Source of the DNA: Reichenbachiella sp. 5M10
GTDB lineage: Bacteria; Bacteroidota; Bacteroidia; Cytophagales; Cyclobacteriaceae
NCBI RefSeq assembly: GCF_002742335.1
Contig: NZ_MDGR01000007.1
Span: 748,501 to 812,500 of the forward strand
Direction: 5' to 3'
DNA: 64,000 nt
In this document: positions 1 through 64,000 of the stretch, piece after piece
Layout of the letters: the number at the start of each line of letters is the position of its first letter
Numbering within the stretch: position 1 is the first letter of the stretch
Program-made: the position numbers and the translations under genes
The notes under the pieces: model-generated
Told to the model about the DNA's origin: nothing
The model's database searches: none
What the model saw: only the letters and a program-made list of their open reading frames with translations

Positions 1-116
1 AATAATACATGTTGATGGTCTCGCGTGTTTATACCCTGTAGATTTGGTGCTGTTGAGCATGAGGTAGGCAGTAGCTCGATCAGGTGGAGAAGCAGTGTTT
101 TTGTACTTCTCTCAAC

Positions 117-326
117 TTAATAATTTTTGATTTTGAGCAAGGTCGATTTTTCTGCACCGTTGTTGCCGATTGCCGCTATTTTGTCTTGGGTGTTTACTGT
201 CAGGTTGAGGTTCGAAAACAGTAAATCTTTGTTGGGACGTGTATATGAAAGCCGCTGTACGATCAATATGATTTCTTTTAAACAATCTGCTGCGTAGTTT
301 GCTGTCTTTAAATGGTCCGTAAGAAA
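117..326 (-). pseudogene. Remnant of an ABC-F type ATPase (Walker A region)
   Basis: A 69-codon open stretch on the minus strand has no start codon and is bounded by a stop on each side. Its translation contains RLSYTRPNKDLLFSNLNL followed by IAAIGNNGAEKSTLLKI. This matches the segment of ABC-F and other ABC ATPases that leads into the Walker A loop (GxNGxGKST). The second glycine is replaced by glutamate, and the frame ends at a stop ten codons later, so only a decayed fragment is left. The rest of the gene is not visible in the first 116 bases. The family assignment rests on this one motif. Confidence 0.6.
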
Positions 327-433
327 TTATTTTTTACATATTCTAGGGTGTTTTCTAGTCCAAATGTATGACTTTTTGATTTTCCTAACGCATGTGTTTG
401 AAGGATGCGGGTAGATGATGGCTTGATTATGGT
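308..433 (-). pseudogene. Unidentified C-terminal gene fragment
   Basis: A 41-codon open frame on the minus strand has no start codon and ends at a stop at 308-310. It overlaps the ABC-F remnant in another frame. The translation (containing KSHTFGLENTLEYVKNNFL) has balanced, protein-like composition and reads like the C-terminal tail of a real protein. The upstream coding part is missing after a stop at 434-436. The family was not recognised. Together with its neighbour it suggests that bases 1-490 are decayed coding DNA. Confidence 0.3.
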
Positions 434-492
434 TCAGGCTTTTAACATCACATTACTACATTTGGGTGTCAGAAATGAGGAGTGACTCTTAC

Positions 493-1332
493 TTAATCTG
501 GATTGGTTTGGGCTGGTTGACGTTTGTTGGAGTGGACGCGAGGGATGTGGACGAAGGGGCTTCTCATGAGATAGAGGAAGTTTTGTTTGTCTTCTTCGTC
601 GAATTCTGCCAGTCCGTATTTCATTTTGTCAATAGGCATGATTTTAAAGGTTCCGAAGATTCTGTCCCACAAGATGAAGACATCAGCATAGTTGGAGTCT
701 GTGTAGTACTGATCCTGCTGGTGATGCACTCTGTGATGGTCTGGCATGACGAAAAGCAGGCCGAGGGTGGAGTTGAGCCAAGAAGGGTAGTGTAGGTTGG
801 CATGTTGAACAAAAAAGAACAAATAGAGGACAAAATAGTACAGTGCCATAGAGAAGACATCAGTTCCAAACAAGGCTGCCGTGAGGATGTTGCCCGTACC
901 AAAGACCAAGAGGAGTTCGATGGGGTGAAAGCGAAAGACTGTCGAGGAATCCATCGTCGTGTCGCTATGGTGGACTCGATGAAACCTCCACAGTAGGGGG
1001 ATACGGTGTGTCCAACGATGCACCCAATAGGCTGTGATATCATACAGTGCGACAGAGAGGCAGAGTTTGACCCATAGTGGGAGCTCGAAGAGATAAAGCA
1101 GACCGATGTGCTGGCTGTTGAGCCATTGGATAATAAAAACCTGAAAAGTGACAAAAAAGAGGTTGAGTATGATCAATACGAGTTGGAACTGGATGTTTTG
1201 GAGGAGGTGTTTGATCCTACTTGGAAAAGTGAAGGGTGTTTTGGTGATCTGCTCTAGAGAGAAGAAGAAGGCAATGAACCCAATCACGATGTAATTGGGG
1301 TTAATACCTAATAGTTTGTTGAGGAAGTCCAT
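493..1332 (-). CDS. Sterol desaturase / fatty acid hydroxylase family protein
   Basis: This 279-residue integral membrane protein is predicted to be a di-iron oxygenase that hydroxylates or desaturates a lipid. The histidine clusters of the fatty acid hydroxylase superfamily are all present: HRWTH at 105-109, HRVHH at 118-122 and DHHRVHH at 198-204, with a further HANLH near 177-181. Hydrophobic segments lie before the first cluster (about 15-25, 50-70, 85-100) and between the second and third (about 137-175). The length is normal for the family. It stands alone on the minus strand. The lipid substrate cannot be read from the sequence. Confidence 0.88.
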   Translation of the reverse strand: MDFLNKLLGINPNYIVIGFIAFFFSLEQITKTPFTFPSRIKHLLQNIQFQLVLIILNLFFVTFQVFIIQWLNSQHIGLLYLFELPLWVKLCLSVALYDITAYWVHRWTHRIPLLWRFHRVHHSDTTMDSSTVFRFHPIELLLVFGTGNILTAALFGTDVFSMALYYFVLYLFFFVQHANLHYPSWLNSTLGLLFVMPDHHRVHHQQDQYYTDSNYADVFILWDRIFGTFKIMPIDKMKYGLAEFDEEDKQNFLYLMRSPFVHIPRVHSNKRQPAQTNPD

Positions 1333-1495
1333 TATTTTTTTTGGTTAGGTTGTTTTACTTTTTATTGTCTTAAGTGTCACATTACGAGTGGTTTAATTTA
1401 GTCAATTCGGTTGATATTGTTGCATTCTCCGCAGTGGAGCTTTGGGGAGAGGCATGCTCCTCGCTTTAGTCAAGTGTGATGTGGACGTTGGATTA

Positions 1496-2557
1496 CTAGT
1501 CAGAGAGGATATGGTTTTGCTCGTGAGCGATCAACCATTTTTTTCGTTCTATCCCTCCACCATACCCTGTCATGGTTCCGTCTTTCCCTATCACTCGATG
1601 ACATGGGATGATTATTGAAATCCGGTTGTGTCCGTTTGCTCTTGCTACTGCTCTGATTGCTTTTGGGTGATTGATTTTTTCAGCTTGCTGTTGATAGGTG
1701 ACCGTTTGTCCGTACTCGATTTTTTGCAAATATGCCCAGGCCGAATTTTGGAAATCCGTCCCTGGTGTCTCTAGTTTGACGTCAAAGGATTGCCTTTTGC
1801 CTTCAAAATACTCTTGTAACTCTTTCTTGACTTGCTTGATGTGTTCGTTTTCTCCGGAGATGATGTTGGCATTCAAGCGTCTTTGTATATCATCGAATTC
1901 AGTTTCGAGCATTCTCCGGTCTACAAATTCTAGTAGGCATATGCCGCGGTTCGTTGCACATACGAACATGGGACCAAGTGGTGTGGTGAGTCGGTTGATG
2001 AGAATGAGGTTTTTGTCTAAGCTTCTTTTGGGAGAGTTGCCAATGAGTTTTTTGTAGGTATATCCAAAACCACTCAACGACTCGAATCCAGTGTCAAAGG
2101 CTGTGTTCGTCGCGTTTTTCCCTTTGCGCAGCTCTTGATAGGCATTGTTGATTCTGTACATTCTTTGATAGGTTTGGAAAGTCATGCCGTAGTTTTTATT
2201 GAACCAGCGACGGACTACTTCGGGACTGATGTTCTTTTCACGAAGTTGGTAGTCTGTTATTTTCTCTTTTGGGTGGTTTTTGATTAGCTCGATGGCGTCT
2301 TGGACTTGATCGGGAGCCTCATTGGTGTTTTCGGTGGGTTTGCACACTTTGCAAGGCCTGTACCCATGATCCAATGCCTCTTTGAATGACGTAAAAAATT
2401 CAACATTCTGTAGTTTGGGTTTCCTCGCTCTACAAGTCGCTATACAAAAAACCGAGGTGGTTTTCACAGCGACAAAGAATATACCGACAAAGGCTTGATC
2501 TCTGTCGAGTAGGGCTTTGTAATAGGATTGTATTTGTTTGTTTTCCGTGATTAGCAT
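1496..2557 (-). CDS. ada: Ada-like O6-methylguanine-DNA methyltransferase and regulator
   Basis: This 353-residue protein combines an Ada-type zinc/methyl-acceptor domain, an AraC-type helix-turn-helix and a C-terminal methyltransferase. The N-terminal cysteines C38, C42, C69 and C72 match the four-cysteine site that accepts methyl groups from phosphotriesters. Residues about 80-180 form the HTH part. The suicidal alkyl acceptor is the PCHRV motif at 318-322 (C319). By analogy with E. coli Ada it repairs alkylated DNA and activates the alkylation response. The start overlaps the end of the upstream minus-strand gene by 7 bp, so the two are probably co-transcribed. It lacks an AlkA glycosylase part. 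Confidence 0.92.
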   Translation of the reverse strand: MLITENKQIQSYYKALLDRDQAFVGIFFVAVKTTSVFCIATCRARKPKLQNVEFFTSFKEALDHGYRPCKVCKPTENTNEAPDQVQDAIELIKNHPKEKITDYQLREKNISPEVVRRWFNKNYGMTFQTYQRMYRINNAYQELRKGKNATNTAFDTGFESLSGFGYTYKKLIGNSPKRSLDKNLILINRLTTPLGPMFVCATNRGICLLEFVDRRMLETEFDDIQRRLNANIISGENEHIKQVKKELQEYFEGKRQSFDVKLETPGTDFQNSAWAYLQKIEYGQTVTYQQQAEKINHPKAIRAVARANGHNRISIIIPCHRVIGKDGTMTGYGGGIERKKWLIAHEQNHILSD

Positions 2558-3333
2558 TTGAATAGGGGGCTAAATGAAGCTTCATTCAGGATGTCTTTCG
2601 TTGTTTTTTCAAAATACTGATACATCTTATCAAAGAGGAAGTTGCCCGTACTGATGCGTTTGACACCTAGCCGTCCCAAGGTGTCAAAGTCTGGGAGATT
2701 AGGCATGGACATGACGTTGATGGGTAAGTCTGTAGCTGCAACGATTTCTTTGATGTCTGACTCTTTTTCTAAGCAAGGGATGAATATTCCGTTTGCTCCT
2801 ACACGTTCGTACAGCTCCATTCTCTTTTTTGTTTCTTCTAAGATGTTGTCTTGCAGCAAGATAAATGTATCTGTCCTGACATTGATGAAAATATCGATCT
2901 CTGCCTGCTCTAAAAGTGCATTCACTTCATTTAGCATTTCTGCAAAGTCATCGGCAGGCACTAGGGTTCGTGTCTTTTTGATCACACTATCTTCCATATT
3001 GATTCCTACGACCCCCAACTGTACCAATCGTTTGATGTGGTTGACTATTACTTTGGGTTTGCGGCTGTAGCCTGCTTCTATATCCACAGATACAGGAAGG
3101 CTTGTGTTTTGGGTGATTTTCTTTATGAAATACTCCAATTCGGAAAACGCCATCTCTTCGCCATCTTGGTAGCCTAGAAGGGCTGCAATGGCTGCACTAG
3201 ATGTTCCAATGGCTTGAAAGTTTAGTGTATTGGCGGTTTTCGTACTGGGTACATCCCATACATTCCCGATGAGTAAGGGGCTACTTTGATTGTGTAAGTC
3301 TTTGAATGTCATCTTTTGATTCTTTTGATGCAA
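2551..3333 (-). CDS. Isocitrate lyase / PEP mutase (ICL/PEPM) family enzyme
   Basis: This 260-residue protein belongs to the ICL/PEPM TIM-barrel superfamily (methylisocitrate lyase, PEP phosphonomutase and relatives), which make or break C-C or C-P bonds next to a carboxylate. Supporting segments are PLLIGNVWD near the N-terminus, DIEAGYS (metal-binding region), GINMEDS and INVRTDTF. It shares an operon with the downstream ada-like gene, overlapping it by 7 bp. A second in-frame ATG seven codons in (3312) resembles the usual N-terminus of the subgroup (MTFKDLH) and may be the true start. The substrate is unknown; pairing with ada is seen in the sequence but unexplained. Confidence 0.8.
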   Translation of the reverse strand: MHQKNQKMTFKDLHNQSSPLLIGNVWDVPSTKTANTLNFQAIGTSSAAIAALLGYQDGEEMAFSELEYFIKKITQNTSLPVSVDIEAGYSRKPKVIVNHIKRLVQLGVVGINMEDSVIKKTRTLVPADDFAEMLNEVNALLEQAEIDIFINVRTDTFILLQDNILEETKKRMELYERVGANGIFIPCLEKESDIKEIVAATDLPINVMSMPNLPDFDTLGRLGVKRISTGNFLFDKMYQYFEKTTKDILNEASFSPLFKC

Positions 3334-3606
3334 AGTACCGATGAAGACTTTTGTGGAGCAACCGAAAATTGGACGAGTATTTTTTTCTAGGTAGTGAAGG
3401 AGGTTGATTGGTTATTGAGCTGGGTTGAACCTGAATTGTGCAATTCAGGGGTTAAAAGCTAGATCATCAATTTGCCGAATGAGGTTTCACTGAGCGTAAT
3501 GATAATGACCAATTGGGTGAAGATTGAGTTCCAAAGAAATTATCTATTCTGTTCTTCTATTAACTCTGAGGGGCTATTGCATCATTCGGATTGAAACGGA
3601 AAAAGA

Positions 3607-3639
3607 AACCCCCAACGAAGATGTAATTCGTTGGGGGTT
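3607..3639 (-). terminator. Rho-independent terminator of the MarR/RND operon
   Basis: A perfect 13-bp stem (3607-3619 with 3627-3639) closes a 7-nt loop. On the minus strand it is followed by a T-rich tail (TTTCTTTTT). It sits just after the tolC-like stop, so it ends transcription of the 9716-3659 operon. The remaining non-coding bases from 3334 to 3606 show nothing recognisable. Confidence 0.85.
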
Positions 3640-3658
3640 GATATCAGTGGCTCAGGAA

Positions 3659-4984
3659 CTAGAAGCTAGCTTGTAGTAGGGTGCCGCTGAGTTGCAGGAG
3701 TGCGAGCTCTGCTTGTTTGGCGCTGTACTTGGCTTGGTTGTAGTTGAGGTTGGCGTTGAGTAGGTTGAACTGCGCCTGTCTAAATTCAATCGAGGTGATC
3801 TGTCCGAGTTGGTATTGCTCTTGAGATCGGTCAAAGTTGCGCTCGTTGGTTTGCAGGTTTTTGGCTTCAGCCTGCATGACGAAGAGTGCCGTCTGGTAGA
3901 TTGTCCAGGCGTTTTGCAACTGCGTCTCGAGAGTTAGCTCTGCTTTTTCGAGCGTGACTTGCTGGTTTTCATAGGCGAGTCTACTGTTTTGTCGCTGGAT
4001 ATTGGATTTTCCTCCATCGAAGATGTTCCAAGATAGAGAGGCACCGACCGTAGCGGTGGTCGAGTTGATCTCGCTGAGGAAGTTGCCGGGCGCATTGTGG
4101 TTGTAGTTGTATCCGTAGGATCCGTTGATTCCGATTTTTGGAATGATGGCGGATTGAGCCGTCCGGATGCCATAATGGCTACTGGTGAGGCGACTTCTTT
4201 CTTGCAGCAAAGTAGCGTTGTATGCTTGTGCATTTTCTGCTAGGGTGTTGTACAAGAGGCCGTCAAATACCAACGTAGTATCTACCTCAAATTCCACGCT
4301 CACGTCTCGTCCCATCATCAAGTTGAGGTTTCGCTTTTCGTTGCGGAGCTGCTGCTGGATCGTCAAGTAACTGATACTGTCTGTGTTGTAATCCACCTCG
4401 GCATTGAGTACATCTAGATTGGTGTTTTGACCATAGTCATAGCTGTACTTGGCGCGCTGCAAGCGATCACGAGAGATGTCCAACGTTTGCTTTTGATTGA
4501 GCTCGTTTTCGGTGAGGCGCGCGATCTCATAGTATCCCGTAAATAGGTTGATCAACGTGTTTTCCATCACAGTGCGTGCCTGTAGCTCACTGAGTTGATA
4601 GTTGACCTGTAGGATTTTGTAATCATACAATCTACCCATACCATCAAACACCGTGTAGTTGAGCTGTACTTGAGCATTCGCACCGTAGCTGTTTGCTCCA
4701 TTGATCGTGGTGTCTGCTCCAGAGCTGTAGGACAGGTTGGAGTTGGATACCGAATAGTTTCCAGCAGCAGAGCCATTGACTGTCGGCAGGTAGCCACTGT
4801 TGAGCAAACCGGCGTTGTTTTCGGCGACCTCTTGGTCGATTGTGGCTGCTCGGATGTCAAAATTGTTTTCCAAGGCGATGGATACCGCATCGGATTTGCT
4901 CAGTACTTCTTGTCCCAGGGCTGAGGGCATGGACCCCAGACTCAAGATTGCTATGATGATGTATTTATTCATGACCGTGTTCAC
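3659..4984 (-). CDS. TolC-family outer membrane efflux protein
   Basis: This 441-residue protein is the outer-membrane channel of a tripartite RND pump. It has an N-terminal signal peptide ending near ALGQ, followed by two repeats rich in coiled-coil heptads, as in TolC/OprM. Typical segments are LSKSDAVSIALENNFDIRAA at the start of the mature chain and LLNANLNYNQAKYSAKQAELALLQLSG at the end. It overlaps the end of the RND gene by 20 bp and is the last gene of the operon, directly before a strong terminator. The exported compounds cannot be deduced. Confidence 0.93.
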   Translation of the reverse strand: MNTVMNKYIIIAILSLGSMPSALGQEVLSKSDAVSIALENNFDIRAATIDQEVAENNAGLLNSGYLPTVNGSAAGNYSVSNSNLSYSSGADTTINGANSYGANAQVQLNYTVFDGMGRLYDYKILQVNYQLSELQARTVMENTLINLFTGYYEIARLTENELNQKQTLDISRDRLQRAKYSYDYGQNTNLDVLNAEVDYNTDSISYLTIQQQLRNEKRNLNLMMGRDVSVEFEVDTTLVFDGLLYNTLAENAQAYNATLLQERSRLTSSHYGIRTAQSAIIPKIGINGSYGYNYNHNAPGNFLSEINSTTATVGASLSWNIFDGGKSNIQRQNSRLAYENQQVTLEKAELTLETQLQNAWTIYQTALFVMQAEAKNLQTNERNFDRSQEQYQLGQITSIEFRQAQFNLLNANLNYNQAKYSAKQAELALLQLSGTLLQASF

Positions 4985-7900
4985 CGTTTTCTACTTCTAA
5001 TTCTTTTACTGCACGTTCTACTTCTTCTTGGGTTGGCTTCTTGCCATGCCATAACCATAGACAATAGACTTTGACGTCATTGCCTGTAGCGAGCATGAGT
5101 GGTAGCATGACCAGCGTCAGCACAGTCGCCATGACGATACCGTAGGCGATGGCGATGGCCATTGGGATCAGAAACTGTGCCTGACGACTCGTCTCAAAAA
5201 TCAATGGAGCTAAACCTGCTACTGTCGTGATGGATGTCAAAAAGATGGCCCGGAACCTTGACTTGCCCGCTTCGATTAGCGCATCGTTGTAGTTCATGCC
5301 TTCTTTCAAGTTACTGTTCATCTTGCCGATGAGCACCAACCCGTCGTTGACGACTATACCGATCAATGCGATGATACCGAGGAAGGACAGCATGTTGATC
5401 GGGAACTCATGTATCCAGTGTCCCCAAGCTACACCAATCAGACTAAACGGGATCATTAGCAACAGCAAGAGGGGCTGGCTGAACGACCGGAACGTAAAGG
5501 CAATGATCAGGAAGATGGAGAAAAAGATAATCGGAATGACTTTTGCCGCAGAAGTCTGCGTCTTGTTTGCTTCACGATTTTGTCCTTCAAATATCGGCGA
5601 GACGTTGGGGTATTTGGCTTTGAGTATAGGAAGCATGTCTTCCTTGATGGTAGCCATGACCTCAGTTGCACTTGTCTTCGGGTCTTTGAAATCCGCATCG
5701 ACACGGATTTCCCGTTTCCCGTTGAGGTGATTGATAGAGATCTCACCACGAGCGATTTCATAATTCACAATTTCGCTGAGTGGTACACGATCACCCTGTG
5801 GGCTGACGATACGCATGTCGTCTAGGTTTTTGATCGAGGAGCGTTCTTCCTCGTCGTAGCGTACCCAGACTTTGATTTCATCTCTGCGACGCTGAAATCT
5901 CTGGGCTTGGTAGCCAAAGAAGCCGTTACGAACTTGACCAATCACATCGTCGAGCCTGAAGCCCATGGCATAGGCGCGATCCTTGAGTGTGATTTTGATC
6001 TCCTTGATGCCCTGTGGGTCGTTGTCTTGGATGTCTTTGAGGAGTGCATTTTCTTTCATGTATTCCTTGAGATCTGCTTTGGCTCCTTTGAGCTCTTCGA
6101 TGTTGTCACTGAGCAGGGAGATGGAGATCGGTAGACCACCGAAGTTACCCCCCGAACTGTACACCACGCTTTCTGCACTATGAATTTCACCTACTGCTTC
6201 GCTGACCGCTGTAGAGAGTTCATAGGATGGAAACATCCGTTCTTCGCCAGGGAGGAGGTGGATGTACAGTGTGGCTTTGGATGTGCCAGGGCCAATTCTT
6301 CGGATGATGTTTTCGATGGCGTCCTTGTCTTGTTTCTGATCAAAGCGCTCACTTACTTCCCAAGTGATTCGTTCGATTTCTGTAATAATCGAGTCTGTGA
6401 TGGACTCATGAGTCCCTTGTGGCATGGTGAGTGAGATGGTGACTCGATCACTGGCTATCTGAGGAAAGAAAGTCGTACGAATGATTCCAGCGTTCATTGA
6501 GCCTATCGTCAGTGCCAGCATGAATACCGGAATGGCAAACCCTAGAAGTTTGTGATGCAAAAAGAACTCTAAGAAGGGGACATAGGCTTTGTCCCTGAAC
6601 CAATTCATGCCTTGCTCTGCATAGCGGTTGAATGCGTAGGTCTTTTGTTCCTTGGATAGGGCCTTGGAGTGTGCTACGTGTGAAGGCAGGATGATGAGTG
6701 CCTCTACTAGTGAGATACTTAGCGTCAAGATCACGATGGTTGCGACCTCTCCAAAGAACTCTCCGATACGTCCCTCCAAAAAGAAGAAGGTCGAGAAGGC
6801 TACCAATGTCGTCAGAATCGCCGAGATGATCGCTGGGAATACTTCGCGTGTACCGACTACTGCTGCTTGGATCGGGCTCAGCCCACGCTCGTAGTGGTAG
6901 TAGATGTTTTCTGCGATCACGATCCCATCATCGACGAGGATACCGATCACGATGATCATCCCAAAGAGGGAGAGGACGTTGATTGTGACTCCAGCAAATG
7001 ATGCGAAGATGAACATCCCCAAAAATGCAATCGGTAAACCGAAGGCTACCCAAAAGGCAAGCCTTGGTTTCAAGAAGATGGCTAAGAAAAAGAGCACGAG
7101 TAGCATCCCCACTACGCCGTTTTCGAGCAGTAGCTGTGAGCGTTGTAGCACTGTGATGGATGAGTCACGGATGATGTCCAGTTGGACATTGTCATGTGTC
7201 GCGTTGAATTCGGTGATGTAGGCCTTGGTTTTTTCTGCTACATCGATCAAGTCTTCGGAGATCGTCGCGTCTGTCCGTAGGCGAACGGCCTGTTTCCCGT
7301 TGTAAAACAGCCTGTCAGGTGTCTCAGACCAGCGGTCACGCACAATAGCTATGTCACGTAGACGGATGAGGTTACCATTGTCACTGGCTTTGACGATCAG
7401 GTGATCCAGTTCGTCACCGTAGTATGCGCGGTTGCTGACTCGGATCAGGTATTCCTCTGTAGGGGTCTTGATGGTACCACCTGTGACTAGGATGTTGGTC
7501 GAGGAGATGGCACGTGCCACATCTTCGAAAGTCAAGTCATAGGCTCTTAGTTTGTCTTCGCTCAGCGCAATTTCAATCTCTTCTTCTGGATAGCCGATGA
7601 TGTCTACCTGTGAGATGCCAGGGATGTTTTTGAGGTCTGTTTCGACATCTCGTGCCATGGATTTGAGAGAAGTCAACGGGACGTTGTCTCCGCTGAGGGT
7701 CATCGAGATTACCTCTGTGATGAATATCCCTTTGGAGACTACGGGGGGCTCCATCCCGACAGGGAAAGAAGGGATACGGTCGACGGCATTTTTGACATCT
7801 GCGAGTACGGCATCTATGTCGTACCCTTTGAGTACTTCGACGTAGATACTGGCACTGTTTTCGGAGGAGGTAGAAGTGAACCTATCAATACCTACTAGTC

Positions 7901-8120
7901 CACGGATATTGTCTTCGATCTTGAGGACGATTCCTTCTTCCATCTCTTGAGGAGAGGCTCCTGGGTAGGTCACGCTGACCGTGATGTCTCGGCTTTCCAC
8001 CAAGGGAAAAAAGGAAGACTTGAGGTTGAAGAGCCCCGTCAGTCCCAAAAAGACAAACGCAATGACGATGATCCAGCCTGCGACTGGATATTTGATGAAA
8101 TGGTCAATGATTTTTTGCAT
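4965..8120 (-). CDS. RND efflux permease (AcrB/MexB-like)
   Basis: This 1051-residue inner-membrane proton-driven transporter has the usual RND layout: TM1 at about 13-32, a large periplasmic loop, TM2-6, a second loop and TM8-12. RND hallmarks seen are SVTYPGASPQEMEE after TM1, the GMIIVIGILVDDGIVIAENI segment in TM4 with the paired aspartates needed for proton relay, and GIIALIGIVVNDGLVLIGKM in the second half. Its length is near the family norm. It lies between the membrane fusion protein (3 bp away) and tolC (20-bp overlap) in a MarR-led operon. Confidence 0.95.
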   Translation of the reverse strand: MQKIIDHFIKYPVAGWIIVIAFVFLGLTGLFNLKSSFFPLVESRDITVSVTYPGASPQEMEEGIVLKIEDNIRGLVGIDRFTSTSSENSASIYVEVLKGYDIDAVLADVKNAVDRIPSFPVGMEPPVVSKGIFITEVISMTLSGDNVPLTSLKSMARDVETDLKNIPGISQVDIIGYPEEEIEIALSEDKLRAYDLTFEDVARAISSTNILVTGGTIKTPTEEYLIRVSNRAYYGDELDHLIVKASDNGNLIRLRDIAIVRDRWSETPDRLFYNGKQAVRLRTDATISEDLIDVAEKTKAYITEFNATHDNVQLDIIRDSSITVLQRSQLLLENGVVGMLLVLFFLAIFLKPRLAFWVAFGLPIAFLGMFIFASFAGVTINVLSLFGMIIVIGILVDDGIVIAENIYYHYERGLSPIQAAVVGTREVFPAIISAILTTLVAFSTFFFLEGRIGEFFGEVATIVILTLSISLVEALIILPSHVAHSKALSKEQKTYAFNRYAEQGMNWFRDKAYVPFLEFFLHHKLLGFAIPVFMLALTIGSMNAGIIRTTFFPQIASDRVTISLTMPQGTHESITDSIITEIERITWEVSERFDQKQDKDAIENIIRRIGPGTSKATLYIHLLPGEERMFPSYELSTAVSEAVGEIHSAESVVYSSGGNFGGLPISISLLSDNIEELKGAKADLKEYMKENALLKDIQDNDPQGIKEIKITLKDRAYAMGFRLDDVIGQVRNGFFGYQAQRFQRRRDEIKVWVRYDEEERSSIKNLDDMRIVSPQGDRVPLSEIVNYEIARGEISINHLNGKREIRVDADFKDPKTSATEVMATIKEDMLPILKAKYPNVSPIFEGQNREANKTQTSAAKVIPIIFFSIFLIIAFTFRSFSQPLLLLLMIPFSLIGVAWGHWIHEFPINMLSFLGIIALIGIVVNDGLVLIGKMNSNLKEGMNYNDALIEAGKSRFRAIFLTSITTVAGLAPLIFETSRQAQFLIPMAIAIAYGIVMATVLTLVMLPLMLATGNDVKVYCLWLWHGKKPTQEEVERAVKELEVENGEHGHE

Positions 8121-8123
8121 GAC

Positions 8124-9242
8124 TTACTGCTTGTTTTCGCTGTATACTTTGACTTCCATGCCTTCGTAGGCACCAGGGATCAGTTTGGATACGATCTCTG
8201 TCCCATCGGCTAGACCTGAGACGATGACGGTCTCTTGGGTTTTGTGGATGATCTGGATGGGGGCGAGCTTGAGTTTGTGATCCACGACGGTGTATACTTT
8301 GCTACCACCGACGAGCAGTTTACTATTCATTTCGTAGACTTGATCTACTTTTTGTCCTTCGATGTGTGCTTCGAGGTAGAGCCCTTCTTTGAGACCTTCT
8401 CCCTTTACGTCGATGAATACGAGTATGGTCTGGGTAGTAGCGTCTACTTTGCCATTGATACGGGCGACTTTTCCTACCCACGCTTGATCTGACTCTGGGG
8501 ACGAGACCATTACATTTTGGCCTGGTGCCAAAGAAGAAATCATCGAATGGCTGATGGCGATTTCTAACTCATAGACGGACGGATCGATGAACTCTCCCAG
8601 TTTTTGCCCTGTACGGATGACGGTACCTGGACGGACCAGCGCCTCAGTGACCACACCACTGTAAGGGGCGCGGATAGTGTATTTACTTTGGACTATTTCT
8701 AGATTCTTGGTGTTGTAGTAGGTGGTATAGATGTTTTTGCCAGTGATGAAGTATTTCTCCTTGTCAGAAGTCGTCTTTGGCAATGCCGGTATGGGCTTGT
8801 CTATGTCAAAATTCATCACATATTGGTTCCACTGCTCGAATGATTCTGGATAATCCAGTCTGAGGTCAGGAAGGATGCTGGTGACCAAGTTTTGGAGGAC
8901 ACTCTTCTGCGCCTGTAGATTGGCATAGGCGTCACTGCTCTTGATTTTGACGAGGACTTGTCCTTTGCTAAAAGGCACTCCCGCTTTGAATTCCTTTCCC
9001 GTAGTCTGCATCACGCCTTGTACCTCAGCATAGATATCTGCTTTGTATTTGGCGGTGAGTCGGCCACTTTCGGTGATGTGGATGGACTCGGACTGGTTTT
9101 TTACCCTTTCTGTGAAAATGGTGGAGAGTGCTTTCTCTGCCGGCTTTTTTTCATCCTTTTCGAGGTTGGATATTTTGTTGTACCCGAAGATACCTGCAGC
9201 AATCAGTGCTAACCCTAATACAATTGTGACTTTTCTGTTCAT
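8124..9242 (-). CDS. Efflux RND transporter periplasmic adaptor (membrane fusion protein)
   Basis: This 372-residue HlyD/AcrA-type adaptor links the RND permease to TolC. Residues about 5-20 form a single N-terminal membrane anchor. The lipoyl-like half motifs (YAEVQGVMQTTGKEFKAGVPFSKGQVLVKI and YTIRAPYSGVVTEALVRPGTVI) and the beta-barrel part follow in order. It is 3 bp from the marR stop on one side and 3 bp from the RND start on the other, so translation is probably coupled. No lipobox is seen. Confidence 0.93.
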   Translation of the reverse strand: MNRKVTIVLGLALIAAGIFGYNKISNLEKDEKKPAEKALSTIFTERVKNQSESIHITESGRLTAKYKADIYAEVQGVMQTTGKEFKAGVPFSKGQVLVKIKSSDAYANLQAQKSVLQNLVTSILPDLRLDYPESFEQWNQYVMNFDIDKPIPALPKTTSDKEKYFITGKNIYTTYYNTKNLEIVQSKYTIRAPYSGVVTEALVRPGTVIRTGQKLGEFIDPSVYELEIAISHSMISSLAPGQNVMVSSPESDQAWVGKVARINGKVDATTQTILVFIDVKGEGLKEGLYLEAHIEGQKVDQVYEMNSKLLVGGSKVYTVVDHKLKLAPIQIIHKTQETVIVSGLADGTEIVSKLIPGAYEGMEVKVYSENKQ

Positions 9243-9245
9243 GAT

Positions 9246-9716
9246 TTAATGCTTGCAAGGAATAAGAAACTCATCCGCATTGATGTTTTCTCTGATCCTT
9301 TGTAATACTCCTAATGTTGTTGATAGTTCTTCTTTTGTGATGCCGGACTGTATCAGTTGGATTGACTCTACCAGTGCAGGTAGGGCTCGGTCCAGTTCTT
9401 CTTTTCCCTGCGGGGAAATGAATACCAAATTGGTTCGCTTGTCCGTGTCAGAACCTTTTCGGTAGACGAGGTTTTTTTTCTCCATCGTCGTGAGCAGTCG
9501 TGCGAGCGTCGTTTTCTCTCGGCTTGCAAAACTGGCCAGATCATTTTGCTTGATTCCTTCGTGTTTGGAAAGAACCCGCAGCAGAATGAATTGTGCCTTG
9601 GTCAGCTGGATGCCATTACTGGCAAACATTTCAGTGATGAAATGATCCAATGCCTTGGTAGTTTTGCCAATCCAGGGCAACAATGATTTGTCTAATGGGT
9701 GCATATTTTTGCTCAT
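9246..9716 (-). CDS. MarR-family transcriptional regulator
   Basis: This 156-residue winged-helix regulator has the MarR core: ALDHFITEMFASNGIQLTKAQFILLRVLSKHEGIKQNDLA, then the recognition helix and wing (SREKTTLARLLTTMEKKNLVYRKGSDTDKR). It is the first gene of the operon that encodes a complete RND pump. By family logic it represses this operon until a ligand releases it. An inverted repeat that overlaps the predicted promoter lies directly upstream (9747-9770) and is the likely autoregulatory site. Confidence 0.93.
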   Translation of the reverse strand: MSKNMHPLDKSLLPWIGKTTKALDHFITEMFASNGIQLTKAQFILLRVLSKHEGIKQNDLASFASREKTTLARLLTTMEKKNLVYRKGSDTDKRTNLVFISPQGKEELDRALPALVESIQLIQSGITKEELSTTLGVLQRIRENINADEFLIPCKH

Positions 9717-9731
9717 CTTCGAATGGGAATA

Positions 9732-9770
9732 CGAAAGTAGATGGGGATAGTTGTATGTGCAACCAACTAT
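9732..9770 (-). promoter_or_regulatory. Promoter and probable MarR operator of the RND operon
   Basis: On the minus strand a Bacteroidota-type -7 box TACTTTCG (9732-9739; consensus TAnnTTTG) is preceded about 20 nt upstream by a TTG. That TTG lies within a perfect inverted repeat, ATAGTTG-N10-CAACTAT (9747-9770). Nested in the repeat is TTG-N6-CAA, the spacing common in MarR operators. A repressor bound here would cover the -33 element. Inference from sequence only. Confidence 0.5.
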
Positions 9771-9807
9771 TTGTAGAAAAGGTTGATCTCAAGGATGAGC
9801 GGTCGTG

Positions 9808-11130
9808 TCAGTACTTTTCGTGAATTGCCCGGAGTATCTTTTCCATCTCTATTTTGACAGGATAGGAACTGCCCTTGTAGTTGTTGTTCATGAAGGTGAA
9901 AAGGAGGTCTCTGCCCGATTGCGTGCGAATGATACCTGTGAGGTTGTGGTTGTTGCTGAGTGTACCGGTCTTAGCAAATACGTAAGGCTCATCACCCGAG
10001 GAGGGCTTGTAGTAGTTGCGGATGGTGCCGTCCTGTCCACCGTTGGGCAGCAGAGCTTTGAACTCCTCCATGCTGATTTTTTTTAGAGTTTCGTTGAGCA
10101 GTGCGATCATGAAGCGTGGTGTGACGAGGTTGTAGCGGGAGAGGCCCGATCCATCTTTCCAGATGACTTGGTTGCGGTAATCGTATAGAGCGTGCAGCAG
10201 GATGTGATTGCGAAAGGAAGCCGAGCGCATGTCTAGACCGAGTGCCTGAGTGGCGATATATTGGAGTTGTTCGGCGATGAAGTTGTCGCTGCGTTTGAGC
10301 ATGAGTGCATAGAGATCCTTGGATTCGGTGGAGTACTTGATGTTGGGCTGTTCAAAATCGTGGTGACGCAGGCGTACGATTGGACGGTGCAAGGTGTCCT
10401 GAAGTAGAGCTACGGTCAGCTCGTCGGAGGTTTTGAACGGCACGCGATTTTTGTAATCCGAGCGAGATGTGTCCGGTGCAAATTGAAAGATGTTAGCATC
10501 TATATGGCGGGCATGTGCGTAGCTTTTGTTGTAGGTGGCAAATAGCTCTACATGGTCTTCAAAAAACGGCGGAGCAATGTCGAATTGGTGGTGAGTAGTG
10601 TCGTAGAGGAAGTTGAGCGCATTGCCATAGAGAGGGAAGCCACTACGCTCGACTTGGTAGTAGTATTCGTAGTCTTCCCAAGTCCAACCTGCCTCGTGTA
10701 CTTCGTCTTTGAAGTCCGGTTGGATATAGGCCAAGGTATGTGTAGTCTCTGCCAAGAGGTCAAACACGGGTTGGTTGTCAAAGTCGGGCCACAACAAGGT
10801 CGGGTCGCCTGTGCCGGTGAAGAAAAGTGTGTCGTCTCTGACTTCATAGATCAAGCCAGGGATGGAGTCTCCAAGAGCGACAAGACAACCATAAAATGTG
10901 AGGAGTTTGACATTGGATGCGGGAGCGAAATACTTGTCTGCATTGATCTCTACAAGGTTTTCTTGTGTAGTGGGGTCGTGTAGGATGAAACCTGTGAAGT
11001 GGCCTTGGAAAAGGGCATCCTTTTCGATGCTTTTTGTGACACTCCTGTTGTGGAGGTTTTGTTTCATCGTCACACATGATGTGACGCATAGACTGAGGAG
11101 TAGGAAAGCCGCTGCCCTGTGGATTATCAT
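9808..11130 (-). CDS. dacB: D-alanyl-D-alanine carboxypeptidase / PBP4-like lipoprotein (peptidase S13)
   Basis: This periplasmic serine DD-peptidase (about 440 residues) trims or cuts peptidoglycan peptides. The catalytic SxxK is in PASNVKLLTF, the second motif in DGSGLSRYN, and the KTG triad in FAKTGTLSNNHN. I place the start at 11130 (MIIHRAAAFLLLSLCVTSC) because this gives a clean lipoprotein signal with the lipobox cysteine in LCVTSC. The reading frame stays open for 28 more codons upstream, but that extension is not signal-like. An AAGGAG lies about 18 nt before the chosen ATG. It is divergent from the P1-nuclease-like gene. The symbol follows the family, not proven orthology. Confidence 0.88.
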   Translation of the reverse strand: MIIHRAAAFLLLSLCVTSCVTMKQNLHNRSVTKSIEKDALFQGHFTGFILHDPTTQENLVEINADKYFAPASNVKLLTFYGCLVALGDSIPGLIYEVRDDTLFFTGTGDPTLLWPDFDNQPVFDLLAETTHTLAYIQPDFKDEVHEAGWTWEDYEYYYQVERSGFPLYGNALNFLYDTTHHQFDIAPPFFEDHVELFATYNKSYAHARHIDANIFQFAPDTSRSDYKNRVPFKTSDELTVALLQDTLHRPIVRLRHHDFEQPNIKYSTESKDLYALMLKRSDNFIAEQLQYIATQALGLDMRSASFRNHILLHALYDYRNQVIWKDGSGLSRYNLVTPRFMIALLNETLKKISMEEFKALLPNGGQDGTIRNYYKPSSGDEPYVFAKTGTLSNNHNLTGIIRTQSGRDLLFTFMNNNYKGSSYPVKIEMEKILRAIHEKY

Positions 11131-11225
11131 GCCCAATGTTACAGTTTTCTCCTTAAAAATTTGAGACGTGTGAGCAATGTTTTGGTACATATCTACTAAT
11201 TTGTAGTGAACCAATCCTTGTCTTT

Positions 11226-12200
11226 ATGAAGAAACAAATGCTCTATGGGCTGATTGCTCTAAGTTTTCTTTGTTTGTCCTTTCGTGCTAGTTTTTGGGGT
11301 TTTCATGCCCACAAGAAGATCAACCGTCTGGCAGTGTTTACCCTACCTCCAGATTTGATTGACTTCTACAAGAAGCACATCGTGTACCTCACCGAAAATG
11401 CAGTCAACCCAGACGAACGGCGCTATGCTGTGCCTTGGGAAGCACCTCGGCATTATATTGACTTGGATGTCTATGGCGATGAGGCTCTAGAGGTATTGCC
11501 GCATCGTTGGGATAGTGCGGTGGCAGTATATAGTGAGGATACTTTGCAGGCGTATGGGATTGTGCCGTGGCACATTGCATTGATGAAGTGGCAGTTGACT
11601 CAGGCATTTGAGCAGCGCAACCTCGATGATATTTTGCGCTATTCGGCAGATATAGGCCATTATATTGCAGATTCCAATGTACCGCTACATACCACCGAAA
11701 ACTACAACGGTCAGTTGACCAATCAAGAGGGGATTCATGGATTTTGGGAGTCTCGTATTCCAGAGTTGTTGGATGAGGACTATGATTTCTTTGTGGGGCG
11801 TGCGGAGTATGTGGAGGATGTCAGTGCACGGGTATGGGAAGGGGTGGCTCAGGCACATCATGCGGTAGATTCTGTGTTGCGTTTTGAGCGAGAGCTGACG
11901 GAGGTGTTTCCAGAGAGCAAGAAGTACTCCTACGAGGACCGGGGCAGCCAAAGTGTCAAGGTCTACTCAAAGAAATTTACAGAAGCGTATCACACTAGGC
12001 TAGACGGTATGGTGGAGCGGCAGATGCGTGCAAGTATCCAGATGGTCGGCGATATTTGGTACAGCTGCTGGGTGGATGCTGGACAGCCTGATGTGGTAGA
12101 TTTATTGCAATTGGATTTGGATGCTAGAGCGATCGAAAAACTCAAGCAGGAAAGAGCGTCTTGGAAGGAAAGGATAGTAAAGAGCAGAGCACACAATTGA
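11226..12200 (+). CDS. Zinc-dependent phospholipase C / P1-nuclease-like secreted protein
   Basis: This 324-residue protein has an N-terminal signal peptide followed by WGFHAHKKINRLAVFTLP. The first tryptophan and histidines of the mature chain are typical zinc ligands of the PLC/P1 nuclease fold. Further ligands are visible in DIGHYIADSNVPLHTTENYNGQ and HGFWESRIPEL (H/D/H/E pattern). It probably hydrolyses phosphodiesters (lipids or nucleic acids) outside the cytoplasm; which one is not decidable. It is transcribed away from the dacB-like gene and towards ettA, with a hairpin between them. Confidence 0.82.
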   Translation: MKKQMLYGLIALSFLCLSFRASFWGFHAHKKINRLAVFTLPPDLIDFYKKHIVYLTENAVNPDERRYAVPWEAPRHYIDLDVYGDEALEVLPHRWDSAVAVYSEDTLQAYGIVPWHIALMKWQLTQAFEQRNLDDILRYSADIGHYIADSNVPLHTTENYNGQLTNQEGIHGFWESRIPELLDEDYDFFVGRAEYVEDVSARVWEGVAQAHHAVDSVLRFERELTEVFPESKKYSYEDRGSQSVKVYSKKFTEAYHTRLDGMVERQMRASIQMVGDIWYSCWVDAGQPDVVDLLQLDLDARAIEKLKQERASWKERIVKSRAHN

Positions 12201-12209
12201 GCTCTGCTC
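12180..12209. terminator. Hairpin between convergent genes
   Basis: A perfect 10-bp stem (12180-12189 with 12200-12209) and a 10-nt loop span the stop codon of the P1-nuclease-like gene. It lies 14 bp before the end of the convergent ettA gene. The T-tract is weak on both strands, so it may serve both genes with modest strength. Confidence 0.5.
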
Positions 12210-12222
12210 TTCGATGTTAGGC

Positions 12223-13902
12223 TTACTGTAGTTTTTTGTATTTGATGCGCTTGGGCTCAGCATTGCCTAGACGCTTGATTTTGGCTTCTTCATAGTCTGA
12301 GAAGCTGCCCTCAAAGAATACTACTTGGCTATCTCCTTCGAAAGCCAAGGTATGGGTACACACCCTATCCAAGAACCATCTATCGTGACTGATGATGACT
12401 GCACAGCCTGCGAAGTTGTCTAGCCCTTCTTCTAGTGCACGGAGTGTATTGACGTCCAGATCATTGGTAGGCTCATCAAGTAGAAGGAGGTTTGCCCCTT
12501 GCTTGAGAGTCATTGCGAGATGTACTCTGTTGCGCTCGCCACCTGAGAGTTCGCCGACTTTTTTGCCTTGGTCTCCGCCACCGAAGTTGAATTTGCTGAC
12601 GTATGCTCGGGAGTTCATTTGGCGACCACCAAGGTTGATGAGTTCGTTGCCTTCTGAGATGGTTTCCCAGACCGTTTTGTTTGGATCGAGGTTGTCGTGC
12701 TCCTGATCGACATAGGCGATTTGCACTGTAGATCCGATATCAAAACTACCCGTGTCTGGTTGTTCTTTGCCCGTGATCATGTTGAATAACGTGGTTTTAC
12801 CTGCGCCGTTTGGCCCCACGATCCCCACGATCCCTCCTTGCGGTAGAGAAAAGCTCAAGTTTTCATAAAGGAGCTTGTCGCCAAAAGATTTAGAAACGCC
12901 TTCTACTTCGATGACTTTGGAACCTAGACGCTCTCCGGCAGGGATGTATAGCTCTAGTTTAGCTTCTCGCTCTGCGGCATCTTGTCCTGCGAGTTTGTCG
13001 TAGGCGTTTAACCTTGCTTTGGCTTTGGCCTGACGCCCTTTGGGAGCCATGCGTACCCATTCAAGTTCACGTTGTAGGGTTTTTTGACGTTTGGATTCCG
13101 TCTTTTCTTCTTTCTCTAGTCTTTTTTGTTTTTGGTCAAGCCATGACGAGTAATTGCCTTTCCAAGGTATCCCTTCGCCACGATCGAGTTCGAGTATCCA
13201 TCCAGCGACATTGTCGAGGAAGTATCTATCGTGAGTCACAGCGATGACGGTTCCTTTGTACTGATTGAGGTGTTGCTCAAGCCAGTGTACAGATTCTGCA
13301 TCGAGGTGATTGGTAGGCTCATCGAGTAGGAGTACGTCGGGTTCTTGGAGTAGTAGTCGACATAGAGCGACTCTTCTTTTTTCTCCTCCCGAGAGGTTTT
13401 CGACGAGGGCTTCGGCTGGCGGTGTACGCAGCGCATCCATGGCACGGTCGAGTCGACTATCGAGCTCCCAAGCATTGAGATTGTCGAGTTTTTCTTGGAC
13501 AGAGGCCTGATCTGCCATTAGTTTGTCCATGGCGTCAGGGTTGTCGAGGATGTCTGGGTCAGCGAATTTTAGATTGATTTCTTCGAATTGGGCCAGTAGG
13601 TCCATGGTCTCTTGGACTCCTTCTTGTACAACTTCCTTGACGGTCTTTTTGGGGTCCAATTTGGGCTCTTGCTCGAGCAACCCGATGGAGTAGCCATCCG
13701 AAAACACTACTTCTCCTTGGTATTCGGTATCGATCCCAGCGATGATTCTCAGCAATGATGACTTACCCGATCCGTTGAGACCCAAAACACCGATTTTGGC
13801 TCCATAGAAAAAGGAGAGATAGATATTCTTTAAAACTTGCTTTTGTGGAGGGTAGATTTTGGATACCCCAGCCATGGAAAAGATTACTTTTTCGTCACTC
13901 AT
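12223..13902 (-). CDS. ettA: Energy-dependent translational throttle protein EttA (ABC-F)
   Basis: This 559-residue cytoplasmic ABC-F ATPase binds the ribosomal E site and gates entry into the elongation cycle according to energy state. It has two ABC domains with Walker A GLNGSGKSS and GPNGAGKTT, signatures NLSGGEKRR and ELSGGERNR, and Walker B LLLDEPTNHLD and LLLDEPTNDLD. The P-site tRNA interaction linker lies between them. I use the ATG at 13902 because the protein then begins MSDEKVIFSMAGVSKIYPP, the standard EttA N-terminus; the frame is open for 7 more codons upstream. Confidence 0.95.
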   Translation of the reverse strand: MSDEKVIFSMAGVSKIYPPQKQVLKNIYLSFFYGAKIGVLGLNGSGKSSLLRIIAGIDTEYQGEVVFSDGYSIGLLEQEPKLDPKKTVKEVVQEGVQETMDLLAQFEEINLKFADPDILDNPDAMDKLMADQASVQEKLDNLNAWELDSRLDRAMDALRTPPAEALVENLSGGEKRRVALCRLLLQEPDVLLLDEPTNHLDAESVHWLEQHLNQYKGTVIAVTHDRYFLDNVAGWILELDRGEGIPWKGNYSSWLDQKQKRLEKEEKTESKRQKTLQRELEWVRMAPKGRQAKAKARLNAYDKLAGQDAAEREAKLELYIPAGERLGSKVIEVEGVSKSFGDKLLYENLSFSLPQGGIVGIVGPNGAGKTTLFNMITGKEQPDTGSFDIGSTVQIAYVDQEHDNLDPNKTVWETISEGNELINLGGRQMNSRAYVSKFNFGGGDQGKKVGELSGGERNRVHLAMTLKQGANLLLLDEPTNDLDVNTLRALEEGLDNFAGCAVIISHDRWFLDRVCTHTLAFEGDSQVVFFEGSFSDYEEAKIKRLGNAEPKRIKYKKLQ

Positions 13903-13955
13903 TGTGTCAGTTTTTTTCGACAAATATGGAGAAAATAATTCTGTCTTTGGGCTGA

Positions 13956-15269
13956 ATGCCTAAATTTGCAGCCGTTTTTAACCATGGAAAATACATAGTG
14001 GAAATACCTTTTGGACATATTACAGACGGCATATTGTATAGAGATGCTGCTGGCGATTTTAGTGAACTGAAACTGGTGGAGGTTTCAGAGGAGGAAGCAC
14101 AGCAGTCTGTTTCTTTGTATATAGCAAGTTTTGAAAAGCTCAAGGGGAAGTTCTTGACCGTTGAAGAAAAGATCAATTCATCGAACAACAAGGGTTCGTT
14201 CTTGTCAAGCCTCCTTAATATCAAGGAGCAGTTGTCTACGCACGAAGGGCTCGGGGATTATGTGGGATTGCTTGAGAAAATTCAGAGCTATGAGAATCTG
14301 TTGGTAGACTATGTCACTAAAAATCGTCAGAAAAACACAGACATCAAGCAAGCTTTGTTGTTGGAGTTGGAAGTGATTTTAGCGAACAATGATTTAGAAG
14401 AGGCTTTTGAGCAAATTAAGGAGTTGAAAGCTCGGTGGATCAAGACAGGTAGTCCAAGCGAAGATCTCAAAGCCGAGTTGGAAGGGAAGTTTACCGAAGG
14501 AGTGGATCGGTTTTTTGAAAAAAGAAATTCATTTTTTGAAGACAAGAAAGAACTGGTAGAGGCGAGAATCTCTGAGTATCAGGAGATCATCAAGCAGATC
14601 AAAGAGATTCTCAAAGGGAAAGGGCTTGTCAAAGCGCAGGATAAAGTCAAAAGCCTGCAAGGTCAGTGGAAAGAAGTAGGGCGTATCCCAGAGGCGGAGT
14701 TTCAGAAGCTCAATGACAGTTATTGGGAATTGTGTCAGCAGTTTTTTGATAAAAAAAGGGCCGTGCAAAAGGAGGTGTCTAAAAATAAGGCACAGACTAA
14801 GAAGGAGAGTTTGGCACAGCGCCAAAAGGTCATCGAGAAGATAGAGGCTCTCAAAGAGCAAGCCCTCACTACAGAGGTAGGAAAGCAGCAAAAGGAACTT
14901 GCCAATGAGTGGAAAAATAGTGGTCAGGTTTCCCGCAAGGATAATCCGGAGATTCATCAAAGCTATTTGGCATTGTCTCGAGAGATTCAAGAGCGAGGGT
15001 TTGTGTATCAGTTGGCTAAGCGGAAAAACAAAGGTTTTGACACCAAGGCGGAGAAGGAAAAATACCAAGCATTGCAAAAAGTGGTACGCGACTTGCTGCG
15101 TAGAGACGAAAGTGAATTGCAGTTGTTTCAGGAAAATTTGGATAAAATGCACATCAACAAAGGGTCGTTTGTGGATATGTTGGACGCCAAATTGAAGGCT
15201 CAGCAAGAAAAAGTAGCCATGAAACAAGGGATACTGAAAGGTATTCAAGCGAAGATCAAAGAGAGTTGA
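13956..15269 (+). CDS. DUF349 domain protein
   Basis: This 437-residue, highly charged, helix-rich cytoplasmic protein contains repeated units of the DUF349 type. Visible W-containing cores are KELKARWIKTG, VKSLQGQWKEVGRIPEAEF and KELANEWKNSGQVSRKDNPEI, each followed by an F/W-rich helix (RFFEKRNSFFEDKKE, CQQFFDKKRAV). Family members occur widely in Bacteroidota; their function is not established. It diverges from ettA with a 53-bp gap, which must hold both promoters. Confidence 0.8.
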   Translation: MPKFAAVFNHGKYIVEIPFGHITDGILYRDAAGDFSELKLVEVSEEEAQQSVSLYIASFEKLKGKFLTVEEKINSSNNKGSFLSSLLNIKEQLSTHEGLGDYVGLLEKIQSYENLLVDYVTKNRQKNTDIKQALLLELEVILANNDLEEAFEQIKELKARWIKTGSPSEDLKAELEGKFTEGVDRFFEKRNSFFEDKKELVEARISEYQEIIKQIKEILKGKGLVKAQDKVKSLQGQWKEVGRIPEAEFQKLNDSYWELCQQFFDKKRAVQKEVSKNKAQTKKESLAQRQKVIEKIEALKEQALTTEVGKQQKELANEWKNSGQVSRKDNPEIHQSYLALSREIQERGFVYQLAKRKNKGFDTKAEKEKYQALQKVVRDLLRRDESELQLFQENLDKMHINKGSFVDMLDAKLKAQQEKVAMKQGILKGIQAKIKES

Positions 15270-15455
15270 TTCTTGTTTTTGGACACTTTGTCTAACCCCT
15301 TAGAGTTGGATTTGCGATTTTTATCTAGAGAATGTATATTCAAGTGATAAAAAGTGTAATAATAAAGCAGATATTAAACAAGAATGTTTGAAATGTCGTT
15401 TTAAAATATATTTTTGCACGACAAATTTAGAAACCACTAAAACAAGGATTTTAAT

Positions 15456-15677
15456 ATGTATTGGACATTAGAATTAGCGTCATACTTGGAAGATGCTCCT
15501 TGGCCAGCTTCAAAAGATGAATTGATTGATTACTCTATCAGGTCAGGAGCCCCTTTGGAGGTTGTGGAGAATTTACAGGAGTTGGAAGATGATGGGCAGC
15601 CTTTTGAGAATATTGAGGAGATATGGCCAGATTATCCTACGAAAGAGGATTTCTTCTTCAACGAAGACGAGTATTGA
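15456..15677 (+). CDS. Small acidic DUF2795 protein
   Basis: This 73-residue cytoplasmic protein has the DUF2795 pattern: ELASYLEDAPWPASKDELIDYSIRSGAP, then VVENLQELEDDGQPFENIEEIWPDYPTKEDFFFNEDEY. It is strongly acidic at the C-terminus. It stands alone downstream of the DUF349 gene, with 186 bp before it for its own promoter and a terminator just after. Homologues are conserved in Bacteroidota, without a settled function. Confidence 0.82.
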   Translation: MYWTLELASYLEDAPWPASKDELIDYSIRSGAPLEVVENLQELEDDGQPFENIEEIWPDYPTKEDFFFNEDEY

Positions 15678-15713
15678 TTGTAACAAACAACTACTCAGAA
15701 TAAAAGAATATAG

Positions 15714-15735
15714 ATGCTCGGCAATAGTCGGGCAT
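15714..15735 (+). terminator. Terminator of the DUF2795 gene
   Basis: A 7-bp stem ATGCTCG/CGGGCAT with one G-T pair and an 8-nt loop is followed by TATTTTTTT on the plus strand. Its right arm reaches the stop codon of the convergent ispD gene. Confidence 0.65.
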
Positions 15736-16412
15736 TATTTTTTTCTATGAGTCAACAATGCTTCTGCGAGGATGATGTCTTCTGGTGTTGTGATTTTGAT
15801 GTTTTCATAGCTTCCTTGTACCAAGTTGATTTGACCTCCGATACTTTCTAGGACACTGGCATCATCGGTGAATGACTGCTGTGGGTTTGCTGTAGCAAAC
15901 GCATGTCGGATAGTTTGGACCTGAAAGGTCTGTGGGGTCTGTATAGCTACATAGGCAGAGCGGTCAACTGCTTGGTTGTGGTCGGATTTGATTTCTCTCA
16001 ACGAGTCTTTGATGGCTACTGAGGCCACGGCATTCTGATGCAGTTGTGCATGTGTGTACGTCCTGTGTATCACTTCGGAGCATACCAGAGGGCGAGCACC
16101 GTCGTGGATAGCTACGAGACCATCCGTGTCGATGAGCTGTAGTCCGTTGCGTACCGAATCGAAGCGTGTGTCCCCACCTGTGGTGACACGATGGGAGACA
16201 GGGAAGTCATGCTCCTCTACGAGTCTCTGCCAGGTCTCGAGGTGGGCTGCAGGCAATACCAGCAAGATGTGTAGATGCTTGTCGTAGTGGTGAAATGCTT
16301 CTAGCGTGTGCATCAAGATGGGTTTCCCTTGGAGCGATAGAAATTGTTTGGGGCGGTCAGCTTTCATTCGGCTGCCACTTCCTCCCGCTACGATGATGAC
16401 ATACTTATCCAT
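15735..16412 (-). CDS. ispD: 2-C-methyl-D-erythritol 4-phosphate cytidylyltransferase
   Basis: This 225-residue enzyme couples MEP with CTP to form CDP-ME in the non-mevalonate isoprenoid pathway. The nucleotide-binding IIVAGGSGSRMKADRPKQF lies at the N-terminus, followed by VAIHDGARPLV and TDDASVLE, all IspD motifs. I use the ATG at 16412 (MDKYVIIVAGG), where the family usually begins; an in-frame ATG four codons upstream is less likely. It lies downstream of queA on the same strand, but a strong terminator separates them. Confidence 0.94.
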   Translation of the reverse strand: MDKYVIIVAGGSGSRMKADRPKQFLSLQGKPILMHTLEAFHHYDKHLHILLVLPAAHLETWQRLVEEHDFPVSHRVTTGGDTRFDSVRNGLQLIDTDGLVAIHDGARPLVCSEVIHRTYTHAQLHQNAVASVAIKDSLREIKSDHNQAVDRSAYVAIQTPQTFQVQTIRHAFATANPQQSFTDDASVLESIGGQINLVQGSYENIKITTPEDIILAEALLTHRKK

Positions 16413-16435
16413 ACCTGAAAACAAAGGTCATAAAA

Positions 16436-16460
16436 AAGCTCCGATGATTCATCGGAGCTT
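16436..16460 (-). terminator. Terminator between queA and ispD
   Basis: An 11-bp perfect stem (16436-16446 with 16450-16460) closes a 3-nt loop. A-tracts and T-tracts flank it on both sides, so it can act in either direction. It is placed to end the queA transcript before ispD. Confidence 0.85.
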
Positions 16461-16474
16461 TTGTTTTTTGTGAT

Positions 16475-17521
16475 TTAGATAATCAGCATAGCGTCACCAT
16501 AACTGAAGAACCTATATTTCTCTTTGATGGCTACTTGGTATGCTTCCATGATCAAGTCATACCCTCCAAATGCCGCTGCATTCATCAACAGTGTTGATTC
16601 AGGCAGATGAAAGTTGGTTAGTAGTGATTTTACAATTTTGCTTTCGTAAGGAGGGAAGATGAACTTGTCCGTCCAGCCTTCGTTTGGTTTCAGTCTGTCA
16701 TTGGCAGAGACAGATGATTCGAGTGCTCTGAGCACAGTAGTGCCCACCGCACATACGTTGTGCTTGGTGTCGAGCGCGGTGTTGACGATGTCTGTAGTCT
16801 TTTCTCCTACCATGAAGTTCTCAGAATCCATTTTGTGCTTGGTGAGATCTTCTACGTCCACAGGCCTGAAGGTGCCCAGCCCTAAATGTAGGGTAATAGG
16901 ACTCACGTCTACCCCCTGTAGTTCCAGTCTCTTCAGTACTGACATGGTGAAGTGTATACCTGCTGTAGGAGCAGCTACTGCACCGACCTTGTCAGCGTAG
17001 ATGGTTTGGAATCTTTCTCGGTCTTCTTCTTCGGTCTTGCGAGCGATTTCTTTCGGCAGAGGTGTTTCTCCCAACTCATCGATGGTTTTGTAGAATTCCT
17101 CATCGGTCCCGTCAAACAGAAATCGAATCGTACGGCCTCTAGAGGTTGTATTATCAATTACTTCTGCCACGAGATCACCCTCACCAAAGTAGAGTTTATT
17201 GCCGACACGAATTTTTCTAGCTGGGTCGACCAGTACGTCCCAAAGGTGTAGCTCTTTGTTGAGCTCTCTCAATAGGAATACTTCGATCTTGGCACCTGTT
17301 TTTTCCTTGTTTCCATATAGTCTCGCCGGAAAAACCTTGGTGTCGTTGATGATGACACTGTCACCTTCATTGAAATATTCAATAAAGTCCTTGAATACTT
17401 TGTGCTCGATCTTTCCAGAATCCTTGTGTACGACCATCATTCTGGATTCGTCACGGTTTTCTGTAGGATAAAGTGCTAGTAGCCCTGGTGGCAGGTCAAA
17501 CTTAAATTCAGATAATTTCAT
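16475..17521 (-). CDS. queA: tRNA preQ1(34) S-adenosylmethionine ribosyltransferase-isomerase
   Basis: This 348-residue QueA moves the ribosyl group of SAM onto preQ1 at the wobble position of tRNA, giving epoxyqueuosine. Diagnostic stretches are [18 protein letters not shown] at the N-terminus, [27 protein letters not shown] and [20 protein letters not shown] near the C-terminus. The length matches the family (about 345-350). It has its own terminator and a 173-bp region upstream. Confidence 0.96.
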
Positions 17522-17700
17522 TCGTTAAATGTTTTGTGGACTGGAACTCGTATTGAATATTCTCTGAGAGAAGTGGAAACATTCAAATTCAATGGTTATG
17601 TAAGCGCATAATACGCTCATTCTATAAAAATAAGAGGGCAAAATTAGTGAATTGAAGTCATAAGTTGAGGAAAAGAAGCTAATAATTATGAGAGTTGAGT

Positions 17701-17737
17701 AAAATAAAAGGGAGACCATTGGTCTCCCTTTTATTTT
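17701..17737 (-). terminator. Strong terminator after the small lipoprotein gene
   Basis: A perfect 17-bp stem (17701-17717 with 17721-17737) has a 3-nt loop and A/T-rich outer arms that supply a T-tract in either direction. It lies 35 bp past the small lipoprotein stop on the minus strand. Confidence 0.9.
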
Positions 17738-17771
17738 ATGTACGTTCTTTTCAGAACATCTGTTGGTTTTG

Positions 17772-18002
17772 TTATTCTGCTACTACAGTATCTGCTTCTA
17801 CTTCTACAGAGTCCATTTCCATAGCTGTTGTATCTGAGTCTACCACAGCGCTATCGAGGACAACTTCTGTTTCTACTTCTACAATTTCTTCTTCTGTTAC
17901 TTCTTCGCTTTGGCTTGCGCTACCTTGTGACGAACAAGAAACCATAGCAAATGATAGAATAAATGCAGCCACTAATAAATTAACGTTTTTCAAAATTTTC
18001 AT
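17772..18002 (-). CDS. Small acidic lipoprotein
   Basis: This 76-residue protein starts MKILKNVNLLVAAFILSF and has a lipobox ending in VSC, so it should be exported and lipidated. After the cysteine it is low-complexity, built of E, V, D, S and T, with alternating acidic and valine residues and no other cysteine. The frame extends nine codons further upstream, but the signal peptide fixes the start at 18002. It has its own strong terminator. No family was recognised; it may be an abundant surface or periplasmic filler protein. Confidence 0.7.
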   Translation of the reverse strand: MKILKNVNLLVAAFILSFAMVSCSSQGSASQSEEVTEEEIVEVETEVVLDSAVVDSDTTAMEMDSVEVEADTVVAE

Positions 18003-18121
18003 TGGTAATAAGTTTTGATTTAAGACCATGAAAGTAGGTTGTTAATTTTGCATTGTCAACTCGCAAAGTGTACTTTTTTTATAATTATTAATAAAATAAA
18101 AAGATTCTGCTAAAAAGCATC

Positions 18122-18682
18122 TTAATCATTGTATTCATTCATGGTTCGTTGCGCTCCCTGTGTGCAAAACGATAAGATCATGTGGCAAGCCTTTTCTATT
18201 TTGAGGGGTAAGTCAATGAACTGATCTTTGGTGAAATTACTCAAGACATAGTCTGCTTGTTGGCCTGGATGGAAGTCATTGCCTACCCCGAATTTGAGTC
18301 GGGCATAGTCGTTGCCTCCAGTCATGGCGTCTATGTCTCTGAGTCCATTATGTCCGGCATGACTGCCTTTGACTCTCAGTCTTAGATTGCCATAAGGTAG
18401 CGCGAGATCGTCTGTCACTACGAGGATGTTGCTTTTGTTGACTTTGAGTTCTTGCATCCAGTAGTTCACTGCTTTGCCACTGAGGTTCATATATGTAGTG
18501 GGTTTGATGAGGTGGATGGTTCTACCCTTGTGTTTGAATTCGGTTTTGTTGGCAAGCTTGAGGTGTTCGAATGTGGCATGTTGATCTTCCGCTAGTTTGT
18601 CTAGTGTCAAGAAACCAATGTTGTGACGAGTGAGCTCATATTCTGGGCCGATATTGCCGAGCCCAATGATTAAATACTTCAT
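18122..18682 (-). CDS. pth: Peptidyl-tRNA hydrolase
   Basis: This 186-residue Pth cleaves peptidyl-tRNA released from stalled ribosomes. The catalytic histidine is H20 in YELTRHNIGF. Substrate-site motifs TYMNLSGKAV and DDLALPYGNLRLRVKGSHAGHNGLRDI are intact. It lies downstream of rplY and prs on the same strand, the usual Bacteroidota order, but a terminator sits between rplY and pth. Confidence 0.96.
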   Translation of the reverse strand: MKYLIIGLGNIGPEYELTRHNIGFLTLDKLAEDQHATFEHLKLANKTEFKHKGRTIHLIKPTTYMNLSGKAVNYWMQELKVNKSNILVVTDDLALPYGNLRLRVKGSHAGHNGLRDIDAMTGGNDYARLKFGVGNDFHPGQQADYVLSNFTKDQFIDLPLKIEKACHMILSFCTQGAQRTMNEYND

Positions 18683-18748
18683 ATGTCAAAGGTATGGATT
18701 ATCGTTTTTACTATAGAGGAGGTGTGGGTCAAAAAAGTGAAGGCAAAA

Positions 18749-18778
18749 AAAATCCTGTTCGTTTCTGAACAGGATTTT
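18749..18778 (-). terminator. Terminator after rplY
   Basis: A 12-bp perfect stem (18749-18760 with 18767-18778) with a 6-nt loop is followed on the minus strand by a T-rich run. It ends the prs-rplY transcript before pth. Confidence 0.85.
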
Positions 18779-18801
18779 AAGTTTTTCAATCAAACGCTGG
18801 G

Positions 18802-19410
18802 TTATGCTTCCGCTTCTGCTTCTGCAGCTTCACCTTCGTTCAATTCACTTGCAGATTTTCCTCTTAGTGCTCTTGGGATCTCAGCTACTGCGATAGAGGC
18901 TTGTGGCGCATCTAGGATTTCGTAGTTTTCTGAAGTCAAGTCACCTACTTTGACTGCTTTGCCAAACTCGAGCTTGCTGATGTTTACATCGATGTGCTCA
19001 GGCATGTTTTTAGGCAAGGATTTGATAGACAAAGTTCTTCTTTTGACGATCAATGTTCCTCCGTTTTGTACCGCTGGAGACTGTCCTGTGATATGTACTG
19101 GGATGTCCATTTTGATGGTCGTGCCAGCAGTCCATTGTAGGAAGTCTACGTGTAGGATCATTTCACTTACTGGGTGGAACTGTATGTCTTGCATGATTGC
19201 ATCGTACTCTGTTCCTTCTACGTTTACTTTCACGAAGTGTGCTTCAGAAGTGTAAACGAGGTCTCTGAAAAGTATAGCTGGAGCGTAAAAGTGGATCTGC
19301 TCTCCTCCACCATACACGACGCAAGGAATCATTCCTTCGTTGCGTAATTTTTTGGAGTCAGCTTTGCCGAGATTTGCTCTTTTATACCCTATAATCTCAA
19401 TCGTTTTCAT
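18802..19410 (-). CDS. rplY: 50S ribosomal protein L25 / general stress protein Ctc
   Basis: This 202-residue long-form L25 (TL5/Ctc type) binds 5S rRNA. The N-terminal L25 domain is seen in IEIIGYKRANLGKADSKKLRNEGMIPCVVYGG and HPVSEMILHVDFLQW. The C-terminal beta domain follows (PVHITGQSPAVQNGGTLIVKRRTL, LPKNMPEHIDVNISKLEFGKAVKV). The tail is rich in A and E. It lies 11 bp after prs, so the two form an operon. Confidence 0.95.
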   Translation of the reverse strand: MKTIEIIGYKRANLGKADSKKLRNEGMIPCVVYGGGEQIHFYAPAILFRDLVYTSEAHFVKVNVEGTEYDAIMQDIQFHPVSEMILHVDFLQWTAGTTIKMDIPVHITGQSPAVQNGGTLIVKRRTLSIKSLPKNMPEHIDVNISKLEFGKAVKVGDLTSENYEILDAPQASIAVAEIPRALRGKSASELNEGEAAEAEAEA

Positions 19411-19421
19411 AACTTATATGT

Positions 19422-20351
19422 TTATTGTTCAAATAATTTGCTAATGGATTGGTGACCGTGAATTCTCTTGATCGCATCGGCGAACAAGGGAGCCATGCTG
19501 GCCACATGTATTTTGTCAGAGCTTCCCTTGAGTGGGATGCTGTCTGTCACTACGAGTTCTTCGAGTGATGAATTGTCCACGTTTTCGTAGGCACTACCTG
19601 ATAAGATGGCGTGTGTACAAAAAGCACGGACGGATTTTGCTCCTTTTTCTTTGAGTAAGTTGGCTGCTTTGGTAAGCGTACCAGCCGTGTCGATGATGTC
19701 GTCTACTAAGATGACGTTTTTATCTGTGACATCACCAATTACTTGCATAGACGCGATCTCATTGGCTCTTTTACGGTGCTTGTCACATACGACCATGTCT
19801 GCTTTGAAAAACTTGGCGAATTCTCTTACGCGTTTGGTGCTCCCTACGTCAGGTGCTGCGAAGATGAGATTGTCAAGGTTGAGGTTGTTGATGTAAGGCA
19901 CGAAAATCATGCCTGCGACCAAGTGGTCTACTGGTATGTCAAAGAATCCTTGGATCTGATCTGCGTGTAGATCACAAGTCATGAGTCGAGTAGCTCCCGC
20001 AGCTTGTACGAGATTGGCCATCAATTTGGCAGCAATAGAAACTCTTGGCTTGTCTTTTCTGTCCTGTCTTGCATATCCATAATAGGGTACAACCAGGTTG
20101 ATGGTTTTTGCACTGGCTCTTTTGGCCGCATCAATCATCAAGAGGAGTTCGAGGATGTTGTCTGAAGGTCCATGAGTAGATTGGATGAGGAACACGTCAC
20201 AACCTCTGATGGACTCGTCATAACTGTAGTATATCTCGCCATCGCTAAACTTTTTGGATGTGGATTTACCTAAGGGTTGACCGTACTTCTGAGCGATTTG
20301 TTCGGCTAGTGAGCTCGAACCTACGCCTGCAAATAGTTTAACAGATGACAT
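19422..20351 (-). CDS. prs: Ribose-phosphate pyrophosphokinase
   Basis: This 309-residue enzyme makes PRPP from ribose 5-phosphate and ATP for nucleotide, histidine and tryptophan synthesis. PRPP synthase motifs are NLVVPYYGYARQDRKDKPR, DLHADQIQGFFDIPVDHL, VVCDKHRKR and the PRPP loop ILVDDIIDTAGTL. The start is at 20351 (MSSVKLFAGVGSS). The frame is open for 31 more codons upstream, but that part overlaps a terminator and the tRNA-Gln gene and cannot be coding. rplY follows after 70 bp. Confidence 0.96.
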   Translation of the reverse strand: MSSVKLFAGVGSSSLAEQIAQKYGQPLGKSTSKKFSDGEIYYSYDESIRGCDVFLIQSTHGPSDNILELLLMIDAAKRASAKTINLVVPYYGYARQDRKDKPRVSIAAKLMANLVQAAGATRLMTCDLHADQIQGFFDIPVDHLVAGMIFVPYINNLNLDNLIFAAPDVGSTKRVREFAKFFKADMVVCDKHRKRANEIASMQVIGDVTDKNVILVDDIIDTAGTLTKAANLLKEKGAKSVRAFCTHAILSGSAYENVDNSSLEELVVTDSIPLKGSSDKIHVASMAPLFADAIKRIHGHQSISKLFEQ

Positions 20352-20372
20352 TCTTTGGTGTTTAGTATTAAC

Positions 20373-20403
20373 AAAAAATCCCGACAAAAAGCCGGGATTT
20401 TTT
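20373..20403 (-). terminator. Terminator after tRNA-Gln
   Basis: An 11-bp stem (20373-20383 with 20393-20403) closes a 9-nt loop and has A- and T-tracts on both sides. It starts right after the tRNA 3' end and separates it from prs. Confidence 0.8.
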
Positions 20404-20404
20404 G

Positions 20405-20477
20405 TTGGTCTACTAGGGCTCGAACCTAGACTCTTCTGGACCAAAACCAGACGTGTTGCCAGTTACACCATAGACCA
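20405..20477 (-). tRNA. tRNA-Gln (TTG anticodon)
   Basis: Read on the minus strand the 73-nt gene folds as a full cloverleaf. A 7-bp acceptor stem TGGTCTA/TAGACCA and an anticodon arm TCTGG-TTTTGGT-CCAGA place TTG at positions 34-36. The T arm is CTAGG-TTCGAGC-CCTAG. The anticodon reads CAA (and CAG), so it charges glutamine. The discriminator is A, and CCA is not encoded. Confidence 0.95.
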
Positions 20478-20573
20478 ATCGTTTGCCCCATTTATTTGGG
20501 AGTACAAAAGTAGAATTTAGTTTCGCTAAATCAAACTTTTGGCGAGTAATTTTCTCTTTATTTCTACTCTTTT

Positions 20574-23500
20574 TTACTTCTTCTTTGATATCCAGTCTTT
20601 TGCGTTGACAAAAGCTTGAATCCATGGAGTCACGAGTTCGTTTCTGTCTTGCGGATAGTGTGCCCAGTTCCATGAGAATATGGATCGCTCTAGGTGAGGC
20701 ATCATCGCGAGATGTCTGCCGTCTTTGGAGTAAACACCGGCTACATTATAGTCTGACCCATTCGGGTTGGCAGGGTAGGCGCTGTAGTTGTATTTGAGAC
20801 AGATACTGTATTCGTTTTCGGCGAGTGGCAGCTCAAACTTTCCTTCCCCATGTGCTACTGCAATACCGAGACTGCTGCCAGATAGGTTGCCAAGCATGAT
20901 GGAGTCATTGTCTGGGATGTTGACGGATAGGAATGTCGATTCGAATTTGCCGGATTCGTTGTGGTGCATTTTGGGATGACTGTCCATGTCTGGGAAAAGT
21001 AGTCCAAGCTCCATCATGAGTTGGCAACCATTGCAGACACCGAGGCTCATCGTGTCAGGTCTTGCATAGAAATCTTGAAGTGCCTTGTTTGCTTTGGCGT
21101 TGTATCGGAAGGCTCCCGCCCAACCTTTGGCCGATCCTAGTACGTCGGAATTGGAAAACCCTCCTACAAATACGATCATGCTGACATCTGAGAGATCATC
21201 TCTGCCAGTCATCAAATCGGTCATGTGTACATCTTTGACATCAAAACCTGCAAGATGTAGGGCGTATGCCATTTCTCTGTCTCCGTTGACACCTTTTTCA
21301 CGAATGATGGCTGCTTTGATGCCACTTGTCTCTTTTCGTTGTTGATCTAGTCCTAGTTTGGAGAGGTCTCCTTGGAAACTCTTTGGGAAGCTGTAGATCA
21401 GAGGTTGACATTCGTAGTTGTCAAAGCGGTCTTTGGCTAGACTAGGTTTGGTTTGATGGGTGTCTAGTAGGTACGAAGTTCTCATCCAAGTGTCTCGTAG
21501 CTCGTCGATGTTTAGGTGAATTTCTTCTGCGTCTGATTTGACAATGAAGCTGCGTTCGTGATTGATCTGCCCGAGTGTGATGTAGTCAAGACCTGAGGCA
21601 GAAATTTCTGCTTCTTCAATGTCTCGCACTTGTAGTACTACTGCAGGACTTTCACTAAATAGGACTTGGCTCATCGATTGACCAAATGAGGACAAGTCTA
21701 CCGTTGCTCCACTGCATATTGCAGGGAAATGCATTTCTAATAAGGTTGTGATTAGCCCACCTGCAGATACATCATGACCTGCCAAAACGTGATTTCCTTT
21801 GATCAACTGCTGTATAGTCGCAAAGGTCTTGATGAAGTGTGCGGGTTCGGGTGAACCAGCAGGACAATTGCCAAGTAAATTTTTTGTTTGTGCGTAGCTA
21901 CTGCCGTCAAGGGAGAAGTTGCCGTCCGATAGGGGAATATAGATCAAGGAAGTGTTGGGGACTTCTTTGATGTCTGGAGTGACGGTTTGATTGATGTCGC
22001 TGACTTCTGCTACACTGGAAATAATGACTGTACCTGGTGAGTCCACTGTTTTGCCATCGCTATACTTTTGTGTCATGGATAAGGAGTCTTTTCCTGTAGG
22101 GATGTTGATTCCCAGTGCAATGGCATAGTCGCTGACAGCTTTGACCGCATTGTATAGTCTTGTTTTTTCTCCTTCGGTCTTGGTAGGCCACATCCAGTTG
22201 GCGCTCAGGGATATTCCTTCAAATCCATATGTCTGTGGTGCGAATACCAGGTTGGTCAATGCTTTGGTGATGGCCAATTGAGAGCCTTTGACAGGATCAC
22301 AGATGGCTGCTACGGGAGCGTGTCCTATAGAAGTCGCGATCCCTTTGTTGCTGGCAAAATCCATCGCCATGACTGCCACGTTGTTGAGAGGGAGTTGGAT
22401 TTCTCCACAGGTTTGCTGTGTAGCGACGCGTCCTGTGACGGATCGATCGACTTTGTTGGTCAACCAGTCCTTACATGCTACTGCTTCGAGTTGTAGGAGA
22501 TGGTTGAGGTCCGATTCGAAGGTTTCATTGCTTGCTGTGACCGCTTTGTACTTTTTGTTGAGCGTTTTGTCCTCTAAGATAGTTTTTGGCGAAGAGCCAA
22601 ACATTTTGTCCAGTCCCCAATTGACTGCTGCTTTTTCTTTTCCTTCACGAGCAAAGGTGAACTGCATGTCTCCGGTAGCTTCTCCTACTTCGAAGAAAGG
22701 AGCTCTTTCGCGAGCAGAGATTTCTTTGAGTTTTGGGATGGCAGATGCAGGAAGTGCGAGTCCCATTCTCTCCTGTGATTCGTTTCCGATGATTTCTTTG
22801 TCCGAAAGGGTAGGGTCGCCCACAGGGAGTTTGTTGATGTCTATTTTTCCTCCCGAATCTTCGACGAGTTCAGATAGACAGTTGAGGTGACCTCCTGCTC
22901 CATGGTCATGTACAGAGTGTATTGGGTTGTCGTCACCCTCGACCATCGCACGGATGGCGTTGGAGACTCTTTTCTGCATTTCAGGGTTGGAACGTTGGAT
23001 GGCGTTGAGCTCGATCGCATTGGCAAACTCACCCGTAGTGACCGAAGATACAGCACTACCTCCCATGCCGATGCGGTAGTTGTCACCTCCCATGATGACG
23101 ATTTTGTCACCTGTCAGTACTTCTTTCTTTTGGGCGCTTTCTTTCTTGCCATAACCTACACCTCCAGCCATCATGATGACCTTGTCAAAACCTTGCGTTT
23201 CGTTGTTTTCTTCGTGCTCAAAGGTCAAAACACTACCACAGATGACTGGCTGACCAAATTTGTTGCCGAAATCACTCGCGCCGTTGGATGCTTTGATGAG
23301 TATCTCTAGAGGAGTCTGGTAGAGCCAGTCTCTGGCTTGTATGTTGTTTTCCCAAGGCTTCTTGCCGTCGAGTCTTGGGTAGGATGTCATGTAGACGGCT
23401 GTGCCTGCGAGCGGGATGCTGCCTTGTCCACCCGCCATACGGTCTCTGATCTCTCCTCCCGATCCGGTGGCAGCACCGTTGAAGGGTTCTACGGTCGTTG

Positions 23501-24242
23501 GGAAATTGTGGGTTTCCGCTTTGAGCGAAATGACCGAATCAAAATCCTTGGTCTCGAAGTAGTCGGGTTTGTTTTGTGTCTTGGGAGCGAATTGCTGTAC
23601 TCTCGGTCCTTCTATGAATGCAACGTTGTCCTTGTACGCCGATACGATTTTGCCTGGAGTGGCAGCAGATGTTTTCTTGATGAGTTTGAAGAGGGTGTCT
23701 TCTTTTTCTTCCCCATCGATGATGAACTTGCCATTGAATATCTTGTGACGGCAGTGCTCAGAGTTGACTTGTGAAAAGCCAAATACTTCACTGTCCGTTA
23801 GTTTGCGTCCGAGATCGGTCGCTACTCCTTCCAAGTAGGTGACTTCTTCGTCGCTCAGTGCTAGTCCTTCGGCTTGGTTGTAGGCGGAGATGTCGTCAAT
23901 CTCTAGGATGTCTTCTGCGTCTTTGCTGATGATGAAAGTCGACTGATCTAATGTGTCGTATTTCTGGTTCAGCATGGGGTCAAAATTCCCTTCGGTGAAA
24001 AATTCCTCGATACGATAGATGCCTTCTATACCCATGTTTTGGGTGATTTCTACGGCGTTGGTGCTCCATGGAGTGAGCATTTCTTTTCTCGGTCCGATGA
24101 ATGAGCCTGAGATGGAACCCACCTCCAAGTGCGTCGCTTCGCCGAAAAGCCAGTTGAGCTTTTCTATGTCAGTGGATGATAGTTGAGATTGTGAACCTAC
24201 GAGGTAGTAGGTGGAGTCATTTTTCTTGAATATTGAAATCAT
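20574..24242 (-). CDS. purL: Phosphoribosylformylglycinamidine synthase, long form
   Basis: This 1222-residue enzyme converts FGAR to FGAM with glutamine and ATP, the fourth step of purine synthesis. It is the single-chain form with N-terminal, two AIR-synthase-like and glutaminase domains. Seen are SEHCRHKIFNG and ETHNFPTTVEPFNGAATGSGG in the synthase half, and HDHGAGGHLNCLSELVEDSGG. The C-terminal class I amidotransferase has the catalytic cysteine in LGVCNGCQLM and the His/Glu pair in MMPHLERS. It is monocistronic, with a tRNA-Gln gene downstream. Confidence 0.97.
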   Translation of the reverse strand: MISIFKKNDSTYYLVGSQSQLSSTDIEKLNWLFGEATHLEVGSISGSFIGPRKEMLTPWSTNAVEITQNMGIEGIYRIEEFFTEGNFDPMLNQKYDTLDQSTFIISKDAEDILEIDDISAYNQAEGLALSDEEVTYLEGVATDLGRKLTDSEVFGFSQVNSEHCRHKIFNGKFIIDGEEKEDTLFKLIKKTSAATPGKIVSAYKDNVAFIEGPRVQQFAPKTQNKPDYFETKDFDSVISLKAETHNFPTTVEPFNGAATGSGGEIRDRMAGGQGSIPLAGTAVYMTSYPRLDGKKPWENNIQARDWLYQTPLEILIKASNGASDFGNKFGQPVICGSVLTFEHEENNETQGFDKVIMMAGGVGYGKKESAQKKEVLTGDKIVIMGGDNYRIGMGGSAVSSVTTGEFANAIELNAIQRSNPEMQKRVSNAIRAMVEGDDNPIHSVHDHGAGGHLNCLSELVEDSGGKIDINKLPVGDPTLSDKEIIGNESQERMGLALPASAIPKLKEISARERAPFFEVGEATGDMQFTFAREGKEKAAVNWGLDKMFGSSPKTILEDKTLNKKYKAVTASNETFESDLNHLLQLEAVACKDWLTNKVDRSVTGRVATQQTCGEIQLPLNNVAVMAMDFASNKGIATSIGHAPVAAICDPVKGSQLAITKALTNLVFAPQTYGFEGISLSANWMWPTKTEGEKTRLYNAVKAVSDYAIALGINIPTGKDSLSMTQKYSDGKTVDSPGTVIISSVAEVSDINQTVTPDIKEVPNTSLIYIPLSDGNFSLDGSSYAQTKNLLGNCPAGSPEPAHFIKTFATIQQLIKGNHVLAGHDVSAGGLITTLLEMHFPAICSGATVDLSSFGQSMSQVLFSESPAVVLQVRDIEEAEISASGLDYITLGQINHERSFIVKSDAEEIHLNIDELRDTWMRTSYLLDTHQTKPSLAKDRFDNYECQPLIYSFPKSFQGDLSKLGLDQQRKETSGIKAAIIREKGVNGDREMAYALHLAGFDVKDVHMTDLMTGRDDLSDVSMIVFVGGFSNSDVLGSAKGWAGAFRYNAKANKALQDFYARPDTMSLGVCNGCQLMMELGLLFPDMDSHPKMHHNESGKFESTFLSVNIPDNDSIMLGNLSGSSLGIAVAHGEGKFELPLAENEYSICLKYNYSAYPANPNGSDYNVAGVYSKDGRHLAMMPHLERSIFSWNWAHYPQDRNELVTPWIQAFVNAKDWISKKK

Positions 24243-24345
24243 CTATGGAAGGACTTTAATAAGCCGCAAAAATAGAAGTATTTGGGGAATTTATGGAGTG
24301 ATGGCTGTTGAATATTTGAAGACGGTGGTTTGGCACTTGTAGGCT

Positions 24346-25197
24346 CTAATCACCAGAGGGTAGGTGATGGGGTCTGTCATGGTCTTGGTGCAGAAGGTCT
24401 TGGATGAGAGGAGTGGCGTTCTGTACGAGTTTGTGGTGGCCGTAGGGAAGGATGTGTGTGTGGTTTTGCGGGATTTGGGCCAAGAATCCATGATGTGCCT
24501 GAGGAGCTATGATCCTGTCTTTTGTTCCGAAAATGAAGGTGATTGGTAGCGATTGGCTATGGATGAGTTGGAGCAATTCCTTTTGTGACATGCCAAAATA
24601 TTTGAAGGCTGTCCATGTGTGGTAGACGAGGGTACGGTGTGTCGCAGATTGCAGTTGTGTACGAGCAAATTTGAAAAGAGAAGGGTTGAGGATGCCGATT
24701 GCTTCGAGGCGGTTCATCATCCAGAAAAAGGACGTGGGGTGCGACATCCAATACCGAAAGAGCCGGCAGATCAAGGGTGCAGTGGCGAGTTGGTAGGAGA
24801 AGCGTTTGACAAGGCCGTCTGCTGCGACGAGGATTACCTGCTCGACCTGCGAGACGAAGCTGGATAATGTCGCCAGTGCAAATCGGCCGCCCATCGAATA
24901 GGCGAGAAGAGAGAATCGGTTAATCTGCAGTTCGCTGAGAAAGTCTGCGAATAGTTCTTTCCATTCGGGAGTGCGTAGGCGTCCTGGTGCATAGGGAGAA
25001 CGACGACTGCCTCCATGATAAAAGAGGCGGATGGAGACCAGGGTGTGATTGGGTAGGTGCTCTTCTAAGCAGGCAAAGCTGTCCGTATTTTGCCCAAAAC
25101 CATGAAAGCATATAAGTGTCTGGTTTCCAGTGCCAAAAGTCTGGTATTCTAATTGTGCCCCAGAGGCATGTGAGTAAATGGAAATGGGCATTTTCAA
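24346..25197 (-). CDS. Alpha/beta hydrolase
   Basis: This 283-residue alpha/beta hydrolase has the oxyanion region LICFHGFGQNTDSF, the nucleophile elbow LLAYSMGGRFAL (GxSxG-type with Y/S/M) and a late strand ITFIFGTKDRIIAPQ that carries the acid. A C-terminal histidine is in LPYGHHKLVQ. It could be an esterase or lipase; the substrate is unknown. It stands alone, divergent from the TetR-led operon with 105 bp between. Confidence 0.8.
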   Translation of the reverse strand: MKMPISIYSHASGAQLEYQTFGTGNQTLICFHGFGQNTDSFACLEEHLPNHTLVSIRLFYHGGSRRSPYAPGRLRTPEWKELFADFLSELQINRFSLLAYSMGGRFALATLSSFVSQVEQVILVAADGLVKRFSYQLATAPLICRLFRYWMSHPTSFFWMMNRLEAIGILNPSLFKFARTQLQSATHRTLVYHTWTAFKYFGMSQKELLQLIHSQSLPITFIFGTKDRIIAPQAHHGFLAQIPQNHTHILPYGHHKLVQNATPLIQDLLHQDHDRPHHLPSGD

Positions 25198-25256
25198 GTT
25201 TAATGAAAAAATAATGGAATAACCGAACCCTAAATCAAATCACACCGTAGAAACTC

Positions 25257-25286
25257 AGGAAACTTTTAGGAAGTCAGTAGTTTCCT
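25257..25286 (+). promoter_or_regulatory. Probable TetR operator before the second RND operon
   Basis: A perfect inverted repeat AGGAAACT-N14-AGTTTCCT lies 17 bp upstream of the TetR-family start, in the only intergenic space available for the operon promoter. The TetR product is the obvious candidate to bind it. Inferred from symmetry and position. Confidence 0.45.
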
Positions 25287-25302
25287 AGGTTTCTTTGCCA
25301 AA

Positions 25303-25923
25303 ATGATTTGTAAGATTCACGATAAGATAAAGGAAACAGCGGGACAGCTGTTTAGTAGATACGGGATTAGGAGCGTATCGATGGATGATATTGCCAGGGA
25401 GTTGTCTATATCCAAAAAGACAATCTATCAGAACTTTAAAGACAAGGATCAGATAGTGATGATGGGAGTGGAACAACACATCGAAAAGGAGAAGAAGGAG
25501 TTTGGAGAGGTGATGCGTGATGCAGAGAATGCTATCGATGAGATACTTCGTTTTTCGAAATGCCTGCGCAAGAATATTGCAGAGGTGAACCCGACGGTAC
25601 TGTTTGATCTGAGGAAATTTCATCCTCAGGCTTGGGAAAAGTGGTTGAGTTTTAAGAACGACTTCATCAAAAGGACGGTGCTGTGTACCATTGAGCGAGG
25701 CAAGAAGGAGGGATTGTTTAGAGAGGAGATCAAGGCAGATATCCTGGCGACCTATCGAATAGAGACAATTGAGATGACTTTTGATCCGAAGATTTTTTCG
25801 ACGGAGAAGTATGAGTTTATAGAGCTGCAAATGGAGCTGCTGGAGCATTTTGTCAGAGGGATGCTGACCAGAAAAGGATACGATGTATACGAAGAATTGA
25901 ATAACACCATAAATAATGAATAG
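25303..25923 (+). CDS. TetR/AcrR-family transcriptional regulator
   Basis: This 206-residue regulator has an N-terminal TetR helix-turn-helix: AGQLFSRYGIRSVSMDDIARELSISKKTIYQNFKDKDQIV. The C-terminal ligand domain is helical and less conserved. Its stop overlaps the start of the TolC-like gene by 8 bp, so it is translated from the same message as the pump it presumably represses. An inverted repeat just upstream is the likely operator. Confidence 0.93.
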   Translation: MICKIHDKIKETAGQLFSRYGIRSVSMDDIARELSISKKTIYQNFKDKDQIVMMGVEQHIEKEKKEFGEVMRDAENAIDEILRFSKCLRKNIAEVNPTVLFDLRKFHPQAWEKWLSFKNDFIKRTVLCTIERGKKEGLFREEIKADILATYRIETIEMTFDPKIFSTEKYEFIELQMELLEHFVRGMLTRKGYDVYEELNNTINNE

Positions 25924-27265
25924 GAATAAACGAACAAGTGTCACACTAGTACTGATGATGTGGCTGCTATCTACTGCTGGATATGGCCAAGAACAACAAA
26001 CGAGCTTCTCGCTGGAAGAAGCGGTCAATTTTGCTATTCTCAATAACCAAACTGCAAAAAATGCGAGGTTGGATATGGAGATCGCAGAGCGGCAGGTCGA
26101 CGAGATCGTCTCGACAGGCTTGCCACAGGTCAATGCCAATGCGGATTTTACGTACAACTACAAGATTCAGGAGATGGTCTTGCCAGCGAATACTTTTGAT
26201 CCTACGGCAGATCCTAATGCTACGATTGCCACGGAGTTTGGGATTGATTACACCTCTACTTTTGGTTTGTCGGCGACTCAGATGATTTTTGATGGTTCGT
26301 TTATCGTCGGACTGGAGGCTGCCAAGACCTTTACAGAGCTTTCCAAAAAAGACAACATCAAGAACAACATCGATGTAGCAGAAGCAGTGTCCAAGGCCTA
26401 CTTTGGTGTGTTGGTCAACCGGGAGCGTTTCGAACTTGTCAAAAGCAACTTTGCCCGGGTAGACTCTCTACTCAATGATACGCGCTTGCTGTACGAAAGT
26501 GGTATGGCAGAGAAGATAGACGTGAGTCGTGTCAAGGTGCAGTACAACAACTTGAAAGTAGAGTTGGACAACTATGAGGCAGTGGTGCATTTGACCGAGT
26601 CTTTGCTCAAATTTCAGATGGGCTTGCCCTCCAATGCTACCGTAGAGTTGACAGATGATATTCAGAGTATCAACTTTTTTGACTTCAGTCTAGCCAATGA
26701 CTTTTCGTACGATCACCGGATCGAGTATGCTCAGCTCAATGTGCGTCAAGATTTGAATGAACTAGATATCAAGAACGTCAGAGCACAATACTATCCCAAA
26801 GTTGATCTCTTTGCCAGCTACGGTCGCAATACAGGGAATACAGAGTTTAGTGGAGTGTTTACGGACCAGTGGTTTGGCGCGGGCGCAGTAGGGCTTCGGT
26901 TTAGTATGCCCGTTTTTGACGGCATGATGAAGCGTCGACAAGTGCAGCAAAAGCAATTGGCAGCACGGCAAATCACCAATCAGTTTGAGTTGCTACAGTA
27001 CAATATCGACTATGAGATCGAACAGGCAGAGGCCAATTACCGCAAGCAAGTAGAGAACATCGAAGCACAACGTGAAAATATGGATCTCGCCCGAGAAGTC
27101 TATGACGTAGCAAAGATCAAATACGAAGAAGGTGTAGGGTCCAATATCGAAGTGATCGATGCAGATCGAGAATACAAAGAAGCACAAACCAATTTTTACA
27201 ATGCTGTCTATGAGGCATTGATATCCAAAGTAGAATTACAAAAAGCATACGGAGTACTGCTATAA
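25916..27265 (+). CDS. TolC-family outer membrane efflux protein
   Basis: This 449-residue outer-membrane channel has a signal peptide (VTLVLMMWLLSTAGYGQ), then SLEEAVNFAILNNQTAKNARLDMEIAERQV, the usual start of a TolC repeat. The second repeat ends in YEEGVGSNIEVIDADREYKEAQTNFYNAVYEAL. It is the second gene of the TetR-led pump operon, overlapping tetR by 8 bp. Here tolC comes before the adaptor and permease, the reverse of the order in the MarR-led operon. Confidence 0.93.
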   Translation: MNRNKRTSVTLVLMMWLLSTAGYGQEQQTSFSLEEAVNFAILNNQTAKNARLDMEIAERQVDEIVSTGLPQVNANADFTYNYKIQEMVLPANTFDPTADPNATIATEFGIDYTSTFGLSATQMIFDGSFIVGLEAAKTFTELSKKDNIKNNIDVAEAVSKAYFGVLVNRERFELVKSNFARVDSLLNDTRLLYESGMAEKIDVSRVKVQYNNLKVELDNYEAVVHLTESLLKFQMGLPSNATVELTDDIQSINFFDFSLANDFSYDHRIEYAQLNVRQDLNELDIKNVRAQYYPKVDLFASYGRNTGNTEFSGVFTDQWFGAGAVGLRFSMPVFDGMMKRRQVQQKQLAARQITNQFELLQYNIDYEIEQAEANYRKQVENIEAQRENMDLAREVYDVAKIKYEEGVGSNIEVIDADREYKEAQTNFYNAVYEALISKVELQKAYGVLL

Positions 27266-27298
27266 CAACCGATGAACGATTCATATAAAAAATCAAAA

Positions 27299-28465
27299 AT
27301 GAAGAATACTGTACTAATACTAACGGTCCTGTTCCTAGTAGTGGGATGTGGCAAGAACCAATCGGTCAGCGATCTGATAGAAGGTGCTGACGTAGAAAAA
27401 ATCAGAGAAAGGAAGAACGAATTGTCTCTGCAGCAAAAAGAAATCGAAGCGGAGATTGCGTTGTTGGACGAGGCAATCATGGGGCAGTCTGAGGAGAAGT
27501 ACTCGCTCATCACTACACTCCAAGCCAAGCAGCAGGAGTTCGTGCACTATGTGGAGTTACGTGGAGATGTCGCGACCAAGAAGAACGTATTGATCTACCC
27601 TGAAGTGTCAGGAGTGCTACTCAAAGTCTACGTCGAAGAAGGACAGTCTGTCAAAAAAGGGCAGTTGCTTGCGACGATCGACAATGGGGGAGCAGCGAGT
27701 CAGTTGCAACAGATGAAGACGCAACTGGAGCTCTCCAGAACGACCTACGAAAGACAAAAGAGACTATGGGAACAAAAAATCGGGACGGAGATCCAGTACC
27801 TACAAGCTGAGTCTAACTATGAGGCGCAGAAAAAATCGGTGGAGCAGATGCAAAGCCAATTGGGGAAATTTAGAATCACTGCGCCGTTTTCGGGACTTAT
27901 CGATGACGTGATCAAGGACGAAGGAACAGTGGTCGCTCCGACGGGGCCAGGTTCGGAGGTGTTCAGAATCATCAATCTCTCCGAGATGCGTATCGAGGTA
28001 CCAGTGCCCGAAAACTTCATAGCGAGCATACACTCAGGGACCAAAGTGATCGTCTACTTCCCGGTACTGGATGAGACTGTAGAGTCAACCGTGAAGCAGA
28101 CAGGGAATTTTATCAACCCAAACAACCGCTCGTTCAACGTGGAGATCCCTGTGCCCAATGACAAGAAAAGTATCAAGCCAAACATGACGGCTCAGGTACG
28201 TATCAATGATTACTCTAGTCCCGAAGCTATTTTGATTGCACAGAGCGTGATTTCTGAAAATGCCGAAGGAGAACAGTACGTCTACGTGGCTACCGATATC
28301 ACCAAAGAAAATGTAGCCGTAGCGCAAAAGAGAATCATCACTACAGGAAAGACACAAGGAGACGATGTGGAAATCCTATCTGGAATCAAGGCAGGTGAAA
28401 ATATCATCCAAGAAGGAGCTAGAAGTGTGAAAGACGGCCAGAAAGTTAAAATTCTAACAAGATAG
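27299..28465 (+). CDS. Efflux RND transporter periplasmic adaptor lipoprotein
   Basis: This 388-residue membrane fusion protein begins MKNTVLILTVLFLVVGCGK, a lipoprotein signal with the lipidated cysteine in VVGC. A coiled-coil hairpin (about 30-65, KIRERKNELSLQQKEIEAEI) and lipoyl halves follow (VLIYPEVSGVLLKVYVEEGQSVKKGQLLATI; FRITAPFSGLIDDVIKDEGTVV). An in-frame ATG at 27272 would add nine polar residues before the signal and is less likely. It lies between tolC and the RND permease. Confidence 0.92.
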   Translation: MKNTVLILTVLFLVVGCGKNQSVSDLIEGADVEKIRERKNELSLQQKEIEAEIALLDEAIMGQSEEKYSLITTLQAKQQEFVHYVELRGDVATKKNVLIYPEVSGVLLKVYVEEGQSVKKGQLLATIDNGGAASQLQQMKTQLELSRTTYERQKRLWEQKIGTEIQYLQAESNYEAQKKSVEQMQSQLGKFRITAPFSGLIDDVIKDEGTVVAPTGPGSEVFRIINLSEMRIEVPVPENFIASIHSGTKVIVYFPVLDETVESTVKQTGNFINPNNRSFNVEIPVPNDKKSIKPNMTAQVRINDYSSPEAILIAQSVISENAEGEQYVYVATDITKENVAVAQKRIITTGKTQGDDVEILSGIKAGENIIQEGARSVKDGQKVKILTR

Positions 28466-28468
28466 TAG

Positions 28469-31400
28469 ATGGATAATCAAGTCAATAATAAGAACAAAGA
28501 GTTTCGGTTGGCCTCATGGTCCATCGATAATCCATCAGTGATCTATGTGATGATTGGGATATTCTTTTTCATCGGCTTGTCGGCGTATTTCGACATGCCA
28601 CGGGAGGATTTTCCAGAGATCATCGAGACCAAGATATATATCAGTACTCCCTATCCCGGAAATACTGCCGAAGATATAGAGCGGCTGATTACTGATCCTC
28701 TGGAGGATGAATTGAAAAACATCAGCAATGTGGTGGAGATCATCTCTACCTCACAAGAGGATTATTCGATCATCACTGTGGAGTTTGATGAGGAGATCAC
28801 CGTGGAGTTGGCCAAGCAAAAGGTCAAGGATAAAGTTGATGGAGAGAAGGCCAACGAAGACTGGCCGCTGTTCAATGATGCCAAAGTAGAACCGAATGTG
28901 TTTGATCTGAACCTCTCAGAGGAAGTGGCAATCATGAATATCAACATCTCTGGAGACTATCCAGTAGATCGACTCAAGGAGTATGGTGAATACCTCGAAG
29001 ATGAGATCGAAAATTTGCCCGAGATCAAAGGGGTAGATATCCGTGGGGCACAAGAGAAAGAAGTAGAAGTAGCGGTCGATATTTTCAAAATGATGGCTGC
29101 CAAGGTGAGTTTCGATGATGTACTCAATACCATTCGAAATGGAAACATGACGCTCTCTGCTGGAAATATGAAAACCAGTGGTCAGCGCCGTACCATTCGC
29201 ATCATTGGTGAAATCGAGAATCCTATGGAGTTGGAAAACTTCGTCGTGAAGACGGAGAAGAACTCACCCGTGTACCTAAAAGATGTGGCCAAAGTCAGTT
29301 TTAAAGAAGAAGATAAAACGACATATGCCCGTGAATTTGGTCACAGCGTAGTGATGCTAGATGTCAAAAAGCGTGCAGGAAAAAACATGATTCACGCAGC
29401 AGACGAAATCAAATTGATACTCCAAGATGCACGGGAAAATTACTTTCCACATGACTTGACGGTCACTGTGTCGAACGATTCGGCCCCTCGTACGCTCAAT
29501 CAAGTAGAGGACCTGGTCAACAACATCATATTTGGTATTCTACTAGTGGTTGTCGTACTGATGTTCTTCTTAGGTTTCCGCAATGCCTTGTTTGTCGGGT
29601 TTGCGATCCCTATGTCGATGTTCATGTCGTTCATGATCCTCAATCTCATGGGTTACACACTCAATACGATGATACTTTTTGGTCTCATCATGGGACTAGG
29701 GATGCTTGTTGATAACGGGATCGTGGTAGTCGAAAACGTCTACCGTCTGATGGAAGAAGAAGGAATGTCTCGAATCCAAGCGACCAAAGTGGGTATTGGA
29801 GAGATTGCCTTTCCGATCATCATATCTACTGCTACTACGGTGGCGGCTTTTGTTCCGCTCGGACTGTGGCCTGGGATATTTGGGCAGTTTATGAAGTACT
29901 TCCCGATTACCTTGTCGGTCGTGTTGGGCTCGTCCCTATTTGTGGCGGTATTCATGAACTCCATGTTGGTTTCCAAGTTTATGGAAATAGGCGACAAAGA
30001 ATTGAGCCTCAAGAGCCTCATTCGCTTGACGATTATTCTGGTTGGGTTTGGTACATTCATCATGATCGTGGGAGGTGATGCGCGTGGCTTGGGTACGTTG
30101 ATGATATTCACGGCGATATTGTTTTGGGTCTACAAATATGCGATCAAGCGATTAGCGAATAAGTTTCAGAGAAGTGCGTTGGTCAAATTCGAGAATTTTT
30201 ACGAAAAGCATCTGCTCAAAGCGGTAAGAGGAAACAATGTATACTGGTACTTCGGAGCAACTTTCATTTTGCTCATTGCTTCGTTCGTGTTTTTTGGGAT
30301 GTCAGTAGGAGGAGGGAGAACCAAAATTGAGTTCTTCCCGGACAATGTACCGAACCAGATCATCGTCTACATCGAGTATCCTCAGGGTACAGCGATCGAA
30401 AAGACGAACCAGATCACCAAAGAGATAGAAGAGAAGATGTACTCTATCCTCAATGCCGAGGAGTACTTGGATGAAAATGGGGACAATTTCCTCGTGGAGT
30501 CTGCAGTCTCTCAGGTGGGCGAAGGAGCAGGAAATCCACAGACCGACGGTGGTTCAGCGGCAGAGATGCCTCACCGCGGCAAAATCACCGCCTCGATGCG
30601 TGAGTACAAGTACCGCCGAGGCAAAGATACGGAGGAGCTGAGACAGAAGGTCCAGGCAGCACTGACAGGGGTCTACCCTGGAGTAGCCATCTCTGTAGAG
30701 AAAGAGGCCTCTGGCCCACCTGCAGGATACCCGATCAATATCGAGATAGATGGCAAGGACTATGATGAGCTGATCGTCACTGCAGAGAAAATGAGGAATT
30801 TCATCAATGAGAAAAATATCGATGGGATAGAGGAACTCAAAATTGACGTGAACAAGGATAAGCCTTCGATGGTCGTAGATGTAGATCGTAAGAAAGCTGG
30901 AGAATTGGGCGTGGCAGTAGGCCAAGTGGGGAGTCAGTTGAGACGATCATTGTTCGGCGAGAAGGCTGGTGTCTACAAGAAATACGGCGATGACTATGAT
31001 ATCAATGTGCGCTTCAACGAGGATTTGAGATACAATACGAGTGCGTTGTTCAATCAGAACATCATCTTCAGAGATCAGTCTTCGGGACAGTTGAAAGAAG
31101 TGCCGCTATCGACCATAGCTTCGCATCGCAATACCTCTGCTTTCAGTGCGATCAAGCGTAGAGATACGCGTCGTGTCGTGACGGTATACTCTGGGTTGAA
31201 GCCGGGCTTTACCGATGCTGGTGCGATTGTATCAGAGATTCGTGATGAAATGGCGAGTTTTACTGAGCTGCCTGAGGGGGTACGCATAGACTACACCGGA
31301 CAGCTCGAGGAGCAAAACAAGCAAATGAGCTTCTTGGTGGGGGCGTTCTTTACAGGGCTTGGATTGATTATGCTGATTTTGATTTTCCAATTCGGAGGTG

Positions 31401-31942
31401 TTTCCAAGCCAGCGATCATTATGGTTGCCATCTTTTTGAGTTTCATAGGAGTGTTTGGTGGATTGATCATCACGGGGTGGTCATTTGTGATCATGATGAC
31501 CATGATGGGGATCATCTCTCTCGCAGGTATCGTGGTGAACAATGGCGTAGTGCTACTTGATTATACACAGTTGCTCATCGATAGGAGAAAGGACGAGCTG
31601 AACATGCCGAAGGAAGAATATCTCTCCAAAGCTGAAGTGAAGAAGGCAGTAGTCAAAGGTGGGAAAGCGAGGTTGCGCCCTGTATTGTTGACTGCTATCA
31701 CGACCGTGCTTGGGTTGGTGCCATTGGCCATAGGGCTCAATATTGACTTCTTTGCATTGTTTACGGAGTTCAATCCACATATCTACATGGGAGGAGACAA
31801 TGTGATCTTCTGGGGACCATTGGCTTGGACGGTGATCTTTGGTTTGATCGTAGCGACATTCTTGACGCTGATCATTGTGCCGGTGTTGTTTACCATCGTC
31901 TACCGTATCAAGTACTGGTTTTATGCCAGAAGGGCAAAGTAG
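28469..31942 (+). CDS. RND efflux permease
   Basis: This 1157-residue RND transporter is about 100 residues longer than AcrB. TM1 lies at about 27-45, followed by the periplasmic IYISTPYPGNTAEDIERLITDPLEDEL. The TM4 proton-relay region is GLIMGLGMLVDNGIVVVENV (one D plus N, so one of the usual two aspartates is replaced). The second half has GIISLAGIVVNNGVVLLDY. An extra stretch between about 500 and 570 adds membrane segments (IILVGFGTFIMIVGG and following). It lies 3 bp after the adaptor and is the last gene of the TetR-led operon. Confidence 0.94.
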   Translation: MDNQVNNKNKEFRLASWSIDNPSVIYVMIGIFFFIGLSAYFDMPREDFPEIIETKIYISTPYPGNTAEDIERLITDPLEDELKNISNVVEIISTSQEDYSIITVEFDEEITVELAKQKVKDKVDGEKANEDWPLFNDAKVEPNVFDLNLSEEVAIMNINISGDYPVDRLKEYGEYLEDEIENLPEIKGVDIRGAQEKEVEVAVDIFKMMAAKVSFDDVLNTIRNGNMTLSAGNMKTSGQRRTIRIIGEIENPMELENFVVKTEKNSPVYLKDVAKVSFKEEDKTTYAREFGHSVVMLDVKKRAGKNMIHAADEIKLILQDARENYFPHDLTVTVSNDSAPRTLNQVEDLVNNIIFGILLVVVVLMFFLGFRNALFVGFAIPMSMFMSFMILNLMGYTLNTMILFGLIMGLGMLVDNGIVVVENVYRLMEEEGMSRIQATKVGIGEIAFPIIISTATTVAAFVPLGLWPGIFGQFMKYFPITLSVVLGSSLFVAVFMNSMLVSKFMEIGDKELSLKSLIRLTIILVGFGTFIMIVGGDARGLGTLMIFTAILFWVYKYAIKRLANKFQRSALVKFENFYEKHLLKAVRGNNVYWYFGATFILLIASFVFFGMSVGGGRTKIEFFPDNVPNQIIVYIEYPQGTAIEKTNQITKEIEEKMYSILNAEEYLDENGDNFLVESAVSQVGEGAGNPQTDGGSAAEMPHRGKITASMREYKYRRGKDTEELRQKVQAALTGVYPGVAISVEKEASGPPAGYPINIEIDGKDYDELIVTAEKMRNFINEKNIDGIEELKIDVNKDKPSMVVDVDRKKAGELGVAVGQVGSQLRRSLFGEKAGVYKKYGDDYDINVRFNEDLRYNTSALFNQNIIFRDQSSGQLKEVPLSTIASHRNTSAFSAIKRRDTRRVVTVYSGLKPGFTDAGAIVSEIRDEMASFTELPEGVRIDYTGQLEEQNKQMSFLVGAFFTGLGLIMLILIFQFGGVSKPAIIMVAIFLSFIGVFGGLIITGWSFVIMMTMMGIISLAGIVVNNGVVLLDYTQLLIDRRKDELNMPKEEYLSKAEVKKAVVKGGKARLRPVLLTAITTVLGLVPLAIGLNIDFFALFTEFNPHIYMGGDNVIFWGPLAWTVIFGLIVATFLTLIIVPVLFTIVYRIKYWFYARRAK

Positions 31943-31971
31943 CATAAGATAATAGACTGATATAATGTAAG

Positions 31972-32002
31972 AGCGAAGGACTTCTGTCTTTCGCTTTTTT
32001 TA
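31972..32002 (+). terminator. Terminator of the TetR/RND operon
   Basis: A 10-bp stem (31972-31981 with 31986-31995, one G-T pair) and a 4-nt loop are followed by a run of T on the plus strand. It ends the 25303-31942 operon. Bases 32003-32242 hold nothing recognisable. Confidence 0.85.
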
Positions 32003-32242
32003 TGCACAGCTATCAAACCGATGAGTGAGGTAGATAGGGTAGTATGTGTGTGTTGCTTCTTTTTTTCTATCCTAGAGAAGGGATGAGGGCAGTCGATTTG
32101 AAGGTTTTTTTGGCAAGTAGCTACTCCAGCACCGGAGTGAATTAAACCCTTGCTAAAGGATGAGGGGCAAGCTGCCACGAACGCTCAATGCAGTTCATGG
32201 AGGCTTGATTCTTTGACACGGTACGGTTTTGAGTGGATGAAA

Positions 32243-33397
32243 TTATTGCTGTGCTGCAAATAGAGCAGCGATCTTATCCTGTAGTTCTTGCCCATGGATG
32301 TCTTTGGCGATGATGATGCCGTCTTTGTCTAGCAAGAAGTTTTTAGGCAGAGCTGTGACGGAGTAATCCTGCGAAGCATTCGTTTTGTAGCCATTGAGTT
32401 CAGAGACATTGATCCATGACCTGCCGTCTTTGAGCAGCGCATTGGTCCATAGTTTTTTGTTTTGTTCTAGTGCGATCCCATAGATCTCAAAGCCTTGATT
32501 TTTGTAGGTAGCGTAGAGTTGTTGGAGTATTGGATTTTCGGTGCGGCAAGGCGAGCACCAGCTCCCCCAGAAGTCCACGAGTGTGTAGGTCTTCAGGTTT
32601 TGGTAGAGAGAGAGGTTGTGTCCTGAGGTATCTTTGGCGATGATACCAGGTGCTTTTGCTCCGATGGCTACTCGTTTCATTTGTTGGACCTTGAGAGTGA
32701 CATATTGAGAGATTTCGCTTTCTGGATAGACCAGCGCAAAAGCAGTGGCTAAACTGTCGTAGTATGGGATGTCGTCATCGTTGGTCCAACGAACCGTGGT
32801 AGGGTAGATGGCGATGGATGTACCCATTTTCTTGACGAAATGAATCAAGGTGTCCCGGTAGTTTTGCTCTGCGTGGAGCTGTTGTCTGCCGAGTTTTTCG
32901 ATCAACTCTGCGTCTTTGGGGTTGTTGATGTCACGGAGTTGGTAGAGTTCTTTTCGTACAGGGTAAACGGTTTTTTCCAAAATCGAATGGCGAAAACTCT
33001 CGTAGGCTTGGAAAAGCTCTGTGTCTTCAGAGCCACTGACCTCATAGCTGCCGTCTGTCGAAAGGTTGATGAGGATGTGTTGTCCTTTGTTTGCCAAAAG
33101 GGGTACTTGGGTCTCGTCGATATGGAGGACGTAGTAGTTTGGAGGCAGGTCAATGCTTTTTTTGATGGAGGTCCCAGTGGTATATGCGATCGTATCGACG
33201 ATGGAGTAGCTGTTTTGAGCGGGGTCTGTGATTTGGTAGAGTAGGATTTCTTTAGGAGAAGTACTGGGGTCTAGGCCTTTGACTTCCAAGGTGAAGCCTT
33301 GGGAGTGGTGAGGTTCGGGAGTGCTACAAGCAGAGAAAAACAGTAGCGCAGCTAAGGACAAGTGGAGAAATGAGGCGGTGATTTTCATAAGGTTCAT
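32243..33397 (-). CDS. TlpA-like thioredoxin-fold lipoprotein with DUF4369-like N-terminus
   Basis: This 384-residue exported protein starts with a lipoprotein signal (MKITASFLHLSLAALLFFSAC). The N-terminal half resembles the DUF4369 beta domain that precedes TlpA-type thioredoxins in Bacteroidota. The C-terminal thioredoxin domain has the redox pair in FWGSWCSPCRTENPILQQLY and the cis-proline region in SVTALPKNFLLDKDG. It probably reduces disulfides in the periplasm. It stands alone on the minus strand. Confidence 0.88.
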   Translation of the reverse strand: MNLMKITASFLHLSLAALLFFSACSTPEPHHSQGFTLEVKGLDPSTSPKEILLYQITDPAQNSYSIVDTIAYTTGTSIKKSIDLPPNYYVLHIDETQVPLLANKGQHILINLSTDGSYEVSGSEDTELFQAYESFRHSILEKTVYPVRKELYQLRDINNPKDAELIEKLGRQQLHAEQNYRDTLIHFVKKMGTSIAIYPTTVRWTNDDDIPYYDSLATAFALVYPESEISQYVTLKVQQMKRVAIGAKAPGIIAKDTSGHNLSLYQNLKTYTLVDFWGSWCSPCRTENPILQQLYATYKNQGFEIYGIALEQNKKLWTNALLKDGRSWINVSELNGYKTNASQDYSVTALPKNFLLDKDGIIIAKDIHGQELQDKIAALFAAQQ

Positions 33398-33604
33398 TGT
33401 TTGAATAAACGAAAGTAAGGGAATAAGCTGATTTTGGGTTTGCTATCTTGCTATCTGTCGTGATTACTCATTTTTCTAAAATTGTGAAACCTTTGACCCT
33501 TTCTTTGAAGCTACACATTGACCAATCTCACCTCAAATATACCGCTGGTGGGATGTTCTGTCAATTCTCGCATAGAGGCTATATCGAATCTTGTGATCTC
33601 CACT

Positions 33605-33612
33605 TATCTTTG
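33605..33612 (+). promoter_or_regulatory. -7 box of the proline dehydrogenase promoter
   Basis: TATCTTTG is an exact match to the Bacteroidota -7 consensus TAnnTTTG and lies 20 nt before the ATG at 33632. It falls inside the longest possible reading frame, which argues that the real start is 33632. No clear -33 element is seen. Confidence 0.5.
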
Positions 33613-33631
33613 TACACCCAAAAATGATAGT

Positions 33632-34813
33632 ATGAATGTAAAAGAGGAAATCCGTTTTGACGATACGGAACTGGCTTTTGGTGACAAAAGCAATTTTGAC
33701 CTAAAGCGCATGTATTTTTTGTTTTCAACCATGAACAACCCATGGGTAACAAAAATTGGCATGAGGCTGACACAATTCGCGCTTCGAATTCACTTGCCCA
33801 TCAAGGTTTTGATCAAGAAGACCATTTTCGCACAGTTTTGTGGAGGTGAGTCGCTCCGTGATTCGATCAAGACAGTGGAGAAGTTGGGAGCATCGCAGAT
33901 ACACACCATTTTGGATTATTCGGTGGAGGGAGAGAGCAAGGAGAAAACCTTTGATCACAACAAAGCGGAGATCCTGCAATCTCTGACATTGGCGAAGGAG
34001 TCACCACACATCCCTACGGGGGTCATGAAGCTGACCGGTTTTGTGTCTTTCTCGCTGTTGGTCAAAAAACAAGCAGGTGAAGTTTTCACGGCAGAAGAAC
34101 AGAGCCGTTGGGATAAATTCATCGCTCGTGTGGAGGAGATTTGCGCGTATGCGGTGGCTTGTCAAAAGTATTTGTTCATCGATGCAGAGGAATCTTGGAT
34201 ACAAGACGCCATCGATGAACTGGTAGATGAAATGATGGGCAAGTACAACAGGGAGCAGGTATACATCTTCAATACCTATCAGATGTACAAGAAGTCCTCT
34301 CTCGAAACCCTCAAAGCAGTGCATAGACGAGGGCAGCAAGAAGGGTTCAAAGTAGGAGCCAAGCTAGTCAGGGGAGCCTATATGGAAAAAGAAAGAAACC
34401 GAGCGCAGGAGAAGGGGTATCCAGATCCGATTCAGGTGTCTAAGGCTGCTACCGATGAAGCCTATGATGCCGCGGTGGCCTATTGCATAGAACATATCAA
34501 TGATATCTATCTCTGTGCAGGCACGCACAACGAAAAGAGTTCGAAGTATCTCTCCCAGCTGATGGAGGAGCAAGAGCTGCCTCATAATGACCCGAGGATT
34601 TTTTATGCGCAACTGTATGGTATGAGTGACAACTTGTCCTACACCTTGGCGCACCATCAATATAACGTGGCGAAGTACGTGCCCTATGGCCCGGTCAAAA
34701 AAGTATTGCCCTATTTGATGCGACGAGCGGAGGAAAATACCTCCATTGCTGGACAGAGTAGTAGGGAGTTTTTGCTCGTAAAGAGCGAACTAAAAAGAAG
34801 GAAAAGAAAGTGA
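33632..34813 (+). CDS. Proline dehydrogenase
   Basis: This 393-residue FAD enzyme oxidises proline to pyrroline-5-carboxylate. PRODH motifs are KLVRGAYMEKERNRA, IYLCAGTHNEKSS, QLYGMSDNLSYTL, VAKYVPYGPVKKVLPYLMRRAEENTS. The start at 33632 (MNVKEEIRFDDTEL) is chosen because the 38 upstream codons are not PRODH-like and contain a promoter box. It is the monofunctional form, without the aldehyde dehydrogenase part of PutA. An NhaC-type antiporter follows after 83 bp; a sodium or proton link to proline use is possible but not shown. Confidence 0.94.
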   Translation: MNVKEEIRFDDTELAFGDKSNFDLKRMYFLFSTMNNPWVTKIGMRLTQFALRIHLPIKVLIKKTIFAQFCGGESLRDSIKTVEKLGASQIHTILDYSVEGESKEKTFDHNKAEILQSLTLAKESPHIPTGVMKLTGFVSFSLLVKKQAGEVFTAEEQSRWDKFIARVEEICAYAVACQKYLFIDAEESWIQDAIDELVDEMMGKYNREQVYIFNTYQMYKKSSLETLKAVHRRGQQEGFKVGAKLVRGAYMEKERNRAQEKGYPDPIQVSKAATDEAYDAAVAYCIEHINDIYLCAGTHNEKSSKYLSQLMEEQELPHNDPRIFYAQLYGMSDNLSYTLAHHQYNVAKYVPYGPVKKVLPYLMRRAEENTSIAGQSSREFLLVKSELKRRKRK

Positions 34814-34896
34814 AGTAAATAGATAGCGGGAGGTTCGTGGAGTGCAAAGGCAAAAAAATGGTTAACTTCCGCATTTTAAGTATTATCCAATAGTAG

Positions 34897-36348
34897 ATGA
34901 TAAGAGTGAAACGTGAAGCTAGCCTGCTTGAGGCATTTGTCCCCATCCTATTTCTTATTGTATTTCTCAGTGTCAATGTGTACATCTTTGGTGACGCGGC
35001 ATTGGATGGTTCCAATCAGATCGTACTGATACTCTCCGGAGGAGTCGCTGCTTTGATGGCCTTTCGATTGGGCTATACCTGGGACGAGATTCTCGGTGGG
35101 GTGACCAAGAGTATCAATTCGGCCATGCCTTCTATGTTGATCCTGTTGATGATTGGCTCGCTCGCAGGGAGTTGGCTGATCAGTGGGATTGTACCTGCGA
35201 TGATCTATTATGGACTGTTGATACTCAGTCCGACGATCTTTTTGTTTGCGGCCTGTGTGGTTTGTGCGATTGTGTCCATGGCGACAGGGAGCTCATGGAC
35301 GACCTCCGCGACTGTAGGGATTGCACTCATAGGTATCGGACAGACCATGGGGATACACGAAGGGTTAGTCGCAGGAGCAATCTTGTCGGGAGCCTATTTT
35401 GGAGACAAGATGTCTCCACTATCAGATACGACCAATCTTGCACCTGCCATGGCAGGGACGGACTTGTTTACACATATTCGCTACATGGCTTACACGACTT
35501 TGCCGTCGATCAGTATCACATTGGTCATCTTTTTTGTACTTGGGTTCATGCACGATACTGCATCCGAAGATTTAGGTACTGCGGCGGTTTTGCAGGCGAT
35601 TGAAGCCAAGTTTCATGTGTCGATTTACCTGTTTATCGTGCCGGCAGTTGTGATTTTCATGATTGTCAAAAAAGTACCAGCATTGCCGGCTCTACTCGCC
35701 GGTACTTTGCTTGGAATTGTGTTTGCACTGGTTTTTCAGCCAGAGGTGGTTCGGGAAGTCGCCCAATATGATGGCGCTGCTTGGCAGGTGATGTTTGTCG
35801 GTTGTATGAAGGCTCTGTATGGGTCGGTAGGCGTCAATACGAGTCATGAGATGGTCAATGAATTGTTGAGTTCTGGAGGCATGTACGGTATGCTCAATAC
35901 GGTATGGCTGATCATCAGTGCGATGATTTTCGGAGGAGTGATGGAAGGCTCTGGCTTACTCAAAAAAATCGCTCATTCGATCATTCAGGTGGTCAACTCA
36001 ACTGGATCCTTGATTGCCTCTACGGCAGGGACATGTTTGTTTTTCAACGTGACCGCCTCGGACCAATATTTGGCAATCGTCGTACCTGGTAGGATGTATG
36101 CCGACATCTACCGCGAAAAAGGACTCGCCCCCGAAAACCTAAGCCGTACCCTCGAAGATTCTGGGACGGTGACTTCCGTGCTCATCCCTTGGAATACCTG
36201 TGGTGCCTACCACTCTTCTGTACTTGGTGTGAGTACTTTGGCCTTTGCTCCTTATTGTTTTTTCAACATCATTAGCCCTATCATGACTGTATTATTTGGA
36301 TACTTGAATCTGAAGATTCGAAAATTGACAAACAAAGAAAAAGTTTGA
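34897..36348 (+). CDS. nhaC: Na+/H+ antiporter NhaC
   Basis: This 483-residue inner-membrane protein has about 11-12 hydrophobic segments. NhaC features are ILGGVTKSINSAMPSMLILL, SMATGSSWTTSATVGIALIGIG, AGAILSGAYFGDKMSPLSDTTNLA and the later ASDQYLAIVVPGRMY and GTVTSVLIPWNTCGAYHS. It exchanges sodium (or a related substrate) for protons. The following exonuclease gene starts at its stop codon (TGATG), so the two are translationally coupled. Confidence 0.93.
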   Translation: MIRVKREASLLEAFVPILFLIVFLSVNVYIFGDAALDGSNQIVLILSGGVAALMAFRLGYTWDEILGGVTKSINSAMPSMLILLMIGSLAGSWLISGIVPAMIYYGLLILSPTIFLFAACVVCAIVSMATGSSWTTSATVGIALIGIGQTMGIHEGLVAGAILSGAYFGDKMSPLSDTTNLAPAMAGTDLFTHIRYMAYTTLPSISITLVIFFVLGFMHDTASEDLGTAAVLQAIEAKFHVSIYLFIVPAVVIFMIVKKVPALPALLAGTLLGIVFALVFQPEVVREVAQYDGAAWQVMFVGCMKALYGSVGVNTSHEMVNELLSSGGMYGMLNTVWLIISAMIFGGVMEGSGLLKKIAHSIIQVVNSTGSLIASTAGTCLFFNVTASDQYLAIVVPGRMYADIYREKGLAPENLSRTLEDSGTVTSVLIPWNTCGAYHSSVLGVSTLAFAPYCFFNIISPIMTVLFGYLNLKIRKLTNKEKV

Positions 36349-36926
36349 TGGAAGTAAGAAAAATAACAAAGCAGGAGGTGAACGAACTTCCGTTGATCAA
36401 GTATGAAGGGAAAAGTATCGTCGTAGAGGACGAGGCGGGTGCCATAGAGGCCGCTCGGTTTTTGAGTCAATTTAGCCTGTTGGGGTTTGATACTGAGACC
36501 AAGCCAGCATTCAAAAAAGGGCAGTTTTTTCCAGTCGCGCTGCTGCAGTTGGCTACCCCGGAGCGTGTCTACTTGATTCGCTTGTTGCAAACAGGCCTTC
36601 CACAGGCTATCGTAGATTTATTTGAAGACCCCAAGATCATCATCGCGGGGATCGGGATCAGAGACGATATCAAGGATTTGAAGAAGATGAAGGACTTCAA
36701 ACCTGCAGGGTTTGTCGATCTCAATGAAAAGGCAAGAGCACTGGGCTTTGAGAGTATTGGCGCACGCAATTTTGCGGGGATGTTCATGGACGGTCGGATC
36801 TCAAAAAGTCAGCAAGTATCCAATTGGGAAAACGAGGAACTCACCGATGCACAAATAAGCTATGCTGCTACGGATGCATGGATATGCATCGATGTATACA
36901 ACCAAATGGATGAGCTGGAACCGTAA
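36348..36926 (+). CDS. DEDDy 3'-5' exonuclease (RNase D-like)
   Basis: This 192-residue protein has the DEDDy exonuclease core: FDTETKPAF (D and E of Exo I), GIGIRDDIKDL (Exo II) and ISYAATDAWICIDVYN (YxxxD of Exo III). It degrades RNA or DNA from the 3' end; which one is unknown. The ATG at 36348 overlaps the nhaC stop by one base. The gene encoding an AddB-like nuclease follows after 12 bp, so nhaC, the exonuclease and the AddB-like gene form one operon. Confidence 0.9.
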   Translation: MEVRKITKQEVNELPLIKYEGKSIVVEDEAGAIEAARFLSQFSLLGFDTETKPAFKKGQFFPVALLQLATPERVYLIRLLQTGLPQAIVDLFEDPKIIIAGIGIRDDIKDLKKMKDFKPAGFVDLNEKARALGFESIGARNFAGMFMDGRISKSQQVSNWENEELTDAQISYAATDAWICIDVYNQMDELEP

Positions 36927-36938
36927 AAACGATCCGTT

Positions 36939-39782
36939 TTGAAAAGCAATTCTAATTTTTTGCGCTCCCTCGCTCAGCGATGCAAGGAGCAGTTTGGTAG
37001 CAACTGCGGACAGCTACATGTGGTTTTTCCAAACAAACGTGCCGGGGTATATTTTGCAAGCTACCTGGCCTCACTCTATGACAAACCCGTCTGGTCGCCG
37101 GTGATTACCTCCTTTGAGGCGCTTGTAGAGGAAGAGCAGGACAGGCGATTGGCGGACGAACTGCAGCTCAGCTTTGTGCTCTACAAAGCCTATCAAACAC
37201 TGGTACCGAATGCTGAGCCCTTTGATGCGTTTCTCCCTTGGGGGGAAATGATCCTCAAGGATTTCAACGATATTGACAACTACTTGGTCGAGACAGGGTA
37301 CGTATTTCGAGTGATCAAGTCACAAAAGGAACTGGATGATTCGTTTCAGTTTTTGTCGGAGGAAGATCAAAAGATTGTACAAGGTTTTTGGCAAGGATTT
37401 CTTCCCGAGCCGGACAAGAAACAAACGGAGTTTATCAAGTCTTGGGAGATACTGGATGAGCTATACCTTCGGTTCAACGAACTGTTGGCAGAGAAAAACC
37501 TAACCTACAAGGGGCGTTTGTTTAGGGAGTATTCCACTCGGTGCGAGAGCTTGGCCCAAAAACAAGTATGGTTTGCGGGGTTCAACGCCCTGACTCGTGC
37601 AGAAGAAAAAATCATCAAGAAATGTTTGGAATCAGGGCATTCGGATATTTTTTGGGAACTGGACGACTACTATTATAGCGATGCTTACCAAGAGTCGGGT
37701 TTGTTTTTTCGTGAATACGGCAAAGATCCCATCTTGGGACCAAGCATACAGCGAGACCTACAAGCCAACCTCAATCAAGCGCATCGGTCTATCGAGCTCG
37801 TGTCAGCACCGCTCAAGATGGGTCAAGTGATGGCGACTTGTCAGCAGATCGAGACCCTGTCTCTCTCTGCGGAGGGGCTGAAAGATACACTGGTCATCCT
37901 CGCTGATGAGTCCTACCTGCCGAGCTTGCTAGACAAGCTACCCGAGGCGGTAGAGACGGCCAATGTCACCATGGGATGGGGCATAAGTCACGCGCGCTTT
38001 TATTTGCTGCTGCTAAAGATGATAGAGTTTCAGCTTCGTGTGCACAAAAACAAGGGGAGACAGTTCAACTACAAGGAGATCCAAATGCTGCTGTCGTTTC
38101 ACGATTTGCTGGGGATCTCAGACGAAGTGGTGGAAGGGTTCAAGGCCAAGTGTTTGGAGCAAAACCAATTTTACTTCAAGTACGAACAGATCGAGGAGGA
38201 CCTGCCTCAAATAGCCGAACTTTTGGTTGTGGCAGATAGCGCGGAGCAATATTTGAGGTCATTGGTCGAGTTTATCGAACGAATGGAGTTGGAAACTTTG
38301 GGTAGCTTGGACAAGTCCGTGGCAATCTTGCTGCATGCGACTTTCAAGCGGTTGTCTACCGCGTATTCTGAATATCAAATTGCCCTACCCATTGCGTCAT
38401 TGTTGCGGTTGTACAAGAAACTCGGGCAGTCGATGAAGCTGCCATTCACAGGGGAGATCGAGGGAGGCCTACAGGTGATGGGGATTCTCGAAACGCGAAA
38501 CCTGAGTTTTCGCAAAGTGCTGATCGTAGGCATGAATGAAGGCGCATGGCCCAAGGATTCGAGCCAGTCGTCCTTCATCCCATACAACATCCGAAAGGCC
38601 TTTGACTTGCCTACTATGGAACATCAGGACGCCATGCAAGCGTACCTGTTTTACAGGCTCCTCCACAATACGGAGCAGCTTTGGATCACCTACAACAACA
38701 TCACGGAGTTCAACAAAAACGGGGAATTGAGTCGCTATGTGCAGCAGTTGCAGCATGAGTCAAAAATCCAGTTTGTCGAGTCGTCCGTCTTGACCAAGGT
38801 CAGTGCAGACCCCGTGGACAAGATTGTCAAGCAGAAATCCGGAGAGGCATTGAAGCAACTCCAGCGGTATTTGGTAGGGAGTGACCACTCTCGCCGACTG
38901 TCTCCCTCTGCATTGAATACTTACATTGATTGCTCGCTCAAATTTTACTTCAACTACATCGAAGAAATCTACGAACCCAATGCAATCAAAGAAGACATTG
39001 ACCCCTCACTGCTGGGCAATCTGCTGCATCATACCCTAGAGGTGCTCTACGAAGACAAAGGGGTATTGACCACAGAGCGAGTGAAATCACTTGAACAACA
39101 CATCGAGACGGCGGTCAACCGTTCGTTTGAGGAGCACAAACTGGATGTGGAGAATGCCAACAATACCATCGGTCGCCAGCTGATTGTGCATGAAGTGATC
39201 AAGAAGTTCGTACAGTATATCCTACAGGCCGATGCACGCCAAAGTCCGCTGGAGATCGTGGCACTGGAGTCGAAGGACTACACCGTGGATTTCCCAATAG
39301 AGATGCACGAAGGTCCAGCCAAAGTCGGACTCAAAGGAGTGATAGATCGTGTGGATCGCAAAGACGATACGATTCGTATCGTGGATTATAAGTCGGGACG
39401 TGACAAGCGTGAGTTTACGGAGGTCGAGCAACTGATCGATGCAGAGGCTAAGGACCACCGCAACAAGGGTGTGTTTCAGTTGCTCTACTATTCGATGCTC
39501 TACAAGGACAACCATCCAGGGATGCAGAAACCCATCCAGCCTATCTTGTACAACAGCAGAGACCTGCATCAGGTTGATTTTGATGGGCAAATTACTCAAA
39601 AGAAAGGGAGAAGATCATCCACTCGTGTGTTGAGTGATTATGCCTGGGTTGAAGAAGAATTTTTGGAAGTCTTGGGGCGCTTGCTTACGGAGATTTTTGA
39701 TACGGCCAAGGATTTTAGTCAGACGGAGGACTTGGACAAGTGCAAGTATTGCCCCTACATCCAAATCTGTAGACGAGCTTAG
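36939..39782 (+). CDS. AddB-like PD-(D/E)XK nuclease protein
   Basis: This 947-residue protein has a helicase-like N-terminal part with a degenerate nucleotide site (HVVFPNKRAGVYFASYLA) and a C-terminal PD-(D/E)XK nuclease (GVIDRVDRKDDTIRIVDYKSG). Cysteines in NTYIDCSLKFYF and DKCKYCPYIQIC match the iron-sulfur staple of AddB/RecB-type nucleases. It probably takes part in double-strand-break end processing with an AddA-like helicase. No addA lies next to it: the gene is followed at once by the cassette leader. The start is TTG, as no nearby ATG is in frame. Confidence 0.88.
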   Translation: MKSNSNFLRSLAQRCKEQFGSNCGQLHVVFPNKRAGVYFASYLASLYDKPVWSPVITSFEALVEEEQDRRLADELQLSFVLYKAYQTLVPNAEPFDAFLPWGEMILKDFNDIDNYLVETGYVFRVIKSQKELDDSFQFLSEEDQKIVQGFWQGFLPEPDKKQTEFIKSWEILDELYLRFNELLAEKNLTYKGRLFREYSTRCESLAQKQVWFAGFNALTRAEEKIIKKCLESGHSDIFWELDDYYYSDAYQESGLFFREYGKDPILGPSIQRDLQANLNQAHRSIELVSAPLKMGQVMATCQQIETLSLSAEGLKDTLVILADESYLPSLLDKLPEAVETANVTMGWGISHARFYLLLLKMIEFQLRVHKNKGRQFNYKEIQMLLSFHDLLGISDEVVEGFKAKCLEQNQFYFKYEQIEEDLPQIAELLVVADSAEQYLRSLVEFIERMELETLGSLDKSVAILLHATFKRLSTAYSEYQIALPIASLLRLYKKLGQSMKLPFTGEIEGGLQVMGILETRNLSFRKVLIVGMNEGAWPKDSSQSSFIPYNIRKAFDLPTMEHQDAMQAYLFYRLLHNTEQLWITYNNITEFNKNGELSRYVQQLQHESKIQFVESSVLTKVSADPVDKIVKQKSGEALKQLQRYLVGSDHSRRLSPSALNTYIDCSLKFYFNYIEEIYEPNAIKEDIDPSLLGNLLHHTLEVLYEDKGVLTTERVKSLEQHIETAVNRSFEEHKLDVENANNTIGRQLIVHEVIKKFVQYILQADARQSPLEIVALESKDYTVDFPIEMHEGPAKVGLKGVIDRVDRKDDTIRIVDYKSGRDKREFTEVEQLIDAEAKDHRNKGVFQLLYYSMLYKDNHPGMQKPIQPILYNSRDLHQVDFDGQITQKKGRRSSTRVLSDYAWVEEEFLEVLGRLLTEIFDTAKDFSQTEDLDKCKYCPYIQICRRA

Positions 39783-39792
39783 CATAGTCATG

Positions 39793-40073
39793 AAGTACAC
39801 GGTCAGGGGAAGCTTGCTATAAGCTTTGAACCCTTCGCCTGAGGCATTACTCGGAACCCGAATAGCCCCTCCGTCAGGTTTTTGGAGCAAGTAGGTATCA
39901 ACCTAGGATTGTTGTTTGGTCACTAGACTATCACTATCTTCGAAGTGTGCAGCCATCTCTACCCTGTGAGCTATTCGCCTTATTGAGAGCTGTCACTACG
40001 TAGAAAAATAAAGAACAGTATAAAAGACATAGCAGATATAAAGTGCACTGTGCACTTTACACAAATGTTAGCG
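39793..40073 (+). repeat. Leader copy 1: putative attI and cassette promoter of array A
   Basis: This 281-bp segment recurs at 49070-49349 with a few scattered differences, only three of them in the last 170 bp. It starts 10 bp after the AddB-like stop and ends exactly at GTTAGCG, the first cassette boundary. It holds a 9-bp-arm palindrome (AAAGTGCACTGTGCACTTT, 40040-40058) 8 bp before the GTT. A promoter-like pair TTTG (39915-39918) and TATCTTCG (39935-39942) points into the cassettes. Position and content fit an integron attI/Pc platform. No integrase gene is adjacent. Confidence 0.65.
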
Positions 40074-40084
40074 AGAACGTATAT

Positions 40085-40786
40085 ATGGAAGAAAGATCAT
40101 TCAAAATATTTGATCCAATTACGAAGGATAAATTAACCGAACATCTAATCGGACGATTACCTCCTAACTCAGCAGTTCTTGATCCTAAGAGTAAATTCGT
40201 CAAACAATTCATCGATTACTGTTCAATAGAAAGTGATCTAGAAATGGTAAAACGGTCGATTTCTGAATTAGGCGATATTCGAATTGAAGAATATGAAAAA
40301 TACAGCAAGGACGATTATGAAGATCCTATTTTATTAATAAAGCGGTCTCTTTTTGTATCTACAATAATCGGGTATTGTAGATGTTTTAATTCATCAAAAG
40401 GCAGACTCTCAATTAATCAAGACTTTATAAAACGTAATTTTCCAAACTCTTTAATGAATGCTGACAACACAATCGAATTTCACAATCGAATTGTAGAAAT
40501 AAGAAACAACTTTATTGCTCATGCTAACAATTATCATTTAGAGCAAGTAATCGCATTTATTCAATTTGAATATATAGATGGTCAGTTGGTATCAAGAATG
40601 AACTACGCTGAGGCGGCTAATTACTCATTTCATGAAGATGAACTGGAAAACTTCATGATTTTATCAAGTTTCTTGATGAAGCAAGTGCAAAATAAGAAAG
40701 AAAAGGTTTCAGCAAAAATCGTTGAAGAGATGACATATGATGGCTTAATGAAGCTCGGAGCTGAAACGATCCAAAAATCTCGCTAA
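40085..40786 (+). CDS. Cassette A1: HEPN-like protein
   Basis: This 233-residue protein of unknown family is mostly helical and charged. Residues 135-146 (RIVEIRNNFIAH) contain R140 and H146 in the Rx4-6H arrangement of HEPN-domain ribonucleases found in toxins and defence systems. This is the only functional clue. The ATG at 40085 lies 18 nt into the first cassette of array A; the upstream in-frame codons belong to the leader. The TAA stop is made by the CTAAC of the attC box. Nearness to the leader should give it the best expression in the array. Confidence 0.65.
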   Translation: MEERSFKIFDPITKDKLTEHLIGRLPPNSAVLDPKSKFVKQFIDYCSIESDLEMVKRSISELGDIRIEEYEKYSKDDYEDPILLIKRSLFVSTIIGYCRCFNSSKGRLSINQDFIKRNFPNSLMNADNTIEFHNRIVEIRNNFIAHANNYHLEQVIAFIQFEYIDGQLVSRMNYAEAANYSFHEDELENFMILSSFLMKQVQNKKEKVSAKIVEEMTYDGLMKLGAETIQKSR

Positions 40787-40973
40787 CATTACCTATAAAT
40801 CCATGGTGGTTTGGTGCTAGAGTCGGTGAGTGGCGGTTTTCTCGGGGGCGGAAAATCTTCGATTTTCTTCACATGGTAGAAAAAAGGTAGTGATGAAAAT
40901 CGAAGATTTTCCTAGATTGTCACAGAAACAGCCTGCATATCCCAACACCACGGATTATAGCTGGGCGTTAGAG
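40781..40973 (+). repeat. attC site of cassette A1
   Basis: Boxes CGCTAAC (40781-40787) and GTTAGAG (40967-40973) bound a 193-bp imperfect palindrome. The outer arms pair over about 25 positions (CACCATGGATTTATAG against CACCACGGATTATAG). An inner perfect hairpin has arms of 17-18 bp (GAAAATCTTCGATTTTC). The attC at 50191-50380 shares this inner hairpin region almost unchanged. Confidence 0.85.
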
Positions 40974-41293
40974 TTCATAAGAAAATTGGCGAGGACATTT
41001 CGCTGCTTTTAGAGCGGATTTAAGTCGAATGATATTGGCTGAAAGTGTGGTTTATCCGAAGGATCAAGTTTTGCTCGTCAGGACTCGTTGAAAGCAGTCT
41101 TTCCTTTCAAAACGTGGACACGTTGACAAAACTTGAGATTTAAGTTAGGCGAAAATCGCCACAATTTCAAGGGTTAAGCAGTTAAAAAGGACCTCTCTTC
41201 TTCAAAAAGACGATTCATAGCCCGGTCTATAACTCATATTTTTTTCAGACCAAAACAGCGTAAAGCAGGGGTAGATTCCAATTTTCAAACGAA
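40974..41293 (+). other. Gene-less cassette A2
   Basis: No credible gene is present. The stretch holds one clear inverted repeat, TCAAGTTTTG (near 41065) with CAAAACTTGA (near 41137), and a GTTAGGCG near 41157 that could be an orphan R' box. A 50-codon open run ending near 41330 has no start. The cassette begins GTTAGAGTTC but its end reads CAATAAC, so the two ends do not pair. This suggests a deletion or fusion of two cassettes. Confidence 0.5.
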
Positions 41294-41410
41294 CAATAAC
41301 ACTGCGTATATTTCATTGATTAACTTGTAAGCTGTTTAAATTAGACGACTGAATGGTCAGCTTACAAATAATCAACGACGCTAAAGCTAAACATACAGTC
41401 GACGTTGTAT
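41294..41410 (+). repeat. attC site of cassette A2
   Basis: CAATAAC and GTTGTAT bound a 117-bp folded region. The middle arms ATTGATTAACTTGTAAGCTG and CAGCTTACAAATAATCAA pair with one bulge. The outer part is less perfect than in the other sites. Confidence 0.7.
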
Positions 41411-41422
41411 GGCATTGACTAC

Positions 41423-41821
41423 ATGAAGAGCAAATTCACATTCTTAGCAATTATCATCATAACTCTCGGATGTACATCTGAACCAATCCGAAGGGGAACG
41501 GAAACCTCTAACCTACCAACTCTAGAAATTTCTGAACTGGCGAACAAAATCAACTTCCACGAACAAAAAATTGAGCTAACTGGCTACTACTTCTCTGAAT
41601 TTGAAATGAGTGGACTTTTCGAACGCAAACGTAGCGATACTAACGAGGCTGTTTGGGTTAACTTTTCAGATGAACTTCATGAGCAAATCACAGATGAACA
41701 ATTTCTGAAACTCAAAGGCCGAAAGTTAAGAATCCAAGGGACATACAATGCAAAAAGTCGTGGACATTTGATGCAATACATTGGAACGGTTGAACTAGAT
41801 TTTCTTGAAACTTTGAACTGA
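41423..41821 (+). CDS. Cassette A3: small lipoprotein
   Basis: This 132-residue protein has a lipoprotein signal (MKSKFTFLAIIIITLGC), so it is exported and lipidated. The mature part (TLEISELANKINFHEQKIELTGYYFSEFEMSGLF and KLKGRKLRIQGTYNAKSRGH) looks like a small beta-barrel of OB-fold type. No family was recognised. The frame opens at the cassette start (TTG at 41405), but the signal peptide sets the start at 41423. Its stop overlaps the ATG of the next gene (TGATG), giving a two-gene cassette. Confidence 0.65.
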   Translation: MKSKFTFLAIIIITLGCTSEPIRRGTETSNLPTLEISELANKINFHEQKIELTGYYFSEFEMSGLFERKRSDTNEAVWVNFSDELHEQITDEQFLKLKGRKLRIQGTYNAKSRGHLMQYIGTVELDFLETLN

Positions 41822-42276
41822 TGATTCAGAAGCTCTTTAATTTTTTCAAAAGACCTCTAAAGTCTGAGCCAATAGAATATTTCACGTTCCCAACTGGAAA
41901 ATCAAGGATTATCTTTCCTCGAAACTGGAAAATGTACGCTCACAAAAAAGGCGAATCAACTTTCACATTCTTTAATAAGGAGCTAGATGGAATTCTGTAT
42001 GCATCTGAACTAACTAACAAAAATCCAGAGTATCAATACACTCGAAATAAATCCTTAGAAATCAACTCAGAGAACTCACCCAAACTGGTTAATATTTCTA
42101 AGCATGGTGCAGTCGTTTATTGCAAATCAGATGAATCTGCCAATGTAACATATAAACACTTCGAAATCGGACTCAATCAAACACTACTTCAATTCACTTG
42201 GATGACACCATATCCTAATGATGAGAAATTGAACAAAGAAATCGAACTAATTCTAGGGTCAGCTGAAATAGGATAA
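41821..42276 (+). CDS. Cassette A3: hypothetical protein
   Basis: This 151-residue protein has no signal peptide. It contains the segment PTGKSRIIFPRNWKMYAHKKGESTFTFFNKELDGILYASE and a following beta-rich part. The fold resembles small proteins of the DUF1795/Mog1 kind, but I cannot assign it with confidence. It is translationally coupled to the upstream lipoprotein gene and lies 5 bp before the attC box of its cassette. Confidence 0.6.
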   Translation: MIQKLFNFFKRPLKSEPIEYFTFPTGKSRIIFPRNWKMYAHKKGESTFTFFNKELDGILYASELTNKNPEYQYTRNKSLEINSENSPKLVNISKHGAVVYCKSDESANVTYKHFEIGLNQTLLQFTWMTPYPNDEKLNKEIELILGSAEIG

Positions 42277-42281
42277 ACGCC

Positions 42282-42443
42282 ATACAACAAACGCTATGAA
42301 TGAATGGGGTTTCATCAAGCAGGATGTTTTGGTGGGGATTGGAAAGTCCGCCACAATTATTAATTTTAAATTAAGGCGTGGCTATGTGCGAGACGAGAGG
42401 TTAGTACTTTACAATCCCCACTCATCATAGCTGAGCGTTGTGC
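42282..42443 (+). repeat. attC site of cassette A3
   Basis: ATACAAC and GTTGTGC bound a 162-bp palindrome; outer arms AACAAACGCTATGAATGA and CATCATAGCTGAGCGTT pair with mismatches, then GGGG pairs with CCCC. The cassette ends GTTGTATGGC (41404) and GCCATACAAC (42279-42288) are exact complements. Confidence 0.85.
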
Positions 42444-42467
42444 GCAATAAAAAAATGAACACCATAT

Positions 42468-44444
42468 ATGAATGAATTTGAAGCATTTGACCCATTAAAG
42501 GCTAAAGGAAACGCTGATACGGATGTAGCTGCATTAGCCCAAAAGAGAGAAATCAATAATATCTTAAGTTCTTATGTGGGATGGTATGATCCGTTTTGTG
42601 AGTTAATTCAAAACTCTCTGGACTCAGTTGAACTAAGAAATAAATCAGAGGACAATAGTTATTCTCCTGAAATTTGGATAACCGTTAACATTCAAGACAA
42701 CTCACTTACTGTTACGGACAATGGTGTAGGTTTAAAAGAAGATGAATTCAAACAGTTTCTTTGTCCAGATATTTCTTTTAAATCTGGGGATACTCGTGGG
42801 CACAAAGGAGTTGGTGCAACGTATTTAGCATATGGATTCAACTTTATTCAAGTGGCTACTAAAACCTCAGATTTCAGTGCAATTGGCAAAATGGAAGATG
42901 CGCGAAAATGGTTAAATGACCAGAACCCCTCTGGAAACCCCAAAATTAAACCGGACACAAGCGGCTCTAAAGACTCTAATTTCGAAAATCTTGACAGAGG
43001 TGTTTCTATTTATTTAAAGTTTGATAAACAAACTCATCCTAAAGATTTAAAATGGATTGTTGCTTCAGAAGCTGAATCTTGGGAAAAAATTTTATCAATA
43101 AAAACTGGTATTGGTGCTTTCATAGAAAACAACAAAATCAAGGTTCATATAAAAGTTATAGACAGAAATGGTAAAGAAACAGAAACTACCAAAGAAGGGA
43201 CTAAATACTTTTCACCTCATGAACATGTTAAAAAATCCGCGTCAGTATCCGAATTAAAAGCTAAAGAACTTGAGCTCTTCCAAAAGAAAGGCGCCAACTT
43301 TAGTATGCCTTCAAAGTTTAAGAATCTGGATTCAATATATCAAAAATGGAATGCCGAAGAAATTCTTGCTTTGGAGAAAGCTAAAGAAATTCGATTAACA
43401 GAGGATGAAAAAGAAATCTTAAAATCCCATACACCTCAAATATATGTAGTGTATGTTTATTCATTGAAGATTTGGGAAGCCATCAACAATTCTTTAAATA
43501 TCAGAAGTGGGCAATCATTAGCGTATGGAGGAATTCAAATAGGAGCTAATAATATGCCACAAGGAGAGACCATCCAGATACCTTTAAATAGAAATATTGG
43601 ACGTCAAAATCAGATTCATGTGTTCATTCATTTTGACAATTGTAGCCCAGATTTAGGTCGCAAAGGGTTTCAGAGTGAATTTGTTGATTTTGCAAAAGAA
43701 ATTTCGAAGAAAATAGCAGATGGACCTCTCCTTAAAATTAAGAAGTATCTAAAAACAAATACTGGAAGTACACCTAATCTAACAAGGGAAGCAAAAGTTG
43801 AGGATTGGAAAAAGGAAATGGAGGAACACGAAACTAACAAACCCTTATTGATTCAAAATCCGAATTTTTTCCTTCCTTCTCGAGAGATTGCCATTACTTC
43901 TATACCAACTCGTGAACAAGATGTCATTGCACTTTTTAATCAGCTATTAGCTGGTGGTGTGATACGTGGAATACGTGTAATGTCTACGAATGAGAGATTA
44001 ACTTATGATGGTTTGGTACGCGTCATTATTGACCCTCCAAAAGAACACCATTTGTATAATGAAGAAACGAATCCTTTGGGAGTCCTGGAAGAAAATGTTG
44101 AAGGAATTAATTTACCTTTCAAAAGCTCACCAAGGATACTTGAATATAAGTTCTCCCTTGATGGTTTAATTGAGGACATTGAAAATGGAAACAAAAATTC
44201 AAATGATGTAAGTATTGTGGTTTGTTGGGAAACGGGAAAAGAATATGAACAGAATTATTCCATTACATCTTTAATAAACCCTGACAATTTAAGTTTAAGA
44301 GAATATCACGGTATAACCCACACTATGACCAACATAAGTTCAGGACAGAAAGAAATGGATTTGATAGTCCTGAGTGAACTTATCGATTTTCTTAACGATC
44401 CTGATTCAGCCATTGAATTTCAGGAAGAAAAATATGAAGAATAA
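42468..44444 (+). CDS. Cassette A4: GHKL-type ATPase
   Basis: This 658-residue cytoplasmic protein has an N-terminal HATPase/GHKL fold: N box ELIQNSLDSVE (45-55), G1 box TDNGVGL (83-89) and G2 box GHKGVGATYL (111-120), as in Hsp90, MutL and gyrase B. The rest (about 200-658) is not recognised and has no kinase or MutL C-terminal features. Large GHKL ATPases of this build occur in defence loci, but that role is only suggested here. It is the only gene of its cassette and unusually long for cassette cargo. Confidence 0.75.
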   Translation: MNEFEAFDPLKAKGNADTDVAALAQKREINNILSSYVGWYDPFCELIQNSLDSVELRNKSEDNSYSPEIWITVNIQDNSLTVTDNGVGLKEDEFKQFLCPDISFKSGDTRGHKGVGATYLAYGFNFIQVATKTSDFSAIGKMEDARKWLNDQNPSGNPKIKPDTSGSKDSNFENLDRGVSIYLKFDKQTHPKDLKWIVASEAESWEKILSIKTGIGAFIENNKIKVHIKVIDRNGKETETTKEGTKYFSPHEHVKKSASVSELKAKELELFQKKGANFSMPSKFKNLDSIYQKWNAEEILALEKAKEIRLTEDEKEILKSHTPQIYVVYVYSLKIWEAINNSLNIRSGQSLAYGGIQIGANNMPQGETIQIPLNRNIGRQNQIHVFIHFDNCSPDLGRKGFQSEFVDFAKEISKKIADGPLLKIKKYLKTNTGSTPNLTREAKVEDWKKEMEEHETNKPLLIQNPNFFLPSREIAITSIPTREQDVIALFNQLLAGGVIRGIRVMSTNERLTYDGLVRVIIDPPKEHHLYNEETNPLGVLEENVEGINLPFKSSPRILEYKFSLDGLIEDIENGNKNSNDVSIVVCWETGKEYEQNYSITSLINPDNLSLREYHGITHTMTNISSGQKEMDLIVLSELIDFLNDPDSAIEFQEEKYEE

Positions 44445-44447
44445 AGC

Positions 44448-44506
44448 GCACAACAACATATATAAGCCATACCCTTCGGGATACGGCTCATATACAAACC
44501 TTATAC
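44448..44506 (+). repeat. attC site of cassette A4 (59 bp, altered right box)
   Basis: GCACAAC (44448-44454) and CTTATAC (44500-44506) bound a classic-length 59-bp site. The core hairpin is GCCATACCC-TTC-GGGATACGGC. The right box has C in place of the G that should precede the cut (G/TT). The next cassette nevertheless starts with TTATACACC, whose complement ends that cassette. Confidence 0.8.
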
Positions 44507-44520
44507 ACCACTTATCCTAA

Positions 44521-45468
44521 ATGATACAAAAATTAGACAAAGTTCAGAAAGAGAGAATTAAGAGGCTCGAACCAGCCTTAAAACAAGCGGCCAAACGCGG
44601 TGATTTACAAACAGCAAAATCTATAATCGTTGACCTGCAATCTATCTACTTACCTAAAGGTCATGATGCAAAACTCATGATGGCAAAAAACAGACTTTTT
44701 GAATCAGCTATGGAAGCTGGCAAGCTTGATTTTGCTGAAAGGGGTCTAATTGGTGTACGTCAGAGAGTCAATAATCGAACGAGGGTATATTTAGAAGCAT
44801 CATCACTTCTTGCAATCTGCTATTTGCGACAAAGTGATTTAGTTAAAGCTGAGCCAATAATTCAGGAGGTACTATCAAACGATCAAGTAATTAAGTCACA
44901 ACCGAAGCGCGAAGAATTTAGGAAACAGATAATCACAAGGTTTGACCAAGAGGGAGCTCTTTTCGCGATTAAGGAGAACTTTGCTCAAAAATTAGACCCA
45001 AAAGAGATTCAAGACGAAGCGGGAATACTAATAGCGTCATCTAAATCTGAAGAAGATCTTTTCGAAGATATTGGGAAGGAAGTTCCAGAGCATGCGATCA
45101 ACATACTTCTTAGAATAGATGAGTTTTCAAAGAACCTTCTACCTTCAGCAGAGAGGCTCAAATTACCACCACCCAAACAAGCCATCCAAACGAAGCAAGT
45201 AGGCAAAACTATATTCTCTTCTGTAAAAAGAGTTTTGTATAAATCATTATGCGATAAAGAGAGTGATATTTATCAAGCTTGGTACAAACAAGGAATGGGT
45301 GCAATCCTAAACAAGTATTCAATCGGAATCGCTGTTTCTGAGGCTTTTATTAATCTTGGTATTGGTGTTAAAGCTCTGGCTGTGCCGGTAATTGCACTAA
45401 TAATGAAATTTGGAATTGAAATATACTGTGATCAATATGCACCCACCGATATAATGGGTATGAGGTGA
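44521..45468 (+). CDS. Cassette A5: TPR-like helical protein
   Basis: This 315-residue protein has an all-helical N-terminal part (about 1-135) built of TPR-like pairs (AAKRGDLQTAKSIIVDLQSIY, AMEAGKLDFAERGLIGVRQRV, LAICYLRQSDLVKAEPIIQEVL). The C-terminal part has a hydrophobic stretch (INLGIGVKALAVPVIALIMKFGIEIYC) that could insert into a membrane. No family is named. It starts 20 nt into its cassette and ends 4 bp before the attC outer box. Confidence 0.6.
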   Translation: MIQKLDKVQKERIKRLEPALKQAAKRGDLQTAKSIIVDLQSIYLPKGHDAKLMMAKNRLFESAMEAGKLDFAERGLIGVRQRVNNRTRVYLEASSLLAICYLRQSDLVKAEPIIQEVLSNDQVIKSQPKREEFRKQIITRFDQEGALFAIKENFAQKLDPKEIQDEAGILIASSKSEEDLFEDIGKEVPEHAINILLRIDEFSKNLLPSAERLKLPPPKQAIQTKQVGKTIFSSVKRVLYKSLCDKESDIYQAWYKQGMGAILNKYSIGIAVSEAFINLGIGVKALAVPVIALIMKFGIEIYCDQYAPTDIMGMR

Positions 45469-45474
45469 AAAGGT

Positions 45475-45621
45475 GTATAACATCATACATCAAATCATGC
45501 TTTTGGCTACTAGAGGAAAGGTTTTGAGTTTACTCTAGCCCCGCTGAATCGCAGATTCAGCTATTTTGCATCCGAAACTTAACTACATAAAAAACGCACG
45601 CTTGATGTATAGGCGTTACCT
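45475..45621 (+). repeat. attC site of cassette A5
   Basis: GTATAAC and GTTACCT bound a 147-bp site. Outer arms CATACATCAAATCATGC and GCACGCTTGATGTATAGGC pair well; an inner hairpin GCTGAATC-GCA-GATTCAGC is perfect. Confidence 0.85.
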
Positions 45622-45632
45622 AGCATAAAGAA

Positions 45633-46322
45633 ATGACAGTCGAATCCAGTCTCAAGAGGCAGTACAACACCAAATTATCTTCCGAACTGTATGAGATTGC
45701 GAATAGTCCGAAATACCAGAGCGATGCAAGATCAGCTGCCACAAAATTACTTGAAGAACGAGACGAAACTGAACTATTGAAGAAGCTCAAACCTGAATAT
45801 TCCAAGTATGATCTTATAGACTTACTAAATATATTGAAAGACTATCGGTTGAACTTCTCAACTTCCTCAGATACTTTAAAGATTTACAGAGACAATAAGA
45901 CCGGATTAACGGGCATGAGCCTAATAGGAATTGGCGTTTTATTAGCATTCATGTGCATTATCTATTTTTCTTTAGGAAATCAATCTGCAGGTATAAGATG
46001 GATGTACATTTCAATAGTAGCTCTTGTTGCAGGATACATAAGAATGGGATTCTACGATTTTAAGTACTTCATTCTGAACTCGAACTCTATAACGATTAAA
46101 AGAGGTTTGAACAGAAGAAAATTCACTTCCCAATATTCACCTTTCGATTTTGAATCATTATCAGTCAATCAAAGTGGCAAGAACACCTGCGTGATGCTTA
46201 ACCTCAGAAATTCACAACCCGAAGTTGCTGTCGAACTAAGAACCAAGAACTACGGAGCAACATCAGAATACGCAAACGCCTTATGTATTCGCTTAACTGA
46301 ATGGCTAAAAAACGCTAGGTAA
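45633..46322 (+). CDS. Cassette A6: two-TM membrane protein
   Basis: This 229-residue protein has a soluble N-terminal part (1-85), two membrane helices at about 95-115 (MSLIGIGVLLAFMCIIYFSLG) and 120-137 (WMYISIVALVAGYI), then a C-terminal beta-rich cytoplasmic part reminiscent of bacterial PH domains. No family name is given. The gene starts 17 nt into the cassette. Its TAA stop is supplied by the AGGTAAC box of the attC. Confidence 0.6.
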   Translation: MTVESSLKRQYNTKLSSELYEIANSPKYQSDARSAATKLLEERDETELLKKLKPEYSKYDLIDLLNILKDYRLNFSTSSDTLKIYRDNKTGLTGMSLIGIGVLLAFMCIIYFSLGNQSAGIRWMYISIVALVAGYIRMGFYDFKYFILNSNSITIKRGLNRRKFTSQYSPFDFESLSVNQSGKNTCVMLNLRNSQPEVAVELRTKNYGATSEYANALCIRLTEWLKNAR

Positions 46323-46537
46323 CAGCGCGTATAGCGAATGCCCATGCCACCACAACGAAACGCTACAGGTAACAGCTCCGCCGCTTCGCTCGGGAATCGA
46401 TAGAATAGCGAGGAATGGTCATTCGTAAGCCAATCAGCCTCGATCAACAGGAATGGCTAAACAGACTTTTGCAGTATCGAGCGATTCGCCTATCTTAGAT
46501 ACCTGTGAGGGCACATCGTCCTACACAGGCGTTAGAG
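46317..46537 (+). repeat. attC site of cassette A6
   Basis: AGGTAAC and GTTAGAG bound a 221-bp site. Outer arms GCGTATAGCGAATGCCC and GGGCACATCGTCCTACAC pair. The sites at 52023-52251 and 52813-53042 belong to the same sequence type. Confidence 0.85.
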
Positions 46538-46548
46538 ACAATTGCACC

Positions 46549-47388
46549 TTGAAAACAATCTCCCTTCCAGAACAATTAATTATCAATAAAGGCTCAAGCG
46601 TTGTAGCCTTCGATTACCAAGTGGAGCAAGAATCGACCAAACAGCAAGTAAACCTATCTATGAATACCTTCAGTTTCCTGACCGAAGGGAATAAAGAGGT
46701 TTACTCAGATACGAAATTTAGTGCCATTTCGAATAGCGAATTCCTTTTAATGAAGTCAGGTAAGTGCCTTATGACGGAGAAATTTACCGATACGCTGAAA
46801 AGGTATAGAAGCATTCTTTTCTTTTTCACGGATGAAGCTCTGCTACGCTTTATAAGGAAATACTCTATTGTGCTATCCAAGATGACAGAAAGGAAATCAG
46901 TTCAATCCATTAAATATGATGATTACCTACGATCTTTTGCTAAGAGTCTTGCTCACCTAGTCAACCTATCTTCTGTTCACAGGGATAAAGTTCTACAAGT
47001 AAAGTTTGAGGAGCTCATGCTGTATCTGATTGATAAGGAGGGGGTGGAATTACTCTCTTCATTCGTAATTAGTACAAACGAACATGAACATCACTTTCAG
47101 GAAATAGTGGAAAACAACAAGCTCAACCGACTAACAATCAATGAACTCGCCTTCTTGTGCAACATGAGTATATCTACTTTTAAGCGAACATTTGAGAGAC
47201 AATTTCATACTTCTCCAAGTAAATGGTTTCAGGAAAGAAGGTTAGAATATGCCGCCTTGTTACTTAAAAGCGAGGGAAAAAGACCCACCGATATTTATTT
47301 ACAAGTTGGCTATGATTCACTGACCAACTTTATTCAAGCCTTCAAATCCAAGTATGGAATGACTCCAAAGCAATATCAATTGGATTGA
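46549..47388 (+). CDS. Cassette A7: AraC-family regulator
   Basis: This 279-residue regulator has an unclassified N-terminal sensor part and a C-terminal AraC DNA-binding domain: LTINELAFLCNMSISTFKRTFERQFHTSPSKWFQERRLEYAALLL, then DIYLQVGYDSLTNFIQAFKSKYGMTPKQYQ. I use the TTG at 46549, 17 nt into the cassette, because the 32 codons further upstream lie within the attC of the previous cassette. It is followed in the same cassette by a PEBP gene, which it may regulate. Confidence 0.82.
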   Translation: MKTISLPEQLIINKGSSVVAFDYQVEQESTKQQVNLSMNTFSFLTEGNKEVYSDTKFSAISNSEFLLMKSGKCLMTEKFTDTLKRYRSILFFFTDEALLRFIRKYSIVLSKMTERKSVQSIKYDDYLRSFAKSLAHLVNLSSVHRDKVLQVKFEELMLYLIDKEGVELLSSFVISTNEHEHHFQEIVENNKLNRLTINELAFLCNMSISTFKRTFERQFHTSPSKWFQERRLEYAALLLKSEGKRPTDIYLQVGYDSLTNFIQAFKSKYGMTPKQYQLD

Positions 47389-47476
47389 GCTTTTAGCAAT
47401 ACTTTTTGAGCCAGCTCAACTAACGGCACTGTTGAATTAGAAATGATATTTGTCCACGAATTTAAAATATACAATT

Positions 47477-48031
47477 ATGAAAAAGATAATCTTATCGGTT
47501 GCCTTTGGCATCATCACTCAAGTGTCATTTAGCCAATCAACATTTACTTTGTCAAGTCAGAATCTCGGAGGACAAGCAACTTTAACAGAAGAGTTTAATG
47601 GTTTTGGTTGTGTAGGCAAGAACGAGTCGCCTCAATTAACATGGAAGAATGCTCCTGCAGGAACTCAAAGCTTTGCCGTGACGATGTATGATCCAGATGC
47701 TCCAACAGGAAGTGGGTGGTGGCATTGGGTAATGTTTGATATCCCGTCGGATATAAACGAATTAGTTAGTAATGCTGGAAATGTCTCGGCCGACCTTGCG
47801 CCAAAAAATGCTATTCAAAGTATCACCAATTATGGAGCTAAAGGATATGGCGGTCCTTGCCCACCCGAAGGTCATGGACTACATAAATATGTAATTACCG
47901 TATATGCCTTGAAAACAGCAAAGCTAGGCTTAGATGAAAACACAAATCCGGCAATAGTAGGATACTATCTATGGAGCAATACTATAGCGAAAGCAAGTAT
48001 AATCACCTACTATCAAAGAGAGAAAAAGTAA
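47477..48031 (+). CDS. Cassette A7: YbhB/YbcL-type PEBP protein
   Basis: This 184-residue protein belongs to the phosphatidylethanolamine-binding (Raf kinase inhibitor-like) family. It has a signal peptide (MKKIILSVAFGIITQVSFSQ). The ligand-pocket motifs are NESPQLTWKNAPAGTQSFAVTMYDPDAPTGSGWWHWVMFDIP and NYGAKGYGGPCPPEGHGLHKYVITVYAL. The frame opens nine codons earlier, but the signal peptide fixes 47477. It is the second gene of a two-gene cassette with the AraC regulator and ends 3 bp before the attC outer box. Confidence 0.9.
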   Translation: MKKIILSVAFGIITQVSFSQSTFTLSSQNLGGQATLTEEFNGFGCVGKNESPQLTWKNAPAGTQSFAVTMYDPDAPTGSGWWHWVMFDIPSDINELVSNAGNVSADLAPKNAIQSITNYGAKGYGGPCPPEGHGLHKYVITVYALKTAKLGLDENTNPAIVGYYLWSNTIAKASIITYYQREKK

Positions 48032-48035
48032 AAGT

Positions 48036-48134
48036 CTCTAACAAACGATAGGGCACATGGTAGACACTCAGGCTAAATGCCCTCTAACGAAAAACGGTCT
48101 CACAGCAGTGAGACCGTTTCATGGTCTGATACTA
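48036..48134 (+). repeat. attC left end of cassette A7, apparently incomplete
   Basis: CTCTAAC (48036-48042) follows GT, making GTCTCTAAC, the complement of the cassette start GTTAGAGAC. No matching right box or outer arm is found before the next gene. A perfect 12-bp hairpin (48092-48103 with 48108-48119) sits inside and may act as a terminator. The site seems to have lost its right half where other DNA joins. Confidence 0.55.
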
Positions 48135-48238
48135 AACATTGCTGATAATACCGGCCAGTTCCTCAAAACTGACATCATCGCCATTGGTGATTCGTGCACA
48201 ACACTTCTTGGGGAGGGACCCAATACCAACAAAATAGA
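48135..48238 (-). pseudogene. Unidentified minus-strand coding remnant
   Basis: Read on the minus strand this stretch gives GIGSLPKKCCARITNGDD followed by VSFEELAGIISNV and a stop, protein-like in composition. The hairpin at 48092-48119 would serve as its terminator. There is no start codon, and the frame is broken by the start of the acetyltransferase region. It would be the only minus-strand gene within the cassette region. The family is unknown. Confidence 0.3.
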
Positions 48239-48250
48239 AGGAGAATAAGA

Positions 48251-48697
48251 ATGATACAATACAAAATTGATAACATCAGAAAAGAAGAATATCAGGAAGT
48301 TGTAAATGTTTGGGAAGCCTCAGTTAGAGCAACTCATGATTTTTTGAAAGAGGAGGATATTGAATATTTCAAACCCTTGATTTTAAACACATACCTTGAT
48401 GCGGTTGACTTGAGATGTGTCAGGAACGAAAAAGAAGAAATAATAGGGTTTAGTGGCGTTGCTGATGGTAATCTTGAGATGCTATTTATACACCCAGATG
48501 TAAGAGGAAATGGTATCGGGAAAGTACTTTTAGAATATTCAATCAAAGAACATAAAGTTACAAAAGTTGACGTGAATGAAGATAATAAACAGGCTGTTGG
48601 ATTTTATGAGAAGTTTGGATTTAAAACATATGAACGTTCAGAGTTAGATTCATCAGGAAAACCTTATCCGACTTTACATATGAAACTAGAGAAATAA
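48251..48697 (+). CDS. GNAT-family N-acetyltransferase
   Basis: This 148-residue GNAT enzyme transfers an acetyl group from acetyl-CoA to an amine. Visible are VNVWEASVRATHDFLKEEDI in the N-terminal half, the acetyl-CoA loop LFIHPDVRGNGIGKVLLEYSI, and DVNEDNKQAVGFYEKFGFKTYERSE. The ATG at 48251 follows a strong AAGGAG seven bases upstream. The frame extends further upstream but lacks GNAT features. It is not framed by recognisable attC boxes, so its cassette status is unclear. Confidence 0.85.
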   Translation: MIQYKIDNIRKEEYQEVVNVWEASVRATHDFLKEEDIEYFKPLILNTYLDAVDLRCVRNEKEEIIGFSGVADGNLEMLFIHPDVRGNGIGKVLLEYSIKEHKVTKVDVNEDNKQAVGFYEKFGFKTYERSELDSSGKPYPTLHMKLEK

Positions 48698-48774
48698 GAA
48701 AATACGAAATACTAACAACTCAAAAACCTTCTAAAAAGGCATTTGAGCAGGGTTTATGCGTTTTGAGCAAAAAC

Positions 48775-48906
48775 TTAGCTTACCTGAGCCTGAAGGTAAG
48801 CTTACCAAAGCCCCAACCTAAGCTTACTGCAGGGTGAACCTAAGCTTACCTCGACCCTGAGGTAAGGCAACATGGGAGCCGAACTAAGCTTAGGTTGGAC
48901 AGGTCA
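48775..48906 (+). repeat. Six tandem 22-bp repeats with a TAAGCTTACC head
   Basis: Heads occur at 48775, 48797, 48819, 48841, 48863 and 48885, exactly 22 bp apart. Copies 2, 3, 4 and 6 carry TAAGCTTA, a palindrome; copy 1 has TTAGCTTACC and copy 5 is decayed (TAAGGCAACA). The 12 nt after each head vary. The array lies in the non-coding stretch 48698-49069, just upstream of leader copy 2. No other feature is seen in that stretch. Confidence 0.8.
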
Positions 48907-49069
48907 GGTCTTATCCCCCTCCCAATCCCAAATATAGCACCCATCTCATGGCGTTTTGTGCTATTCGAAGGGGTTTGCCTGTAGCCTTGGGAAATATCGA
49001 CGGGAAATACTAGTTTGGCCTCACCAAGCCGATCAGCAGTCGGCATCCTGCAGCATAAGTTCGAGAAAT

Positions 49070-49349
49070 AAGTACACGATCAAGGGAAGCTTGCTATATG
49101 CTTTGGCCCCTTCGCCTGAGGCATTACTCGGAATCCGAATAGCCCTTCTGTAGGTTTTTGGAGCAAGTAGGTATCAACCTAGGATTGTTGTTTGGTCACT
49201 AGACTATCACTATCTTCGAAGTGTGCAGCTATCTCTACCCTGTGGGCTATTCGCCTTATTGAGAGCTGTCACTACGTAGAAAAATAAAGAACAGTATAAA
49301 AGACATAGTAGATATAAAGTGCACTGTGCACTTTACACAAATGTTAGCG
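49070..49349 (+). repeat. Leader copy 2: putative attI and cassette promoter of array B
   Basis: This is the second copy of the segment at 39793-40073, with the same palindrome (AAAGTGCACTGTGCACTTT) and the same promoter-like TTTG/TATCTTCG pair. It ends at GTTAGCG (49343-49349). Similarity to copy 1 stops within the first bases of the cassette, as expected at a recombination point. A minus-strand reading frame (PSNASGEG...KAYSKLPL) is kept in both copies, but I do not recognise a gene. Confidence 0.65.
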
Positions 49350-49352
49350 TGC

Positions 49353-49532
49353 ATGGCGAAAGACCGAAGATCTACCAGAATGGAAGAAGAAAAACTAAGT
49401 GAACATCAACTTAAACGACTTGTCATCAAGGAACGAGAGAAGTCGAGAAAAACAGAGTTAATTGCCGTAACCATTCTTGCGATAGTAGCCTTAATTGCGA
49501 CAATTATTTGGGGTATTTTCAGAACACAATAA
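49353..49532 (+). CDS. Cassette B1: small single-TM protein
   Basis: This 59-residue protein has a charged N-terminus (MAKDRRSTRMEEEKLSEHQ) and one membrane helix near the C-terminus (LIAVTILAIVALIATIIWGIF). No family was recognised. It starts 9 nt into the cassette, next to the leader, and overlaps the start region of the following gene, so the two may act together. Confidence 0.5.
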   Translation: MAKDRRSTRMEEEKLSEHQLKRLVIKEREKSRKTELIAVTILAIVALIATIIWGIFRTQ

Positions 49533-50185
49533 TTCCGCATACATTGAGATCAAAAAAACTAAGAGGGCTTAAAAGAAGACAAAAGAATATTGATAAATGG
49601 TTCGAAGGGCATCAACGAATTAACCTTGAAATTCTAAAGGAGTCGAAGTACTATTATTGCAAGTCAAAAGTAGATCCTTGGTCTAACCTCTACTATGAAG
49701 TAGATTATCCTGCGAATTACAGAAGACAGCTGTTTTCTCATCTTTTGAGTATCTACGAACTTTGGAAGAAACAACTAGAAGATAACTTTGATGACTTCTA
49801 TCTTGCGATTTGGTTAAACGATAGACGATTTATCGATTCTCAAGTAGTATCAGCAATTGGCGACCGAGCTGAACATTATCAACAAATGTGGAACCTTCAT
49901 GAAGAACCTTTGAAATTTCCTATCAAACTATTTAACAACGAAGAAGATAGAGTTTCTATGTTTCATTGGGATTCAACAGAAGATGAGGATTTAGTGTTTG
50001 AGTCTGAATATTCTGATCTCGATATTAATGATTATTGGAGCCCTGAAGATTTTTTTGATGACGTTAGATCATATAGGAAACTTGTGAAAAACAATACACC
50101 AACCCGAACGATACAAACTGAAGATGGAATAGAAAAGGCGTTTGTACTAAAACGGGGAAACACATGGATTGGCAAACAAAAATAA
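49508..50185 (+). CDS. Cassette B1: hypothetical protein
   Basis: This soluble protein of 213-225 residues has a basic N-terminus (SKKLRGLKRRQKNIDKW) and an acidic C-terminal half (STEDEDLVFESEYSDLDINDYW). Conserved-looking aromatic segments are YYEVDYPANYRRQLFSHLLSIYELWKK. No family was recognised. There is no in-frame ATG near the 5' end: TTG at 49508 or TTG at 49544 is the probable start. The gene ends 3 bp before the cassette end. Confidence 0.55.
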   Translation: MGYFQNTIIPHTLRSKKLRGLKRRQKNIDKWFEGHQRINLEILKESKYYYCKSKVDPWSNLYYEVDYPANYRRQLFSHLLSIYELWKKQLEDNFDDFYLAIWLNDRRFIDSQVVSAIGDRAEHYQQMWNLHEEPLKFPIKLFNNEEDRVSMFHWDSTEDEDLVFESEYSDLDINDYWSPEDFFDDVRSYRKLVKNNTPTRTIQTEDGIEKAFVLKRGNTWIGKQK

Positions 50186-50190
50186 CGACA

Positions 50191-50380
50191 CGCTAACATC
50201 ACCTATCCTCCATGGTGATTCCTGCTAGAATTGAGGTTGGCGGTTTCTACTAGCACCGGAAAATCTTCGCTTTTCCTCACATGGTTGAAAAAAGGTAGTG
50301 ATGAAAATCGAAGATTTTCCTAATTTGTAACCGAAACAAAACACACGTCAAGCACCACAGAGGATAGCTAGGCGTTGTGC
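50191..50380 (+). repeat. attC site of cassette B1
   Basis: CGCTAAC and GTTGTGC bound a 190-bp site of the same sequence type as the A1 attC (40781-40973), including the inner GAAAATC/GATTTTC hairpin and the segment AAAAAAGGTAGTGATG between its arms. Confidence 0.88.
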
Positions 50381-50400
50381 TTCATTTAGAAAAAAAATAA

Positions 50401-51396
50401 ATGGCTCGTAAAAAGCAGAGAGTCTTCCAACATGAAATGGAGGATGAATCTTATAAAATTATTAAGGATGTATTACCAAATAACTGGGTAATTCGAGAAT
50501 TTAATAGACCTGATTATGGAGTCGATATAGTTATCGAAATCTTTGACAAAGTAAATGAAAAGGTTTCAGAGGCATTGGGAGAGTATTTGTATGTTCAAGT
50601 TAAGTCAGTACAGTGTATAGAAATAAAGACCGAAAAAATATATCCTGTTGGAAACGTAGCAAAAGTTGGTTGGAGAGAAGATAAGAGTAAATATTTTAAC
50701 ATAGATGTTATTAAGTTTGTGATAGACACGGACAGCATTTACACAATTCAATCTCTTGGCTCTAGTATTTCTTTTCTCTTATTTGTTGTCGATATAGATA
50801 CAAGGAAAGTGTATTTCATTTGTCTCAATGATTATATAGACAAAATTCTATTTCCGAGAAACCCCAATTACGGATCTCAAAAAGATGTAACTATAACGAT
50901 TCCTGTCTTAAATGAGTTATCGTTAAAGCATATAAGTAAGCCAGCCTTAGAATATTATGGAAAGCGTGCAAAGATGCTGTCAGCATTTGCAAAGTTTGCC
51001 TATCAAAAAAATGAAATCAATCATTTATTGAATTATAAAGACTTTCCTCTTTTCACTTATCGAGATTCTTTAGCCAATGAAGCAAATATTTATGCTGATG
51101 AAATTAAGACCCAAGTTTTGTATTTCATCGAACAGATAGAATATCTAGAAATATGGGACTATCAAAACTGGCAACCTCTTCCTCTTGCTAAAACAGAAAT
51201 TAAACAATTGAAGAAAAGCTTACTTGATGGTACCGAAATGAATACAGTGAAATTAGAAATCATAAGAGTTTGGCACGGGCTAACAAATCTTGGCAATATG
51301 TACGAGGAATTAACAAGAGAGTGGTATATGCCTAAATATTTGAGTTTTATGATGTCATATCCAGAAGTACCAGAATCGATTGAGGTGAAAAAATAA
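50401..51396 (+). CDS. Cassette B2: DUF4365 domain protein
   Basis: This 331-residue protein has an N-terminal DUF4365 domain (about 8-150), a nuclease-like fold of the PD-(D/E)XK group. The expected residues are present: RPDYGVDIVIEIF (D38, D42, E46) and YLYVQVKS (Q66, K68). The C-terminal 150 residues are helical and unassigned. DUF4365 proteins are often found in defence and mobile DNA. It starts 26 nt into its cassette. Catalytic activity is inferred, not shown. Confidence 0.8.
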   Translation: MARKKQRVFQHEMEDESYKIIKDVLPNNWVIREFNRPDYGVDIVIEIFDKVNEKVSEALGEYLYVQVKSVQCIEIKTEKIYPVGNVAKVGWREDKSKYFNIDVIKFVIDTDSIYTIQSLGSSISFLLFVVDIDTRKVYFICLNDYIDKILFPRNPNYGSQKDVTITIPVLNELSLKHISKPALEYYGKRAKMLSAFAKFAYQKNEINHLLNYKDFPLFTYRDSLANEANIYADEIKTQVLYFIEQIEYLEIWDYQNWQPLPLAKTEIKQLKKSLLDGTEMNTVKLEIIRVWHGLTNLGNMYEELTREWYMPKYLSFMMSYPEVPESIEVKK

Positions 51397-51401
51397 CGAA
51401 A

Positions 51402-51598
51402 GCACAACATCACCTATGACACCATGTCGTGTCAGTGGGTTAAGAAAGATTTGTGGTTACTTACAAGCCCCGCGAATTCTCTGAATTCGCCTAGTGTGAA
51501 AAAGAAATTACTATGCGAATTCAAAGAATTCGCTACTTAGATAAACGAAACGAAATACGAACTTAAACACGTCACGGTGCATAGCCAGAGCGTTACCT
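51402..51598 (+). repeat. attC site of cassette B2
   Basis: GCACAAC and GTTACCT bound a 197-bp site. Two perfect inner palindromes, GCGAATTC-TCT-GAATTCGC and GCGAATTC-AAA-GAATTCGC, sit in the central part. Outer arms CATCACCTATGACACC and GTGCATAGCCAGAGCG pair partly. Confidence 0.82.
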
Positions 51599-51657
51599 GT
51601 CATTAATCTAACTGCAAAATCTCTACGTTGATCCAACCCTCTTAAACAAAAAAGTCA

Positions 51658-52008
51658 ATGAAAATACTTGCGATAATTGCTTCAATTTCAACCCTTATTT
51701 TCGGAACTCTCTACTTTGTAGAATCCAGTCGAACGGAAGAACTTAGAAGTGTAATCGAACAAAGAAACAGAGCATTTGTTACACTAAGCGCAGTTGCCAA
51801 CGGACTAGCTAACCTTTCAAATACCGCAACAGACTCTCTTATATTGGAAATCTCAACCTCAACAGAAATTCTAACAAGTACCTCAACATCGTATATCATT
51901 GGAACTACCCTGAACAACCCAGAAAATCACACATGGGATTATGACATATTAGAGCTCAAATCGGATTCAATAGGTCAACTACAATCTGTGGAACTTTTCA
52001 AACAGTAA
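51658..52008 (+). CDS. Cassette B3: small membrane-anchored protein
   Basis: This 116-residue protein has an N-terminal hydrophobic helix (MKILAIIASISTLIFGTLYFV) and a serine/threonine-rich outer part (SLILEISTSTEILTSTSTSYIIG). There is no lipobox. It lies 65 nt into the cassette. No family was recognised. Confidence 0.5.
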   Translation: MKILAIIASISTLIFGTLYFVESSRTEELRSVIEQRNRAFVTLSAVANGLANLSNTATDSLILEISTSTEILTSTSTSYIIGTTLNNPENHTWDYDILELKSDSIGQLQSVELFKQ

Positions 52009-52022
52009 GTACGAAAAAAGAC

Positions 52023-52251
52023 AGGTAACATTGCGTATAGCGAATGCCCAAGCTGCGTGACCGAAGGTGTGCGGGAAACAGCACCGCCGCTCCGCTCAGG
52101 AATCAATAGAATACCGAGGAATGGTCATTCGTGACTCAAGCTGTCTCGATCAACAGGAATGGCTAAATAGACTTTTGTAGTTTGTCGCGATTCGGCTACT
52201 TTAGTGCTTTATCAAACCGTGTGGGCACATCGCCATACGCGGACGTTATCA
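52023..52251 (+). repeat. attC site of cassette B3
   Basis: AGGTAAC and GTTATCA bound a 229-bp site. It is a close relative of the A6 attC, sharing GCGTATAGCGAATGCCC, GGAATGGTCATTCGT and TCGATCAACAGGAATGGCTA. Confidence 0.88.
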
Positions 52252-52258
52252 TTAATCG

Positions 52259-52828
52259 ATGTTTTTAGAATTAGAAGTTGTCTCCTCATTTTTTGCTACC
52301 AAATACTACATAAATAATGGAGAAGATTTGGTGTATAAAGGAGTTAACAGCTGGGGTTGGTTATTTTCTAATACTCTAATCCATAATTCCAGCTTAAATA
52401 CACTCGCAAGCGTTAACAAAAAATGGAGCATATATAAACCAACTTATATTATTAAACATGGCAATTCTACATCGATATTACAGATCAAATCAAGCTGGAA
52501 AGGCTACTATAAATGTTCAAACAACACAGATGTCTATCAACTAATTAGCCACAAAGGGCTGAAAACATCAATATTTCTGAACGACATACAAATTGGATAT
52601 TACGAACAGAATGAACTAGAATGGCTAGAAACAAGAAAGTATCAGATACACCTCAATCCAGATGCTGACCAGCCTCTTATTTGTTCTATTATTATTAGTC
52701 TCGACAATTACAAAAACGGCAAAGATGCAGATCGCGGTACTACCTTCTATGTTGGAAAGTTAACACCAGAAATCAAACCGTTTGATGAGAGCTGGAGACC
52801 AAAAAATAAAAATGATAACAAGGTGTAG
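52259..52828 (+). CDS. Cassette B4: hypothetical protein
   Basis: This 189-residue protein has no signal peptide. It is rich in beta-forming residues (TYIIKHGNSTSILQIKSSWKGYYKC, TSIFLNDIQIGYYEQNELEW), a pattern seen in tubby/LURP-like barrels, but the assignment is not secure. It starts 13 nt into the cassette. Its last codons and stop lie inside the attC, which starts at 52813. Confidence 0.55.
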   Translation: MFLELEVVSSFFATKYYINNGEDLVYKGVNSWGWLFSNTLIHNSSLNTLASVNKKWSIYKPTYIIKHGNSTSILQIKSSWKGYYKCSNNTDVYQLISHKGLKTSIFLNDIQIGYYEQNELEWLETRKYQIHLNPDADQPLICSIIISLDNYKNGKDADRGTTFYVGKLTPEIKPFDESWRPKNKNDNKV

Positions 52829-53042
52829 GCACGAATGCCCATGCGAGCTTTCCGAATCAATGCCAGAAGCAACACCACCGCTCCACGCGGAATCTCTAGA
52901 ATACCGATAACGCATTCGTGGTTTCCTTGGCTGTCTAACTTTGGACTAATGGCTAAACGAGCTTTTGTGGTTGTGCGCGGATCGGCTATCTTTCTGCTTT
53001 AACCAAGCCGTGAGGGCACATCGTCCTACACAGGCGTTGTAG
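52813..53042 (+). repeat. attC site of cassette B4
   Basis: TGATAAC and GTTGTAG bound a 230-bp site of the A6/B3 type, ending in the shared segment GTGAGGGCACATCGTCC and TACACAGGCGTT. Confidence 0.85.
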
Positions 53043-53059
53043 GGCATTAAAAAAAGACG

Positions 53060-53524
53060 ATGAAGTACAAGAATTATAAATCGACAATTCACAATTTCAC
53101 TCACTCCTTCATAAGCATTGACTATATGAAAAGTGGACGAATTGCTGTGAATGTATTGATTGACTTGTACAACCTCGGACTTGGAAGTAAGACAACATTT
53201 GACTTTATCAATAAGACAATTCAGCCCGACCAAGCAGAATCCAAAGAGAGCCGACAGTTATTAAATGACTATTTGGATTGGCTACCAGACCACTTCGCAA
53301 ATCACAACTGCGACTTGACCAAATTGGAAATTTTGGAAACAACTATTTGGACTGACTTTGAAAAAGCCTTTTCGCCACCAAGAATGAATGACACAATTGA
53401 ATTTACTGTTAATGCGGTGACAAAATGGAAAGCGGACGAAAAAGACGAACAAACCCTTGAGATTTCACAGACCGAGTTGATAAAGAAGAACTTTTTGAAA
53501 TTGAGAATTCCGGAAATGAAATAA
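53060..53524 (+). CDS. Cassette B5: hypothetical protein
   Basis: This 154-residue soluble protein (SGRIAVNVLIDLYNLGLGSKTTFDFINKTIQP; LPDHFANHNCDLTKLEILE) is of unknown family. It starts 23 nt into the cassette and ends one base before the next gene, so it forms a two-gene cassette with a small membrane protein. Confidence 0.55.
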   Translation: MKYKNYKSTIHNFTHSFISIDYMKSGRIAVNVLIDLYNLGLGSKTTFDFINKTIQPDQAESKESRQLLNDYLDWLPDHFANHNCDLTKLEILETTIWTDFEKAFSPPRMNDTIEFTVNAVTKWKADEKDEQTLEISQTELIKKNFLKLRIPEMK

Positions 53525-53525
53525 T

Positions 53526-53807
53526 ATGGCTAAAATCTTTACACTTAAAAATATACTTATTGGATTAGCTGTAATTATTATTGACTTGTTTATCTATTTT
53601 GTCCTTGCCTTGTTATTGATGAACTACGATGATTTTTATGATGCGAGTAAAGGCGAATATTGGAGTTTGGAAAGTATGACCTTTTGGCAAAAAGTAAATT
53701 ATATAAGTTTCAATCTTTGGTATGTAATTAACGCGGTTCTGATTGGAATTGTAATTTATCGAGTAATAAAAAGAATAAAGAAAAACGCCCTACAACAACG
53801 GGTATAG
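53526..53807 (+). CDS. Cassette B5: small two-TM protein
   Basis: This 93-residue protein has two hydrophobic helices (about 10-31, IGLAVIIIDLFIYFVLALLL, and 62-80, LWYVINAVLIGIVIYRVI) and a basic tail. No family was recognised. Its last codons run into the attC at 53790. Confidence 0.55.
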   Translation: MAKIFTLKNILIGLAVIIIDLFIYFVLALLLMNYDDFYDASKGEYWSLESMTFWQKVNYISFNLWYVINAVLIGIVIYRVIKRIKKNALQQRV

Positions 53808-53849
53808 TGCATGCCCTGCGGGACACGCATCATACTCAAACCGTTGAGG
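53790..53849 (+). repeat. attC site of cassette B5 (60 bp)
   Basis: CTACAAC and GTTGAGG bound a short, classic-length site. The core hairpin is GCATGCCCTGCGGGACACGC. It resembles the 59-bp A4 site in length and layout. Confidence 0.88.
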
Positions 53850-53897
53850 GGAATTGAGCCTGATGGGAACTGAACAGATAACTGCTATATTTGTGGC

Positions 53898-54458
53898 GTG
53901 AAAAAAATGTATGTAATAGCAGGGCCGAACGGAGCAGGTAAGACAACTTTGTCCTACACAATTCTTCCTGAAATATTCGATTGTGATGAATTTGTTAACG
54001 CAGATGAAATTGCACGTGGCATTTCTCCTTTGAACCCTGATAAAGCAGGAATTAGAGCAGGTCGTTTAATGCTTGAACGACTTCAGGAACTCGTTTCTAA
54101 AGGAGAGTCATTCGCCTTTGAAACCACCCTTTCAACTAAGTCATATCGTGGTTTTATAGACCGAGCTATGGATTTAGGATAGACACCACTTTGCTTTTTC
54201 TTGCACTGGATTCGATCGAACTTGCAAAACAACGAGTTCAAACAAGAGTTAAAGAGGGAGGACATAACATACCTATTCAAACCATTGAAAGAAGATACTC
54301 AAGTGGACTTACCAACTTTTTTAAAATATATAAGTCAATTGTCAGTAGATAACTCAACTGAGAATTTTGAATTTATTGCCGAAGGATCAGGTGCTGACCT
54401 TGTCGTAAGAAGTGAAAAGATATGGTCTCAATTAAACGAAAAGTATAATGGAAATTAG
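53898..54458 (+). pseudogene. Cassette B6: zeta-toxin-like kinase, broken by two frameshifts
   Basis: The gene starts with GTG at 53898: MKKMYVIAGPNGAGKTTLSY carries an intact Walker A (9-17), then FVNADEIARG and ESFAFETTLSTKSY, as in zeta/PezT-type UDP-GlcNAc kinases. The frame stops at 54182 after AMDLG. It continues in the +1 frame as DTTLLFLALDSIELAKQRV and GGHNIPIQTIERRYSSGL to a stop near 54346. A third frame then gives VDNSTENFEFIAEGSGAD to 54458. The first break looks like a one-base loss in a tyrosine codon. The toxin should be inactive unless frameshifting occurs. Confidence 0.85.
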
Positions 54459-54633
54459 CCAACAATTACAAGAACTAGAAGAGAAAGTAAGTTTAGGACT
54501 CAAGGAAGCCTATCGAAAAATGGCCGAATTCAAAAAAAGGAACAATAGCCCATTAATTGTGTCTCGAAATGGTGAAGTAGTATCTATACCTGCCAATGAA
54601 ATACTCCCTACAACAAGTGCTAAAAATCCATAG
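54448..54633 (+). CDS. Cassette B6: small antitoxin-like partner of the zeta toxin
   Basis: This 61-residue protein (MEISQQLQELEEKVSLGLKE, then MAEFKKRNNSPLIVSRNGEVVSI) has the size, charge and position of the short protein that follows zeta-like toxins in Bacteroidota. It overlaps the end of the broken toxin gene by 11 bp. The frame is intact. An antitoxin role is inferred from gene order. Its last codons lie in the attC at 54608. Confidence 0.65.
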   Translation: MEISQQLQELEEKVSLGLKEAYRKMAEFKKRNNSPLIVSRNGEVVSIPANEILPTTSAKNP

Positions 54634-54724
54634 GCTAATGAGCTACTTGCAAAGAGCATTTGAATCAGATACTTTTATTGATTTTAGCAAAGGTCAAGCC
54701 TACGGTTTTAGCTGGGCGTTATCT
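54608..54724 (+). repeat. attC site of cassette B6
   Basis: CTACAAC and GTTATCT bound a 117-bp site. Outer arms TAAAAATCCATAGGCT and AGCCTACGGTTTTAGC pair well. The cassette ends pair imperfectly (GTTGAGGG with CCCTACAAC). Confidence 0.75.
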
Positions 54725-54869
54725 GTAATGGCAACAAAAACAACCCGAATTCCATAACCTATATAAATATTTGATTCCATTCTCATTTTGACTACACAAA
54801 TCCTCATTTAGAACACATTTCGCAAAACCAGCCATACGACTTTTGTATTTCAAAATTTAAAAGAGAGAT

Positions 54870-55772
54870 ATGAAAATAGTATTGACAGGCTCATTGGGTC
54901 GTATTGGGAAACCACTAACAAAAAGTTTAGTAAAAATCGGGCATTCGGTAACCGTTATTAGCAGTAAAACCGATAGACAAAAAGAAATCGAAACTCTTGG
55001 GGCAAAAGCAGCAATCGGCAGTATGCAGGATGTTGATTTTTTAAGTACAACATTTAAAGATGCTGATGTTGTTTACTTGATGATAGCCTGGGATGCCATA
55101 GGTAACATCTTTGACAAAAGCATAGATTTCCCTACTGAATTCAGCAAAATTGCCAGCAAGTATAAGCAAGCTGTCAAACAGGCAGGTGTAAAAAAAGTGG
55201 TGCATTTGAGTAGTATCGGGGCACATACTAACCAAGGTATTGGCAGCCTTTCTGTTTATAATGGTGTTGAGGACATAATGAATCAATTGCCTACTGATGT
55301 GTCCATCAAATTTATGCGACCTGTTGCGTTTTATCCTAACCTTTTTAGGTTTATGGAAAGTATCAAGACCAATGGAGCTATTATGCAAAGTTATGGTGGC
55401 GACAAAAAAGAGCCATGGGTTTCACCATTAGATATTGCAGATGCTATTGTAGAAGAAATGGAGAAACCTTTTGATGGCAGAAACTCTCGCTATATAGCAA
55501 GTGATGAAGTTTCACCCAATGAGGTAGCTACAATTTTAGGAGAAGCCATAGGAAACCCAGATTTGAAATGGCAAACTGTACCGGCTGAAGAGTTACTGCG
55601 TGGTGTACTGGCGTCAGGGATGAATGAGTGGGTTGCTAAAGGTTTTATAGAAATGCAAGCCGCACAAGGAAGTGGCATTTTATACGAAGATTTTTATAAA
55701 AACAAACCAGACTTAGGCAAGGTGAAAATGACAGATTTTGTCAAGGAATTCGCAGCAGTTTATAAGCAATGA
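54870..55772 (+). CDS. Cassette B7: NmrA-like NAD(P)-binding protein
   Basis: This 300-residue protein has the N-terminal Rossmann motif VLTGSLGRIGKPLTKSLVKIGHSV (GxxGxxG) and further NmrA/atypical SDR stretches (DADVVYLMIAWDAIG, GVKKVVHLSSIGAHTNQG, EPWVSPLDIADAIVEEM). It probably binds NADP(H) as a reductase or redox sensor. It starts about 150 nt into its cassette, unusually far, so it may have its own promoter. An SDR pseudogene follows, overlapping its last bases. Confidence 0.85.
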   Translation: MKIVLTGSLGRIGKPLTKSLVKIGHSVTVISSKTDRQKEIETLGAKAAIGSMQDVDFLSTTFKDADVVYLMIAWDAIGNIFDKSIDFPTEFSKIASKYKQAVKQAGVKKVVHLSSIGAHTNQGIGSLSVYNGVEDIMNQLPTDVSIKFMRPVAFYPNLFRFMESIKTNGAIMQSYGGDKKEPWVSPLDIADAIVEEMEKPFDGRNSRYIASDEVSPNEVATILGEAIGNPDLKWQTVPAEELLRGVLASGMNEWVAKGFIEMQAAQGSGILYEDFYKNKPDLGKVKMTDFVKEFAAVYKQ

Positions 55773-56264
55773 CAAAAGCACTAATTACAGGAGCCAATTA
55801 AAGTATTGGATTTGAAACAGCTAGACAACAATTGCAACAAGGGTATTATCTTTATATAGGTAGTCGTAGCATTGAAAGAGGAAATCTTGCCATAGAAAAA
55901 CGGAAAAATAAAGGGGTAACAAATGCCGAATCTATTCATTTAGATGTAAACGATACCGCTTCGGTGGATAAAGCAAGAATCGAATTAGGTAAAAAGACAG
56001 ATGTGTTGGACGCACTTATAAACAATGCAGGTATTAATGGGGGAATGCCACAACAAGCATTGAGTACAACCATTGACCAATTGCAAACTGTGTTCGACAC
56101 CAAGCTTGTATGGTGTGGTGAGAGTTACCCAAGCATTTGGAGGTTTATTAGGTAAATCAGAACAGCCTCGCATTGCAAAATATGCCACAATTGACGAAGA
56201 TGGGCCGACAGGGAAATTCATTAGTGAAGAATATAATCCACAGACAGGCGAATGTCCTTGGTAG
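55769..56264 (+). pseudogene. Cassette B7: short-chain dehydrogenase pseudogene
   Basis: Reading from the ATG at 55769 gives MTKALITGAN, then a TAA where GANKSIG is expected, then SIGFETARQQLQQGYYLYIG and DVLDALINNAGINGGMP of a classical SDR. Near 56108 the frame shifts to YGVVRVTQAFGGLLGKSEQP. This jumps straight to the C-terminal KYATIDEDGPTGKFISEEYN, so the catalytic YxxxK segment is deleted. The gene carries one nonsense mutation, one frameshift and one internal deletion. Confidence 0.85.
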
Positions 56265-56296
56265 AATGCCAGCCAAATATTTTGTAAATTCATAAT

Positions 56297-57208
56297 ATGA
56301 AAAAAGGGAAAAACAATTTTCAAGTATTTCAATCTTTATCCGACTTGCATCGGGTGCTTGGTTTGCCAAAGCCGTTGCACCCGATGATAAGTTTTACAGA
56401 CATTAAGGACATCAAAATTTTACCAGAAGAATTAGGAAATACTTATATCCTTAACTTCTACAAAATATCTTATAAATCAACCCTTTGCGGACAAGCTAAA
56501 TATGGACAGCATTATTATGACTTTGGCGAAGGCGGATTGGTATACACCGCACCAAATCAAGTTTTTGAATTGAATCACCAACCGAGTACTGGTTTTTTAT
56601 TACTCATTCATCCTGACTTTTTGTTAAGCTATCCATTGGCAAATAAAATCAAGCAATTTGGTTTTTTTGGATATGCGACCAACGAGGCATTACATATTTC
56701 AGACAAGGAGAAAGAGACTATATTTTCAATATTCAAAATAATTGATGAGGAATTACGAAGTAGAATTGATGATTTTAGCCAAGATGTAATCATCTCACAG
56801 ATAGAACTATTGTTGAATTATAGCAACCGCTATTACAAAAGACAATTCATCACCCGAAAAGTAGTAAACAACGACTTGCTACAGAAGTTGGAAGAAATTT
56901 TAGATGATTACTTCAACAATAATAAAACCTTAACTCAAGGGATTCCGACCGTACAGTCTCTTGCTGAACAGCTCAATATTTCATCAAGTTATTTAAGCGA
57001 CCTTTTACGTTCTTTGATTGGGCAAAGTGCCCAGCACTACATCCACAGTAAACTCATTGAAAAGGCCAAAGAAAAGCTGTCTACGACAAATTTTACGGTG
57101 AGCGAAATTGCCTATGAACTGGGGTTTGAACACGCTCAATCATTTAGCAAGCTTTTCAAGTCAAAAACAAACCTTTCCCCTCTGGAATTCAGGCAATCCT
57201 TTAACTAA
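56297..57208 (+). CDS. Cassette B7: AraC-family regulator
   Basis: This 303-residue regulator has an N-terminal cupin-like ligand part (HYYDFGEGGLVYTAPNQVFELNH, FLLLIHPDFL) and a C-terminal AraC double HTH (TVQSLAEQLNISSSYLSDLLRSLIGQSAQHYIHSKLIEKAKEKL, FTVSEIAYELGFEHAQSFSKLFKSKTNLSPLEFRQ). AraC/NmrA/SDR sets are common in Bacteroidota genomes; the regulator probably controls the two upstream genes. It is intact, although one of its likely targets is a pseudogene. Confidence 0.9.
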   Translation: MKKGKNNFQVFQSLSDLHRVLGLPKPLHPMISFTDIKDIKILPEELGNTYILNFYKISYKSTLCGQAKYGQHYYDFGEGGLVYTAPNQVFELNHQPSTGFLLLIHPDFLLSYPLANKIKQFGFFGYATNEALHISDKEKETIFSIFKIIDEELRSRIDDFSQDVIISQIELLLNYSNRYYKRQFITRKVVNNDLLQKLEEILDDYFNNNKTLTQGIPTVQSLAEQLNISSSYLSDLLRSLIGQSAQHYIHSKLIEKAKEKLSTTNFTVSEIAYELGFEHAQSFSKLFKSKTNLSPLEFRQSFN

Positions 57209-57234
57209 ACCAACAGCGAACCGAAAACCACTAC

Positions 57235-57344
57235 AGCTAACAATGTATATAAAAAATCAGGCTATAGGCTCGTGTAAAACTCTGTACTTAATCGAAAGTT
57301 AAGTGCTTCGAAATCGCCTACTTCTCATGTACTAAACGTTATCT
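57235..57344 (+). repeat. attC site of cassette B7
   Basis: AGCTAAC and GTTATCT bound a 110-bp site with inner hairpin CTTAA-TCGAAAG-TTAAG. The cassette ends (GTTATCTG at 54718, CAGCTAAC here) differ by one base from perfect pairing. Confidence 0.75.
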
Positions 57345-57445
57345 GCAACCAGAGAACCCATCCAAATGGAGCAAAACCAAAATCAATCAACCCTTTTTGC
57401 CATTTGACAAATTCCGAATAAAATGCAATGACAATCTTTGTGACT

Positions 57446-58012
57446 ATGGACAAATTAATAAACTATCTGTTGGAATTTGGGCAGCTAAATCAACAGCAAC
57501 TTGACTTGATAAAGAGAAAAGCACAGGTATTGGAGTTGAAAAAAGGCAATTACTTTTCTGAAGCAGGGAAAATTCCAAGACAAGTAGCATTCATAGAAGA
57601 AGGCATCTTTCGAGTTTGTTACTACAACAGCGAAGGAGATGAAATCACCAAATACTTTGTTGATGAAAACAATTTTGCAGTGGACATATACAGCTTCAAT
57701 CAAAAAATCCCATCTTCGGAATATGTACAGGCTGTAACAGATTGTACACTGCTTGTATTTTCTTCAGAGTCACTTAATGATTTATCAGCTACTATCATTC
57801 AATGGGACAGTATTATCAATAAAATAACCGAAAAAGCATTGGTTGATAAAGTAAATAAACTAAGCCCAATGTTAGCCGAGGATGCCACTACACGGTATCT
57901 AAATTTTCTTGAAAAGTTTCCGAATTTAGCCAACAGAATTCCGCTTTCCTATCTTGCATCCTACTTGGGGATCACACAATCATCACTAAGTAGAATTAGA
58001 AAAAGCATCTGA
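57446..58012 (+). CDS. Cassette B8: Crp/Fnr-family regulator
   Basis: This 188-residue regulator has an N-terminal cyclic-nucleotide-binding-like beta roll (LELKKGNYFSEAGKIPRQVAFIEEGIFRVCYYNSEGDEITKYFVDENNFA) and a short C-terminal HTH (IPLSYLASYLGITQSSLSRIRK). The cAMP-contact residues of Crp are not obvious. I use the ATG at 57446 (MDKLINYLLEFG), the usual subgroup start, rather than six codons upstream. It is followed by an SDR gene in the same cassette, its likely target. Confidence 0.88.
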   Translation: MDKLINYLLEFGQLNQQQLDLIKRKAQVLELKKGNYFSEAGKIPRQVAFIEEGIFRVCYYNSEGDEITKYFVDENNFAVDIYSFNQKIPSSEYVQAVTDCTLLVFSSESLNDLSATIIQWDSIINKITEKALVDKVNKLSPMLAEDATTRYLNFLEKFPNLANRIPLSYLASYLGITQSSLSRIRKSI

Positions 58013-58160
58013 AATGAGCACCGAAGGCTTTCGGTACGAATTCCATGTAACCTTTAAAATGAATTAAATATACATGAATTCATTATTTGCCAAATGGCAA
58101 ATGTTTTTGCTTTTGAAGCGCTGAACTTTGCTTCATCATTTAAATAAAAAGCAAAAAAAT

Positions 58161-59078
58161 ATGGATTCAATAATTATTACAGGTGCAACCAGCGGTATTG
58201 GTTATGAGTGTGCCTTACAAATGGCTCGAATGGCCAAAAACGAACAAATTATCATTCCTGCCAGAAATATAAAAGCAGGAAAAGAAGTGATTGAAAAGAT
58301 AAGGGACAAAACAGGTCATAAAAACCTAACGTCTTTGGAATTGGATTTGGCTTCATTACAATCTATCCGTGAATTCTCGGAGAAATTATCAAGAGAAAAA
58401 GAACTATCCATTTCTATTTTGATAAACAATGCAGGCGTACAGAATATTGGTGAAACGCAATATACCACAGACGGATTTGAACAGACATTTGGTGTAAATC
58501 ATTTAGGTGCATTTGCCTTGACAATGCAATTACTGCCCTTCATGAAAAATAACGGCCATATAACATTCACATCTAGTGAGACTCACGACCCAGCATTAAA
58601 AACACCCATAGAACCTCCTATTTATACAAGTGCCCAAGAACTTGCTTACCCAAAAGAAACTACCGAAAAACCTAACATAGTTGGACAAAGAAGGTATTCC
58701 ACGTCAAAGTTGTGCAACATAATGACGGCATACGAATTACAAGAGCGATTAAAACACACAAATATCAGGGTAAATGCTTACGACCCAGGATTAACACCAG
58801 GTACAGGACTTGCAAGAACTTACACACCTGTCATGCGATTTTTGTGGAAAAATATCTTCCCTGTATTGACCTTATTCAAAAGCAATATCCATACACCAGC
58901 GCAAGCAGGAAAAAATTTAGCAAACCTTGCGTATTCTGAGAAATACAAAGACTTAAAAGGAATTTATTTCTCAGACAGTAAAGTGGTTAAAACATCTGTT
59001 GATTCTTACAAAAAGGATTTTCAAAAAGACCTGTGGAATGGCAGCCTAGAACTGACAAAAACCACATTTACAGAATAA
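58161..59078 (+). CDS. Cassette B8: short-chain dehydrogenase/reductase
   Basis: This 305-residue SDR has an intact cofactor loop IITGATSGIGYECAL, ILINNAGVQ, a serine in ITFTSSETHD and the catalytic YSTSK (YxxxK). It resembles retinol/protochlorophyllide-type SDRs with a long substrate loop (DPALKTPIEPPIYTSAQELAYP). It oxidises or reduces an unknown alcohol/ketone with NAD(P). The ATG at 58161 is chosen because the 11 upstream codons are not SDR-like. Confidence 0.92.
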   Translation: MDSIIITGATSGIGYECALQMARMAKNEQIIIPARNIKAGKEVIEKIRDKTGHKNLTSLELDLASLQSIREFSEKLSREKELSISILINNAGVQNIGETQYTTDGFEQTFGVNHLGAFALTMQLLPFMKNNGHITFTSSETHDPALKTPIEPPIYTSAQELAYPKETTEKPNIVGQRRYSTSKLCNIMTAYELQERLKHTNIRVNAYDPGLTPGTGLARTYTPVMRFLWKNIFPVLTLFKSNIHTPAQAGKNLANLAYSEKYKDLKGIYFSDSKVVKTSVDSYKKDFQKDLWNGSLELTKTTFTE

Positions 59079-59109
59079 TATAAAGATGTTTTCAAAAAAA
59101 AATGGCAGC

Positions 59110-59190
59110 AGGTAACAATGTATAAAAGCAATAGCGGTGCTTGCGTGAACTCGAACCGTTTTTGTGTTTAGTTAAGTATTCTGCTTTCTG
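59110..59190 (+). repeat. attC site of cassette B8, right half lost
   Basis: The left box AGGTAAC (59110-59116; GCAGGTAAC at 59108) and the following AATGTATAAAAGC copy the layout of the B7 attC. From about 59185 the sequence changes into a MazF-like coding frame, and no GTTRRRY box is found. Confidence 0.65.
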
Positions 59191-59448
59191 AAGACAAGGC
59201 CATACGTGATAATATCTCCAAACGAACTAAACTTCAACATCAAAACAGTTACGGTTGCTCCGATGACTACTAAGTCGCATAATTACCCAACGAGAATCCA
59301 AGTTTACCAAAACAGGAAAAAAGGTTGGGTTGTACTCGATCAAATCAGAACGATCGACAAGCAAAGAATTATCAAATTCTATGACAAGCTTTCTGATAAA
59401 GAAATCTCAGAAGTCAAACAAGCGATCAAAGAAACATTCGTTGATTGA
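59191..59448 (+). pseudogene. Cassette B9: 5'-truncated MazF/PemK-type toxin gene
   Basis: The frame reads KTRPY, then VIISPNELNFNIKTVTVAPMTTKSHNYPTR and GWVVLDQIRTIDKQRI, a clear MazF/PemK endoribonuclease sequence. The conserved first 25 or so residues (the E/I-W-x-V-x-LDPT region) are missing. A stop lies a few codons before KTRP, and the attC of the previous cassette abuts. A GTG at 59206 would give 80 residues but exclude the conserved arginine of the RP motif. The toxin is probably inactive; no antitoxin gene is present. Confidence 0.8.
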
Positions 59449-59454
59449 AAAGAA

Positions 59455-59573
59455 GGATAACAATGCCCATAGCTGTGTGACCCCATCAATGCCATAACAT
59501 GCTCCGCCGATTCACTCGACTCGGGAAGTGGTAGAATACCGCAGAGTCACATCGCCATATCTGATCGTTCCCC
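59455..59573 (+). repeat. attC site of cassette B9, last of the array
   Basis: GGATAAC and GTTCCCC bound a 119-bp site. Outer arms AATGCCCATAGCTGTGTGACC and GAGTCACATCGCCATATCTG pair. The right box ends the array: nothing cassette-like follows. It is a shortened relative of the A6/B3/B4 type. Confidence 0.72.
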
Positions 59574-59913
59574 GCAATGTCATCTGCTTGACATGAAAAC
59601 ATGCCAATGTCCTTTTGGGCTGCCTAGGCAATGCAACTGCAGGGGTCTGAGGTCTTCCTCGTTTAGAGCACAGAGCCTCTTTGGGGGGAGCTAACGGTTA
59701 TTCTGAGATATTCCCTACGGTTTTGGATGTAGACCCGCTGGACTTCCCTCTCAACTCCCGGCAGGTTTGGAGTCATTTATTTCCTGCTCCTGAGACCATT
59801 TTTTTGGTGTTGTTTGATTGCGGTAGGTTGACTTCATCGTTTTACCTAGTCAAACGTTATCAGTCATTGTGCACCAACTTTGGGTAAAGGAAGGTTTCGG
59901 CGGGACATAAAAA
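59574..59913. other. Non-coding stretch between array B and the chromosome
   Basis: No credible gene is visible. A 68-codon frame starting at a TTG (59681) has no recognisable features. A CTAACGG near 59691 resembles half of an attC box but has no partner. This stretch is likely decayed cassette or junction DNA. Confidence 0.35.
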
Positions 59914-59942
59914 AGCCCTTCGCATCGTAGACGCAAAGGGCT
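59914..59942 (-). terminator. Terminator of the acyl-CoA dehydrogenase gene
   Basis: A stem of 7 + 2 bp with one mismatch (AGCCCTTCGC with GCAAAGGGCT) is followed by a T-run on the minus strand. It lies 41 bp past the dehydrogenase stop. Confidence 0.65.
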
Positions 59943-59982
59943 AAACCAAACAATCAATTTTGGGTTATTCAGGTTGGTTTAA

Positions 59983-61779
59983 TCAAAGAGTGTATTTGTT
60001 TTCGGCGATCATGTGCTCAGCAATCTCACGTCGGAGTACTTTCACGTTGACGGGGTTCGTCTTGGTGAATCGTTTCAATCCCATCAGCATGACCTTTTGT
60101 TCGTCTCCAGCGGTGAACGATGCGATGGCATCCTTGCCTGCTTTGTTGATTTTGTCTGCTGCATCGTAGAGGTACACTTTCGCTGCATTGATTTGCAGCT
60201 TGCTCGCTTCGGCGCCTTGGATAGATACGAGCTTCTCCGCGCGTAGTACAGCGGACTCAGCAGCGTAGATCTGAATCATCATATCCGCTACATCCATCAT
60301 GATCTCTTGCTCCGTCTCAAATGCCGGGCCGAAAGTCTGTGCAGCCTTACCCGCTACCATGAGCACGGATTTTTTGAGTCGCTTGAGGACTTCTTTTTCT
60401 TCGGCAAAGGGCTTGGACATATCCGGCATGTCGAATGACGGCACTGCAGTCAATTCTTTGGCGACTGCCATGGCAGGTTCCATGATGTTGAGCTCGCCTT
60501 TCATCGCGCGCTTGAGGATCATACCGACCATGAGCATGCGGTTGATCTCGTTGGTGCCTTCGTAGATGCGTGTGATCCGTGCATCTCGGTAGGCACGTGC
60601 CATAGGCGCGTCTTCTGAGAATCCCATGCCACCGTAGATCTGTACGCCTTGATCGACCACATAGTCGAGGGCTTCTGATCCGATGATTTTGATGATGGCA
60701 CACTCGATGGAGAACTGCTCAAAACTCTTGAGTTTGGCCTGTCCGTCTTCCATGCCGTCGGCAATCAGATCTGCTATGCAGTCGTCGATGTTTTGACCCG
60801 CACGGTAGGAGGCCGCTTCGGTGACCCAAGTTTGGATGGCCATCTCTGCGAGCTTGTGCTTGATGGCGCCAAAGCTAGAGATCGCCGTGTTGAACTGCTT
60901 TCTTTCGTTGGCATAGTTGACCGAGTAGTTTGCTACTTCCTTGCATCCTCCGAGTACACCCGCACCGAGTTTGATTCGGCCGATGTTGAGGATGTTTACG
61001 GCGATTTTGAAACCGTTTTCTCGGTCAGAGAGCATGTTTTCTACGGGGACTTTGCAGTCGTTGAAAAAAACTTGGCGGGTCGATGACCCCTTGATTCCCA
61101 ACTTCACTTCTTCGTCGTTCATCGTGATCCCACCAAATGTCTTTTCGACGATGAAAGCCGTGAGTTTTTTGTCGTCATCGATCTTCGCAAAGACGATGAA
61201 TAGATCTGCAAATCCCGCATTGGAGATCCACATTTTTTGTCCGTTGATGAGGTAGTGTTTGCCGTCATCGGATAGTGTTGCTTTGGTTTTGCCAGAGTTG
61301 GCATCTGACCCCGCGTCTGGTTCCGTGAGGCAGTAGCAGGATTTCCATTCGCCCGATGAGATGAGGGGGAGGTATTTTTTCTTTTGTTCTTCGGTACCGT
61401 AGTAGAGTATAGGGAGTGTGCCGATCCCTGTGTGTGCACCGTAGGTCGTCGAAAACGAACCCGTCTCGCCGATGATGTCTGCGATCAGCATGGAGGTGTT
61501 GAAGTTCATGCCCAGCCCGCCATACTCTTCGGGGATGGATACACCCAGTAGGCCGAGCTCACCCGCTTTGGTCATCAGGTCGGGTACGATGTTGCCTTCT
61601 TGCTTTTCGATCTTTTCACGAATAGGCTGAATTTCTTTGTCAATAAAATCCTTGGTGGCCTGCGCCATCATCTTTTGCTCTTCGGTGAACTCCGAAGGAA
61701 TGAAAATATCCGCAGCGGCAGTTTCTCTGATGAGGAACTCTCCGCCTTTGATAGATCTTTTTGCTGTTTGGGCTTCCAT
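59983..61779 (-). CDS. Acyl-CoA dehydrogenase
   Basis: This 598-residue flavoenzyme carries out the first step of fatty acid beta-oxidation, making 2-enoyl-CoA. The FAD/substrate motifs are CYCLTEPDAGSDANSGKTKA and ITRIYEGTNEINRMLMVGMILKRA. The catalytic base region is in the QIYGGMGFSEDAPMARAYRD neighbourhood. The chain is about 200 residues longer than the classical 380-residue form; the C-terminal extension (about 410-598) matches the long Bacteroidota subgroup. It is transcribed alone in this window. Two copies of an operator-like repeat lie upstream. Confidence 0.94.
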   Translation of the reverse strand: MEAQTAKRSIKGGEFLIRETAAADIFIPSEFTEEQKMMAQATKDFIDKEIQPIREKIEKQEGNIVPDLMTKAGELGLLGVSIPEEYGGLGMNFNTSMLIADIIGETGSFSTTYGAHTGIGTLPILYYGTEEQKKKYLPLISSGEWKSCYCLTEPDAGSDANSGKTKATLSDDGKHYLINGQKMWISNAGFADLFIVFAKIDDDKKLTAFIVEKTFGGITMNDEEVKLGIKGSSTRQVFFNDCKVPVENMLSDRENGFKIAVNILNIGRIKLGAGVLGGCKEVANYSVNYANERKQFNTAISSFGAIKHKLAEMAIQTWVTEAASYRAGQNIDDCIADLIADGMEDGQAKLKSFEQFSIECAIIKIIGSEALDYVVDQGVQIYGGMGFSEDAPMARAYRDARITRIYEGTNEINRMLMVGMILKRAMKGELNIMEPAMAVAKELTAVPSFDMPDMSKPFAEEKEVLKRLKKSVLMVAGKAAQTFGPAFETEQEIMMDVADMMIQIYAAESAVLRAEKLVSIQGAEASKLQINAAKVYLYDAADKINKAGKDAIASFTAGDEQKVMLMGLKRFTKTNPVNVKVLRREIAEHMIAENKYTL

Positions 61780-61816
61780 ATGCTTTAACTTTATGATGTT
61801 CGGTTTTTTGTGGTCT

Positions 61817-61870
61817 GTTATGCGTGCATAACAATATCAAATATATATGAAATTTATTATGCGTGCATAC
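61817..61870 (-). promoter_or_regulatory. Two-copy operator-like repeat before the acyl-CoA dehydrogenase
   Basis: TTATGCGTGCATA occurs at 61818-61830 and 61857-61869, 39 bp apart. The first copy extends to a perfect inverted repeat GTTATGC-GT-GCATAAC (61817-61832). Both lie within 100 bp of the start codon. A TetR- or MarR-type fatty-acid regulator is the natural candidate. The rest of 61780-62181 shows only the palindrome at 62146. Confidence 0.55.
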
Positions 61871-62145
61871 TAAGTTGAGAAAATTATTTGTGAAAGGAAT
61901 CACTCAGATGAGAAAAGAAATGGGGGGTATCTTGCTCAATAGCAGGTGTTTCGTCGGGAGATAATATACGCTATTCATCATCGGAAGGGCAGGTAGCATA
62001 TGTGACCAAACCTTCTGACCTGGATAGAGTATAACGATAAGGAGTGATACCTGTATTGCCACTGGTGGAAAAGTGGTTTGACCTAGTGTCCAAATGCGAT
62101 ATCATTGCGACCTGCACGATGAGAGAGACGAACAACAATCCCTAT

Positions 62146-62159
62146 GGTCTGTACAGACC
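62146..62159 (+). promoter_or_regulatory. 14-bp palindrome before the MFS gene
   Basis: GGTCTGTACAGACC is a perfect palindrome 22 bp before the MFS start codon. It could be an operator for a repressor encoded elsewhere. Confidence 0.4.
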
Positions 62160-62181
62160 GATTTGAACCCGTCGAATAAGA

Positions 62182-63396
62182 ATGAGAAGTTGGAAAATAC
62201 CTAAGGAGTCATTCCTGATTACGATTTTGTTGGCCAGTCTGGTGACACTATCGCCGTTTGCTATAGATACTTACCTAGCCGCTATGCCGATGATGGCAGA
62301 GGTGTTTGGCGTGCATCTCAGCGTCATTGAGCTTACGATTACGTTGTATTTTCTAGGGTTTGCCATCGGGAACTTTATAGGAGGGCCGCTGTCTGATTCG
62401 TTTGGGCGCAAGACCGTGGCTCTGCTAGGAATAGGGCTGTATGGGCTTTCGTCTTTGTTGATCTCTGTCAGTACTTCGATTGAGGTGATCTTGGTGCTGC
62501 GGGTCTTGCAGGCATTTGGTGGAGGTTTTGCCACGGTCACCTCCAATGTCTTCATCAGTGACTGGTACGAAGGCAAGCATGTCGCTCGGTTGGTGACCAT
62601 CACCAGTATGATGATGATGCTTGCACCGTTGATTGCTCCTGTGTTAGGCGCTGTTTTGATCAGTCATTTTGGTTGGGAGTCGGTCTTTTACTTTCTGTTT
62701 GGTTTTTCATGTGTGCTGTTTCTGGTCTTCTCGGTTTTTGTATCCGAATCTAGGGATCAAGCCTTGATCACGCGGAGACTCACGACACGGCAGTTGTTTG
62801 ACAAGTACAAGACCTTCTTTGAAGACCGCCAATCGATTATATTCTTGTTCTCGATTAGCCTGTCCATGTCTGGAATGTATGTTTTCATCACCAGTGCATC
62901 CTTTATCTATTTGGATTTCTTCGCGGTTGATCCGTATTACTTTCCGTATTTGTTTGCCGCCAACATCATTTTGAATGTCATGTTGTCCTTCGTCAATACG
63001 CAGTTGCTCAAATACTATCGTCCGAGATACATTCTGCGTGCGGGGATGCTGTTGCAGTTGGTGGCGGGCGTGATTCTATTCGTGTCTGTCCGCCTGGACG
63101 AACCTTCGTTTTGGGGAGTGTTCGGAGGTGTCGTGCTCTTTATCGGTAGTCTGGGGTTGGTGTTTGGCAATGGCACAGCGGTCATCTTGAATCACAACCC
63201 CAAGGTGAGTTCATCTGCCAATGCTGCGATAGGGATTTCTAGGTTTGTTTTGGGGTTTCTGGTAGGTAGTGTTATCGCACTGTTCCACGCCGATGACTTG
63301 GTGCCAGTCGGTACGGCGATGTTTCTCTGTACCCTTGCGGGGAATGTGATGTACAACATCGGGATGCGCTACAAAGGGCACAGGGCAGTCAGCTGA
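62182..63396 (+). CDS. Bcr/CflA-family MFS drug exporter
   Basis: This 404-residue 12-TM major facilitator transporter has the Bcr/CflA signature in TM1 (LSPFAIDTYLAAMPMMAEVFGV), the loop 2-3 motif GPLSDSFGRKTVALLG and the antiporter region VLRVLQAFGGGFATVTSN. It exports drugs or small metabolites by proton antiport. It is divergent from the acyl-CoA dehydrogenase gene with a 402-bp gap, and a palindrome lies just upstream. Confidence 0.92.
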   Translation: MRSWKIPKESFLITILLASLVTLSPFAIDTYLAAMPMMAEVFGVHLSVIELTITLYFLGFAIGNFIGGPLSDSFGRKTVALLGIGLYGLSSLLISVSTSIEVILVLRVLQAFGGGFATVTSNVFISDWYEGKHVARLVTITSMMMMLAPLIAPVLGAVLISHFGWESVFYFLFGFSCVLFLVFSVFVSESRDQALITRRLTTRQLFDKYKTFFEDRQSIIFLFSISLSMSGMYVFITSASFIYLDFFAVDPYYFPYLFAANIILNVMLSFVNTQLLKYYRPRYILRAGMLLQLVAGVILFVSVRLDEPSFWGVFGGVVLFIGSLGLVFGNGTAVILNHNPKVSSSANAAIGISRFVLGFLVGSVIALFHADDLVPVGTAMFLCTLAGNVMYNIGMRYKGHRAVS

Positions 63397-63611
63397 TGCT
63401 GGGTGTCATAGATCAGCGGTCTACTAGATAAGTGGCAGAGGCCAGTCTCTGTGTTTGGTCCTGTGCTCAGGAGGTAAAATGTATGAAACACGATTCCGGT
63501 TCATTCAGTTTCTTTCACAGTTCATTCTCAAAATCCTACAACTCACCCATTTCCATTATGTAATCATTGCCTGTCATTCGATGTTTGAGCTATCAAAATC
63601 AAACAAACCGA

Positions 63612-64000
63612 ATGAAAAATTCAATTCTAACCGCACTATTTAATCTACTCTGTATTCCCATCCTTTTGGGACAGATCACGGGACAGGTACATGACACGGA
63701 TGGCGAGCCATTGCCGGGCGTGAGTGTCTACATCATGGGGAGCTATGATGGCACTACCACGGATATAGAGGGCCGGTTCTCGTTTCGCACACATGAGGTA
63801 GGCGAGCAGACTTTGGTCGCTAGTTTCATCGGGTACAAGACCCACGAGGAGGTACTGACGATGGGCGAGTCACATCGCTTAGACATTCGTCTCAAAGAGG
63901 AAGTCAACCGCCTCTCAGGTGTCACCATCACGGCAGGGAGTTTTGAGGCGAGTGATGAGCAAAAGGCTACCGTACTCAAACCGCTGGATATTGCGATGAC
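63612..64000 (+). CDS. TonB-dependent receptor, N-terminal part (cut by window end)
   Basis: The frame starts MKNSILTALFNLLCIPILLG (signal peptide) and stays open to the window end (129 codons). The mature part begins QITGQVHDTDGEPLPGVSVYIMGSYDGTTTDIEGRF, the carboxypeptidase-regulatory-like beta domain that precedes Bacteroidota TonB receptors. RLSGVTITAGSFEASDEQKAT leads into the plug. It is an outer-membrane importer; substrate unknown. The 215 bp upstream hold no other gene. Confidence 0.88.
   Translation, partial: MKNSILTALFNLLCIPILLGQITGQVHDTDGEPLPGVSVYIMGSYDGTTTDIEGRFSFRTHEVGEQTLVASFIGYKTHEEVLTMGESHRLDIRLKEEVNRLSGVTITAGSFEASDEQKATVLKPLDIAM

Follow-up and report, generated by a model that had tools for sequence, protein, structure and literature searches.

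Results

Two leaders and two cassette arrays

The window analysed here, a 64,000-nucleotide stretch of the Reichenbachiella sp. 5M10 genome (C7:748501-812500), carries two copies of a leader on the + strand. Copy 1 (platform W1) lies at 39793..40066, directly 3' of the stop codon of an AddB/Cas4-nuclease-like gene, and copy 2 (platform W2) lies at 49070..49342. The gene upstream of leader 1 (36939-39782) is large and has a Cas4/PD-(D/E)XK-type nuclease end, which fits an AddB-like protein. A second repeated segment was observed upstream of several leaders and elsewhere (window ~48750-49069; L002, L004, L005, L008, L147 and L148).

All cassettes of the two arrays described here are also on the + strand. 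Array 1 opens with cassette 1 (40067..40966; start GTTAGCGAGA), which holds an ORF extending to 40786 with no Pfam match; its R'' box TCTCGCTAAC ends at 40787 and its attC runs to 40966. Cassette 2 (40967..41403) has no clear ORF. Cassette 3 (41404..42436; start GTTGTATGGC, R'' GCCATACAAC) contains ORFs of 138 aa and 151 aa, and cassette 4 (42437..44499) a 658-aa HATPase_c-like ORF. The G of GTT has been lost from cassette 5 (44500..45614; start CTTATACACC, R'' GGTGTATAAC), which holds a 315-aa ORF. Cassette 6 (45615..46530) pairs start GTTACCTAGC with R'' GCTAGGTAAC (10/10) and has an attC of ~207 bp, and cassette 7 (46531..48042; start GTTAGAGACA, R'' GTCTCTAAC) encodes a PEBP-family protein and, by inspection, an AraC-like regulator.

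Array 2 opens with cassette 1 (49343..50373; start GTTAGCGTGC), whose R'' CACGCTAAC ends at 50197, followed by cassette 2 (50374..51591), which encodes a DUF4365 protein and has an R'' ending at 51408. Cassette 3 (51592..52244) has start GTTACCTGTC, R'' GACAGGTAAC (10/10) and an attC of ~215 bp, and cassette 4 (52245..53035) has start GTTATCATTA and R'' AATGATAAC. The stretch from GTTGTAGGGC (53036..54717) comprises one or more cassettes, with two candidate R'' boxes ending at 53796 and 54614. A zeta-toxin-like P-loop frame (AGPNGAGKTTL) at 53898-54458 is seemingly broken by a stop or frameshift. A later cassette (57338..59116) has start GTTATCTGCA and R'' GCAGGTAAC (8/10). A family scan covered ten window ORFs, of which nine lie in the two arrays; it found HATPase, PEBP and DUF4365, left most ORFs without a family, and matched none of the ten to an immunity family (other cargo was outside the scan).

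Leader copies share a 3' end at GTT

The preliminary description had claimed that a repeat of ~280 bp with high identity occupies 39793-40073 and 49070-49349, and that similarity stops near GTTAGCG before different cassettes. Both claims held. Alignment gave 207 gap-free bp at 97% identity plus 90 bp at 88%, and BLAST gave 96% over the match (E=4.7e-127); GTTAGCG is found at 40067 and 49343. The 7-mer occurs in the window at its chance frequency (4 seen, 3.96 expected), so the word alone is no evidence and it is its position that counts. The pair was extended to eight sites genome-wide, with the ~280 bp leader present in full at five and three more keeping only its 3' ~33 bp, a 21-bp inverted repeat plus ACACAAATGTT. 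In 8/8 copies conservation ends at GTT and a cassette then begins. The sequence common to all eight is ..AGTGCACTGTGCACTxTACACAAATGTT, with nothing in common beyond GTT, where the words read GTTAGCG, GTTGTGA, GTTAGCG, GTTAGGG, GTTACAG, GTTACAG, GTTGGCA and GTTGTGA. The common end is thus GTT only; the two window leaders share the full GTTAGCG because both first cassettes happen to start with TTAGCG, a coincidence.

In copy 1 the inverted repeat, TAAAGTGCAC-T-GTGCACTTTA, is at 40039..40059 and the crossover box, CACAAATGTT, at 40060..40069 (both on the + strand), with conservation ending at the GTT at 40067-40069. In copy 2 the corresponding site spans 49315..49345 (+ strand; inverted repeat 49315-49335, crossover GTT 49343-49345). 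The preliminary description had likened the two leader copies to copies of an integron attI platform. The comparative data support this with refinements: only the last ~33-44 bp of the leader (inverted repeat plus ACACAAATGTT) very probably behave as attI, recombination itself being inferred, and the upstream ~240 bp form a separate module; moreover the system is not a classical integron, the genome's sole integron-type integrase lacking the IntI-defining I2 insertion.

The leader from 39793 to ~40030 is dispensable for attI, because three copies are without that part; the integrase-linked copy is one from which the upstream ~240 bp are missing. Where present, 39793 to ~40030 is highly conserved, although its first ~75 bp are absent in one sister-species copy. 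A candidate outward promoter of Bacteroidota-like form, TTTG-N16-TATCTTCG, lies at 39915..39942 on the + strand. The motif is found in all seven leader copies, L146 having one base changed downstream of TTTG. It is the only indication of function, from which we infer that the upstream part is likeliest to be a Pc-like promoter of the array. A structured RNA in the leader was also considered and rejected, as there was no Rfam match and the fold was no better than shuffles (z -0.99).

Homology with a sister species breaks at the same base

Leader copies lying away from cassettes, or ending at other points, had been named beforehand as grounds for refuting the platform reading, and this was checked in the sister species G001. 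Another four sites derived from the leader were found there, all ending at GTT, as well as one 96-bp piece of the leader 5' half without attI. Platform L006 of the present genome and L147 of G001 align at 98.8% identity for 2.2 kb, through the last T of GTT, beyond which the two are unrelated; for W2 and L145 of G001 the identity is 97.8% for 2.8 kb as far as attI, where the sequences part (the L145 attI has an internal 7-bp loss). Array 1 cassette 2 (40967) recurs in G001 at 94.9% identity, as the cassette immediately following an attI; the homology starts exactly at the G of GTT with 0 bp shared before it, and the left neighbour of this cassette is an attC in the window and an attI in G001. 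From these boundaries GTT is the exchange point at both attI and attC.

Cassette starts mirror their own attC

For 13 window cassettes, the first 10 bases and the reverse-complemented R'' of the same cassette agreed at 9.15/10 positions, versus 5.27/10 for the R'' boxes of other cassettes, and 0/100,000 permutations reached the own-pair value. The complementarity typically covers 9-10 nt. Such pairing is what circular cassettes carrying their own attC predict. Some R'' boxes in the 13-cassette table were chosen by eye, and an automatic scan that used only AAC...GTT plus a stem served as a blind check. In array DNA it returned 84 attC-like sites, whereas 39.7 kb of control DNA, both strands included, gave 1; of its consecutive pairs, 26 of 41 matched at >=5/7 variable positions versus 4.6% for other pairs. 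An initial automatic chaining joined cassettes too readily and so produced spurious links; it was superseded by the curated table and then by the blind scan. At 23 of 34 platforms an 8-nt mirror of the first-cassette start was present within 3.5 kb, versus 16% at other GTTs. No matching R'' was found within 3.5 kb at platform L008 of the same genome and at 10 of 26 other sites.

The bottom strands of five attC sites folded better than all 200 shuffles of each (z -3.5 to -6.8). Stem mismatches favoured G.T pairs on the bottom strand by 153:55, the bias that use of the bottom strand would produce, although relatedness among the sites means that the p-value cannot be taken at face value. Folding energy was similar on both strands, with the bottom strand more stable in 46 sites and the top in 37.

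One integrase gene, its attI and scattered 3' fragments

An intact gene at C7:882052-883194 encodes a 381-aa tyrosine recombinase with the residues R-K-HxxR-H-Y. At the short copy L007, the attI inverted repeat starts a few bases past the integrase stop codon (L007/L010); the two are in the same orientation, and int points toward the array. The two other short copies retain GATGCAGTGCG, which spans the integrase stop codon. The search of the genome yielded no more than four PF00589 genes, of which the other three look XerD-, XerC- and mobile-element-like, which leaves, as inferred from sequence alone, one candidate integrase gene for eight attI sites.

Homologues of this integrase at 51-58% identity occur across Bacteroidota (Winogradskyella, Arenibacter, Mesonia, Aquimarina, Fulvivirga and others). 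Most have an inverted repeat plus GTT directly downstream, then variable DNA, and the int-attI order followed by variable DNA was seen in Winogradskyella, Mesonia, Fulvivirga, Aquimarina and others. At least 25 Bacteroidota loci pair the I2-less integrase with attI. Genomes of the genus hold, at several places each, int pieces of the last 35-120 codons only, most of them followed by an attI-like site. There are at least six such 3'-end pieces in G001 and several in G007, and loci with these fragments as extra platforms include L120, L121, L123-L129 and L131. No full-length integrase homologue was among the G001 matches. Because int 3' pieces and attI are scattered together, platforms seem to have spread by copying either the int 3' end plus attI or the leader plus attI. 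A Nanoarchaeota MAG contig (L057 594-1397) also encodes a member of the integrase family at 45% identity; a binning error is possible.

The integrase family compared with IntI and Xer

Alignment with two IntIs showed that both IntI insertions, I2 included, are absent in 40+ homologues. Against TIGR02249 the integrase scored 196 bits and its family 186-201, with a cut-off of 265 and true IntIs at 394 and 509, and it left model positions 181-239 unmatched. No canonical IntI was found in the order, 0/148 genomes having a TIGR02249 match above cut-off; the matches in those 148 genomes are interrupted between model positions ~180 and ~240.

In a tree of 47 proteins, the integrase family, the rAID-type recombinases, TnpF/tet(X3) and IntI formed one clade (100/99), with the host XerD and XerC outside it; the family did not group with XerC/XerD. 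The tree had few Xer references and a long XerC branch. Support for the family as the immediate sister group of IntI is weaker (92/67). The catalytic part of the predicted integrase structure matches XerA and IntI4. Its N-terminal domain of ~77 residues gave no Pfam match and no confident PDB fold (best E 0.02). This beta-alpha domain (L024 residues 1-77 and homologues) is conserved, and is missing in TnpF and some shorter homologues.

Three integron criteria were met: an attI adjoining the integrase gene (at L007/L010 and in relatives), tandem cassettes with attC (R''/L''...L'/R'), and crossover at G|TT of attI, the last by comparative boundaries without biochemical data. We infer that the system is integron-like in its working, recombination being deduced by sequence comparison only; the integrase family is the nearest relative of IntI in the tree, yet it fails the I2 criterion.

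Discussion

A proposed mechanism and its rivals

The site anatomy, the exact GTT boundaries, the start/R'' pairing, the folded attCs and the linkage of integrase and attI are shown by sequence comparison. The leader is very likely a duplicated attI platform of an integron-like cassette system, with recombination itself inferred from that comparison. We propose that it is one among several dispersed recombination platforms, with its 3' ~33-44 bp acting as attI and its upstream ~240 bp as a putative promoter region that would express the array. The recombinase encoded at C7:882052-883194 would act in trans at the platforms, its catalysis being inferred, and we consider it likely that this single enzyme serves all eight sites. 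It would recombine attI, at its GTT, with the attC that a circular cassette carries, and each cassette would hence start at GTT and carry at its far end an attC with an R'' mirroring that start. The folded bottom strand of attC would be the substrate, an inference for which there are no experimental data on single-strand chemistry. Since cassette capture by IntI1 requires I2, which this integrase does not have, attC may be used differently or another enzyme may help.

One alternative is that the host XerC/XerD or a lost canonical IntI does the chemistry and the I2-less enzyme is a bystander. In its favour, I2 is reportedly necessary for IntI1 cassette capture (PMC7790495), and the genome also carries XerC- and XerD-like genes. 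We regard it as unlikely: it is the I2-less integrase that is found beside attI in the 25 or more Bacteroidota loci, the 148 genomes of the order yielded no TIGR02249 match over cut-off, and truncated int 3' ends travel together with attI.

Alternatively, the leader could have been copied by segmental duplication or homologous recombination, and lie beside arrays only since whole loci were copied. L002, L003, L004 and L005 share an extra repeat upstream of the leader, so that the upstream part did spread in larger blocks. Copying, however, does not explain why eight paralogues and the orthologous sister-species loci stop at the same base with unrelated DNA downstream, or why cassette starts mirror their own attC, and this account is also improbable. 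The leader as a MITE-like mobile element or non-coding cassette, with GTT at its right end by chance, is very unlikely, for although it recurs at scattered places, sometimes only as a 5' fragment, its left context varies between copies and its 3' 33 bp are found without the rest of the leader beside an integrase.

Comparison with known systems

As a cassette platform, the system resembles class 1 and sedentary chromosomal integrons in having attI beside the integrase gene, crossover at GTT, mostly co-oriented cassettes, and attC sites of R''/L''/L'/R' form with strong hairpins and the cassette start mirrored in R''. It differs in that the integrase is without I2 and below the TIGR02249 cut-off and has an N-terminal extension of ~110 aa, int points toward the array and not away from it, and attI holds a perfect inverted repeat and is present in eight copies per one integrase. 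CALINs are similar in that arrays are distant from any integrase, but they are attC clusters without an integrase, whereas the arrays inspected here each have their own attI-like site. The delta-attI of mobile integrons (PMC12901181) are likewise extra attI-derived sites in arrays that recombine, but they stand in for attC in unusual cassettes, whereas in the present genome complete attI sites stand at the start of distinct chromosomal arrays.

In the rAID (recombinase-associated acquired interbacterial defence) loci of gut Bacteroidales, a homologous recombinase (40-47% identity) precedes a series of small genes that share one orientation and have conserved motifs between them. Unlike the present system, the core at the starts examined is ATT rather than GTT and the cargo consists of immunity genes. 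The start/R'' mirror was also found in two rAID-like loci of Bacteroides and Parabacteroides (L177 2974-5400, L178 2857-5200). Judged from sequence alone, these are likely rAID-type loci, with a recombinase and then immunity-type genes, which fits the description in PMC12247911; attI and attC are unmentioned in the passages of that paper considered here. From the mirror we infer, tentatively, that rAID-type loci of gut Bacteroidales look like cassette arrays.

In the xerD-tet(X3) unit of Acinetobacter plasmids, 'XerD'/TnpF is a member of the integrase family (51.5% identity) that, unlike the integrase here, is truncated at its N-terminus. It is followed by an attI-like inverted repeat plus GTT, then tet(X3), the site reading TATACGCCATTTGGCGTATAGCCACTT|GTTATGTGCC (L155 6842-8067, FJ012881.1). 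The sequence 3' of tet(X3) in this unit had no mirror of the cassette start. On an Empedobacter brevis plasmid (NZ_CP043636.1; L160 6001-7328), tet(X2) has the same start, GTTATGTGCC, ends in R'' GGCACATAAC (10/10) and lies between two attC hairpins, and is thus a complete integron-style cassette. What xerD does next to tet(X) genes had been left unanswered (PMC7473080).

Significance

IntegronFinder 2.0 named one complete integron in Bacteroidetes proper, that of Salinibacter ruber (PMC9024848), and attI platforms of the kind described here were undescribed for Bacteroidota in the literature searched, which is weak evidence since most subscription journals and preprints were outside the search. 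We read the present system as integron-like, with an I2-less integrase and dispersed attI platforms, and have high confidence in the cassette-platform reading. A bolder reading, towards which the balance tips only slightly, is of a phylum-wide Bacteroidota integron lineage, in which a sister of IntI without I2 would act on cassettes with hairpin attCs and serve, in trans, many dispersed attI platforms per genome. This would unify the rAID arrays with xerD-linked tet(X) mobilisation and supply the missing I2-less relative of IntI.

The I2 insertion is generally held to have made integrons possible and to occur in no other proteins, with intermediates lacking (PMC7790495). A natural cassette system with an I2-less sister of IntI would, if true, let the requirement for I2 be tested directly, and detectors built on an IntI-specific profile would miss such systems. 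It would also offer a mechanism for the presence of xerD beside tet(X) genes and for the growth of rAID immunity arrays, and several attI per genome would permit parallel, separately expressed arrays.
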